NCBI GenBank assembly: GCA_028066245.1
Contig: JALCBR010000039.1
Span: forward strand, 1-39,794
Source: Pirellulales bacterium
GTDB lineage: Bacteria; Planctomycetota; Planctomycetia; Pirellulales; S012-138
Length of the DNA stretch: 39,794 nucleotides
Direction: 5' to 3'
Shown: piece after piece, positions 1 through 39,794 of the stretch
Layout of the letters: each line of letters starts with the position of its first letter
How positions within the stretch are numbered: the first letter of the stretch is position 1
The notes under the pieces: model-generated
Told to the model about the DNA's origin: nothing
Databases searched by the model: none
What the model saw: only the letters and a program-made list of their open reading frames with translations
Translations under genes and position numbers: made by a program

Positions 1-13
1 GAAAGCTGCGCGG

Positions 14-56
14 AACAAAAAAAGCGGAACCCCCGAAAACACCGGGGAATTCCGCT
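14..56 (-). terminator. Rho-independent terminator of the tRNA-Val
   Basis: A long inverted repeat pairs 23-33 (agcggaacccc) with 44-56 (ggggaattccgct), with a small bulge. On the minus strand it is followed by a run of T (the a-rich stretch at 15-23 on the plus strand). Its position just downstream of the tRNA on the same strand makes it the tRNA transcript terminator. Confidence 0.85.
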
Positions 57-84
57 ATGTGCCGTTGTCTACCCTTGAAGGGAT

Positions 85-157
85 GGGCGATGAGGGACTC
101 GAACCCCCGACCCTCTCGGTGTAAACGAGATGCGCTAGCCAGCTGCGCCAATCGCCC
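85..157 (-). tRNA. tRNA-Val (anticodon TAC)
   Basis: On the minus strand the 73-nt sequence begins GGGCGAT and ends ATCGCCC, forming a perfect 7-bp acceptor stem. The D arm (GCGCAGCTGGCTAGCGC), the anticodon stem CTCG/CGAG around loop TTTACAC, and the T arm with GGTTCGAGTCC are all present. The central loop triplet TAC reads valine GTA codons. CCA is not encoded. It stands alone, with a strong terminator 29 nt downstream. Confidence 0.97.
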
Positions 158-502
158 TGTTGACGTTCTATTCTCGTATCGAGCTGCAATCTTGAACGTT
201 TATCCTAGAACGGGGTTTCAAATGCTGCAATCCTTAGAGATCACGTTAAGGCCGACGCGCAACTTGAGCAATCAAGGAGATTGACGGATCGAGAGAGCGT
301 GGGCTTGCATAAACTCTCCGGGCATAGCGGCCATGCCGTTGCAGTTACCGGACAGTTTTACATCGGAAGTTCACAATCACTCAATCTTTGCTGTAGGTCA
401 TCGCCCAGGCAACTCAGGCGGATCGGACGGTGTGACACTGCTGGTCTGTACTCTGCTCCGAGAGGATTACACCATGAAAAGTCTTCGGCGCATTTTTGGC
501 GG
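158..502. other. Intergenic region without a recognised gene
   Basis: This stretch lies between tRNA-Val and the end of the UDP-glucose dehydrogenase gene. Short open frames are present, but none shows a recognisable domain or a convincing ribosome site. It should hold the tRNA promoter (to its right on the minus strand) and any terminator of the dehydrogenase gene; I cannot identify either with confidence. Confidence 0.5.
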
Positions 503-1810
503 CTAGACGCTGGCACGTCCGATGGAATGATAGGTGAAGCCAGCTTGGCGCATTTGTTCAGGTTCGTAGAGATTGCGCCCGTCAAACACCAAGGGGCGAG
601 CCATACGACGGCGCATCTCGGCGAAATCGGGGTGGCGGTAGTCGTTCCACTCCGTTGAGATCACCAAACCTTCAGCCTTGTCCAGCGCGGCCAGCGGAGA
701 TTCTGCGTAGGTAAGCGTTTCGCCGAGCTTGTCACGAACGGCCTGCATAGCAACCGGATCGTGCACGGTGAGAGATGCGCCGGCCTCCATCAATTCTCTG
801 GCGACGACGAGTGCCGGCGCTTCGCGGATATCGTCTGTTCGCGGTTTGAAAGATAGACCCCACATAGCGAACCGTTTTCCGGAGAGGTCATCACCAAACT
901 CACGTCGAATCTTCGTGGTGAGTACCGATTTTTGCCTTGTGTTGATATCGTCCACTGCGTCAAGCAGTGCTGGTTTGACACCAACGTTCCTGGCGATGGA
1001 TGCCAGGGCACGAATGTCCTTAGGAAAACAGCTTCCGCCATATCCCAACCCTGGGAAGAGGAATTGAAAGCCGATCCGCTCATCGTGGCCGATGCCGCGG
1101 CGAACATCGTTGACGTCCGCATCCATCCTTTCACAAACATTGGCGACTTCGTTGATGAAGCTAATCTTGGTGGCCAGCATGGCGTTGGCTACATACTTGG
1201 TCATCTCCGCACTCTCGGGGCTCATGGCCAAGAACGGATGTTCGGTTCGCAGGAATGGAGCATAGAGAGACCTCAACTTGTCTCCGGTTGAAGATTTGCG
1301 AACGCCAACAACGACGCGGTCTGGCTTCATACAATCATCCAGAGCGACACCTTCCTTGAGGAACTCTGGATTACTGGCGACATCGATTTCCCGGCCTGAC
1401 TTCTGTTGCAGCCTCGCAGTCGCTTGGGCGTTGGTGCCGACTGGAACTGTGCTCTTGATGACTACGCTGGGGCCTTCTGGAAGAACTTCCGCCAGCTCAT
1501 CAATCACGGCAAACAGGGCGTTGAGGTCGGCAGAGCCATCATCGGACTGAGGAGTTCCCACAGCAATAAAGACGAAGTCTACTCCCGCCACGGCTTCGCT
1601 CAGGCTCGTTGTGAATTGGAGCCGATCCTGTTGACTGTTGCGGCGGACAAGTTCTTCCAGTCCAGGCTCATAAATGGGGATCCGCCCTTCCTGCAACATC
1701 GCGATTTTCTTCGGATCAATATCGACGCAGACGACATAATTTCCTGTTGCGGCAAAACAGGCCCCGGTCACTAATCCGACATAACCAGTGCCGACCATTG
1801 CGATTTTCAC
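503..1810 (-). CDS. ugd: UDP-glucose 6-dehydrogenase
   Basis: Oxidises UDP-glucose to UDP-glucuronate with two NAD+, supplying precursors for surface polysaccharide or glycan modification. The product is 435 residues, normal for the family. It opens with the Rossmann fingerprint [12 protein letters not shown], has the central NPEFLKEG motif, and carries the catalytic cysteine in YGGSCFPKD near residue 260. The C-terminal UDP-binding domain includes [14 protein letters not shown] chose a GTG start at 1810 because GAGG lies 7 nt upstream and the protein then begins directly with the family N-terminus; a TTG two codons earlier overlaps that ribosome site. The gene lies 42 bp after the epimerase gene on the same strand, so the two are probably co-transcribed and act on nucleotide sugars together. 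Other UDP/GDP-sugar dehydrogenases share these motifs, so substrate is inferred from family resemblance. Confidence 0.92.
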
Positions 1811-1852
1811 GGTCAAACCTCAAGAACATTACGAGCTACAATTCGCAAGTGC

Positions 1853-2902
1853 CTATGCCTTCGGATCGAGTTCGTCCACAAGCCTAGCATAATGTTGACT
1901 CAGCTCCCGGCGGTCGGGTGGCAGGGTCTTCGCTTGAGACGCGCTCTTGATTCGCGACTGCCACCATACGAGCGCACCGTGGAGAGTCGTCTCGACAGGA
2001 ATACGAGGCCGCCAACAAGTCTCACTCGTGATGCGATCAATGTTCGCAATCAGGTTCCTGCCGAAACCGGGGTTGGCTTCAATCACTTCACGCTGTGTTC
2101 CCGCGATTGCTTGCAGCATTTCTAGTAGATCGCCAGTCCGTTGCCGCGTTCCTGATCCGATATTGTAGACGCGTCCTGGACGACCATGCTCGGCAAGTTC
2201 GCGATACGCGCGAGCCGCGTCGCGACCGTCAGAGACATCAATGAATGTGTTCAAGCTGTGAACGCGGATGGGTGTTGGCTGATTTTTCGCAATCTGGCTT
2301 GCCCATTCCGCCAGCATTAACCGTGGCTCTTGTCTGGGGCCAGCATGCTGAAAGCTACGACCGATGACAAGATCAAGTTGCTGGTCTCCGGCAATCGTTC
2401 GCAAAACACGCTCCGCTGCCAGTTTCGTCATCCCGTACCCGCGCGAAGGTTCCAAAATCGATTCCTCATGCACGCGAACGCCGCAGGTTGGCCTAGCATA
2501 CACGTGTGCGGTCGACGCGAAGATAAAACGAGGGCGGTTTGGCATTTTGGCTGCCAGGTTGACAATGCTTCGAACGCCGTCCACGTTGATCTGCACGGCC
2601 AATGCGTTGGGAGTGATTTGGCCGCAGTCGCGCGGATTGGAAAGCGCAGCGAAATGGAATATCACGTCAGGCCGAAAATGCCGGATAGCGTCTACGGTTG
2701 CCGACGGAATCACATCACTTGCGACCGTGCCTGAGAGGTCCCACGCTGCCAACGGAATATCCCGCAGCGCCGAATTTTGCGCCAGGTGATCTGGCCAGGT
2801 GTGACATCGTGCAAGACCAAGGATTTCATCACCAGAGGTCACCATCAGCTCGGCGAGGTGAGATCCCAAGAACCCCGTGATACCTGTAATGAGCGCGCGC
2901 AA
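1853..2902 (-). CDS. NAD-dependent epimerase/dehydratase (GDP-mannose 4,6-dehydratase-like)
   Basis: An extended short-chain dehydrogenase of about 349 residues acting on a nucleotide sugar. The N-terminal NAD site reads GITGFLGSHLAE, the catalytic tyrosine-lysine pair is in YGMTK preceded by FASTAHVY, and a sugar-binding region FIDVSDGRDAARAY follows. The pattern resembles GDP-mannose 4,6-dehydratase and GDP-6-deoxy-hexulose reductases, but substrate cannot be fixed from sequence. I chose a TTG start at 2902: GGAG lies 6 nt upstream and the protein then begins MRALITG, as is usual. An ATG at 2965 in frame would add 21 residues and lacks a ribosome site. The gene follows motB by about 180 bp on the same strand, so it may be read from the flagellar transcript and could serve glycosylation, which is inference only. 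Confidence 0.82.
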   Translation of the reverse strand: MRALITGITGFLGSHLAELMVTSGDEILGLARCHTWPDHLAQNSALRDIPLAAWDLSGTVASDVIPSATVDAIRHFRPDVIFHFAALSNPRDCGQITPNALAVQINVDGVRSIVNLAAKMPNRPRFIFASTAHVYARPTCGVRVHEESILEPSRGYGMTKLAAERVLRTIAGDQQLDLVIGRSFQHAGPRQEPRLMLAEWASQIAKNQPTPIRVHSLNTFIDVSDGRDAARAYRELAEHGRPGRVYNIGSGTRQRTGDLLEMLQAIAGTQREVIEANPGFGRNLIANIDRITSETCWRPRIPVETTLHGALVWWQSRIKSASQAKTLPPDRRELSQHYARLVDELDPKA

Positions 2903-3082
2903 GCATTTCTCCGCAAGTTGCTGGGTTCGTCGTGATTCTTCGAGAAAGGTTGAGGTTGTCAGCATAACGAACCATGCCGGTCCCTCGCGAGATCTCAAAA
3001 CGAAACTCAACACCAAGGAGTGGAAGTCGATGGATTCGTCCTTGAGCGGTGTGCATCGGATGCGTCACAAGTGAGCGAGCAG

Positions 3083-3790
3083 CTAGCCGCCAGCGTCCGT
3101 CGTATACTCATCCAGCAAGAAGACATCGACGCGAGCACTTTGCCGGGCAGCATCTTGCAAATCCGCAGGTAATGGCTCATGATCCCCAGCCTGCGAGGGA
3201 CGGATACGCTCTTCGTCCACTCCTAGTTCGATCAGGAAATCTCGAACAGCCCGACAGCGGCGGTAGGACAGCTCGAAATTGTCCGCTGCAGAACTCCCGG
3301 ATATTTCCGGCTTGGGTGAGGTGTGACCGCGGACTTCGATCTTCTGCGGTTTGCCAATCATGTCGCGCGTCGCAATTTGCAACTGAACCTTTGCTTGTTC
3401 AGAGAGTTCACTTGACCCCATTTCAAACTGCACACGCGTCCCGATCACCGTCTCCGTTCCCGGTCGCACAAACTCAACTCGCGCATGCTCTCCGACAGCG
3501 GCCTTGACGGGCGCACCTCCATTCATCGTATTGGCGCGGAGCGCGCGACCCTGGCTGGCAAGCTTCTCGAGATTGGAATTTCGCGGCATCATCTCGCCGG
3601 GGGCCATGCTCAGCGACGCCGTATCATGTCCAAAGCGGTGGCGGATCGATTCGACAAGCGCCTGGTATTTCTCATTCTGCTTAATCTCAGACAGCGAAAC
3701 AAGCATGATGAAGAACGTGAGCAGCAGCGACATCATGTCGCCAAAGGTCACAACCCATTCGGGAATGCCAGGAACTTCTTCTTCTTCCAT
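3083..3790 (-). CDS. motB: Flagellar stator protein MotB
   Basis: Proton (or sodium) channel subunit that anchors the stator to peptidoglycan. The 235-residue protein has a short cytoplasmic N-terminus, then a single membrane helix beginning WVVTFGDMMSLLLTFF with the essential ion-binding aspartate at residue 18. A periplasmic linker leads to a C-terminal OmpA-like peptidoglycan domain with IEVRGHTSPKPE and LSYRRCRAVRDFLIELGV. The peptidoglycan loop reads GHTS where many relatives have GHTD. It lies 121 bp downstream of motA on the same strand, the usual order. The ATG at 3790 has only a weak purine-rich upstream sequence; in-frame sequence stays open about 25 codons further upstream without a better start. 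It is the last flagellar gene of the operon. Confidence 0.94.
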   Translation of the reverse strand: MEEEEVPGIPEWVVTFGDMMSLLLTFFIMLVSLSEIKQNEKYQALVESIRHRFGHDTASLSMAPGEMMPRNSNLEKLASQGRALRANTMNGGAPVKAAVGEHARVEFVRPGTETVIGTRVQFEMGSSELSEQAKVQLQIATRDMIGKPQKIEVRGHTSPKPEISGSSAADNFELSYRRCRAVRDFLIELGVDEERIRPSQAGDHEPLPADLQDAARQSARVDVFLLDEYTTDAGG

Positions 3791-3911
3791 GGATTTGACT
3801 TTCTTGGTGCGACGCCCACGAACGAGACCAGGAGGGGCGAAACGAGCGGAGCCGACACAATCGGTGGATTAATTTCCACGCGGGAGTCCAGTCGTCACTC
3901 AAACAAGTTTG

Positions 3912-4688
3912 TCAGGCTGCTTCTTCCTCTTTGGGACGCTGCTTGGGTGGAACATATGTGTTGAGTGTCTGTTGAATCACTCGTGGGTTGTCACCGTTTT
4001 GAATTCCCGCAATGCCGCGAATGGTGATTTCCATCGCCAGGACTTCCAGTTTGTTCAAGAAACCAAGTTTGTCGGCCATGGGCAGACAAAACAGGTTTGA
4101 GAAGATGGCGCCATACAAGGTGGTAATCAACGCCACGGCCATGCCGGAGCCAATGGACGATGGATCCGACATGTTGCCCAACATGATGATCAAGCCCATC
4201 AACGTCCCGATCATTCCAAACGCAGGACCGAATCTTCCCAGCGCGTCAAACAGCGATTTTCCGTCTTTGTGCCGAGTGAACACGGCTTCCATCTCCGTCC
4301 GCATCACATTTTCAGTGATTTCCTGCGGGGTGCCATCCACGGCCATTTGCACTCCGAGAACAATGAATGCGTTGTCAACATCTTCCAGCTTGGCTTCCAG
4401 TGCTAACAGTCCTTCGCGTCGGGCCGTTTCCGCCAGCTGGACGATTTGCTCAATGAGCTCTGGGATCTTGGGAGTCTTGTTGAGGAAGACCGTCTTCAAC
4501 ACGCCAAAGATGCTCAAGAAAGTCTTGAGTGGAAAGGAGATCAAAGTCGCCGCGATCGCCCCGCCGACCACGACCATCAGCGATGGGTAGTCAATAAACG
4601 CGCCAAAAGAAGAGCCTGGCGCAATCGCGATCGCTGCGACCAGCAGGATGATTCCCAGCAGAAGCCCAACCACGGAGGAAATATCCAT
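3912..4688 (-). CDS. motA: Flagellar stator protein MotA
   Basis: Stator subunit that forms the ion channel with MotB and pushes on FliG. The 258-residue protein has four membrane segments: two near the N-terminus (about 5-25 and 32-52) and two around 155-215, separated by a cytoplasmic loop. The loop carries R90 and E98 (ARREGLLALE), at the same numbers as the torque-generating charges of E. coli MotA. The conserved prolines of the channel are P155 (RFGPAFGMIG) and that in FCLPMADKL. The ATG at 4688 has GGAG 6 nt upstream. It starts 9 bp after flbD ends and is followed by motB. Its intact charges contrast with the altered FliG in this cluster. Confidence 0.95.
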   Translation of the reverse strand: MDISSVVGLLLGIILLVAAIAIAPGSSFGAFIDYPSLMVVVGGAIAATLISFPLKTFLSIFGVLKTVFLNKTPKIPELIEQIVQLAETARREGLLALEAKLEDVDNAFIVLGVQMAVDGTPQEITENVMRTEMEAVFTRHKDGKSLFDALGRFGPAFGMIGTLMGLIIMLGNMSDPSSIGSGMAVALITTLYGAIFSNLFCLPMADKLGFLNKLEVLAMEITIRGIAGIQNGDNPRVIQQTLNTYVPPKQRPKEEEAA

Positions 4689-4697
4689 CTTGATCTC

Positions 4698-4937
4698 CTA
4701 GTTGTGCCTTTGAGGGAGGGCAACAGCATCCGATTCCAAGCTCACGGGAGATGGCAAGATGAACTTGCTGCGATGATATTCCACTGTTCGCTGGACGACA
4801 TCCTGCATGCTTTCACGGACGGTGACACGTTCACCGGAGGTCAAGGTGATAATGGTGTCCGGACGTTCTTCGACATAGCGGATGAGTTCCGCGTTCAGTA
4901 CGAAGTCGTCATCATTAAGCCGAGTCAGGCGAATCAT
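4698..4937 (-). CDS. flbD: FlbD/SwrD family flagellar protein
   Basis: A 79-residue protein beginning MIRLTRLNDDDFVLNAELI, with ERPDTIITLTSGERVTVRES following. This matches the small FlbD/SwrD family, which in Bacillus sits between flgE and the stator/basal-body genes and is required for full swarming torque. Its location between flgE and motA is exactly that expected. The molecular function is not established beyond an effect on stator power in Bacillus. It has no signal peptide or membrane segment, so it is cytoplasmic. The start is an ATG without a clear ribosome site, 43 bp after flgE ends. Confidence 0.9.
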   Translation of the reverse strand: MIRLTRLNDDDFVLNAELIRYVEERPDTIITLTSGERVTVRESMQDVVQRTVEYHRSKFILPSPVSLESDAVALPQRHN

Positions 4938-4980
4938 CTTTGTTCACTTGAATCCCCCCAAGTGCAAAAGGTGAAGGATA

Positions 4981-7437
4981 CTACCGCCGCAGGTTGAGGA
5001 GCTCGTCCAACAGCCGCTGGGCGGCGTCGATGACTCGCGTATTACCTCGATATTGCGTTGACGCAAGGATGAGATCGATCAGGTTTGAGCCGACATCCGT
5101 GTTGGAAAGTTCAACGGCACCTGCAATCAACCGTCCGACGCCTTGCTCGCCAGGCTGCCCCTGAATCGCCAGACCAGAGTTGACGCCGCTGGCGTACAAG
5201 TTTTCCCCCTTCTGTTCCAGGCCGGCAGGGTTGGCGAACCGCGCCAAAATCACCTGGCCCAGATCTCGCGTAACACCGTTGGAGAAAACTCCACGGATTC
5301 CTCCGTCTTCACCAATGATGAAGCTGGTCAGAGTTCCCGGAGGCGATCCATCCTGGCGTGAAGCGGCCAGGCCACTGGAATCTGTCGCCAAGCCAGAAAG
5401 CTTCGTGAAGTCCAGTTCAAATTCGAGTGGTGAAGTGCTGGAAACTGTATCGCGATCCACGGAAACCGTGGACTCGGTGACATTGATGACGTTGCCTTCG
5501 CCATCAAATGTGATCAGGCCTGTCCCGACAGCGATCTCGGCATCATTGCCGATCGATTGGTTGTCCGGTGAATCGGCAAACCAGCGATATGTGGTCGTGT
5601 TCCCGTCTCGTGATTCCTGAACAGCTGTCAAGCGGATGCTAACGGGGATCCCCAACGAATCGTAGACAATGAAGTCGGCAACTGCGGTTTCTCCCGTGGC
5701 GGCCTGGATTTCTCCGAATGGCAAATCAACGGTTGTGACCTGACCTGAATTCCCCCGGAACGAAAGTCCCGAAAGCCCAATGTCGAGCGAGTTGTCAACA
5801 CCGTTGTTCCCGACGAACTGAATTCGTCCGCTGGTGACGCTTCCGCCAGGGTCAACTGTGCCGGTTGTTGTCAGCGAGTCGGGAATGGGATTGGTCGGAT
5901 CTGTGTCCTCTTGGATGCCCATGGCATCTTCCATGAAGTTGACTAGATCTTGCACGGTACTGGTTGCCGTGACGGCGAACTCCTGCGTCCCCAGTGTGCG
6001 GCCACCTTTTCTCGCCGTAAAGCTCAGTGTCCCCTCCTCGGCAAACAGGTTTTCGTACGTGTCCGTCCCTGTCCGCTTCAACACATCCAGCAACAGAGTT
6101 GATGAGAAGTTGATTTGCGGACCATCAAAGTCAATCTCAGGATTCGTGGCGAGTGTCGTGTCATCCAATCCGTCAATGAACGTGGTTTTCCCAACCGCTG
6201 CTGGAGTAAGTTCTGTAACTAAATGATATTCCGTGTCGTCGGTCGCCAGCGTGCGATAGATATTGATCTGATCGTATGGTGCAGGGATATCCGCCGCGCC
6301 AGGTAGATCTGTCAGGCGGACGCGCGTGCTACCGGTGACGGTCACCTGGCCCAAGATTGGCGAGGGGCGACTGGGAGCGACGGCGCCCAGGCTGCTGGAA
6401 TAGCTAATTCGATAGCTGTATGTACGGCTTCCCGGCGGCTGCGCAGGATCAAACAAGGTGGCGTTTCCGGCGATTGACGCTTGCGAGGCAGCATCGGTAA
6501 AGGCCGTGGTTACCATCTCGTTGAATTCCGTCAGGAATTGAAACGAGCCACCATCAAGAGAGCGGTAGATGCGGCGACCGACATACTCACCCGGTAAGCC
6601 TCCAGGATCTGTGGGGATGGCCGAAAGATCAATGGCGTCATTCGCAGCCACAGCCAGCCCCGTCGATGCAGTGGACGGAGGACTTTCATTACCCTGGGCA
6701 TCGATGAAGACGACGCGGTATTCAAAAGTGCCAGCTTCCAAAGCGCCAGCACCGGCATTGATGGCTGTTGTCGGCGGCGCCCCTGGGCCTCCAACCGCTA
6801 ATGGTACTGCGCCAAAATCTGTGTCCGGCGAAGGGACCGCCGCGTCACCAAGCACTTCGGACTGGATGATTGAGGCTGAGTCAGCAAGGGTGCCGTTGGG
6901 GCGGAGCGTCCCTTCCAAGATCACTTCATTGGTCGGATTGGCGACTGCCGCAGCACCCAACGGAATGCTCAACGGGACAAGGACCGTTGACTGGACGTTG
7001 AACTGGTCGTCGATGCCGAATCCGAGCAATCGATTTCCGTTGACATCGACAAGCTCGTTTTCAGCGTTGGTCTTGAAGATTCCGTTGCGGCTGTAGAGTT
7101 GCTCGCCTGCTCCGCCTTGGACGACGAAAAATCCGTCACCCTGAATAGCCAGGTCAGATGGATTCGTACTGACCTCGATGGTGCCCTGCGTGAAGTCCGG
7201 TTTGATCTCCGCGACCTTGGCTCCCAGTCCGATCTGGCGAGGATTGGTACCACCGCTTCCGGCGGTTGGGCCAGAGCCCAAGGACTGTGTCTGCACGAAC
7301 TGCGTGGCAAAGATGGCCTCTGACGATTTGAAACCAACCGTGCTGGCATTAGCGACGTTGTTACCGACGACATCGATTGTCGTTTCTGCTGCGGTCAGAC
7401 CGGTCAGTGCAGTACTGAGTGCTGATGCAAGACCCAT
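4981..7437 (-). CDS. flgE: Flagellar hook protein FlgE, enlarged
   Basis: Structural protein of the hook, the universal joint between rod and filament, exported by the flagellar type III system. The N-terminus MGLASALSTALTG with VVGNNVANASTVGFK and the C-terminus GVELSNTDV-like segment SNTDVGSNLIDLILASTQY are the rod/hook helices; DLAIQGDGFFVV is the conserved D1 entry. At 818 residues it is about twice the length of E. coli FlgE. Part of the extra length is a pair of similar modules at about residues 225-315 and 335-425, each with an FEYRV/YSYRI strand and an IYR motif, resembling fibronectin type III folds. The ATG at 7437 is chosen for its perfect GGAGG ribosome site; an upstream in-frame start would add 14 residues. 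A 204-bp gap separates it from flgD, the largest inside the operon; I saw no sigma-54 element there. Confidence 0.93.
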   Translation of the reverse strand: MGLASALSTALTGLTAAETTIDVVGNNVANASTVGFKSSEAIFATQFVQTQSLGSGPTAGSGGTNPRQIGLGAKVAEIKPDFTQGTIEVSTNPSDLAIQGDGFFVVQGGAGEQLYSRNGIFKTNAENELVDVNGNRLLGFGIDDQFNVQSTVLVPLSIPLGAAAVANPTNEVILEGTLRPNGTLADSASIIQSEVLGDAAVPSPDTDFGAVPLAVGGPGAPPTTAINAGAGALEAGTFEYRVVFIDAQGNESPPSTASTGLAVAANDAIDLSAIPTDPGGLPGEYVGRRIYRSLDGGSFQFLTEFNEMVTTAFTDAASQASIAGNATLFDPAQPPGSRTYSYRISYSSSLGAVAPSRPSPILGQVTVTGSTRVRLTDLPGAADIPAPYDQINIYRTLATDDTEYHLVTELTPAAVGKTTFIDGLDDTTLATNPEIDFDGPQINFSSTLLLDVLKRTGTDTYENLFAEEGTLSFTARKGGRTLGTQEFAVTATSTVQDLVNFMEDAMGIQEDTDPTNPIPDSLTTTGTVDPGGSVTSGRIQFVGNNGVDNSLDIGLSGLSFRGNSGQVTTVDLPFGEIQAATGETAVADFIVYDSLGIPVSIRLTAVQESRDGNTTTYRWFADSPDNQSIGNDAEIAVGTGLITFDGEGNVINVTESTVSVDRDTVSSTSPLEFELDFTKLSGLATDSSGLAASRQDGSPPGTLTSFIIGEDGGIRGVFSNGVTRDLGQVILARFANPAGLEQKGENLYASGVNSGLAIQGQPGEQGVGRLIAGAVELSNTDVGSNLIDLILASTQYRGNTRVIDAAQRLLDELLNLRR

Positions 7438-7641
7438 GAGTTCCTCCGTGGCTTGATGTCCCGGCAACTTCCTATGCAAAGGTTGCCCGTCGCTTGGTCC
7501 TGCCCGGGCGGTGTGCGAGTTGCCTGACTCCGTGCTTGAGTTTGATGTCTGCTTGTTCTGAGATCACGCTTTGCCGGGAGGGCAAGACACGATGATGTGT
7601 ACGGATTCAGTGATATGAATGGATTCGTTTTGCATCTGCGA

Positions 7642-8088
7642 CTAGTCCTCACTGGCAGGCAGAATTTCGCGGATATTGTTCAACCTGGCCTGCTGTTCGC
7701 CGACATGCAACGTGACGTCGCTGCCATTGATGGTGACGCGAGAGACAACTCCTTGCACATTAGCGCCATCATCTGCCAACGCGGTGATCTCCTTGCCAAT
7801 CAGCGCTGAGCCGCTGTTGAGGTTTTGTCCCAACGCTAACGCATCCAGTGCGTCGCCGAGCTGGGTGGTGGCTTCGATTTCTTGAATCGTGGCAATCTGT
7901 GCCAGGAACTCGTCGTTCTCCAGTGGATTGAGAGGGTCCTGATTCTGCAGTTCCGCAATCATCAACTGGAAAAAATCATCCAGCTCCAGGCCTTGCAGCG
8001 CGGCCGGATCACCGGACGATCCCGCAGGCTGAGCAACGCCTGCCGTCGTTTGTCCAGCGTTTGAGGTTGTTGTGGTTGTTACTTCCAT
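7642..8088 (-). CDS. flgD: Hook assembly scaffold FlgD
   Basis: Hook capping protein needed for FlgE polymerisation. The product is 148 residues, short for the family. It has a Ser/Thr/Gly-rich N-terminal export region (1-30), then the conserved core LELDDFFQLMIAELQNQDPLNPLENDEFLAQIATIQEIE at about 34-72 (given here as the region containing QNQDPLNPLENDEF), and a C-terminal segment with LIGKEITAL and a short beta-rich part. The C-terminal Ig-like/Tudor domains of larger FlgD proteins appear to be minimal or absent. The ATG has GGAGAAG just upstream. It follows fliK by 54 bp and precedes flgE, the typical order. Confidence 0.93.
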   Translation of the reverse strand: MEVTTTTTSNAGQTTAGVAQPAGSSGDPAALQGLELDDFFQLMIAELQNQDPLNPLENDEFLAQIATIQEIEATTQLGDALDALALGQNLNSGSALIGKEITALADDGANVQGVVSRVTINGSDVTLHVGEQQARLNNIREILPASED

Positions 8089-8142
8089 GATCTTCTCCAG
8101 CCAGGGATTGTTTGCTGTTGTTCTGCACTGCTTACGAGTATC

Positions 8143-9843
8143 TCAAGCTACGAGGTCAAGTTCGCTATCAGAGTGGGACGCTGACTTGGATTTGCGGAGT
8201 TGATCGACATCCGATTCACTTTCGGATGTCGAAGTTGCTGCAGACGTGCTTGCAGCGGTTGAATCCTCAGAGTCTCTCTCTCGCTCTCCGGCCGACCCTT
8301 CACGTGAAGAGGGTTGATCATTGACGTCAATGTCAAAGGTCTCGATGCGTATGTTCTGCTCCGCTAGTCGCTCCCGTAGTTGGCCGAGGTTGTCTAGCAG
8401 AATGGTCTTGGCGACTGTGGTTTCCGTCTCGACTCGAGCAACGACAGCTCCCTCTTTGAGAACAACCTCAAGCCTCATCGCTCCGAGTTCTGGAGGGCTG
8501 AGACGCAGTTTCAAAACGCCGCCCCGCTCCTGTGCAAACTCGAAAGCTTTGGCAACACGATTGATGAATCGTGATGTTTGCAATGAAGTAAGTGAACCGG
8601 CAGATTGCTCCGTTGAACGTGTGCCTTGCAATGTCTCGTTGCCCTTCGTCGTAGGTGCGACCCCTGCGGAATCAACTTCGGTGACAGGACTTGTCGGTGA
8701 AGACTTGCTGTTTGCGGCCGAATCAGAAACCGAGGCCTCGCCAGGCGCGGCGGCGAGTGGAGATTCTCGCTGATTGACGAGCGAAGCTTCAGTGGTTGCT
8801 GCTAGCGACTCAGAGCTGTCCGTGGCCGCCGCGTTTGCGGTCACCTGTGGCGGCATCGCATGACCGGGTTTGGGTAGAGCCGAAACTCGTCCCCCTGCTT
8901 TGGCTGGCTTCGCCGGTGAGTCGTGTTCTTGTTTTTCGTTTCGAGAGGAGGGCTCGTGATCAACCGTGGATTCCTCTATGCCGTTTCGTCGCTGCTCGAT
9001 GGGTGAAGAGGCTGCGTTTGCGTCGGAATATTTTCCAGGCTTGCTTGCCTGCTTACTTTCAGAATGGTTCGACAGCGGATCCGGTTGATTTGCTGTCTTG
9101 GTCTCTTGGTCTTCACCTTTGTTGCCTGTCTGCCTACCGTCTTGCGTCACAGCAGGCTGTAGCTTGGCGGCGTCACCATCGGAAGGGACTTTCCCGTTTG
9201 CTTCGTCGATCGTTCGCGGAGCTGTTTCATCCGCTATGATTTTCTGGCTGGCGTTTCCGGTGCCGTGTTCTGTTTCTCGCGATTGTTTTCCTGCCGAAGT
9301 CACTTCGCCTTGACCAGGTCTCGATTGTTCGACACCGGCATTCTTCCCCTCTGAGGTTGGGGATGTTAGATCACCCGTCAGGGATTTGTCCGCTTGCTTG
9401 CCCTGTTTTGGATCGACTGCCTCGAGTGTCGTGTCGGTCAGGGGATTTGCATTCGTGGCTGCATCGTCTGGCGCAGTCACCAAGTTGGATGCAGTTTCAT
9501 CTACCAAGGTTGTCTCGATAGCAGCCTCACTTGTCTCCTTTGAATCCGTGGGAGCGTCCTGCGTGTCTTGATCGTCGTTCCCGGTTGCCCCAGACGTTTG
9601 GTCAGAATCCGAGGGTGTTTCAGATCCCTCGGTTCTCTGAGCAGGCTCGATCTCGTTATCTGGTTCCCGCCCAGAGGGATTGTTCTCTTGTCTCCGCGCC
9701 GACGGGCTTTCCTGGGGAGCCCGAAGGTGTTCTTGGAATACACCCGAGGCAATCTGCGGATCGCAGTTGCAACCGCCGGTGATGAATGACGACGAGGCCA
9801 GATTGGCGATCGTTTTTTCTGTGGAGAAGTTGAGTTCAGCCAT
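8143..9843 (-). CDS. fliK: Flagellar hook-length control protein FliK
   Basis: Secreted molecular ruler that measures the hook and switches export specificity. The 566-residue protein has a long, low-complexity N-terminal and middle region (about 1-420) rich in Ser, Thr, Glu, Asp, Gln and Lys, as expected for the extended ruler. The C-terminal Flg_hook domain at about 430-520 contains LKLRLSPPELGAMRLEV followed by NIRIETFDIDV. A polar tail ends the protein. Hook domain sequence is the diagnostic part; the rest is recognised by composition and position. The ATG has GGGG 6 nt upstream. The gene begins 9 bp after the YlxF-like gene ends, so they are translationally close. Confidence 0.92.
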   Translation of the reverse strand: MAELNFSTEKTIANLASSSFITGGCNCDPQIASGVFQEHLRAPQESPSARRQENNPSGREPDNEIEPAQRTEGSETPSDSDQTSGATGNDDQDTQDAPTDSKETSEAAIETTLVDETASNLVTAPDDAATNANPLTDTTLEAVDPKQGKQADKSLTGDLTSPTSEGKNAGVEQSRPGQGEVTSAGKQSRETEHGTGNASQKIIADETAPRTIDEANGKVPSDGDAAKLQPAVTQDGRQTGNKGEDQETKTANQPDPLSNHSESKQASKPGKYSDANAASSPIEQRRNGIEESTVDHEPSSRNEKQEHDSPAKPAKAGGRVSALPKPGHAMPPQVTANAAATDSSESLAATTEASLVNQRESPLAAAPGEASVSDSAANSKSSPTSPVTEVDSAGVAPTTKGNETLQGTRSTEQSAGSLTSLQTSRFINRVAKAFEFAQERGGVLKLRLSPPELGAMRLEVVLKEGAVVARVETETTVAKTILLDNLGQLRERLAEQNIRIETFDIDVNDQPSSREGSAGERERDSEDSTAASTSAATSTSESESDVDQLRKSKSASHSDSELDLVA

Positions 9844-9852
9844 TATTGCCCC

Positions 9853-10533
9853 CTAGTCCTGTGTGGAGTCCATGAGGATCTCGTTGACTTCCTCGGCGAG
9901 TCGGATTTCCGGCACTCCCTCACGCATTAGCCGGATAATTTCCGAGAGGATCTGTGATTCGTCGTCGTTTTTGAACTCGGCGACCAGTTTGGTGCGGTTA
10001 TTTTGCGGCAAAGACTTCACCAGGCTGACGACGAAATCCTTCTCGCCGCGGCTCCACATCCGCTTAACTTCTTCTTTGGCTTGTGGCGCTTTCATCCCTG
10101 CGATCAAGGCCACGGCGTCGTCTATAGCGGCCGTGCGTTGCGCGTCTTGCCATTGCGACAGCCGTTCTTCAAATGTTTTTTGTGCGAGGTCGAGACTTGT
10201 GTCTTCCGCAGTCAGTTGCTGCCGCTGCGAGTTGATCTCAGAAGCTAGAGTTTTCAAAGCTTGCTCACGAAACTCCATATCACGCAGCCCCATCGCGCGA
10301 GCCTCAACAACTTGCGCGATCGATCCCGTGTCGGGTTCAGCAAGATCTGTAGCGATGGGCATGTCAGCGGGCTTCTCTTCCAGGTCGTAGGCTATTTGAG
10401 CGATGCGTCGAACTTTCTCTGGAGTGATGTCAACTTTCATCCAGACATAGGCGAACACCAAAGCTTGCGCGAATACCGTCGCCACGCAGAAGTACATGAA
10501 GTATGTGACGAGTCCACCCAGGATTCTTTTCAT
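9853..10533 (-). CDS. YlxF/MotE-like flagellar operon protein
   Basis: A 226-residue protein with one N-terminal membrane helix (about residues 5-32, YFMYFCVATVFAQALVFAYV), then a long predicted coiled coil rich in Glu, Gln and Arg (about 75-140), and a helical C-terminal domain resembling the MgtE N-terminal/FliG-like fold (DDAVALIAGMKAPQAKEEV and VAEFKNDDESQILSEIIRLM). This architecture matches YlxF of Bacillus and MotE of rhizobia, which sit between fliJ and fliK; MotE acts as a periplasmic chaperone of MotC, whereas YlxF has no firm role. The start codon overlaps the stop of fliJ (ATGA), so translation is coupled. Orientation of the C-terminal domain cannot be told from sequence alone. 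Confidence 0.82.
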   Translation of the reverse strand: MKRILGGLVTYFMYFCVATVFAQALVFAYVWMKVDITPEKVRRIAQIAYDLEEKPADMPIATDLAEPDTGSIAQVVEARAMGLRDMEFREQALKTLASEINSQRQQLTAEDTSLDLAQKTFEERLSQWQDAQRTAAIDDAVALIAGMKAPQAKEEVKRMWSRGEKDFVVSLVKSLPQNNRTKLVAEFKNDDESQILSEIIRLMREGVPEIRLAEEVNEILMDSTQD

Positions 10534-10979
10534 GTTTCCATGCTCCTCTGCGACGCCTGGCTTTGGCTCACCTCATCCAAGGCTTGGCCTTCTTGTCGCC
10601 ACAACTCTTCCGTGAATCGTTGTGACTGGCGATCGCGAAGTTTCTCCAAGACTTTTACCGCACGATCTGCTTCGAGTAGCTTGGCTCGTCGCCGTTCGGC
10701 TTCCGCCTGGATGTCCGCGGATTGTTTATCGAGCAAATCCACTTGCGCTCTTAACAACAACTCGTGCTGAGAGGACTGAATCATCAAATCAACATTCAAC
10801 ACACCAGTTTGAACTCGGCGCGCAGCGCGAAGCGCCTCTAACTCCGACTCGAGCGAGGCTTGTTGGCTGCGCACAACGTCCACTGCGCGGAGTGCTTCCA
10901 TGTACTCTCCGCGGCGTTCGTCCCTTTCGGTTTCGCGCAGTTTGAGTAGCGTTGCCAAACGAAACTTGAACCGCGTCAT
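10530..10979 (-). CDS. fliJ: Flagellar export chaperone FliJ
   Basis: Cytoplasmic protein that acts as the central stalk of the FliI ATPase ring and as an export chaperone escort. The 149-residue product starts FKFRLATLLKLRETERDERR, the typical FliJ opening, and is almost entirely charged alpha-helix predicted as two antiparallel coiled-coil arms. It has no membrane segment. The gene lies 116 bp downstream of fliI and overlaps the next gene by 4 bp (ATGA). The start lacks a strong ribosome site. Confidence 0.92.
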   Translation of the reverse strand: MTRFKFRLATLLKLRETERDERRGEYMEALRAVDVVRSQQASLESELEALRAARRVQTGVLNVDLMIQSSQHELLLRAQVDLLDKQSADIQAEAERRRAKLLEADRAVKVLEKLRDRQSQRFTEELWRQEGQALDEVSQSQASQRSMET

Positions 10980-11095
10980 CGCTTACTAGCGCATGCGAAA
11001 CCTGGTGATGTTACTCCGTGCCCATTCTCTTGATCTGTCCTTCCATGTTCTGTTGTTCCCCAGCTCCTGGGAAGCGTGTCGGCACAATGAACAAT

Positions 11096-12487
11096 CTATT
11101 GATTTGTTGCCACGGTTGGCCGCGGCGTGGCTGAGACTCCTTGATGTGCCCCCGCTTGAACAGCGGGATTCACGCCAGTTGGTAGTTGGCAAACATTGGC
11201 CAACTGGATGAGCTGCGCAATGCCTTGTTGTCCACCCGAGTTTTGCTCTGGCGCTTGCTGCAAGAACGCGTTGATTTGGTCACGGGCTGCGATTGCTACA
11301 TCCACCGTCGTGTTTGCTCCAGGCCGATACGCTCCAATCGAGATCAGATCTTCGTGATCTCGATACGCGGCTAAGATTTCACGAATGCGCCGAGCCGCCG
11401 CCAGATGCTCTGGCGTTGTGATTTGCGGCATCAAACGACTGAGGCTCTCCAACACATCAACGGCCGGATAATGCCCACGCGAGGCCAAGCCTCGTGACAA
11501 CCAAGTGTGCCCATCCAGCAATCCTCGGACGGCGTCGGCGATTGGCTCCTGAGGATCATCCGCCTCAACGAGCACAGAGTAAAAGCCTGTGATACTCCCT
11601 TGCTTCGTACAGCCGGCACGCTCGACAAGTTTGGGAAGTGCTGCAAAAACCGAAGGTGGATAGCCACGTGTTGCGGGAGGTTCGCCTGCAGCGAGTCCGA
11701 TCTCGCGCTGTGCCTGAGCAAACCGCGTGAGTGAATCCATGAGCAGGAGAACGTGTTGCCCTCGCGCACGAAATGATTCCGCAATGGCGGTCGCCGCCAT
11801 TGCAGCACGAACACGAACTTGAGCAGGCTCATCGCTCGTTGCAACAACCACAACAGATCGTTTGAGCCCTTCCTCGCCCAATTCGTTTTCGATGAACTCA
11901 TTCACCTCGCGGCCCCGCTCGCCAATCAGGGCGATCACCGAGACATCCGCACCGGTGTAGCGAGCCATCATGCCAAGCAGCACGGACTTTCCGACTCCTG
12001 AACCGGCAAAAACCCCCATCCGCTGGCCGCGACCGCACGTCAACATCGCGTCCATGACCCGCACGCCGGTTGGCAGTATTTCAGAGATTCGCGGTCGATT
12101 CACGGCTGACGGTGGCGGGGAATCCAGGTCTGTACGACGATTGAGCGTTGACGCCGGATGCCCATCGATGACTTCACCAAAGGCATTGACCACGCGGCCT
12201 AGCAGCCCATCGCCCACGCGGATCCAACGTCCTGTTTTGACGAGTCTCACCTGATCGCCACGGCGAACGCCCGTCGTGGACCCCAACGGAGACACGATGG
12301 TAGTGTTTTCTTGAATGCCAACCACCTCGACAAACAACGGTGAGCCTGTTTCGCGTTGGATCATGGCCGTCGCGCCCAAGGGCGCGGGAAAACCATTAAC
12401 ATGAATAGCCATGCCGACCGTCCGCGCAACCCGCCCCTTGATCTCTGTGGGCATCACGCGTTCAAGTTGATTCAGCAATTCAGTCAT
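11096..12487 (-). CDS. fliI: Flagellum-specific ATPase FliI
   Basis: Hexameric ATPase that energises the flagellar type III export apparatus. The 463-residue protein shows the F1-beta-like fold: N-terminal barrel to about residue 95, then the nucleotide-binding domain with Walker A AGSGVGKS at 161-168, the ERGREVNEFIE motif, and Walker B in HVLLLMDSLTRFAQAQRE. The C-terminal helical domain has YPAVDVLESLSRLMP. A tail of about 40 residues rich in Gln, Asn and Ala extends beyond the usual end. It lies 44 bp downstream of fliH. The ATG start lacks a strong ribosome site. Confidence 0.97.
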   Translation of the reverse strand: MTELLNQLERVMPTEIKGRVARTVGMAIHVNGFPAPLGATAMIQRETGSPLFVEVVGIQENTTIVSPLGSTTGVRRGDQVRLVKTGRWIRVGDGLLGRVVNAFGEVIDGHPASTLNRRTDLDSPPPSAVNRPRISEILPTGVRVMDAMLTCGRGQRMGVFAGSGVGKSVLLGMMARYTGADVSVIALIGERGREVNEFIENELGEEGLKRSVVVVATSDEPAQVRVRAAMAATAIAESFRARGQHVLLLMDSLTRFAQAQREIGLAAGEPPATRGYPPSVFAALPKLVERAGCTKQGSITGFYSVLVEADDPQEPIADAVRGLLDGHTWLSRGLASRGHYPAVDVLESLSRLMPQITTPEHLAAARRIREILAAYRDHEDLISIGAYRPGANTTVDVAIAARDQINAFLQQAPEQNSGGQQGIAQLIQLANVCQLPTGVNPAVQAGAHQGVSATPRPTVATNQ

Positions 12488-12531
12488 GCTTGGTGCTTGT
12501 TTACAAACTGGGACGACCTGGAGCTTTGTGA

Positions 12532-13194
12532 TTAGGTGAGCTCTTCCTCGATCCGCTTGAGTTGAGATTCAAACCGTTGATCGATCTCACCGAATTCTGT
12601 TTCAACCAAACAACCGCCGCGTGACACTTCAGCGTCCGAAACCACCTCTGCCACTGCGGCCGGAGCGAGACTTTCCGCCATCTTGTGACTGCGTTCCGCC
12701 AACGCGTCAAAATCGTGAGGATTGAGGTGAATCACCAAACGAGGAGCCCCAGCGGCAAGTACAATCGCTTCGCGTAAGAGCTCTAGTGGGACATCTGGCT
12801 TCGATTCAATGGTTGTGCGCATCACGCGCGCGGCGATTGCTGTCGCTAAGTCAATGATTTGGTGCTCCCAATGAGCAATCCAACTTTGCTTGGATGAATG
12901 CAAGGCACGGATGAATTCATCCATCGCAGGCTTGATCGAATCCAAATGTTGGTTGATGTAGGAGCCAGCGAGTTCCTGAACTCGCTCTTGGATGGATTTC
13001 TCGGCTTCAGCTCGCGCCTCTTGCGCGACATTGGCTTTGAGTTCGCCAGCCTGTGCCTGCGCGCTCTCCAAGATTCCCCTGCCTTGCTCCCGAACGCGGT
13101 CAAGGTATGCCGACGCTTTAGTGGCAACGTCTTCAAAGTTGAATTCCACCGTGTGCGGAATCGCCAGGTCACTTTGACTCTTGATGACTGTCAT
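12532..13194 (-). CDS. fliH: Flagellar export regulator FliH
   Basis: Peripheral stalk of the export ATPase, which binds FliI and docks it to the C ring. The 220-residue protein has a charged, Ala/Gln/Glu-rich helical N-terminal half (about 25-90), then a C-terminal FliH/V-ATPase E-type domain with IIDLATAIAARVM, PRLVIHLNPHDFDAL and the terminal VEADAEVSRGGCLVET-like region (here VVSDAEVSRGGCLVETEFG). The GG motif and order fit FliH. No ribosome site is evident upstream of the ATG. It follows fliG by 51 bp. Confidence 0.93.
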   Translation of the reverse strand: MTVIKSQSDLAIPHTVEFNFEDVATKASAYLDRVREQGRGILESAQAQAGELKANVAQEARAEAEKSIQERVQELAGSYINQHLDSIKPAMDEFIRALHSSKQSWIAHWEHQIIDLATAIAARVMRTTIESKPDVPLELLREAIVLAAGAPRLVIHLNPHDFDALAERSHKMAESLAPAAVAEVVSDAEVSRGGCLVETEFGEIDQRFESQLKRIEEELT

Positions 13195-13245
13195 TTTTTG
13201 CGAACGAATTACACTCGAAGAGCAAACGGTAAGATAGGAGGGGAA

Positions 13246-14370
13246 TCAAGCCACCAAGGCCATGCGCTGGAAGGGGACGTCAATCTTGCCGTGCGCTGCC
13301 ATCTCACCAGCAGCTTGTGCCAAGCGGCACTTGGCCGCCTCGACATCATCGAGCCGCGTGGGCCCAGGGTTGGCCAGAGCATATCGCCAGACACGAGCCT
13401 CGCGCGGAGACAACTGGTCCAGCACACGCTCGACAAAGGACTCTGGCGCATCAAACAGGGCCAGAATGGACTCCTCGGGGGTAACAGCTGTGAAGACCTG
13501 AAACAACGCATCACCAGAAAGTCGCAGCACATCGGCAAACGTCATCTCCGGCACTTGCGTTGAGTAATTCCTCCCTGACTGCCCTGCAAGCCGATCATCA
13601 GAGGCTGCCGCTGGAGCAAGGGCAGCGTGAGTAACTTCGGTCGCTGGCCGCACTTCCAGGCTCGCGCGAAGTTGTGATCTCGTTTGTGGTTCGGCAGCTT
13701 CTAAGATCTCTCGCAGAATTGTATGACCGTGTGTGGAGCTTCCGGAGTCAAGCCCGAGATGTGCAAAGCGCGCTGCAAGTCCAAGTTCGAGTTCTTGTAG
13801 AATCTCCGGATGCATTTCATCCAGATGCAAGATGCGCTTGATGACATCGGCCCGGCGCGGATGTGGGATTTCTGCCAGCAGTTGAGCTCCACGGTCTCTC
13901 GGCAGGTGCGCTGCAATGACTGCCACAGTTTGTGGGTGTTCATTTTGCAGCAGTTGAGAAAGCGAAGATGGTTCCGCTTGGCGCAACATTTCAAATCGGG
14001 GATGTGCAACGCCCGTCATCGCCTTGCTTTCCGCTTCACCACCGCCTAACGGGTTTGTCGTTTGCAGCGATTGACTGTTTTCAGGGTCCGAGATATCGAA
14101 ATCCCGCTCACTCTCCGTGGTGAACTCCAGTTCGACACCTTCGGGATCATCACTTGGCTGCTTGTGTCCACCTGTTGTAAAGAACTCGCGGATCACCATG
14201 TCGCGCTCGGCATCGGAGATCTCATCAAGCGCGAGCGCCATGTCCCGTACGCGCGTTGCAAGTGCATCGGGAAGATGTTCCAGCAAACGGTCGGCCGTCT
14301 CGATATCCAGTGTGGAGATCAAGATCGCGGCTTTGCGAGCTGATGCGATTTCTGGTGTTGGGAGTTTCAT
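13246..14370 (-). CDS. fliG: Flagellar motor switch protein FliG
   Basis: Rotor protein on which MotA pushes. The 374-residue protein has an N-terminal FliF-binding domain (ARKAAILISTLD at 11), an unusually acidic linker of about 55 residues, the middle domain with the EHPQ motif at 144-147, and the C-terminal torque domain (about 277-350, ending GPTRLDDVEAAK). Aligned without gaps to E. coli FliG as I remember it, the five torque charges K264, R281, D288, D289 and R297 become F306, R323, Y330, A331 and R339; only the two arginines remain. I take the ATG at 14370 because it gives the usual N-terminus; a GTG at 14424 would add 18 residues. Neither has a good ribosome site. It follows fliF. Confidence 0.93.
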   Translation of the reverse strand: MKLPTPEIASARKAAILISTLDIETADRLLEHLPDALATRVRDMALALDEISDAERDMVIREFFTTGGHKQPSDDPEGVELEFTTESERDFDISDPENSQSLQTTNPLGGGEAESKAMTGVAHPRFEMLRQAEPSSLSQLLQNEHPQTVAVIAAHLPRDRGAQLLAEIPHPRRADVIKRILHLDEMHPEILQELELGLAARFAHLGLDSGSSTHGHTILREILEAAEPQTRSQLRASLEVRPATEVTHAALAPAAASDDRLAGQSGRNYSTQVPEMTFADVLRLSGDALFQVFTAVTPEESILALFDAPESFVERVLDQLSPREARVWRYALANPGPTRLDDVEAAKCRLAQAAGEMAAHGKIDVPFQRMALVA

Positions 14371-14445
14371 GGTGATGGTTTGTGGTCGATCCGATTGGAG
14401 AAAATCCCGCCAGGGATGTGTCACCCAGCTGAGCTACTTGTTGTG

Positions 14446-16080
14446 TTACGTTGGCGATGAAATCCAGCCCTGCAGGATCGATGCGGCTGTGTCCGGGTCT
14501 TCTCGGACTAACCCAGCGAGTTCTTCCTTCACGTTCGAGTCCGAGGCATCCCATTTTCGAGCGGGGCGAGGAGCATCGTTCGCTATGGGATCCTCATCAC
14601 TACCAACCTCCGGCTCGTCTTGTTCGGCTGAGACCGGTTCTCTCTTGGTGGCAGACTTGACGAAAGAACGGACCATCAACAAACCGACCAGGCCCAAAAA
14701 GAACATTCCCACGTTTCCTCCGTGCTGCCCAACCCAATTCATAGCAGAATCCATAAACTCCTCTTCTGGCGGAGGAGAGGAGGGCAAGCTCGGAAAGTCG
14801 GTGAATGTCACTTCCGCGTTGACTGCGGATGTGGGAGTAGAGATTTGTCCGAGGACATGTGACCTCCACTGAAGGAATGCAGCGTCCCGCAAGGGATGCC
14901 AATCCGTTACCTCCGGCTCGCCGGCTTCGGGATTGTCGGCCTTCCATTGGTCGATGAAATAGCTACTCGGAACACCGACGGAGACAGACACTGAGACCGG
15001 TCTCAGGCCGGCTGTTTCCGTTTCTCGATCTGTATGTCCCGGTAAGGTGGTTTTCTCACTCGTCGTCGAAGAGGTCTCGTCAGAAGTGCCTGCTGTTGTT
15101 CCAGTCAGCGACGCTTGCGAGTTGGCACCATTCTGTTCGGGCGGGCGACCACTGGCTGGGGTTGCTTCGGATGTTGTGGAGTCTTCCGTTTGCAAGTCTG
15201 AAAGTGTGCCGCCTTTCTTGTCGTCGAGTTCTCGCGAGCGCTCCCGCTCAAAGATTTTGGGGTCAAGCTCCACAATGGAACTAACTGTGACTTCTGGCAC
15301 CCATCGAGCCAAAGACTTTCGTACTTTTTCGTCGATAGCTTTCTGCTGCTGGAGTTGCGCTGCGAAATACCTTTCCTGCGCGCCCATTGCCGGATCGAAC
15401 GAATCCGAAGGCCCAATCACCGGCTTGTCGTTTACGGTAATGCTGATGTCGTTTAGATCGAGTCCAACATAGGCGTGCTTGATCATTTGTCGAATCGCCT
15501 GGGCGAACGACGGTTCAATGCTGGCGATTCCATCTTTGGACCGCAAAGCCACTGAGGCCGTCTTTTGAGTCTTTCGCGTTAGCCCTCGTGATTCATCTTC
15601 GCTGTAAACGACGACGGCATTCTCGATCCCGTCATCCATGACTCTGATCCATTGCGCCAGCATTCGCTGCTTTGCGGTGGCAATGGCGTACTTGCGCTCT
15701 TCGCGTGATGCAAAGGGACTGAGGTCGGTCATGGCCTCGGCCATGATGTCGGCCGCGTCGCGCGGCAAGACGCCGGCACTTGCCATCGCAGCCAGATATT
15801 TGGCTTCCTCGCCGGAGGGAACCTTAATCCTTGAACCTTCGATCACAGCTCCGCTGAGTCCCGCCTGACCGAAGGCCGCCTGAATGCGTCCCATTTCCAC
15901 GGGATCGAATGGTCGTCCGCCCAGCAAAAAGTCAGCAGAGTTGGCGCCACTGTTCATAAACAGATAGCCGAGACTAACTACGATCACCGCGAACAAAAGC
16001 ACAGCGGTTAGCCGCGCACCGGGCGTCATCGAGAGAAAAAGATCCTTGGCTTGCTCCCAAGCTTTGGTCAAAACGCCCAT
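14446..16080 (-). CDS. fliF: Flagellar MS-ring protein FliF
   Basis: Forms the MS ring in the cytoplasmic membrane, the foundation of the basal body. The 544-residue protein has a first membrane helix at about 24-41, ring-building motifs in the periplasm (the region with LRSKDGIASIEPSFAQAIRQ and DLNDISITVNDKP), a Ser/Thr/Glu-rich loop (about 290-350), and a second membrane helix near 455-475 (VGMFFLGLVGLLMVRSF). The C-terminal tail ends EELAGLVREDPDTAASILQGW, the FliG-binding helices. The ATG has GGAG upstream. It lies 61 bp downstream of fliE's end. Confidence 0.96.
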   Translation of the reverse strand: MGVLTKAWEQAKDLFLSMTPGARLTAVLLFAVIVVSLGYLFMNSGANSADFLLGGRPFDPVEMGRIQAAFGQAGLSGAVIEGSRIKVPSGEEAKYLAAMASAGVLPRDAADIMAEAMTDLSPFASREERKYAIATAKQRMLAQWIRVMDDGIENAVVVYSEDESRGLTRKTQKTASVALRSKDGIASIEPSFAQAIRQMIKHAYVGLDLNDISITVNDKPVIGPSDSFDPAMGAQERYFAAQLQQQKAIDEKVRKSLARWVPEVTVSSIVELDPKIFERERSRELDDKKGGTLSDLQTEDSTTSEATPASGRPPEQNGANSQASLTGTTAGTSDETSSTTSEKTTLPGHTDRETETAGLRPVSVSVSVGVPSSYFIDQWKADNPEAGEPEVTDWHPLRDAAFLQWRSHVLGQISTPTSAVNAEVTFTDFPSLPSSPPPEEEFMDSAMNWVGQHGGNVGMFFLGLVGLLMVRSFVKSATKREPVSAEQDEPEVGSDEDPIANDAPRPARKWDASDSNVKEELAGLVREDPDTAASILQGWISSPT

Positions 16081-16141
16081 CCGTGGCTCCGTGCTTAAGT
16101 CCCGTGAATGTCTCGTTTGCTATGCAACTCGCTTGATGTTG

Positions 16142-16441
16142 CTAGACGCGAATGTCTTTGATCTCGTTGTAAGCCGCGACCATCTTATTTCTGACTTGCA
16201 TAATCATCCGAAATGCGAGGTCCGCCTTTTGCACGGCCGTCAGCACTTCCGCGGGATTGACGTCCTCACCTGTAAAGAGCTTCTGCACGGCCGTGTCCGC
16301 CTGCTGCTGCGCGGAATTGACTTCCTGAATGGAACTCAACAAATGATCTTTGAACGTGGGCCCTGCCATCTCGCCCGGCAAATCGGGGAGCGATGGAACG
16401 GCCGGCATCGGAGAGAATTGCAAAGGTTGAATGGAATTCAC
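16142..16441 (-). CDS. fliE: Flagellar hook-basal body protein FliE
   Basis: Small rod protein joining the MS ring to the proximal rod. The C-terminal half matches the family: TFKDHLLSSIQEVNSAQQQAD and VLTAVQKADLAFRMIMQVRNKMV, with an ending YNEIKDIRV. I chose a GTG start at 16441 (99 residues) because GGAAAG lies 7 nt upstream; an in-frame TTG at 16456 would add 5 residues without a ribosome site. The Pro/Met-rich N-terminus is variable in the family. It lies between flgC and fliF with about 60-75 bp on either side. Confidence 0.92.
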   Translation of the reverse strand: MNSIQPLQFSPMPAVPSLPDLPGEMAGPTFKDHLLSSIQEVNSAQQQADTAVQKLFTGEDVNPAEVLTAVQKADLAFRMIMQVRNKMVAAYNEIKDIRV

Positions 16442-16516
16442 GGCAGTGCTTTCCAATCTGAAAACGGCGAATTAGGATCGTTTGTCTTTGCGCGGCGTTC
16501 TATGAAGCCGCATTCT

Positions 16517-16936
16517 TCAAGCAAGGATTCTCAGCGTCTGACGCCCCAGGTCTTTGGTGATTTCCATGACACCAACGTTGGCTTCATAGGCCCGTGTCGC
16601 GTCCAGTGCGTGTACGAACTCCTGCGTCATGTCAATGTTGGGGTATGCAACTTCGCCGGCATGTGGACCGCTCTGTACGGCGTCGGGGTTGCCTGGCTCG
16701 TATCGCCAAAGTGGCTCTCGTTGGTCAATGCCAACATGAGAAACAACCACGCCTGCTGAACCGGAAGGCATATCCTTCTCTGTTGTTTCGAAAACAACGA
16801 ACCGTGGTTGGTAGGGTTCCGGTTGTCCGGCTTCATTTCGAGTTGTGGAGACATTGGCAATGTTGCCGCTGATGGCGTCTAGCCGGGCGCGCTGTGCGAC
16901 CATACCGCTGACGCTGATGTCCAATGCCGAATGCAT
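16517..16936 (-). CDS. flgC: Flagellar basal-body rod protein FlgC
   Basis: Proximal rod subunit. The 139-residue protein begins with the rod signature ALDISVSGMVAQRARLDAIS and GNIANVSTTRNEAGQPEPYQ, and ends with the conserved helix EFVHALDATRAYEANVGVME followed by LGRQTLRIL. The middle segment PHAGEVAYPNIDMTQEF is typical. The ATG is preceded by GAGGAG. It follows flgB by 69 bp in the usual flgB-flgC-fliE order. Confidence 0.96.
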   Translation of the reverse strand: MHSALDISVSGMVAQRARLDAISGNIANVSTTRNEAGQPEPYQPRFVVFETTEKDMPSGSAGVVVSHVGIDQREPLWRYEPGNPDAVQSGPHAGEVAYPNIDMTQEFVHALDATRAYEANVGVMEITKDLGRQTLRILA

Positions 16937-17005
16937 GGTTCAACTCCTCAAACTGTCCTGTGGGATTTGAACAGGGGTTGGATTGCGATCATTGTTGGAG
17001 AGGAC

Positions 17006-17443
17006 TTACGCTCTTTCCGAGATGGCGGATTGGATCAGACGGAACTGGTTGTTGAGAATGGTCAAGGCCATGTTGTGTTGCATTTGGTTCTTGGTGATCT
17101 CGGCAACCTGGTATTCCAAGGAGCGGTTTTCAGAGTTCACAACCAGCGAATCATCAATCTGGCTCTTGAGTCCGCCAAAGTGATTTTTTGCTTCCTTGCC
17201 AGAATGCGGTTTCTCAAACCCGCTCGCGGCTGTTGCTGGGTGGCTCGTTGATGCGGATTCGGCTTCGACAGCTTTCTTCAACATGGCCTGAAAAGCTTCC
17301 GGGGGGAGGTCACGAAACTCGTAGCCCGGTGTGCTGATATTGGCAATGTTTCCCGCCAGGACGTTGTGTCTCATTTGGCCGAAGTTGACGACCTGCTCCA
17401 GGATGGGAGTTGTGCTGTTTTGGAACATGCCCTGGACGTTCAT
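17006..17443 (-). CDS. flgB: Flagellar basal-body rod protein FlgB
   Basis: Proximal rod subunit and first gene of the operon. The 145-residue protein has ILEQVVNFGQMRHNVLAGNI followed by ANISTPGYEFRDLPPEAF, the rod N-terminus, and a C-terminus EITKNQMQHNMALTILNNQF. The ATG has GGGAGGA 6 nt upstream, a strong ribosome site. A sigma-54-type element lies about 50-64 nt upstream of the start codon, giving a predicted leader of about 38 nt. Confidence 0.95.
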   Translation of the reverse strand: MNVQGMFQNSTTPILEQVVNFGQMRHNVLAGNIANISTPGYEFRDLPPEAFQAMLKKAVEAESASTSHPATAASGFEKPHSGKEAKNHFGGLKSQIDDSLVVNSENRSLEYQVAEITKNQMQHNMALTILNNQFRLIQSAISERA

Positions 17444-17491
17444 GGTGTTCCTCCCGCACGATGCGAAAATGTGGTTTGAGTTTGATTTTCT

Positions 17492-17507
17492 GGCAAGTTG
17501 CGCGCCG
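17492..17507 (-). promoter_or_regulatory. Sigma-54 (-24/-12) promoter of the flagellar operon
   Basis: Read on the minus strand the sequence is CGGCGCGCAACTTGCC, against the sigma-54 consensus TGGCACG-N4-TTGCW. GG (17505-17506) and GC (17493-17494) are separated by exactly 10 bases and the -12 element TTGC is perfect. Predicted transcription start is near 17481, about 38 nt before the flgB ATG. An NtrC-type activator with an intact GAFTGA loop is encoded immediately upstream. Confidence 0.7.
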
Positions 17508-17655
17508 ACGATGACGCTGTCACTGGTGGCGGTGGCAAACTTTACGTTGTCGTCAGGATTGATTGTTCTCGGCTTTGGTTGCTCAGTGTTTGTGTTGTTT
17601 CATTGCTTCACTTGTTTCTCACTGCGCCGAAATTGCCGCGCCGTGGGGCCGATTT

Positions 17656-17671
17656 TGCTTGCCGAGTGCCC
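17656..17671 (-). promoter_or_regulatory. Possible second, weaker sigma-54-like element
   Basis: On the minus strand GGGCACTCGGCAAGCA has GG and GC with the right 10-base spacing and a good GGCAC block, but the -12 part reads AAGC instead of TTGC. It lies next to the activator gene's end, about 200 nt upstream of flgB. Chance occurrence is quite possible. Confidence 0.25.
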
Positions 17672-17683
17672 TGTTGTTCACAA

Positions 17684-19108
17684 TCACGCGGCGCGGCTCG
17701 CTGCTTCTGATTCCGGATGTTTGTCCTGTTTATATTCCTTGAGCTTGCTGGTCAAAGTACGCTGACCGATGCCAAGTGCTTCGGCTGTCTTCCGTCGATG
17801 ACCGTCAAAATGTTCCAGCGTGGCTTCGATCAGGCGCCGCTCCATATCGCGTAGACTTACGCCCACGGGAACGTTGTCATTCGGCTGCTCCGCTTGCCAG
17901 GCTCCTGTACCAGGCTCAAGTAGCCAGCCGCGAAGTTGATCCGCCCCCACTGACTGTCCTGCATGCAGCACGCTCATTCGCGTGACGATGTTTTGCAATT
18001 CGCGAACGTTGCCTGGCCAATCATGCGCGGTGAGCAATTCCACAGCGTCACCTGTCAGCTCAACGGGTTCAGCAGATGTCCGCGCGGCCGATTGTCTCTG
18101 GAAGTGCTCCACGAGCGCCGGAACATCCTCGCGTCGTTGTCGTAGTGGGGGGACGTGAATCGGCAGGACATTAAGCCGAAAGTACAGGTCACGGCGGAAC
18201 TGCCCTGCGGCGACCTCTTCAGCTAGGTTGCGGTTGGTTGTCGCTAGTACGCGAACGTCAACTTCTGTTGTCTTGCTAGACCCGACCCTCTGGAAACTAT
18301 GTTCCTGCAAAACGCGGAGAAGTTTGGCCTGCAAGGGTAGGTCGATCTCAGTAATCTCATCCAGGAGGAGTGACCCACCATCTGCGGCTTGAAAGCGTCC
18401 GACACGGTCTGTTTCGGCGCCAGTGAATGCGCCGCGTTCATGCCCGAAGAGTTCGCTCTCCGTCAGTTGCGCTGACAGGACAGGGCAATTCAAGTCAACA
18501 AACGGCGCCGCATGTCGCGGACTATTCGCATGCACACTACGGGCCACCAGTTCTTTCCCGACGCCGCTTTCACCTGTGATCAGTACAGTCTCGCTCGTCA
18601 CACCTACCTGCGCAATTCGTGCTCGCAGATCGCGCATGGCAGTACCATCGCCAATCATGGCGTGACCGCCGCCTTGTGGCGAAACGAATGCATTCGCCTG
18701 CGTGCGATTTCGCGCGGCGGCAACAGCGCGGCGAATCACTTCATCCAGGCGATCCACGTCAATCGGCTTTTCAATGTAATCAAACGCGCCACGGCGCATT
18801 GCCTCGACTGCGGTGGAAACGCTCGCATGAGCGGTGACCATGACGATCTCTGCGTTGTAAGATCGCTGGTGCATCGTGTGCATCAACTCCAGGCCGTCCA
18901 TGCCGGGCATCTGCAAGTCGGTCACAACCACATCCACATCATCACTGGGCAAGTGGCGAAGCGCATCTTTGGCGCTGGCTGCCGATTGCACACGGTGACC
19001 AAACATCATCAGCGCCGCGGAGATCGATTCACGGACAGCGTCCTGGTCATCGACGACAAGAATGGCGCCGGTGGTGTGTTTGCTCGAATTGTGACGGGGA
19101 AAATTCAT
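17684..19108 (-). CDS. NtrC-family sigma-54 response regulator (FlgR/FleR-like)
   Basis: Activates sigma-54 promoters after phosphorylation. The 474-residue protein has a receiver domain with phospho-acceptor D64 (VVTDLQMPGMDG) and the conserved lysine K114 in IEKPID. The AAA+ domain follows, with Walker A GESGVGKE at 179-186, the sigma-54-contacting GAFTGA loop at 226-231, and Walker B SLLLDE near 250. A C-terminal Fis-type helix-turn-helix includes TAEALGIGQRTLTSKLKEYK. The gene lies between the flagellar structural operon and its cognate kinase gene, on the same strand, so its target is most likely the sigma-54 element in front of flgB; this is inference from context. Relatives include FlgR of Helicobacter/Campylobacter and FleR of Pseudomonas. 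Confidence 0.93.
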   Translation of the reverse strand: MNFPRHNSSKHTTGAILVVDDQDAVRESISAALMMFGHRVQSAASAKDALRHLPSDDVDVVVTDLQMPGMDGLELMHTMHQRSYNAEIVMVTAHASVSTAVEAMRRGAFDYIEKPIDVDRLDEVIRRAVAAARNRTQANAFVSPQGGGHAMIGDGTAMRDLRARIAQVGVTSETVLITGESGVGKELVARSVHANSPRHAAPFVDLNCPVLSAQLTESELFGHERGAFTGAETDRVGRFQAADGGSLLLDEITEIDLPLQAKLLRVLQEHSFQRVGSSKTTEVDVRVLATTNRNLAEEVAAGQFRRDLYFRLNVLPIHVPPLRQRREDVPALVEHFQRQSAARTSAEPVELTGDAVELLTAHDWPGNVRELQNIVTRMSVLHAGQSVGADQLRGWLLEPGTGAWQAEQPNDNVPVGVSLRDMERRLIEATLEHFDGHRRKTAEALGIGQRTLTSKLKEYKQDKHPESEAASRAA

Positions 19109-19131
19109 TCTCTTGCGTTAGATGTTTTTCG

Positions 19132-20055
19132 CTAAGATTTTCGACAGGGTTTTTCCGGCAAGGCGAAGGGCCGGCTAACGTCAACAAGCGATCCTTTCAC
19201 GACCGCCGGCACCACGACTTCAAGAATGGCTCCTCCTCCCTGTTGCGTTGGACGGTTGCTTGCCGTCAACGTACCGTCATGGCGCTCGACGACATGGGCA
19301 GCGATCGCCAAACCCAATCCGGCACCGCTTCCCTTGGTTGAAAAGAACGGCTCAAACAATCGCGGCATCACAGCTGGAGGGATGCCTGGGCCGGAGTCGC
19401 CAATCGTCAAGTGACATACTCCGTCTTTGACGTTCGCTGCAATCTCGACTTGCCCACCGTCAGGCATCACATCAATCGCATTGATCACCAAGTTGAGGAC
19501 AACTCGGCGGAACATGTCAGCATCCAATGGCAGAGCAATGCACTCGTCAACGTCAAGCGAGATTGAGATTCCATGAGCAGTCAACTGTGGCGATAGCCGT
19601 TCCATACAATCTTGGATTAGCGAGCGCAGCGGTGTGGAATGGAACTGTGGCTCGCGCTCTGCGGCAAAATGCAGCAAGTCATTAACCAACGCGTCCATAT
19701 CCGCGACACCGACGGCAACCTTGTTGAGGACATCTTGGCTCTCAGAATCTGCTTCCAATCGCCGTTTGAGCATCCCCAGATACAAAGTGACTGGAACCAG
19801 GTTGTTGCGAACTTCATGCGCCACATGAGAAGCCAACTGTCCTAGGTCTGCCAAGCGGTTCTTCCGTGCAAGTTCCCGGTTCTTGATCTCGAGTTCGTTT
19901 GAAAGCCGGTGCACCTCTTCTTGCAACACTAGATGCGTCTTTTCCAGGCGAGACGTTGCATCCTGCCAGGCGGACAGCACGGCTTGGAGCTCTGCGTTTG
20001 TGGCGCGCAACTCCGCTGCTTGAGTGGGGGTGCGCATTGTGTAGATGTTAGTCAT
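19132..20055 (-). CDS. Soluble sensor histidine kinase (FlgS-like)
   Basis: Probable partner of the adjacent NtrC-type regulator, whose gene begins 23 bp later. The 307-residue protein has no membrane segment. An N-terminal coiled coil (about 12-68) leads into the dimerisation domain with phospho-accepting H80 in SHVAHEVRNNLVP; the usual HEIRNPL proline is replaced by asparagine. The ATPase domain has the N box NLVINAIDVMPDGG, the G1 box GDSGPGIPP, the F box FEPFFSTKGSGAGLGLAI. A cytoplasmic kinase without a sensory domain fits FlgS, which reads the state of the flagellar export apparatus, but the input signal here is unknown. Start is ATG at 20055. Confidence 0.9.
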   Translation of the reverse strand: MTNIYTMRTPTQAAELRATNAELQAVLSAWQDATSRLEKTHLVLQEEVHRLSNELEIKNRELARKNRLADLGQLASHVAHEVRNNLVPVTLYLGMLKRRLEADSESQDVLNKVAVGVADMDALVNDLLHFAAEREPQFHSTPLRSLIQDCMERLSPQLTAHGISISLDVDECIALPLDADMFRRVVLNLVINAIDVMPDGGQVEIAANVKDGVCHLTIGDSGPGIPPAVMPRLFEPFFSTKGSGAGLGLAIAAHVVERHDGTLTASNRPTQQGGGAILEVVVPAVVKGSLVDVSRPFALPEKPCRKS

Positions 20056-20088
20056 ATCTCGATGTCTTCAAGGGCTTTCCGGTTCCGG

Positions 20089-20547
20089 CTAGCTGCCAGT
20101 GGATAGGTCCAGCCGGTGGCCTCCTACGGGAGCATTGTTGGCATACGCCGTGCTGGCCTGGTTCGCCCCCTGGAGTGTCTGCAACTGCTGCGAGACGTCT
20201 GTTCGGCGGGCGGCAAGCTTGGTTTCACTTTCCTTCTCTTGCGCAAGAATCTCTTTCATGATGGCTTCCGATTCGTCCAGGAGCTTCCGGCAATCGGCTC
20301 GGTCTTGTTCACTTGACCAATCGTGAGACTTGAGAGGCAGGTCCCGAAACGGCTTCAACTGCTCGTCGACCTGTGTCAAAGTCTCCAATTCACGGCTTTT
20401 TTCTGCCAACAAGGTGAGCAACCGTCCCATGTCACCTTGTTCGATCAGTGCGATCTGTCCGGCGCCGTACCGACTGACACGCAGCAGGCAATCGCGCCGC
20501 GTCTGCGCGAGCTGCAACAGTCGTTCAGAAGTTGTTGCGGATGTCAT
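20089..20547 (-). CDS. FlgN-like flagellar chaperone
   Basis: A 152-residue, nearly all-helical, charged protein with two long heptad-like stretches (about 5-60 and 75-128) and a disordered tail. Composition and the opening SERLLQLAQTRRDCLLRVSR, together with LLTLLAEKSRELETL, resemble the FlgN/FliT chaperone group, which escorts hook-associated proteins to the export gate. No cysteine-rich or enzymatic motifs are seen. It is encoded just before the histidine kinase gene, and FlgN genes often lie near flagellar regulators. The assignment rests on fold-like features and position, so it is moderate. Confidence 0.6.
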   Translation of the reverse strand: MTSATTSERLLQLAQTRRDCLLRVSRYGAGQIALIEQGDMGRLLTLLAEKSRELETLTQVDEQLKPFRDLPLKSHDWSSEQDRADCRKLLDESEAIMKEILAQEKESETKLAARRTDVSQQLQTLQGANQASTAYANNAPVGGHRLDLSTGS

Positions 20548-20581
20548 TGTTTCGTCGTTTTGTTGCGAAAATCATGCCTGA

Positions 20582-23011
20582 CTACAGTGATTGCAGCCAG
20601 GTGAGCAAGTTCTGCCACTCGCCGATAGTGCCTACGGATGTGTGTGCTAAGTCAGTATCTGGAGGAAGAGCTTGTAGAGTTTCATATGCCTGCGCGATGG
20701 CAGTTCGGGCTTCGGAGTCTTGATTCATCCTTCGAAAGACGGTCGCCACCGCCAAATAAGCGTCGAGAGTTTCGGCGCGACCGTAATACCGGTTGATAAA
20801 TTCCCGGTACGCCTGTGCGGCGTCTTCATACCGATTCAGGTCGGTGAGGAGTTTGGCTCGCAGGAACGATGTATTTCTCAGCAGATATTGATCCGTTTTG
20901 CTCAATTCTTCCTGTCTGGCACGCTGCAATAGCCCTGCCAGCGTGATATCAGTTTGTGCAACCGCGTCCTGCAGGCGTGACAGAGCGCTACGAGCTGCGC
21001 CGACACGTTGCGACTCAACTGCCGAATTTGCAGAGCGGTTGCGGTCACGTTCAGCTTGATGACGGAGAGTTTCTGCCAACAGGTAGCGGGCTTCCCATGA
21101 TCTCTCGTCTTGAGGGTAGCGGCGGACGGCTTCGGTCAAACGAATCTCCGCGTCACCCCACTTCTGTTCCAAGTAAAGCAGCTTGCCCAAGTCGAAAAGG
21201 GATTGTCGCCATTCACTGCTTTTGGGTTCCAGGAGGTCGCGCTCAAGGTTGTCGATCAATGGCGTTTCGCCGGATTCAAGATCATCCATTTCGATGGCTG
21301 CTTGGCTGGCAACCAAGCGAGCTTTGTAGCGAACCGGATTCTTGGGAAACTGTTCAACGCATTTGTTTGCAATTTGACGCGCGATGGAGGCGTCACCCAA
21401 CTGCAAGTGACTGCGAGCCAAGTAAAGGAGCGCTTCCGCAGTTCGCTCGTTTGCCGCTTCATGCAGGATGTATTGATCCAAAACACGAATCGCGTTGCGT
21501 GCGTCCTCGGCTCGCAAATACGCTTGGGCACTGGCCCACAGATCGTTGGGATACTGCCTGGTGGCCGCGCGGAGCCTCGCCAACCGCGACAAGACGTGCC
21601 CAGCTCTCTGATCTTGCACACGTGCTTGGAGTCGTGTTTTTTCTGCCGCCCCTTTGTCTTCTGTTTTCGCCTTCTTGAGCAGGAAGTCTGCGTGCTTCTG
21701 ATATGTTTCTGCCAGCAAACGTTCTGATTCCTCGCGCGGAATGAAGTGCAGGTCGCTTCGCAACAATAAGCTGGCTTCTGTGTAGTCTTCGCTGAACCAA
21801 AACCTGCGCACCGCCTTATTGAGACGATCAGCAATTTGTCCCTTACTCAGCCACGGGTTGCGAAATTGTTCATCGGCGATGGCGATGTCGAGAACAGTGC
21901 GCCACTTATCGACCGCCTGTTGTGGGCGACCCTGCGACTGCAAGACCTCCGCATGCAGAAAACCAGAAGCGATCGACTCTGCTGACTTGGGATCGCGGCG
22001 CTCGATCTCGTCGAGTTCAACCAACGCGTACTCAGGCTCTTGCAGCTCCAACAGGCATTGGGCTCGCAAGTAATTTGAGCCGGCAATTCTACGGCTGCGC
22101 AATGAGTCTCGCCCTTCGGCTATTTCAAACAGCCGCAGCGCTTCGCGGAATTGTTCATCCGCCAGAGCTTGCTCATCGAGAAGTTCGCTGCTCCGCATCC
22201 GGCGACCTTCGGCCAAAGCCACTTTCGCGAGTAGGAATTGAGCAGGCGCCGGATCGGGCCGTGAGGTTAAGGACGCCACAATGGTTCGTGCGGTTGTCGC
22301 ATTGCCCAGCGTGAGTAGTATTTCTGCTCGCTGCAGCAAGATGGCATCAGGAACCTCGTTGCCCGACGCGGCATCCATTGCCCGATCATTGTAAGCCAAC
22401 GCCAATGTCGGATCTGGATCGATCCGTTGTAGCCAAGCGCCCGCGAGCAACTGATTAACACTTACTTGCAAGTCGCCATTTTGATCGGCGATGTTCTCAA
22501 GTGGTTCGATCGACCGTTCAATTTCGCCGACATCAAGGTAGCTTCTACCGAGCAGGTACAGCGCCCGGGTTTCTAACTCGGGAATCATTCCCGTGTCGAG
22601 CGCCTCACGGAGATACACAATGGATTGCTCAGCGAATTCGTAACGCGATTGCTCAACATTCATTTGGGCCGACTCTGCCAGAGTCGCTCCCAGCCAGAAT
22701 GAAACTTCTCCACGCTGCTGCGGAGTCAAAGCGGGCAAGTTGTACAACTCGACCAGCATTGTGCGAGCTTCGAGCAACTCACCCTCCTCCAGAGCATCAC
22801 GCGCTTGATCGAGTTTGACGGAATCGAACTCCTCTTGAGCAAAGAAGGATGCGTACCCAACCATGCCAACGGCTACCAATGACAATCCGATCAACGGCAT
22901 ACGCATGCGCCGGTGAGTTAGCAAGACGCGCGCATTTCCGGCAAAGCGCAATGGCAATGTCGCTTTCCCTTCGATTGGCGGAGAGTCTTGTTGTTCAGGC
23001 GAGTCAGACAT
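20582..23011 (-). CDS. Membrane-anchored tetratricopeptide-repeat protein
   Basis: An 809-residue protein with a cytoplasmic N-terminus of about 37 residues, one membrane helix (about 38-57, MPLIGLSLVAVGMVGYASFF), and a long outward-facing solenoid of TPR-like helix pairs. Repeat-like segments include YLLGRSYLDVGEIERSIEPL, LYLARSHLQLGDASIARQIA and RYLLAETLRHQAERDRN, with a typical spacing of about 34 residues. Such domains mediate protein-protein contact. It is the first gene of the block that continues with the FlgN-like, kinase and regulator genes (34 bp to the next), so a role in flagellar assembly or signalling is suggested by position only. Specific function is not recognisable. Confidence 0.75.
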   Translation of the reverse strand: MSDSPEQQDSPPIEGKATLPLRFAGNARVLLTHRRMRMPLIGLSLVAVGMVGYASFFAQEEFDSVKLDQARDALEEGELLEARTMLVELYNLPALTPQQRGEVSFWLGATLAESAQMNVEQSRYEFAEQSIVYLREALDTGMIPELETRALYLLGRSYLDVGEIERSIEPLENIADQNGDLQVSVNQLLAGAWLQRIDPDPTLALAYNDRAMDAASGNEVPDAILLQRAEILLTLGNATTARTIVASLTSRPDPAPAQFLLAKVALAEGRRMRSSELLDEQALADEQFREALRLFEIAEGRDSLRSRRIAGSNYLRAQCLLELQEPEYALVELDEIERRDPKSAESIASGFLHAEVLQSQGRPQQAVDKWRTVLDIAIADEQFRNPWLSKGQIADRLNKAVRRFWFSEDYTEASLLLRSDLHFIPREESERLLAETYQKHADFLLKKAKTEDKGAAEKTRLQARVQDQRAGHVLSRLARLRAATRQYPNDLWASAQAYLRAEDARNAIRVLDQYILHEAANERTAEALLYLARSHLQLGDASIARQIANKCVEQFPKNPVRYKARLVASQAAIEMDDLESGETPLIDNLERDLLEPKSSEWRQSLFDLGKLLYLEQKWGDAEIRLTEAVRRYPQDERSWEARYLLAETLRHQAERDRNRSANSAVESQRVGAARSALSRLQDAVAQTDITLAGLLQRARQEELSKTDQYLLRNTSFLRAKLLTDLNRYEDAAQAYREFINRYYGRAETLDAYLAVATVFRRMNQDSEARTAIAQAYETLQALPPDTDLAHTSVGTIGEWQNLLTWLQSL

Positions 23012-23508
23012 GGTTCAAGATCGCTGTTGTTCACATGCCCTTCGCTGTCACGGCAACGCCGGTATCCAAGCCAGCCTCCGTGGCGAGAACCTTGAGCGAG
23101 CAACCAGCGGATGATTCGCTGTGCGCGCAGCAACTTCGCCACCGATGGCGTGTGCAGATTTATTCAAGAGAAAGGCGGCGAAGAAGTAGCCCAAGCCCGA
23201 ATTGATGTCAATTGCAATTGCCGGTGCATTCGCCCTTTGGAGCAGATGCGCTCAGGTAGCATGATCTGCATCAAGTAGTGCACGACATGGTTGCCACCGT
23301 GTTCCAAACGGCGAATTTGGACACGAAACGCCAGAGGTGATCCAACTCGTCGAGGACGGTACCCGATTGCAGCTTTCTCGTCACAATTGTTGACGCACCT
23401 TGTCCGCCAATGCATCTGCTATCAACGGCTGCATAGCGAACGATTGCTTGCTACGCTGTTGTTGCAGTTCAGACCAACTCACGCTCGAGTACGAGCACGG
23501 TAAGGCGC
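23012..23508. other. Intergenic region between divergent genes
   Basis: This stretch lies between the TPR gene (leftward) and the NUDIX gene (rightward), so it must carry both promoters. I found no coding sequence that looks real. A short perfect inverted repeat GCTCG-AGTA-CGAGC sits at 23483-23496, just before the NUDIX start, and could be an operator or simply chance. No sigma-54-type element was seen. Confidence 0.45.
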
Positions 23509-23925
23509 ATGACTCCAAGTCTCGACAACGACGCATCAATCTCCCAGGTGGGAATTGGCATTGTGCGTTGTCAACGCAAGTACTTGGTCGGCGTGCGGGC
23601 TCGTGAGACCATCCTGGGAGGCTTTGCCGAGTTCCCCGGCGGAAAATGCGATCCGGGCGAGCCAATCGAGGACACAGTAATCAGGGAATGCCTGGAGGAA
23701 ACTGGACTCAATGTTGACGTCCAGCGACTGCTCGCTTGCACCCGTCACACCTACGAGCACGGCGAACTAGAACTCTCGTTCTTCCTGTGCGCCCCCGCAA
23801 GCGGTCAATGCGAATCGCCGCAAGGCTCTTTCCGCTGGGTCGAGAAGTGCGATTTAGCCACTATGAGATTTCCACCCGCAAATGACGTTGTCCTCCGCAT
23901 GCTCGTGGAGAACAGTGGCGTCTGA
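23509..23925 (+). CDS. NUDIX hydrolase (MutT-like)
   Basis: Hydrolyses a nucleoside diphosphate linked to another moiety; MutT-type members clean oxidised dNTPs. The 138-residue protein contains a perfect NUDIX box GGKCDPGEPIEDTVIRECLE followed by ETGL at about residues 44-67, matching GX5EX7REUXEEXGU. A beta-strand VGIGIVRCQRKYLVGVRARE precedes it and the C-terminal helix PPANDVVLRMLV ends the domain. The ATG is preceded by AAGG at 5 nt. The gene stands alone on this strand and converges with the zinc-ribbon gene. Substrate cannot be told. Confidence 0.9.
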   Translation: MTPSLDNDASISQVGIGIVRCQRKYLVGVRARETILGGFAEFPGGKCDPGEPIEDTVIRECLEETGLNVDVQRLLACTRHTYEHGELELSFFLCAPASGQCESPQGSFRWVEKCDLATMRFPPANDVVLRMLVENSGV

Positions 23926-23983
23926 CCAATTGGCGCCTACCACTGGCGCGTGCTACCAACGCGTGTGGCTGTCGCCTGTTAGC

Positions 23984-24637
23984 TTATTCAAACGGAACTC
24001 CGCACGCGGTACAGGCGGTTGCGCCAGGGTAGCTCATGACGCCGCAACTACTGCAACGTTGACTACGGGCGATTTCTTCCGCACTGGCGACACCGATGTA
24101 CTTGCCGCACGCCTCGCAACTGCGACGGGATGGGTCGACAAATTGTTTGCAATGTGGGCATTGGCGCGTCTTCCAGCCGTCTTCCCCATCACCCATGGCA
24201 TCTTGCAAAGACCGGTTGCCGCCGTTGTTTTTCTTTTCCTCAGTCTGGCGAGAGGTGGAGCCATCTTTCAAGCCGCCGAGTTCGGCCAGGGCAGTCTGCC
24301 AACTTTCCATCGGTGCTGTTCCCCCGTCACCGCCGATGATTGCACTGCCAGAGGCATCGAGCGATTCGTCAACGCCATGGAGCAGGTTGGAAACCAGCGT
24401 TTCAGCCGATTCCGGTTCGCCCACTTCGGGCACGCGAATGATCTCTCCGCATTCGGGGCACTTGCCTGTCTGCCCGGCATACTTGCCCGGTACTTTAAGC
24501 GAGTGACCCTTGGAGCACTTCAGGCGGAACACCCAGGTGTATTCGGCCCGGCACTTTGGGCACTTCTTTGACTTTTGAAGAAACTCCGGCCCGACGTTGA
24601 ACTTGTGGCCATTGGAGCAAACAACACGAATTGACAC
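23984..24637 (-). CDS. Multi-zinc-ribbon protein of unknown function
   Basis: A 217-residue protein with at least four CxxC-type zinc-binding units. The first two share the pattern NGHKFNV...KKCPKC and KGHSLKV...GKCPECGE, a repeat in which a Cys-x-x-Gly-His unit pairs with a CPxC unit. The C-terminal part has CPHCKQF, CEACGKY, CSSCGV and CTACGV. The middle (about 75-145) is low-complexity and acidic. I chose a GTG start at 24637 because GAGAGAAG lies upstream and it opens directly with the first ribbon; an earlier start would add 26 residues of unrelated sequence. Such proteins are common in planctomycete genomes without known role; nucleic acid or protein binding is a guess. Confidence 0.75.
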   Translation of the reverse strand: MSIRVVCSNGHKFNVGPEFLQKSKKCPKCRAEYTWVFRLKCSKGHSLKVPGKYAGQTGKCPECGEIIRVPEVGEPESAETLVSNLLHGVDESLDASGSAIIGGDGGTAPMESWQTALAELGGLKDGSTSRQTEEKKNNGGNRSLQDAMGDGEDGWKTRQCPHCKQFVDPSRRSCEACGKYIGVASAEEIARSQRCSSCGVMSYPGATACTACGVPFE

Positions 24638-25062
24638 GCTGCTTCTCTCTGTGGGGGCCGTTTGTACTTGAGACGTATGCTGCGGTCCGCGAGTGCGCGC
24701 GACGACTCTGTGCATTTAATGTGGACTATGACCAACTTAAAAACGCTTTTGCGTCGGCGAAGTCCTCAAACAAAGTGCGTTGAATGGGGACAACCATTCA
24801 TTTGTGTGCGAGTCTCTCATTGCCGAAAAGCTGGACGTGTGCTGCCCACTTTTGCCCGTGGCAGAGAAATTGTGAGAACGCAGTGACAATTCGATGATAC
24901 AACACGTTTTAGTTTTCTTCGACGGGAATAGCACAGAATGAAGCCCCCCAATTCGAGGGGATGTTAAGGAACCCTGGAAAATTCAGCGCATCCAACGTCT
25001 ACGACGTCGAAATACTGCATCCGCGCCAGCCGCACAGAAACCAACGAAAGTGGCACGGGCTC
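24638..25062. other. Intergenic region without a recognised gene
   Basis: About 425 bp between the thymidylate kinase gene and the zinc-ribbon gene, both leftward. It should contain the zinc-ribbon promoter. A small GC hairpin (cccc-aattcga-gggg near 24945-24961) has no T-run and is a poor terminator candidate. Short open frames here look non-coding. Confidence 0.45.
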
Positions 25063-25677
25063 TCAAAGGCAAGCCAAAGCCGCTGTCTTGATCTCTGCAT
25101 GCACCTCTTCAATGGGCTGTGACCCATCAACCACAAAGATGTTCTCCGGATCTACCGCGGCTTCTCTTAGGAAGCCATCGCGGACGCTGAGGCGGAACGC
25201 CTCACCGCGCGATTCCAGCCTATCACGCGGGCGATCAATTCGTTTGTCAGATTCGTTCGCAGGGAGATCGAGCACAAACGTGAGTCGCGGCTGCAAGTTC
25301 TTAGTAGCAATTCGCCCAATTCTCCAAATCTCCTCGACCGATAAGCCGCCGGCGTGTCCCTGATACACGACGTTAGAGAGTAGGAAACGGTCGCTGATAA
25401 CCACGTTGCCGCCATCAAGCGCTGGACGAATGACCTCTTCGACAAGCTGTGCCCGGGCGGACATGTAGAGCAACATCTCGGCCATCATGCCGATCTTGGC
25501 GGCAGGGTCGAGCAGGAGTGCCCGAATAGCTTCACCGGCGGGCGTACTGCCGGGGTCACGGCAAGTGATCACTTGCCGTGTCGAGTCGTCGCCAGTGGCC
25601 TCGCGCAGCGCCTCGGCAAGCAACCTGATCTGCGTTGATTTGCCTGCACCGTCCAAGCCCTCGAAAACAAAGAACAT
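25063..25677 (-). CDS. tmk: Thymidylate kinase
   Basis: Phosphorylates dTMP to dTDP with ATP, essential for DNA synthesis. The 204-residue protein opens MFFVFEGLDGAGKST with the P-loop, has CRDPGSTPAGEAIRALLL (usually EPGGT in the family), the DR motif VISDRFLLSNVVYQG and VLDLPANES ahead of an arginine-rich lid (RPRDRLESRGEAFR). The ATG at 25677 is chosen because the family begins at this point; an upstream in-frame start would add 22 unconserved residues. It is transcribed leftward and is not closely linked to its neighbours. Confidence 0.95.
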   Translation of the reverse strand: MFFVFEGLDGAGKSTQIRLLAEALREATGDDSTRQVITCRDPGSTPAGEAIRALLLDPAAKIGMMAEMLLYMSARAQLVEEVIRPALDGGNVVISDRFLLSNVVYQGHAGGLSVEEIWRIGRIATKNLQPRLTFVLDLPANESDKRIDRPRDRLESRGEAFRLSVRDGFLREAAVDPENIFVVDGSQPIEEVHAEIKTAALACL

Positions 25678-26188
25678 GGCTTTGATTCTACCGTAGAGCA
25701 ACGGATTTCGGGATGGCGGCAAGTTGGAGAGAACTCCAGCCACTGCAATCGAAACCCATGAGGAAGCACCCCCAACAGTGCCGTGACCAAGATTTTCTCT
25801 GAATTTCTTGACTTCAGTTGATGATTCTGCTTACCTGATCTTTGATTTGAAGGGTTCGGCAATGTTGACGAGCTGATCGCAGACTGCTGATTCCTCCCAC
25901 CCCATAATCCCGCCTTGGACTAGAGGACATACCTGCTGTAACCGCGGTTGAGGTGAGTTCTCTCCGTGGTTGTGTGTTTTTTCTCCCTGCGCGCAGTTGC
26001 CGGACAGTCTTCGATTGGATTGTTGGCATTCGTGCGTAGGCCCATAACACGCGTGAACAACGGCCGCACAGGATGAGGCGCCGAAGACACAGCCAACGCG
26101 GTTCTCTCCGCATAGATGGCCAATTACCAACCGCAATGACCTCTGCGCGGCACATCGCTGCGCTCATCTTTGACCAAGGGCTCAACGC
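25678..26188. other. Intergenic region between divergent tmk and the DUF1501 gene
   Basis: About 510 bp that must hold the promoters of tmk (leftward) and of the four-gene block (rightward). Several open frames overlap here on the minus strand, but they have no recognisable domain, share sequence in different frames and lack ribosome sites, so I treat the region as non-coding. AAGGG at 26176-26180 is the ribosome site of the DUF1501 gene. Confidence 0.5.
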
Positions 26189-27496
26189 ATGGCTCACACG
26201 AAAAACCGTCGCGGTTTCATTCGGGACTTTCTCCAAGTCGGATTTGCGGGAGGAATCGGCCTGAGCTTGGCGGACCTGCTCCGCAAAGAGGCTCATGCAG
26301 ACCCGAAGAACTATGTCAGCAAAGAGGGCACGGCGAAGAGTCTGATATTCATTTTTTTGCCTGGTGGTTTGGCTCAGCAAGAGTCCTTTGACCCCAAGCC
26401 GCTAGCGCCGATTGAGTATCGTGGGCCCATGGGCAGCATTGAAACGAATGTCTCAGGAGTCCGGTTCAATGAGTTACTTAAGCGAACTGCCCGGATCGCG
26501 GACAAGTTAGCCGTTTGTCGATCTCTCACCCACGGTGAAGCTGCCCATGAGCGCGGGACGCACAACATGTTTACCGGCTATCGTCCCAGCCCGGCGTTGG
26601 CTTTTCCCAGCATGGGAAGCGTGGTTTCGCATGAGTTCGGCCCACGTAAGAACCTACCGCCATACGTTTGTATTCCAAATCAACCCAATGAATTTGCCGG
26701 GACAGGCTATCTCAGTTCGTCGTATGCACCGTTTAGCCTCGGTTCGGATCCGGCCCGCGGAAATTTCCGCGTCCGCGATTTGAGCCTTCCTAACGGCTGC
26801 GACGACAACCGCTTCGCTCGCCGTCGCCGCATTCTGGATGCAGTCAATGATCACTTCCGCAACAAGGAAAAATCTGATTCTTTGGACGCCGTGGACACGT
26901 TCTATGACCGCGCGTACGCGATGATTAGTTCCCCGCAAGCTCGCGACGCGTTTGATATCGCCAAGGAAGATGACAAACTCCGCGAGGCTTACGGCAAGAA
27001 CGCCGCTGGGCAACGAATGCTGATGGCACGGCGGTTGGTCGAAGCCGGCGTCCGATTTGTCACCTTGTCCTACGGCGGCTGGGACATGCACGACAACATC
27101 CACAACGGATTCAATCGGTCTATGCCGCCGTTCGATCGGGCGTTTGCCACACTGATTGCGGATCTGGATCAGCGAGGGTTGTTGGACAGCACACTGGTTG
27201 CCGTGGCGTCTGAGTTTGGTCGTACCCCCAAGATCAACAACAACGCCGGTCGCGACCATTGGCCCAAGGTCTACAGCGTCGTCTTGGCAGGTGGTGGAAT
27301 CAAGCGAGGCATCGTCCACGGTTCGTCCGACGCCACGGCGAGCGAACCCGAGGACAATCCACTCACCGTACAGGACTGGGCGACCACCATGTACAAATGC
27401 CTGGGCATTGTGGCGGACAAAGAGCTGATGGCCCCAGGTGACCGTCCTGTGGAAATCTGCGACGGCGGCAAGGTTGTTGAAGAATTACTGGCCTGA
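26189..27496 (+). CDS. DUF1501 family protein with twin-arginine signal
   Basis: A 435-residue member of the DUF1501 family, related to the sulfatase/alkaline phosphatase superfamily but of unknown activity. The N-terminus has a twin-arginine export signal NRRGFIRDFLQVGFAGG, so it is exported folded. Conserved blocks are FIFLPGGLAQQESFDPKP, RSLTHGEAAHERGTHNMFTG, GWDMHDNIHNGFN, VAVASEFGRTPKINNNAGRDHW and SVVLAGGGIKRG. The ATG is 8 nt after AAGGG. It heads a plus-strand block: the next gene starts 67 bp later. In planctomycetes DUF1501 genes commonly accompany DUF1549/DUF1553 genes, as here, which suggests a joint function outside the cytoplasm. Confidence 0.93.
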   Translation: MAHTKNRRGFIRDFLQVGFAGGIGLSLADLLRKEAHADPKNYVSKEGTAKSLIFIFLPGGLAQQESFDPKPLAPIEYRGPMGSIETNVSGVRFNELLKRTARIADKLAVCRSLTHGEAAHERGTHNMFTGYRPSPALAFPSMGSVVSHEFGPRKNLPPYVCIPNQPNEFAGTGYLSSSYAPFSLGSDPARGNFRVRDLSLPNGCDDNRFARRRRILDAVNDHFRNKEKSDSLDAVDTFYDRAYAMISSPQARDAFDIAKEDDKLREAYGKNAAGQRMLMARRLVEAGVRFVTLSYGGWDMHDNIHNGFNRSMPPFDRAFATLIADLDQRGLLDSTLVAVASEFGRTPKINNNAGRDHWPKVYSVVLAGGGIKRGIVHGSSDATASEPEDNPLTVQDWATTMYKCLGIVADKELMAPGDRPVEICDGGKVVEELLA

Positions 27497-27563
27497 TGCC
27501 CCAGCGCGATTGCCTGTTGGAACAAACGTGGACGGCTCTTTCATTCGCATTCTGGCAAAAACC

Positions 27564-30071
27564 ATGACTCACCGCCCTCTCACGATATTCCTCCTGGCGC
27601 TGTTTCTCACCCTGGCGTCCGCGCCGCTTGCCCTAGCGTCCTCTCCCGCCCTCTCACTCATCATGCCCCGCGGCGTGCAGCGCGGTGTGGAGACGGAGAT
27701 CGTTTTTCTGGGTGCGCGATTAGCGGATGCACAGGAAATCCTGTTCTACGAACCAGGGATTGAAGTCCTTTCGTTGGAAGCAATCGCCAATGATCAAGTC
27801 AAGGTTCAGGTGAAGATTGCGACGGATGTTCGCTTGGGCCAGCACATCGCCCGTGTTCGGTGCGCCAGCGGTATCACCGAGCTACGGACATTCTATGTGG
27901 GCGCGCTGCCCGGCGTGGATGAAGTTGAACCCAACGATGAATTTCAGGCGCCTCAAAAGATCGCGCATGGCGTGACTGTCGCCGGCGTCATTGAAAACGA
28001 AGATGTCGATTACTTTCAAATTGATGCGAAACAGGGTGAGGTCATCACCGTTGAAGTGGAAGGCATGCGGCTTGGGGCGACCATCTTCGACCCTTACGTC
28101 GCCATCCTGGACGCTAAGCGGTTTGAGCTTGTTGCTGCCGATGATTCGCCACTCAGCAAGCAAGACCCAATCGCTTCGCTAGTCATACCGGAAGATGGGT
28201 CCTACATCGTCATGCTTCGCGAGAGTGCCTATGGCGGCAACGGCAACTGCCGGTATCGAATGCATGTGGGCAGTTTTCCCAGACCAACGGCCATTTATCC
28301 ACCGGGCGGAAAGCTGGGTGAGGAAATCCAAGTGGAGTTTTTGGGGGACGCTGGCGGCGTCATGCAACAAACAATCAAACTTCCTGACGAGCAAGACGAA
28401 GATTTTGCGCTCTTTGCTCAAACGGAAGCGGGAATCTCTCCTTCTGGAATCCCCTTCCGGCTTTCAACGGCGATGAATGTACTGGAAGTTGAGCCCAACA
28501 ATAACCGCAACGAAGCCACTCCAGGAAACGTTTCCAGCGCGTTCAACGGAATCATCGGGGATGATGGCGACTTTGACTGGTTTCGTTTCTCCGCCAAGAA
28601 GGGTCAAGCTTTTGACGTTCACTGCCTGGCTCGGCGGCTTGGGTCACCACTGGATTCCGTGATGTCGGTTCACTCTGCTGATGGCAAGCAGATTGCTACG
28701 AATGATGATCAAAACGGCATCGCGCCTGACAGCTATTTTCGCTTCAACGTGCCTGAGGACGGTGAATATCTGATTCGCGTGTTTGATCAACTGCGCCGCG
28801 GCGGAGATGATTTCGTTTATCGCGTGGAGTTGACGCCCGTGCAGCCATCGCTAACGTTGAGCATTCCGCAGGTGGCACGCTACTCTCAGGATCGGCAAAC
28901 GATTGCCGTTCCGCGTGGCAACCGCTTTGCCACGTTGATGTTGGCCAGCCGCGGCAACTTTCGCGGTCCGCTGGTGTTTGACGCCGGTGACTTGCCTGAG
29001 GGGGTCACCATGCACGCCGTTCCGATGCCCGGCAACACGAACCTTTCGGCGATCGTGTTTGAAGCGGCGGAAGACGCTCCGATTGCTGGCAAGCTGGTCG
29101 ACTTCCAAGCTCGGCATGCTGAGAAGGAGAGTATCACCGGACGGTTTTCCCAACGCGCGCAAATGTTGATGGGTGCGCCAGGGCAGTCCGAGTATTGGAT
29201 CGCCAGCGTTAACCGGTTGGCGGTGGCTGTTGTTGACAAGCTCCCCTTCTCGATTGAACTCGTCGCGCCCAAGGTTTCCTTGGTGCGAAACGGTTCAATG
29301 CAACTCAAGGTCATCGTTCATCGCGAGGAAGGGTTCAAAGGAGCAGTGAACGTGCAGTTTCCCTTTCGCCCTCCAGGCGTTGGAGCGACAGCTTCCATCA
29401 ATATTCCAGCTAACAAGACCGAAGGTCTGTATCCAATCAGCGCCAACGGCAACGCGGCAGTGCAGGAATGGAATGTGGTTGCATTGGCGTCTTCCAACGT
29501 CAACGGTGCCGCTTGGGTTTCATCTCCGCTCGTTAAGCTACGAATCACCGATGCTGATTCGCAGGTTGAGCTGTCCCGTACTACGGTCGAGCAGGGTCAG
29601 AAGACGCAGATTCTGGCCAAGTTTACGCACGGTTCTGAGTTTGCCGATAGCGGCAAAGTTCGCTTGATGGGTTTGCCCAACTCAGTAGCTGCACCCGAAG
29701 TAACTTTCGACAAAGAGACGCAAGAAGCCGTGTTCGAAGTAACGACCGACGCTGGCAGCCCGGCCGGCACACACAAAAACATCTTCGCACAGATTGAGTT
29801 TGTGCGCGAAGGCGAGCGCATGATCCACCGTTCAGGCGCAACGGAATTGCGAATTGATCCGCCGCCAGCGGAAAAGAAGAAAGCCAACACGCCTCCACCC
29901 ACCAAAGCTCAAAAAAACGCCCAAGAAGCTAAGCCCTCCAAGAAACCGTTGACACGTTTAGAAAAACTGCGCCAGGAGGCTAAGCAGCGAGGAGATCAAA
30001 AGCAGAAAGGGCAGGACAAAAAAGGCGACCAGCAGAGCAACAAGAAACAAGCTGGAATGTTGCAAAGTTGA
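27564..30071 (+). CDS. Exported protein with two PPC domains
   Basis: An 835-residue protein with a signal peptide (MTHRPLTIFLLALFLTLASAP, hydrophobic core about 7-20, cleavage probably near ALAS). Two bacterial pre-peptidase C-terminal-like domains lie at about 118-237 (VDEVEPNDEF ... DVDYFQIDAKQGEVITVEV) and 306-423 (VLEVEPNNNRNEA ... FDWFRFSAKKGQAFDVHC). Ig-like beta domains fill 430-760, and the last 70 residues are a Lys/Gln-rich disordered tail. No protease domain is visible, so it is likely a structural or binding partner. I chose the ATG at 27564 because it opens the signal peptide; an upstream in-frame start would put 42 residues before it. The stop overlaps a possible start of the next gene (TGATG). 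Confidence 0.85.
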   Translation: MTHRPLTIFLLALFLTLASAPLALASSPALSLIMPRGVQRGVETEIVFLGARLADAQEILFYEPGIEVLSLEAIANDQVKVQVKIATDVRLGQHIARVRCASGITELRTFYVGALPGVDEVEPNDEFQAPQKIAHGVTVAGVIENEDVDYFQIDAKQGEVITVEVEGMRLGATIFDPYVAILDAKRFELVAADDSPLSKQDPIASLVIPEDGSYIVMLRESAYGGNGNCRYRMHVGSFPRPTAIYPPGGKLGEEIQVEFLGDAGGVMQQTIKLPDEQDEDFALFAQTEAGISPSGIPFRLSTAMNVLEVEPNNNRNEATPGNVSSAFNGIIGDDGDFDWFRFSAKKGQAFDVHCLARRLGSPLDSVMSVHSADGKQIATNDDQNGIAPDSYFRFNVPEDGEYLIRVFDQLRRGGDDFVYRVELTPVQPSLTLSIPQVARYSQDRQTIAVPRGNRFATLMLASRGNFRGPLVFDAGDLPEGVTMHAVPMPGNTNLSAIVFEAAEDAPIAGKLVDFQARHAEKESITGRFSQRAQMLMGAPGQSEYWIASVNRLAVAVVDKLPFSIELVAPKVSLVRNGSMQLKVIVHREEGFKGAVNVQFPFRPPGVGATASINIPANKTEGLYPISANGNAAVQEWNVVALASSNVNGAAWVSSPLVKLRITDADSQVELSRTTVEQGQKTQILAKFTHGSEFADSGKVRLMGLPNSVAAPEVTFDKETQEAVFEVTTDAGSPAGTHKNIFAQIEFVREGERMIHRSGATELRIDPPPAEKKKANTPPPTKAQKNAQEAKPSKKPLTRLEKLRQEAKQRGDQKQKGQDKKGDQQSNKKQAGMLQS

Positions 30072-30145
30072 TGGGGCGTAAGACAAACTCCGCCTGCGAT
30101 GTTGGGTTGACTGACCGCAATCGTCACACGTTTGAGATATCCGCC

Positions 30146-32662
30146 ATGGCCACCCGCCAACAGACTCGCTTTGTCATACTCAGTCTCCTGATGTTGGCAG
30201 GTTTCACAGGCCTGCTCTTTGCGCAAGATGCGGCGCCGGAATCTGCGCTAACAGGTGTAGAAAGCCTGGAAACGGCAGCAGTCGCGGATGACGCATCCCC
30301 TGTGGACAAAATCACAGAGCTTGCCGTCTTTCCTGGCGAAGTCTCGCTAACAACATCCCGCGATCGCCAGTCGCTGGTTGTGCAAGCACGATTGGCTGAT
30401 GGCCGTACGCAAGATGTGACTTCAGATGCCGAAGTCACATTTGAAATGCCCGGTTTGGCAAAATTCGAGGGCGGCACGCTCTATCCGGTAGCTGACGGCT
30501 CGACACAGCTCAAGGTCGAGCACGGGGGACATCGCGTCATCGTTCCGATCACGGTGGAAGCAGCCACAGTGGAACGACCAGTCAGCTTTGAGCTCGACGT
30601 CATGCCGGTGTTGATGAAGTCCGGCTGCAACATGGGAAGTTGTCACGGGGCAGCTCGGGGTAAAGATGGATTTCGCCTCTCGTTGTTCGGTTTTGATCCG
30701 CAGGGCGACTACTTTCGGCTCACGCGGGAGATCAGCGGGCGGCGGATCAACCTGGCGCGGCCAGAAGAGAGCTTGCTGTTGCAAAAGGCAACCGGTGCTG
30801 TTCCGCACTCGGGCGGCAAGCGGTTTGAGGTCAGCAGTGAACTCTACGACACGCTGCACCGCTGGCTTGTTTCGGGCGCTTCTGTGGACGCGGGTGAAGT
30901 CCCCAAAGTGATGTCGGTCGAGATCAATCCTCCCAACGCCGTACTGGCTGGCGAGGGCGCGCAGCAGCGATTGACTGTTCGCGCTCACTACTCAGATGGC
31001 ACCAACCGCGATGTCACCAGTCTGGCGTATTTTTCAACCAACAATGACAATTCCGCGCCGGTCTCTGGTGATGGCGTGATCACCGCAGCCACGCGTGGCG
31101 AAGCGTTCGTTACGGCTCGCTTTGAAACACACACCGTAGGCATGGATGTGATTGTGCTTCCCGTGGAGCAGGATTTCGCCTGGAGCGAACCGCCTGAGTT
31201 CAACTACATCGATACGTTGATCAACAACAAGCTCAAGAAACTGCGGATCAATCCTTCACAGGTTTGTTCTGACGAGGAATTCCTCCGCCGCGTTTACCTG
31301 GACATCATCGGACAGCTTCCCACGCCTGATGAGTTTGATCGGTTCATGCAGTCGAAAGATTCACAAAAACGTGTTCTACTGATCGATGAACTGCTGGCCC
31401 GCAAGGAGTTTGTGGAAGTTTGGGTGATGAAGTGGGCGGAGTTGCTGCAAATTCGTACGACGCAGCAAGTGACCTACAAGCCAATGCTGCTCTACTACAG
31501 TTGGCTGCAAGAACAGATCGCTAACAACCAACCGATCGATCAGATGGTGCAAGAGCTATTGTCCGCGACTGGCGGAACCTTCACCAGCCCAGCGACCAAC
31601 TACTACCAGAGCGAGACCGATACCCTCAAAATTTCCGAGAACGTCGCCCAGGTGTTCATGGGCATGCGGATTCAATGCGCTCAGTGCCACAATCATCCGT
31701 TCGACCGTTGGACGATGGATGACTACTACGGTTTCGCGGCGTTCTTCTCGCAGATTGGCCGCAAGCGAGCGGAAGACCCGCGCGAAATCATCGTGTTCAA
31801 TCGCGGAGGCGGAGAAGTGAATCACCCTGTGGGAAATCGCCGCATGGCTCCCAAGTTTCTGGGTGGTGAAACTCCCAATGTGAAAGGCAAAGATCGCCGC
31901 GCCGTACTGGCTACCTGGCTGGCGTCGGATGACAACCCATACTTCGCCCGCAACTTGTCGAACATCGTCTGGGCACACTTCTTTGGCCGTGGCATCATCA
32001 ATGAAGTGGACGATGTCCGCGTGAGCAACCCCGCGGTTAACCCGGAGTTGCTGGATGAGCTCGCACGACGTTTCAGCGACTATCGCTATGACTTCCGCCA
32101 GATGGTGCGCGACATCTGCAACTCGCGGACATATCAATTATCGACAGCAACCAACGAGACCAACATTGCGGACAACACCAACTTCTCGCATGGATCGTTG
32201 CGGCGACTGCGAGCGGAAGTGCTGTTGGACTGCATCAGCCAGGTGACGGAGACTCCCAACAAGTTTCGTGGATTGCCTCGCGGTGCCAGCGCGATTCAGA
32301 TTGCCGATGGCAACACGTCAACGTATTTCTTGACGACGTTTGGGCGGGCAAAGCGAGAGACTGTTTGCTCCTGCGAAGTCAAGATGGAGCCCAATCTCTC
32401 GCAAGCCTTACACCTGCTCAACGGTGACAGCGTGCACAACCGCATTCGTCAGGGGAAGCTAATCAAACGACGACTGGACGAAGGCGTTTCGCCTAAGGAT
32501 CTGATCCGTGAGCTTTACATCCGCTGTCTAACGCGCGAACCAACCGAGGCCGAGACGACTAATCTGCGAGCGATCCTCGCCGAAGAAAAATCGCAGCGGC
32601 AGTCGTTGGAAGACGTATTCTGGGCGTTGCTGAACTCACGCGAGTTCCTCTTCAATCACTGA
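30146..32662 (+). CDS. BIG2/DUF1549/DUF1553 cytochrome-like protein
   Basis: An 838-residue exported protein (signal peptide about 1-26, ending LLFAQ). Domains in order: bacterial Ig-like (about 55-138), a cytochrome-like unit with CNMGSCHG at 161-168, a second Ig-like domain (about 262-345), DUF1549 starting YIDTLINNKLKKLRINPSQV (about 350-500) and DUF1553 to the end (ARNLSNIVWAHFFGRGIINEVDDV). A canonical haem-binding-type CAQCH lies in the DUF1549 region; the first site has four residues between the cysteines. Such proteins are abundant in planctomycetes and thought to be periplasmic, function unknown. I chose the ATG at 30146 for the signal peptide; an ATG at 30071 overlapping the previous stop would add 25 residues. 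Confidence 0.88.
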   Translation: MATRQQTRFVILSLLMLAGFTGLLFAQDAAPESALTGVESLETAAVADDASPVDKITELAVFPGEVSLTTSRDRQSLVVQARLADGRTQDVTSDAEVTFEMPGLAKFEGGTLYPVADGSTQLKVEHGGHRVIVPITVEAATVERPVSFELDVMPVLMKSGCNMGSCHGAARGKDGFRLSLFGFDPQGDYFRLTREISGRRINLARPEESLLLQKATGAVPHSGGKRFEVSSELYDTLHRWLVSGASVDAGEVPKVMSVEINPPNAVLAGEGAQQRLTVRAHYSDGTNRDVTSLAYFSTNNDNSAPVSGDGVITAATRGEAFVTARFETHTVGMDVIVLPVEQDFAWSEPPEFNYIDTLINNKLKKLRINPSQVCSDEEFLRRVYLDIIGQLPTPDEFDRFMQSKDSQKRVLLIDELLARKEFVEVWVMKWAELLQIRTTQQVTYKPMLLYYSWLQEQIANNQPIDQMVQELLSATGGTFTSPATNYYQSETDTLKISENVAQVFMGMRIQCAQCHNHPFDRWTMDDYYGFAAFFSQIGRKRAEDPREIIVFNRGGGEVNHPVGNRRMAPKFLGGETPNVKGKDRRAVLATWLASDDNPYFARNLSNIVWAHFFGRGIINEVDDVRVSNPAVNPELLDELARRFSDYRYDFRQMVRDICNSRTYQLSTATNETNIADNTNFSHGSLRRLRAEVLLDCISQVTETPNKFRGLPRGASAIQIADGNTSTYFLTTFGRAKRETVCSCEVKMEPNLSQALHLLNGDSVHNRIRQGKLIKRRLDEGVSPKDLIRELYIRCLTREPTEAETTNLRAILAEEKSQRQSLEDVFWALLNSREFLFNH

Positions 32663-32722
32663 CCAGGCTTCGCCTTTGGGAGAACTGGATCATCGCCTTA
32701 CTGCCGCGTGCCTTTAAGACTC

Positions 32723-35485
32723 ATGTTTGATCGCCAGCCAATATTGATTGTTGCCGTCTTGGTGTTGGGCTGTACTGCTGCTCCGCAGTCCGCGATTGCT
32801 CAAAACAAAGCAGGCAAGGTGACGTTTGAAGATCACATCACGCCTATCTTTCGGCAGCATTGCGTCGTCTGTCATGAACCCAACGGCAAACTCGGCGGGC
32901 TTGATCTCTCCACCTATCAAGGCACCATGGAAGGTGGCAGCTCCGGGGCCGTGATTGAACCTGGGGTGGCCAGTGACAGCTACCTCTACATGCTGATCAC
33001 CCATGAGTCTGAACCGAAAATGCCGCAGAACGCGGATAAGCTCTCGGATGCGGACCTTGCCGTGATCCGCAATTGGATTGATGGCGGCGTGTTGGAGAAT
33101 GCCGGTAGCAAGGCCAAGCTGAGCAACAAGCCCAAGATGGAGATGGCCAGCGGCAGCACCGGCACCCGACCGGACGTGATGCCTTGGCCCAAAGCTTTGC
33201 CGTTGCAGCCGCGCGTGGTCACGCAGCGGGCTTCCGCCATCATCGCCATGACCACCAATCCCTGGGCGCCGCTACTGGCGTTGGGAAGCGAAGAGCAAGT
33301 GCTGCTTTACGATCTCCGCTCGATGGAGATCCTTGGTGTGTTGCCATTCCCCCAAGGAACTCCGCAAGTACTCAAGTTCAGCGCCAATGGATCGCTGCTG
33401 TTGGCCGGCGGTGGAAAGAGCGCGTCAAAGGGCGTTGTTGTGGTCTGGAATGTCGAGACAGGCGAGCCTTTGATCGAAGTCGGCGATGAGCTTGATACCG
33501 TCCTGGCGGCGGATATCAGTGCTGATCACCAGTGGGTTGCGTTGGGTGGTCCGCAAAGGCTGATCCGTATCTATTCAACGCAGGACGGTTCACTGCAGCA
33601 CGAAATCAAGAAGCATACAGACTGGGTCACGGAAATCGCCTTCAGTCCCGATGGCGTGTTACTAGCGACAGGCGACCGCAATGGCGGGTTGCATGTCTGG
33701 GAGACATTCACAGCTCGCCCGTACGCGGACCTGCGCGGTCACTCGAAAATGATCACTGGCCTGTCCTGGCGGAGCGATTCTAACATTGTCGCGTCCGCCA
33801 GCGAGGACGCCACCGTGCGCTTGTGGGAAATGAAAAATGGCACCCAGGTCAAGCAGTGGAACGCTCACGGGGGTGGGACCGCAGATGTTGAGTTCCTCCG
33901 TGACGGCCGACTGGTTTCCTGTGGACGGGACCGGCAGGTTAAACTCTGGGATCAAAACGGTGGACAACAACGGAAATTCGCTGCGTTCAATGACCTGGCA
34001 CTTTCAGTCACGTACTGCGATGAAACAAATCGTGTTGTTGCAGGCGATTGGACCGGCGAAGTTCGCGTTTGGAATGGAGAAGACGCATCGCAGCTGGGCA
34101 TCCTGGCGGCCAATCCCCCCAGCTTGGAGACGCGCCTGGCCACGGCCCAGCAAGTATTAACACAGGCGCAAGCGGGTGCGACCGCCAAACAGCAGGTTGC
34201 CACGGCAGCTCAGGCGGCGGTAGATGAAAAGGCGGCAGAGTTGCAGGCCGCACAAAATCAGATCACCGAAGCTCAAGCAACCATTCAAACTAGTGAAGCC
34301 GACCTCACCAAATCTCAAAAACGCGCTCAAGAGCTGACCACACGGAAAGAACAGCAAGCGACAGCCCTCAGACAACGGCAAGAAGCAATTCCCCACTTAA
34401 AGGAAGCTGCCGCCCAAATGGCCAAAGCCGTCGAAGCGGCCGCAGGTGATGAAGCATTGGCCAAACTGGGCCGGCAACTGCGGCAGAAACTCGATGCTTA
34501 CACGCAAGAGCGAGACACATTGACCAAGGCGGTGAGTGAGACTCAGTCAGCACTCGCCAAGGTTGCCGAACAGGCGAAGATTCATACAGATACTGTGACA
34601 ACGGCCAAAGCGACCATCGCGAAGGCAACCAAGCGCGTGGCAAAATTGAAACCGGCAGTCAAAGCTGCCCAGGGAACAGCCCAAAACGCAGCCAAGGCTC
34701 AAAGTGTTGCTGACACGGCGCTTGAAAGAGCAAAATCCACTGCCAACCGATGGCAGGATGCGGCTATCTTTCAGCAGCAATGGGACTCCATTTGGACACG
34801 GATTAGGACGGCCGAAGAGGAGTCGCTGGCTGCCGCCGCCAAGTTGGCTGAATCGTCAGAGGCCGCCGTTACGGCTGAGTCGGCATTGGCCGACATCAAT
34901 CAACAGGCTGCTACTATTCGGCAAGCAGTCGCGGCTGCGGATCAGGAAATCGCTGGCAGCAAGATGGTGATGGAGACGTCACACGCCGCCATCGTCACGG
35001 CCAATCAGTCAATCGCCAAGCAAAAAACGAGCGCGTCGACTATCGATCAAGCTGCCGCAGAACTTCGGGAAAGTTTGAAGCGCGCCCAGGCGGCGGCTGA
35101 CACCACCAACGATGAAAACCTCACGGCCGTCATCAACGGGCTGAAAGCAGCCATCACCGCGCGGGAGCAGCAAGTGAAGGAGTTAGCTCGGCAGCAAGCT
35201 GCCGCACAAAAGATAATTGAAGAATCGAATGCAGCGATTGCCACCGCAAAGCAGATGGGAAAGGACGCGCAAGCTCGCAAAGAATCTGCGACAGCGCAAC
35301 TCGAAGCCATGGGTGAGGACAAAACAGCTGCTGAGCAGCAACTCTCTGCCGCGCAGCAGATGGTCACTCAAGCGGAAGCTCAAGTTCAAACGGCCGATCA
35401 GGCGGTGAAAGCCGCCCGGGACCAGCTCGCAACGCTGCAGGACTCTCTGCCGCGGGCAGTTTCCAACACTCATGCAGGCGGTTAA
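32723..35485 (+). CDS. Cytochrome c / WD40 / coiled-coil fusion protein
   Basis: A 920-residue exported protein. The signal peptide (about 1-27) ends QSAIAQ; GC at 16-17 is a possible but poor lipobox. A planctomycete-type cytochrome c domain follows (about 33-125) with CVVCH at 47-51 and a candidate axial methionine in EPKMPQ. WD40 repeats occupy about 155-445 (for example FSPDGVLLATGDRNGGLHVW and DATVRLWEMKNG). From about 450 to 905 the protein is Ala/Gln/Lys/Glu-rich with heptad-like spacing, a very long predicted coiled coil. The ATG at 32723 is preferred over a GTG at 32708. It is the last gene of the block, 60 bp after the previous one. A degenerate copy of its 3' end lies about 1.2 kb downstream. 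Confidence 0.85.
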   Translation: MFDRQPILIVAVLVLGCTAAPQSAIAQNKAGKVTFEDHITPIFRQHCVVCHEPNGKLGGLDLSTYQGTMEGGSSGAVIEPGVASDSYLYMLITHESEPKMPQNADKLSDADLAVIRNWIDGGVLENAGSKAKLSNKPKMEMASGSTGTRPDVMPWPKALPLQPRVVTQRASAIIAMTTNPWAPLLALGSEEQVLLYDLRSMEILGVLPFPQGTPQVLKFSANGSLLLAGGGKSASKGVVVVWNVETGEPLIEVGDELDTVLAADISADHQWVALGGPQRLIRIYSTQDGSLQHEIKKHTDWVTEIAFSPDGVLLATGDRNGGLHVWETFTARPYADLRGHSKMITGLSWRSDSNIVASASEDATVRLWEMKNGTQVKQWNAHGGGTADVEFLRDGRLVSCGRDRQVKLWDQNGGQQRKFAAFNDLALSVTYCDETNRVVAGDWTGEVRVWNGEDASQLGILAANPPSLETRLATAQQVLTQAQAGATAKQQVATAAQAAVDEKAAELQAAQNQITEAQATIQTSEADLTKSQKRAQELTTRKEQQATALRQRQEAIPHLKEAAAQMAKAVEAAAGDEALAKLGRQLRQKLDAYTQERDTLTKAVSETQSALAKVAEQAKIHTDTVTTAKATIAKATKRVAKLKPAVKAAQGTAQNAAKAQSVADTALERAKSTANRWQDAAIFQQQWDSIWTRIRTAEEESLAAAAKLAESSEAAVTAESALADINQQAATIRQAVAAADQEIAGSKMVMETSHAAIVTANQSIAKQKTSASTIDQAAAELRESLKRAQAAADTTNDENLTAVINGLKAAITAREQQVKELARQQAAAQKIIEESNAAIATAKQMGKDAQARKESATAQLEAMGEDKTAAEQQLSAAQQMVTQAEAQVQTADQAVKAARDQLATLQDSLPRAVSNTHAGG

Positions 35486-35976
35486 TCAACGTTGAAAGAT
35501 CGATAGACGATCGCTGCTGTCCGGCGGGACTTATAGGTATTACTTCAAGGTCGGCTGAGGCTTCCAGGGTGAGGTTGGTGCCCGGGTAATGGGAGTAGGC
35601 AATGCGTACTCCAGATACTCAAAACTCGTTTGAGCTGGCACCCGGCAATCGGTGGTTCCCGCGCTGTGAGTCATCTTTACAAGTCTCCAGGCGGAAATTG
35701 CAATTGCACTCCCTGCGGAGTACAGAATTCCGCTGTGGTGCGGGCAATTCCGTTAAGGTTACGTTCTGGCATCCCGTTTGCTTTAGCGTCTCGTATTGAC
35801 CTGAATGGCTGTTGCCAACACCAATGCAGTGTTTGATCTATGCCAATTGTGAGATGGATCTCGCATGACTCCCAGACCGAGGCACATTCGTGCGGCGATA
35901 CGGAACTCCATCATTGGAGAGTCCGTAGCTGGTTGACAAATCAACAGCCTGCTAACAATCCAGAAAGGAATCGACG
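35486..35976. other. Intergenic region without a recognised gene
   Basis: About 490 bp following the WD40/coiled-coil gene. A weak hairpin (gatcg-ataga-cgatc, 35499-35513) is not followed by a T-run and is a doubtful terminator. Short plus-strand open frames near 35602-35836 have no domain or ribosome site. AAAGGA at 35965-35970 is the ribosome site of the next gene. Confidence 0.45.
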
Positions 35977-36453
35977 ATGAGGTCTATCTTGCTAGCGCTC
36001 TGCTGTGTGATTGCAGTCACTCAAACCGCATCCGCTTCTGACGATTTGATCACGATGCGGATTTCTCCGCAAGGTTTGCAGATCGCCACGACGGATCAAG
36101 AAGTCAAGGCAATGAGGAATGCGGGGATTTCGGAAGGATCGATGCTTATTGTTTGCAGAGAGATGGAAGTCACCCGCAACGCATCGAAGCTAAGAGTCAG
36201 ATGTGCTGACGTTCATTTCGTGACCGACGTTTACGCGCGGGGAACAGCAAAATTCGCCGAGTTTGACCTCACGGCAGGAACCGCCGTGCTTACCGGTGAT
36301 TCTTCCTCAAAGGTTGAACTCGTGATCGAAACCGCCGAGGCCGATTCTAGGATGCTGGCCGAACGGTTGGAGATACCATTCGCACTGCTCCTTCCGTCCA
36401 GAGCCAAGTCAGATGGCTCACAACCGGATTCCCAGAGTAAGCAATCGCGTTAA
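35977..36453 (+). CDS. Small exported protein, possibly OstA/LptA-like
   Basis: A 158-residue protein with a clear signal peptide (MRSILLALCCVIAVTQTASA, cleavage after ASA near residue 20). The mature part is rich in beta-strands and reads as successive short strands: DLITMRISPQGLQIAT, MLIVCREMEVTRNASKLRV and GTAVLTGDSSSKVELVIE. That pattern of alternating layers around a descriptor-like 'mark then transform' motif reminds me of the LptA/OstA beta-taco domain, but the similarity is loose. The last 25 residues are polar and disordered. The ATG is preceded by AAAGGA at 7 nt. It has no close co-directional partner, so its role is unknown. Confidence 0.65.
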   Translation: MRSILLALCCVIAVTQTASASDDLITMRISPQGLQIATTDQEVKAMRNAGISEGSMLIVCREMEVTRNASKLRVRCADVHFVTDVYARGTAKFAEFDLTAGTAVLTGDSSSKVELVIETAEADSRMLAERLEIPFALLLPSRAKSDGSQPDSQSKQSR

Positions 36454-36499
36454 GTCGGTCTTGTTCGTGCTGTCAGCTCACGTGATGCTTGTTTCTTGT

Positions 36500-36746
36500 G
36501 CCGACAGTCGCCGGTCAAAAGATGGCACTGGAAAAGTCAGGCGCCCACGCGCTTTCCAGTGCCGTCCAGCCGCAACAACGCAATCCAAGGCCATGAGTGA
36601 GATCGAAAGACGGCTCAGAAGTAACTCTCTGCCGCGTAGCACATGGAGATTTATGCGGAAGCTGAGTCCTAAGCAGCAGACCAGCGGTGAAGGCCGCCCG
36701 GGACCACCGGCGACGCTGCTGGCTTCCCAAACTCATGGAGCCGGTG
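36500..36746 (+). pseudogene. Degenerate copy of the 3' end of the WD40/coiled-coil gene
   Basis: The stretch 36580-36745 aligns with 35295-35485, the end of the cytochrome-WD40-coiled-coil gene. In the best block, 36623-36663 matches 35340-35380 at 34 of 41 bases without gaps; nearby gcccgggacca and the closing ttccaacactcat/ttcccaaactcat also match. In the original frame three glutamine codons have become stops (CAA to TAA at 36622, CAG to TAG at 36637, CAA to TAA at 36670), and single-base deletions shift the frame. Similarity fades upstream of about 36580 and is doubtful at 36500. It is either a decayed tandem duplication of this gene's end or the relic of a lost paralogue. Confidence 0.8.
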
Positions 36747-36937
36747 ACCGACGCGACTATCGTCTTGCAAAGTTGTTGTTGTGCTACATGTTCAGGAACA
36801 TGATTGCGGCCAATGGCAATGACCTATTCAGCGCGTTGTGTGTCAAAACGCTTTCGACCAGCTAGAGCACTTGCCGGATTACTGTTCCGCTCGAACGGTC
36901 CTGTCAAGTCATCTCCCGATGGGATGCCACACGACAC

Positions 36938-36965
36938 GCGTACGGGCGAAATTGACATTGGTCAA
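36938..36965 (+). repeat. Inverted repeat, left arm (28 bp)
   Basis: The sequence from gcgtacgggcgaaattg to cattggtcaa recurs in inverted orientation at 37135-37162 with one mismatch in 28 bases. The arms enclose 169 bp, making a 225-bp unit. Outside the arms the flanks do not match, and just inside them pairing weakens quickly. The unit could be a MITE-like element or an inverted duplication. Confidence 0.8.
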
Positions 36966-37134
36966 ACTTTTGGATGTTTTCGGCCTCCCTGCGCGCTGCC
37001 GAGCGCCATAGGAGGTTGACGGATAACATGCTGCTGAACTTAACGTCAGGATTGCCGGTGATGTTTGCGGTCCCGTTGCTGGTTAATTGCTGGGCATGAA
37101 GCGTTTGCGCCACCCCTCCAGAGGCGAGAAAAAC

Positions 37135-37162
37135 TTGACCAATGACAATTTCGCCCGTACGC
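37135..37162 (-). repeat. Inverted repeat, right arm (28 bp)
   Basis: Partner of 36938-36965 in opposite orientation, 27 of 28 bases identical. In the outward frame both arms read RTGEI-x-IGQ-x-F, so they may descend from one short coding segment copied in inverted orientation. No target-site duplication is evident at the outer borders. Confidence 0.8.
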
Positions 37163-37234
37163 CTGAGAGCATGGCGTGCGAGGAACACCCGCGGCAATGC
37201 CATCATGCGTTCGCGAAGCGATGGGAACTGCCGC

Positions 37235-37340
37235 TGAACGGAACCTGACTTGTTGTGGGAATCTTGGTTCAGGCGGAATGCAAGGGAATTCGTTACCTTG
37301 GATTTTCGAGGAGGATCAGTTCCATGAAGAAGAAGCGTTA
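37235..37340 (+). mobile_element. Possible truncated left end of an IS3-type element
   Basis: TGAACGGAACC at 37235 resembles the TGAAC ends of some IS3-family elements, and about 90 bp later GGAGG is followed by an ATG (37324) reading MKKKRY, the common opening of IS3 OrfA. After about seven codons the frame no longer resembles a transposase and stops at codon 35. The evidence is suggestive only. Confidence 0.25.
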
Positions 37341-37571
37341 CGCGTCCACTTGCCAATGCCTCGCATCTTCATTCCAAGTCATGCATACTCCCCATGCTCA
37401 AAGCCGTGACGCCAGGCGATTTTCCTGAACGGACGTGGCCTAAGATAATCGGTCATTTCGTGGTCGAACATCGACCAGAGTCACCTTCATTGTGTTGTCG
37501 TTTGACGCGCCCGAGAGTTTCGCGTGATGCAACGGCGGATTGGTTAATCGGACAGAGAGAGTACATTCGAC

Positions 37572-38378
37572 ATGAACTCAGAATATATTCGACATGCTAA
37601 CTTTGGATGGCTCCATAAGCCCCCACTTCCCCCCGCGTGTTGCCATTGTCTGATTGTTCAAGCTGGCCATCGCGTCGTGTTGGTGGATACTGGTATCGGG
37701 ACTCATGATATTGCTCAGCCAGATCGGCGTATCGGACGCGAAGCGATTGCTGCCGCCGGTTTCATATTCATTGATTCTGTGACGGCGAAATCTTGCCTTG
37801 AGCAAGCTGGTTTCGGTGTTTCCGCTGTCACGGACATTGTGCTAACACATTGCGACCCAGACCACGTGGGTGGGTTGTCAGATTTTCCGGAGGCGACCGT
37901 TCATGTGTCTTCGGAAGAAAGGGCAAACCTCGATTCCGACAATTCACGCTACTCGCCCGCTCAGTTTACTCACGGACCGCATTGGCGACTTTACGAAACC
38001 GATGATTCAGAGTTTTTCGGCCTCCGGTCCCGAAGGGTGAAGACATCAATTGACACCGACATACGTATGGTTCCGTTATTCGGCCACACGCTTGGACATT
38101 GCGGAGTCGCAATCAAAAGCCAAGACAGATGGACGTTCCACGTAGGCGATGCCTATTACTTGCGCGCGGAGTTGACTGACGACAAGCATCCCATCGCTCA
38201 GCTTGCGATGATGCGGGCGGATGATGACCGTCTACGCCGTGAGTCGCTGGACAGTCTCCGTAGACTCTCAAAACAACCAAACGTTGATTTGTGTGGTTAC
38301 CATGACACGAGCGAACTCCCTGCCATGGTTCCGAAGCTTGAGGATGTTGCAAGTCCAAACACACCCCAACCTTCATAA
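37572..38378 (+). CDS. MBL-fold metallo-hydrolase
   Basis: A 268-residue metallo-beta-lactamase-fold protein. It shows VVLVDTGIG (about 35-43), the metal motif THCDPDHVGGLSDFP at 92-106, GHTLGHCGVAI further on, VGDAYYL, and a late histidine in CGYHD. In the metal motif the second histidine of the classical HxHxDH is an aspartate (HxDxDH), a variant known in some MBL subfamilies such as lactonase-like proteins. There is no signal peptide, so it acts in the cytoplasm. The ATG at 37572 has only a weak purine stretch (AGAGAG) upstream. It lies isolated among gene remnants; substrate unknown. Confidence 0.85.
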   Translation: MNSEYIRHANFGWLHKPPLPPACCHCLIVQAGHRVVLVDTGIGTHDIAQPDRRIGREAIAAAGFIFIDSVTAKSCLEQAGFGVSAVTDIVLTHCDPDHVGGLSDFPEATVHVSSEERANLDSDNSRYSPAQFTHGPHWRLYETDDSEFFGLRSRRVKTSIDTDIRMVPLFGHTLGHCGVAIKSQDRWTFHVGDAYYLRAELTDDKHPIAQLAMMRADDDRLRRESLDSLRRLSKQPNVDLCGYHDTSELPAMVPKLEDVASPNTPQPS

Positions 38379-38550
38379 CGGCTGGGACAAGAAATCAAAG
38401 CTGGTCATTGGCCAAGTTCGGATCACGCTACGCAACCCAGTGTCAATCAGCATTGGCTCCGGCTGATCTACTGGGACTTTGAGGACTTACAAGCACTGCT
38501 CCAGCAAGCGCTCCAAGAGCAAATCAAGTTTGACTCGACCGTAGATTAGT
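38379..38550 (+). pseudogene. Open remnant directly following the MBL stop
   Basis: Reading on in the same frame past the MBL stop codon gives 56 open codons ending at TAG 38548-38550. The last part, HWLRLIYWDFEDLQALLQ and the following helix, looks protein-like, but there is no start or ribosome site of its own and I do not recognise a family. It may be the tail of an older gene that now abuts the MBL gene. Confidence 0.35.
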
Positions 38551-38582
38551 TCAAAACCCTTGTTGCTCAGCCCGCTCTCTAG

Positions 38583-38765
38583 ATCACTGGAACCAAAGCC
38601 GATCGCGATTTGTGGCTCCATATTGGCATCGGCCATTTGGCACTTTTGGAGCAAATAGACGGGTTCTCAGAAGCAAAAAGGGCAATCCTGAAGAAACTTC
38701 TGAATCAGAAGTCTTTGGCCAGACTCAAAATAGGTCAATCGGAAACTGCTTCCCAATTGAGCTAG
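38583..38765 (+). pseudogene. Headless open remnant, unrecognised
   Basis: A frame of 60 codons, bounded by TAG upstream and TAG at 38763-38765, reads DRDLWLHIGIGHLALLEQID and continues with a basic helical stretch (SEAKRAILKKLLNQKSLARL). The composition is protein-like, yet there is no ATG or ribosome site, so it is probably a fragment of a lost gene. Family not recognised. The adjoining stretch to 38894 holds no recognisable gene. Confidence 0.35.
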
Positions 38766-38894
38766 GGGTGCGTGTGTCCCTTTCCCGTGCAAGGCCTGCA
38801 TACAATGCACTCAAGTTCTGCTTAGCACTTCGTTCTGGCACTTTTTAGCCGTCAATGCCAAGTCTTCAGTGGCGTTCCGAGAGCGTTTTTCCAC

Positions 38895-39614
38895 TTACCG
38901 TGCGGAGTATTCGCAGTGGCGGAAGTAGGCTTGGCATTCTTGGGGTATGAACTTGTCGAGGAGTTTGCCGAGCGTGTCTCCCAAGGCGGTGGCGGTGCGA
39001 GCAGCCGCCGCGCGAAGAAGACTCTTTCGCTTCGCGAACGCCAGTTCGATCGGGTTCAAGTCAGGGCTGTAGGGAGGCAGGTCCACGAGCGTTGCGCCGA
39101 CAGCTTCAATTGCTTCGCGAACACCGGCCTCTTGTGGCTAGAGAGATTGTCCATGATCACCACGTCGCCGGGCTGAAGCGTGGGCGCAAGTGTTGTTGCA
39201 CGTAAGCCAGAAACACGTCGCCGTTCATCGGGCCGTCCACCATCAGCAGCGCCGCGATGCCGGTCGCTCGCAACGCACCAACGAAGGTGGTCGTCTTCCA
39301 ATGTCCGGCGGGCACTTTGCTGACGACTCGTTCGCCTCGAAACGCCCGACCATAGTGGCGAGCCATCTTGGTGCTGACGCCGGTTTCGTCAAGAAAGACC
39401 GAATGAAACGGATGCAGTTGGGCCTGCCAGAACTTCCACAGCCAGCGGCGTTCGGCTCAAGCGGCTGCGGAGTTCCTCCAGCGTGGCTTCCGGATATTCT
39501 TGGACAAGTTGCAGCAACTCTTGGGGTGCTTGGCCAACTTTAGCTTAAACCCCGGTCTTGCCGCAGCACGCGTCACCGAATTCCGGTCAAGGATCCTGTC
39601 GCGCTGCGGTTGCG
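38895..39614 (-). mobile_element. IS630-family transposase, frameshifted and truncated
   Basis: Fragments in three minus-strand frames assemble into an IS630-type DDE transposase. In order they are RNRSATGS and LLQLVQEYPEATLEELRSRL (N-terminal helices), FLDETGVSTKMARHYGRAFR with the first catalytic aspartate, VVIMDNLSSHK with the second, and LPPYSPDLNPIELAFAK with the catalytic glutamate, ending HCEYSAR at 38895. Frames change near 39190 and near 39130, and again between the N-terminal helices and the catalytic core, where part of the helix-turn-helix region is missing. The first 40-odd residues of the family are absent, replaced by an integrase fragment. I could not define terminal repeats. 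It cannot be functional. Confidence 0.85.
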
Positions 39615-39746
39615 AGGAGTGGCCATCAGTCGCTGATAATGTGCGAGCGACTCGTCTTTTGTAGTGCCGAGTCGAATCTGCTGGCCATCGAGCGTGACGT
39701 ACCAGGCACGGCGAGACTTGCGAAACCACGGTTGCGGAAACTTCAT
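39615..39746 (-). pseudogene. N-terminal fragment of a planctomycete-type tyrosine integrase
   Basis: From the ATG at 39746 the minus strand reads MKFPQPWFRKSRRAWYVTLD, then GQQIRLGTTKDESLAHYQRL and MA. This WYV...G.q..LG.....A...Y..L pattern is the arm-type DNA-binding start seen in many planctomycete integrases. After about 44 residues the frame runs into transposase-like sequence (RNRSATGS) and stops at 39573-39575, so the SAM-like and catalytic domains are missing. The family call rests on this short segment. Confidence 0.6.
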
Positions 39747-39794
39747 GTCGAAACCTCTCAGCGAGAAACCTGGAATGCTTCAGGCGTGCTGAAA

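Follow-up and report, generated by a model that had tools for sequence, protein, structure and literature searches.

Hook proteins and virion modules in described systems

Among described flagellar hooks, the closest to the one reported here is that of Campylobacter jejuni, whose hook protein FlgE (PDB 5JXL, 5AZ4) has 851 residues and a two-segment domain D3 with a further domain, D4, inserted, the two making up outer rings of the hook (PMC5069557, PMC5097172). This hook is 280 Å wide compared with 180 Å in Salmonella, and deletion of D3-D4 results in flagellar stubs in over 90% of cells (PMC5069557, PMC5097172). In 2016, extra outer hook domains were reported solely from Campylobacter and related bacteria, where they strengthen the hook (PMC5097172). 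Immunoglobulin-like (Ig-like) domains are best compared with those of phages, in which they occur in high copy on exposed surfaces, have been speculated to bind surface molecules and are thought to help adsorption (PMC9022992). In the muzzle protein gp44 of crAss001, immunoglobulin-like domain 1 spans residues 163-292 and is inserted between propeller blades (PMC10172136).

Here we describe a Pirellulales hook protein that carries two tandem modules of this phage kind. Among the papers listed on planctomycete or Pirellulales FlgE and on FlgE with fibronectin-III (FN3) or Ig-like domains, none gives an account of such modules in a hook, as judged by titles and the openings of abstracts. The Pirellulales hook is a separate case of an enlarged hook, with a recognizable building block. 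The window, i.e., the whole stretch of DNA that was analyzed, comprises 39,794 nucleotides of contig JALCBR010000039.1 from a Pirellulales bacterium, and those of its features that are discussed below lie on the minus strand.

An ordinary hook core with an insertion in D3

The flgE gene (4981..7437) reads from an ATG at 7437 to a stop at 4981 and encodes 818 amino acids, as the initial annotation had it; this is about double the E. coli protein, and the Salmonella-type FlgE proteins in the PDB have 402-403 residues. Four Pfam families score above cut-off (Flg_bb_rod, LlgE_F_G_D1, FlgE_D2, and Flg_bbr_C), covering the terminal rod/hook domains and D2, and the FlgE models of NCBIfam reach E 6e-80, yet stay under their own curated cut-offs. 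The genome has a single match to the FlgE D2/C-terminal profile, and flgE adjoins flgD. The ends of the protein and D2 are of the ordinary hook-protein type. The N-terminal D0/D1 core (residues 1-165; 6943..7437) is identified by Pfam and PDB FlgE matches and, across 50 two-module proteins, averages 64% identity in pairwise comparison, while the C-terminal D1/D0 core (residues 701-818; 4984..5337) is placed by Pfam, PDB FlgE matches, and conservation. The second segment of D2 (residues ~583-700; 5338..5691) coincides with Pfam FlgE_D2 at 574-697 and with a structural match to solved FlgE D2 domains.

D3 is likewise in two segments. The first (residues ~185-203; 6829..6885, boundary approximate) is defined by the model and by structural matches that span both segments, and the second (residues ~447-580; 5698..6099) has a profile that is present too in the module-less hooks of other planctomycetes. 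Alignment with such module-less FlgE proteins sets residues ~204-446 (6100..6828) apart as a single additional block within a loop of D3. The hooks of the sister order (L148-L150; 562-569 aa) have a related D3 and neither block nor module, and FlgE of several other planctomycetes likewise combines a related D3 with absence of the module. As in C. jejuni FlgE, the extra domains form one continuous segment within a two-segment D3, judging from the alignment and the model. The modules gave no sequence match to C. jejuni FlgE, D4 included, and the structural alignments reported do not single out D4; in those parts of the C. jejuni reports on which we draw, D4 is described neither as a tandem of one module nor as variable in copy number. 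Caulobacter crescentus FlgE (5AY6) differs in having no Ig-like tandem, and its D3 has been described as a half-barrel of beta-strands that short helices and loops complete.

Since the insertion lies in D3, a peripheral part of FlgE, the modules probably lie at the hook's outer surface, which agrees with the location first proposed for them. We place them by D2/D3 homology, as the D0/D1 ends of the full-length model are poor (pLDDT mostly below 50 in residues 1-163 and 729-809). Large hooks also occur for other reasons: many of those outside the order across the phylum are long, with frames of up to 1191 aa, and the hooks of 736-1187 aa seen in other planctomycete families (L142-L147, L156-L158) have other outer domains and not this module.

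A tandem repeat of one module

Within the insertion, one module of ~105 aa is present in two tandem copies, copy 1 at residues ~218-324 (6466..6786) and copy 2 at residues ~325-436 (6130..6465), each delimited by profile comparison, conservation, and the model. Searching with the whole protein returned 23 loci, comprising 22 planctomycete relatives and a weak Bacillus match (L026), and profiles of the two copies were built from the window FlgE and the 22 full-length-like relatives (L004-L025). The copy-1 and copy-2 profiles from these 23 sequences align over 88 columns with an hhalign probability of 99.4 and an E of 7.4e-22, whereas control comparisons of either copy with D3 or D2 gave E 0.036-0.11 and probabilities of at most 1.4. 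The two copies in the window protein are 24% identical, and their Smith-Waterman score of 66 was reached by none of 2000 shuffles (mean 29.6, sd 5.2). The view that this region holds two copies of one module is thus upheld; the outcome that would have refuted it, a region folded as plain D2/D3 with no internal repeat, is not what the profile comparison and the model show.

The motifs by which the repeat was originally recognized, [FY]-x-YR[VI], IYR, and T-F-[TI]-D, also hold at their core among 44 modules, in which the best-conserved positions (Y in YxYR, YR in IYR, and D in FTD) are invariant or nearly so. Mean pairwise identity is 38.0% for copy 2 and 33.0% for copy 1, as against 55-65% for the hook core. 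The span of 5655-6770 originally assigned to the repeats needs correction, however, as the modules occupy ~6130-6786 and its lower end also takes in the latter half of D3 and the first part of D2.

Fold and family of the module

An AlphaFold model of residues 218-436 contains two confidently predicted beta-sandwiches (mean pLDDT 93.4, pTM 0.81), both copies being all-beta save one short helix, and the same region has a pLDDT of about 90 in the full-length model. The close relatives of these modules, by sequence profile and predicted fold, are the immunoglobulin-like modules of phage virions. PHROG 511 ("internal virion protein") matches FlgE at residues 214-328 with E 2.1e-13 and 24 of 44 single modules with a best E of 2.4e-11. 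Against the PDB, a profile of the 44 modules matches SPO1 Gp6.1 (9VEL) at E 2.2e-5, a virion-associated phage protein (8JOV) at E 5.7e-5, and two major capsid proteins at E 0.007. Aligned by VIA-align, the module model has as its top row the SPO1 capsid chain 9VEL_B (Z 9.9, rmsd 2.5 over 102 residues), and it also matches the crAss001 muzzle chain 7QOL_P (Z 9.4, rmsd 2.6 over 103 residues). The muzzle stretch matched via 7QOK, residues 168-287, falls inside immunoglobulin-like domain 1. BFVD yielded 29 viral models at E ≤ 0.001, many of them aligned over a length sufficient for both copies. SPO1 Gp6.1 and PHROG 511 accordingly share a sequence profile with the hook modules, and SPO1 Gp6.1 and the crAss001 muzzle share the predicted fold. 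The muzzle domain is likewise inserted within another domain of a repetitive assembly (PMC10172136). Unlike in phages, the carrier here is a hook subunit and not a capsid or tail protein.

Sequence identity between the module and the phage structures is 16-24% over about 100 residues. Foldseek with the module model found no PDB match at E ≤ 0.001, and the kinship in fold rests on VIA-align, BFVD, and their agreement with the sequence profile. A tblastn search of phage records with copy 1 returned nothing at E ≤ 0.01, so no close phage source is known, and Pfam offered no convincing family for the module in either the whole FlgE or single modules. An alpha-latrotoxin domain also matches copy 1 (6466-6786; Z 8.1, rmsd 3.1 over 97 residues). 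We set this match aside (Z 7.2-8.1), as it perhaps reflects only a common arrangement; the VIA-align rows that follow it have Z 4.5 and lower and are unrelated chains.

The initial annotation had called the repeats fibronectin-III-like, and of this description the two beta-sandwich copies stand while the FN3 identity is not supported. FN3 models gave no match at E ≤ 10 to whole FlgE, and none at E ≤ 1 either to the 44 single modules or to 21 segments cut in a shifted register, that of a would-be canonical FN3 order. In this shifted frame (IYR ... FTD ... YxYR ... PS) the tandem presumably resembles the motif order of bacterial FN3 domains; the segments mainly picked up pieces of the phage proteins already matched. 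Solved chains that contain FN3 score no higher than a Z of about 3-4 against the module model, compared with 9.9 and 9.4 for the phage chains. With the virion matches strong and the FN3 chains weak, we prefer the name "Ig-like phage-virion module" and drop the FN3 label, which sequence supports in neither register.

Distribution in the Pirellulales and beyond

In a sample of 296 genomes of the order, the module was matched in 160 and FlgE in 144, and in 136 of the 144 the FlgE match was strong (E ≤ 1e-75). The module was found in 133 of these 136, and the three exceptions (G322, G327, G349) have truncated genes with FlgE frames of only 189-392 aa. The module in the hook is an order-wide trait and no peculiarity of the window genome, which has only two module matches, both in flgE. 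A further 27 genomes of the order match the module without a strong FlgE, so the module must reside in other proteins too. Among 294 genomes sampled across the phylum, the module was matched in 11, five of which belong to the window's order, and the matches in the other six do not coincide with the FlgE places found there. In some Pirellulales (L032 and L042 of G274; G512, G522), open frames of ~4000-5500 aa contain the module. In one genome (L068, G405), flgE lies in two frames of 569 and 256 aa, from a frameshift or an assembly error.

The remaining 8 of the 144 genomes have weak FlgE matches in frames of 549-586 aa, at E 4e-32 to 6e-26 as against 1e-75 or better. The module is absent from the seven of these proteins inspected in full, from the eighth (L081), and from L076, which is of the same kind. 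All nine members of this distant lineage (L075-L077, L079-L082, L094, L100), about 547 aa long and 546-551 aa where full-length, thus lack the module. We considered these short hooks as module losses and rejected this, as both E value and tree assign them to a distant FlgE lineage, perhaps a second type of flagellum in some Pirellulales.

Copy number and history of the insertion

Among 98 distinct FlgE proteins, a set obtained in part through module matches so that its counts are not frequencies, 51 have two modules, 15 three, three one, and 29 none; nine of the 29 belong to the short, distant lineage and the remaining twenty to other planctomycetes. Blastopirellula marina is a three-module species and Adhaeretor mobilis a two-module one. 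On a 96-row tree of the hook core, the four copy-number states need 8 changes, with 4 for the three-copy state, of which well-supported branches require 3 or more, and 2 for the one-copy state. Scored with copy-1 and copy-2 profiles derived from the two-module hooks, modules 1 and 2 of all 15 three-module hooks are of the copy-1 type and the last is of the copy-2 type, and the lone module of all three one-module hooks scores as copy 2. As the last module of the three and the sole module of the one are both of the copy-2 type, copy 2 is the constant element, present in 69 of 69 module-bearing proteins of the lineage. By these scores and the tree, copy 1 has been duplicated or lost in several lineages, and copy 2 is retained throughout.

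In the best tree, which carries long-branch warnings, the module-less sister order is nested inside the module-bearing rows. The AU test does not reject a single clade of module-bearing FlgE (p 0.207), and the insertion may go back to one gain or to a gain plus a loss.

A related module in the hook cap

Directly upstream of flgE in the window lies flgD (7642..8088), which encodes a hook cap protein of 148 aa without a module, recognized by the Pfam FlgD N-terminal region at E 2.8e-15. Adjoining flgD is a long, low-complexity ORF (8143-9843, minus strand) with a conserved-looking C-terminus, which we take to be probably the hook-length control protein FliK.

In the family Lacipirellulaceae, which includes Adhaeretor mobilis, 38 of the 39 genomes listed with a match have three module matches. 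In all 17 genomes chosen from this three-match set, a module lies in the C-terminal region of FlgD, and it is absent from 19 FlgD proteins of other Pirellulales loci. The FlgD proteins in question (L025:4029-4847 and L182-L198) have a module that resembles FlgE copy 1. The FlgD modules form a single group, the copy-1 profile scores above the copy-2 profile in 17 of 17, and their mean identity is 28.4% to copy 1 of the same family as against 26.1% to other copy 1 modules. These comparisons suggest that the FlgD module derived from FlgE copy 1. The C-terminal part of canonical FlgD has been described as a tudor-FN3 hybrid (PMC8595650). Lacipirellulaceae FlgD resembles it in having a module in the C-terminal region, however, this module matches the FlgE module profile, and the sole Pfam match at E ≤ 1 in these proteins is the FlgD N-terminal region.

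What the modules may do

We lean toward the view that the two phage-type Ig-like modules clad and stiffen the hook as D3 and D4 do in Campylobacter. The D0-D1-D2 core is ordinary, the D3 is common to other planctomycetes, and the two tandem modules sit in one D3 loop. As D3 is the outer domain, each subunit would carry its modules outward, and in the assembled hook the modules would make up the outermost layer. By analogy with Campylobacter, they would most likely thicken the hook and add subunit-subunit contacts, giving it more stiffness and resistance to breakage. Copy 2 would be the fixed part of the layer and copy 1 the variable part; the one- and three-copy hooks show that copy 1 is dispensable and that the shell need not be of constant thickness. 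The lower identity of the modules (33-38%) than of the core (55-65%) fits an exposed surface and requires no specific contacts.

The main rival takes the modules for a recognition layer on display, which binds glycans or surfaces and aids cell attachment, since Ig-like domains of phages have been proposed to aid adsorption. Their relatives are virion surface modules, exposed and speculated to bind surface molecules (PMC9022992), their number varies, they are less conserved than the core, and the module recurs in the very long open frames of some relatives. That virtually all FlgE proteins of the lineage have them, however, speaks more for a structural role than for a particular ligand, no binding site was identified, and we regard this reading as rather unlikely. 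Less probable again is that they are a variable outer decoration that the hook tolerates, or a coat for evasion that hides its conserved core from phages, predators, or proteases, and that they serve neither mechanics nor binding. Copy 1 has been gained and lost repeatedly on the FlgE tree, both copies are poorly conserved, and for the surface-exposed D3/D4 of C. jejuni selection for variation was once proposed (PMC5097172), but copy 2 was never found lost and the motif positions are strongly conserved. That the modules are true FN3 domains, drifted past recognition or circularly permuted, is very improbable, since beyond a beta-sandwich fold neither register matches FN3 models, FN3 chains stay at the Z quoted, the shifted register yields chiefly pieces of the same phage matches, and single phage copies hold the unshifted motif order.

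Meaning for the Pirellulales hook

A modular scaffold, in which a phage-type Ig module entered the hook gene once, copy 2 became a permanent part of the outer shell, copy 1 expands and contracts and so tunes thickness or surface, and a module of this kind also entered the neighboring flgD in Lacipirellulaceae, is an idea we put forward tentatively and with some doubt. Should it be true, cap and hook would be clad alike in the Lacipirellulaceae. One-, two-, and three-copy hooks, together with the module-less sister order, make hook diameter, stiffness, and motility comparable by module number, and the finding links a surface module of phage particles with a bacterial motility organelle.

Follow-up and report, generated by a model that had tools for sequence, protein, structure and literature searches.

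Genomic comparison indicates that the flgB and flgF operons of a Pirellulales bacterium are probably under the control of a single kinase, response regulator, palindromic operator and sigma-54 circuit. The window, the whole stretch of 39,794 nt that was analysed, is one complete contig, G000:C60; the draft genome to which it belongs comprises 4.94 Mb in 186 contigs. The flagellar cluster and planctomycete-specific domains encoded elsewhere in the window fit a placement in Pirellulales, and the one named relative found is a Planctomycetaceae MAG. In the proposed mechanism, the element CGGCGCGCAACTTGCC would serve as the -24/-12 promoter of the genes from flgB to motB, presumably co-transcribed (Table 1); the neighbouring cytoplasmic kinase would phosphorylate the neighbouring NtrC-type regulator; and the regulator would bind the palindrome pair GATCGGCARAATYTGCCGATC, two copies 22-24 bp apart and ~160 nt upstream of the promoter, form a ring and remodel the sigma-54 polymerase at flgB. 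The same regulator would likewise activate the flgF-flgG-flgA-flgH-flgI-...-flgK-flgL operon elsewhere in the genome, and the filament genes would come next, under FliA. Because the flgB operon includes fliF and fliG, the switch would turn on the whole hook-basal-body on a presumed signal, and would not be the report of a finished MS ring and rotor. The support is comparative and consists of the promoter, the enhancer, synteny, co-loss and the covariation of operator and recognition helix.

Table 1. Predicted genes and regulatory elements of the flgB locus
Feature	Position	Strand	Evidence or remark
motB	3083..3790	-	
motA	3912..4688	-	
flgE (hook)	4981..7479	-	
flgD	7642..8088	-	
fliK	8143..9843	-	
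226-aa ORF without Pfam match, where Bacillus has ylxF	9853..10533	-	gene order
fliJ	10530..10979	-	
fliI (export ATPase)	11096..12487	-	domain match
fliH	12532..13194	-	domain match
fliG (rotor)	13246..14424	-	domain match
fliF (MS ring)	14446..16080	-	domain match
fliE	16142..16456	-	domain match
flgC	16517..16936	-	rod-protein domains, gene order
flgB, first gene of the predicted sigma-54 operon	17006..17443	-	TIGR01396 over cut-off
Predicted sigma-54 (-24/-12) promoter element TCGGCGCGCAACTTGCC	17492..17508	-	position and sequence conserved in the order
Proximal palindrome GCGCGGCAATTTCGGCGCAGT, degenerate copy	17621..17641	-	centre 188 nt before flgB start
Distal palindrome GGCAAGCAAAATCGGCCCCAC, degenerate copy	17643..17663	-	22 bp from proximal copy
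NtrC-type response regulator / sigma-54 activator (FlgR-like)	17684..19108	-	receiver, AAA+ with GAFTGA, Fis-type HTH
Cytoplasmic sensor histidine kinase (FlgS-like)	19132..20055	-	HisKA and HATPase_c; N-terminal region without recognised domain
FliT-like protein gene upstream of kinase	20089..20547	-	position conserved in the order; Pfam FliT match below curated cut-off

Promoter element and paired palindrome upstream of flgB

A sequence-only reading of this DNA had placed a sigma-54 promoter before flgB, with GG and GC at 10-base spacing, a TTGC and a leader of about 38 nt. All of these were confirmed on the minus strand, where CGGCGCGCAACTTGCC runs from 17507 to 17492. The -12 C lies at 17493, 49 nt from the flgB start, and the predicted transcription start at ~17481 gives a leader of ~38 nt to the flgB ATG at 17443, which is directly preceded by an RBS-like GGAGG. 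With a generic -24/-12 matrix the site scored 9.7 and ranked only 17th in the window, so it is not singled out by the generic consensus alone. A clade matrix was trained on the sites of 62 relatives with the genome studied here (G000) left out; these training sites were picked by a consensus matrix, and the invariance of GG and GC is thus partly built in. With this matrix the site scored 14.8, second among ~79,500 window positions; 0.0026 matches this good are expected in the flgR-flgB gap, and among random segments of 240 nt only 0.15% score as high. It stands at the weak end of the set, with 11% of the training sites scoring below it, and each of its deviations from the textbook element (C for T before GG, G for A, C after TTGC) occurs in relatives.

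Promoters were read in the stretches of genome retrieved for 83 flgB loci, almost all of which belong to the order of G000. Sigma-54 sites scoring at least 10 were found upstream of flgB in 76% of them, against 2.6% of shuffles. Of the 72 loci of the order in which flgR precedes flgB, 62 carry a -24/-12 site by the clade matrix (shuffles, 0.2%), and the upstream regions of fliT, flgS and flgR, which served as a built-in control, showed no conserved sigma-54 site in the order. Judged by the clade matrix and this order-wide conservation, the flgB element is a real -24/-12 element, as the earlier reading had supposed.

The best clade-matrix match in the window is CTGGCATCCCGTTTGCT (35766-35782, plus strand), 195 nt 5′ of a 158-aa ORF (35977-36453) without a Pfam match; no palindrome pair was found near it. 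A strong generic match at 20941 was rejected, as it lies inside a TPR gene and is unconserved.

The palindrome CGGCA-N5-TGCCG surfaced when spaced word pairs upstream of the promoters were counted. Its commonest word pair was present in 47 of 65 flgB regions, against no pair above 9 in shuffles, and related pairs ranked top upstream of flgF as well. Matches to the fitted 21-mer, aAtCGGCAgAaTcTGCCGaTt, scoring at least 14 occur in 62/72 loci with flgR (null, 0.2%), and promoter and palindrome occur together in 58 of these 72. The best copy lies ~160 nt before the -12, and the spacing of 22-24 bp between the two copies, equal to two helical turns, was found in 37 of 45 cases. All matches of at least 20 in ~1.1 Mb of locus DNA are located upstream of flgB or flgF; one further match (20.6), outside that DNA, stands elsewhere without a sigma-54 site. 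Exact copies of the single palindrome number 10-17 per genome in four genomes and were not above the reversed control in two. Among the subset of copies examined outside flgB and flgF that score at least 14, none has a sigma-54 site of at least 10 within 300 nt. The single palindrome was rejected, being common by chance.

The paired palindrome appears to be a newly seen candidate DNA enhancer of the flgB operon. An enhancer for the NtrC-type activator is predicted across the order, in degenerate form in G000, where the proximal and distal copies score 7.2 and 2.4. No such pair arose in 20,000 draws of random segments; with a matrix giving no weight to the CG/GC difference, at most 0.11% of draws gave one, a figure that includes draws over the site itself.

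Activator, kinase and their predicted linkage to the flgB and flgF promoters

The activator carries its GAFTGA motif as GHERGAFTGAETD. In the kinase, the Pfam search found HisKA and HATPase_c only, with no PAS match; there is no N-terminal membrane segment, the best hydrophobic window (1.63, at residue 275) being C-terminal. These data bear out the claim of an adjacent GAFTGA activator and cytoplasmic kinase. The further claim, that the pair is the FlgR/FlgS of epsilonproteobacteria, does not agree with the NCBIfam profiles. The activator scored best with AtoC (443 bits), NtrC (441) and ZraR (390) and lower with FlbD (348) and Campylobacter FlgR (314; NF049963, cut-off 750), and the kinase is nearest to AtoS/ZraS; no curated cut-off was reached by either protein. 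The nearest solved structures are NtrC-family proteins for the activator, with LuxO close behind, and ZraS for the kinase. The pair is thus AtoSC/ZraSR-like; there is a fair case that it works like FleSR/FlrBC/FlgSR, and identity with FlgSR is not demonstrable. The FliT-like protein is a candidate input to the kinase. Its gene stays near flgB in four loci (L106, L108-L110), all without kinase and activator.

The gene order FliT-like, kinase, activator, flgB was found in most sampled loci. Kinase and flgB occur together in 78 cases, flgB only in 11, kinase only in 3 and neither in 54, counts that are not independent of phylogeny. In six flgB loci without an activator gene (L106, L108-L112) the promoter is absent and there is no clear enhancer, with one marginal palindrome match in L111. 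Two loci (L075, L087) have no activator in the retrieved stretch yet keep promoter and enhancer, which is expected for a factor acting in trans; in the genome of the former (G023) the kinase was found on another contig. The operator half-site, CGGC or GCGC, tracks a K/R difference in the recognition helix of FlgR: the GCGC half is present in 10/11 K-type versus 8/46 R-type loci, uncorrected for kinship. The helix of G000 is of the type TSKLKEY, which goes with the GC half-site seen there.

The check for rpoN proposed by the sequence-only reading found the gene in G000, encoding the AID, core-binding and DNA-binding domains. Its presence says little by itself, because every tested genome that lacks flgB or the kinase has rpoN too. 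The link claimed between promoter and neighbouring pair finds its support in the conserved promoter, the enhancer and the co-loss, and a sigma-54/NtrC switch for the hook-basal-body genes is well supported by these comparisons.

A sigma-54 site was also found 46-135 nt upstream of flgF in 17/17 genomes, G000 included, where the unit reads flgF-flgG-flgA-flgH-flgI-flgJ-like-flgN-like-flgK-flgL-like. As far as this conservation can tell, flgF-flgG-flgA-flgH-flgI-...-flgK-flgL is a second sigma-54 unit.

Most loci read from other classes of the phylum likewise have the kinase, the activator and, 21-81 nt before flgB, a sigma-54 site; FlgB identity is ~36% there, and most of these loci have a weak enhancer or one of different sequence.

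Six loci of family f21 of the same class (L243-L248, from G296, G358, G324, G193, G380 and G424) have an NtrC-like gene just upstream of flgB whose product has lost Walker A and GAFTGA, with the Fis-type HTH well conserved. No kinase lies nearby and no sigma-54 site scores at least 10.5; rpoN remains in these genomes. These proteins have the look of one-time sigma-54 activators that now serve simply to bind DNA. In ten loci of family f15 (L072, L079, L081, L083, L082, L088, L097, L099-L101), the GAFTGA of FlgR is changed to GAFTSA or GAFTNA, and sigma-54 site and enhancer are kept. The correlated loss, together with the activators that have decayed in family f21, offers a natural experiment on the loss of a sigma-54 circuit.

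Place of the proposed switch in flagellar assembly and alternatives to it

Many Planctomycetota alternate between a swimming and a sessile cell type. Activation of the rod and hook genes by the two-component system of Campylobacter, Vibrio and Pseudomonas depends on the MS ring, FliG and the export gate (PMC7064773). A checkpoint of the Campylobacter type, in which the soluble kinase responds to a completed MS ring, rotor and export gate before sigma-54 transcribes the rod and hook genes, would fit a soluble kinase without a recognised sensor domain, its NtrC partner, the sigma-54 site before flgB and the flhF- and flhG-like genes that adjoin flhA, as in the polar flagellates of PMC7064773. 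An export-gate signal is also possible in G000, where the separate units flhA-flhF-flhG-fliA and fliL-fliN-fliO-fliP-(fliQ)-fliR-flhB were found to have no sigma-54 site. However, fliF and fliG, whose products are required by such kinases (PMC7064773), lie downstream of the controlled promoter, and a matrix scan of the flgB-to-motB interior in G000 found no other sigma-54 site. The usual checkpoint is disfavoured because a sensor of MS ring and rotor would await its own output. Moreover, in 13/18 genomes fliP follows flgE at a distance of ~4-8 kb, on the same strand. A basal internal promoter, perhaps of another class, would rescue the checkpoint, a reading that we regard as unlikely. Of the earlier claim of a sigma-54 checkpoint over the rod-to-hook-to-stator operon, the sigma-54 control is therefore supported and the checkpoint is not, as fliF, fliG, fliH, fliI, fliJ and fliK are inside the operon.

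On contig C175 of G000 (L297), fliL-fliN-fliO-fliP-fliR-flhB is split from the flgB operon, unlike the arrangement in 13/18 genomes.

We tentatively suggest that in Planctomycetota an FlgSR-like pair and sigma-54 may form a top-level basal-body switch, in which the kinase signal precedes assembly. Such a switch would cover the MS ring, rotor, ATPase complex, rod, hook and stator, and in most genomes probably the export gate. The signal might have to do with the formation of daughter cells, or with the neighbouring FliT-like protein.

The conclusion for the order is held more firmly than the activity of the G000 copy, which is less certain. In three genomes of the same family (L056, L086 and L070, from G027, G009 and G041, respectively) the flgR-flgB gap is only 22-40 nt and has no sigma-54 site; G027 and G041 retain the flgF site, and flgF was not found in G009. 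Selection on the flgB site may be relaxed in this family, since these three have lost gap and site. The G000 site could then be a decaying relic, with flgB expressed mainly from transcripts that run on out of flgR or start at some other promoter, as seems to be the case in the sister genera, and the degenerate enhancer copies of G000 agree with this. Nevertheless, the gap in G000 still measures 240 nt, with the promoter at its conserved distance and both palindromes at the conserved 22 bp, and its TSKLKEY helix fits its GC half-site; a relic is improbable on these grounds.

Transcription of flgB from a FliA (sigma-28) promoter was also considered. The candidate, CAAA-N15-GCCGAGAA, matches at 10/12 bases 122 nt before the start, and only ~1% of random segments of 350 nt score as high; all 18 genomes tested have fliA. 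It is unlike the form found before flagellin genes, TAA[AC]-N15/16-G[TA]CGAT[AC], which is present in 9/19 cases against 0.2% of random segments, and its use at flgB is very unlikely. The search for the flgB element before flagellin, suggested by the sequence-only reading, thus came upon a FliA-type promoter instead. A chance match to a short degenerate motif, which the generic rank of 17 might suggest, is more improbable still given the conserved position and sequence in most relatives, the shared enhancer and the co-loss.

Comparison with known flagellar regulators

In the available text of PMC12316311, sigma-54 control of flagellar basal-body COGs is predicted, enriched also in Planctomycetia, and ZraR-like activators are predicted in Planctomycetota; there the promoter is not connected with the present activator, its enhancer or the flgF operon, nor with the question of a checkpoint. 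Beyond that prediction, literature searches turned up no work on sigma-54 control of planctomycete flagella. Among the papers found, flagellar regulation in Planctomycetota appears to be experimentally unstudied.

The genes of FleSR and FlrBC sit beside fliE-fliF in Pseudomonas and Vibrio genomes. FlrC sites lie downstream of promoters, whereas the palindrome pair here is upstream. FleSR and FlrBC need FliF, FliG and the export gate, which are produced earlier, whereas fliF and fliG are here inside the controlled operon; a PAS domain, expected of a FlrBC/FleSR kinase, has no Pfam match in the present kinase. Both systems share with the present one a cytoplasmic kinase, an NtrC-type activator and sigma-54-dependent flgB and flgF operons (PMC7064773), the dependence being predicted here from the sites found before both operons.

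The FlgSR systems of Campylobacter and Helicobacter likewise share a soluble kinase, an NtrC-type activator and sigma-54 for rod and hook genes (PMC3930126), as well as FliA for late flagellar genes. FlgR of H. pylori is without a DNA-binding domain and that of C. jejuni works without an enhancer (PMC3372290), whereas HTH and enhancer are conserved here. The activator is also nearer to AtoC/NtrC/ZraR than to FlgR by profile score.

The core of the Caulobacter ftr elements resembles CGGC-AAA-GC, which we take as a lead only. According to titles cited in PMC3096577, FlbD is a sigma-54 activator acting at ftr elements of flagellar promoters; an activator of this kind is shared with the system predicted here. 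The outcome for Planctomycetota is a concrete predicted regulon of two operons and an operator sequence with a predicted reader, in clear contrast with the proteobacterial checkpoint.
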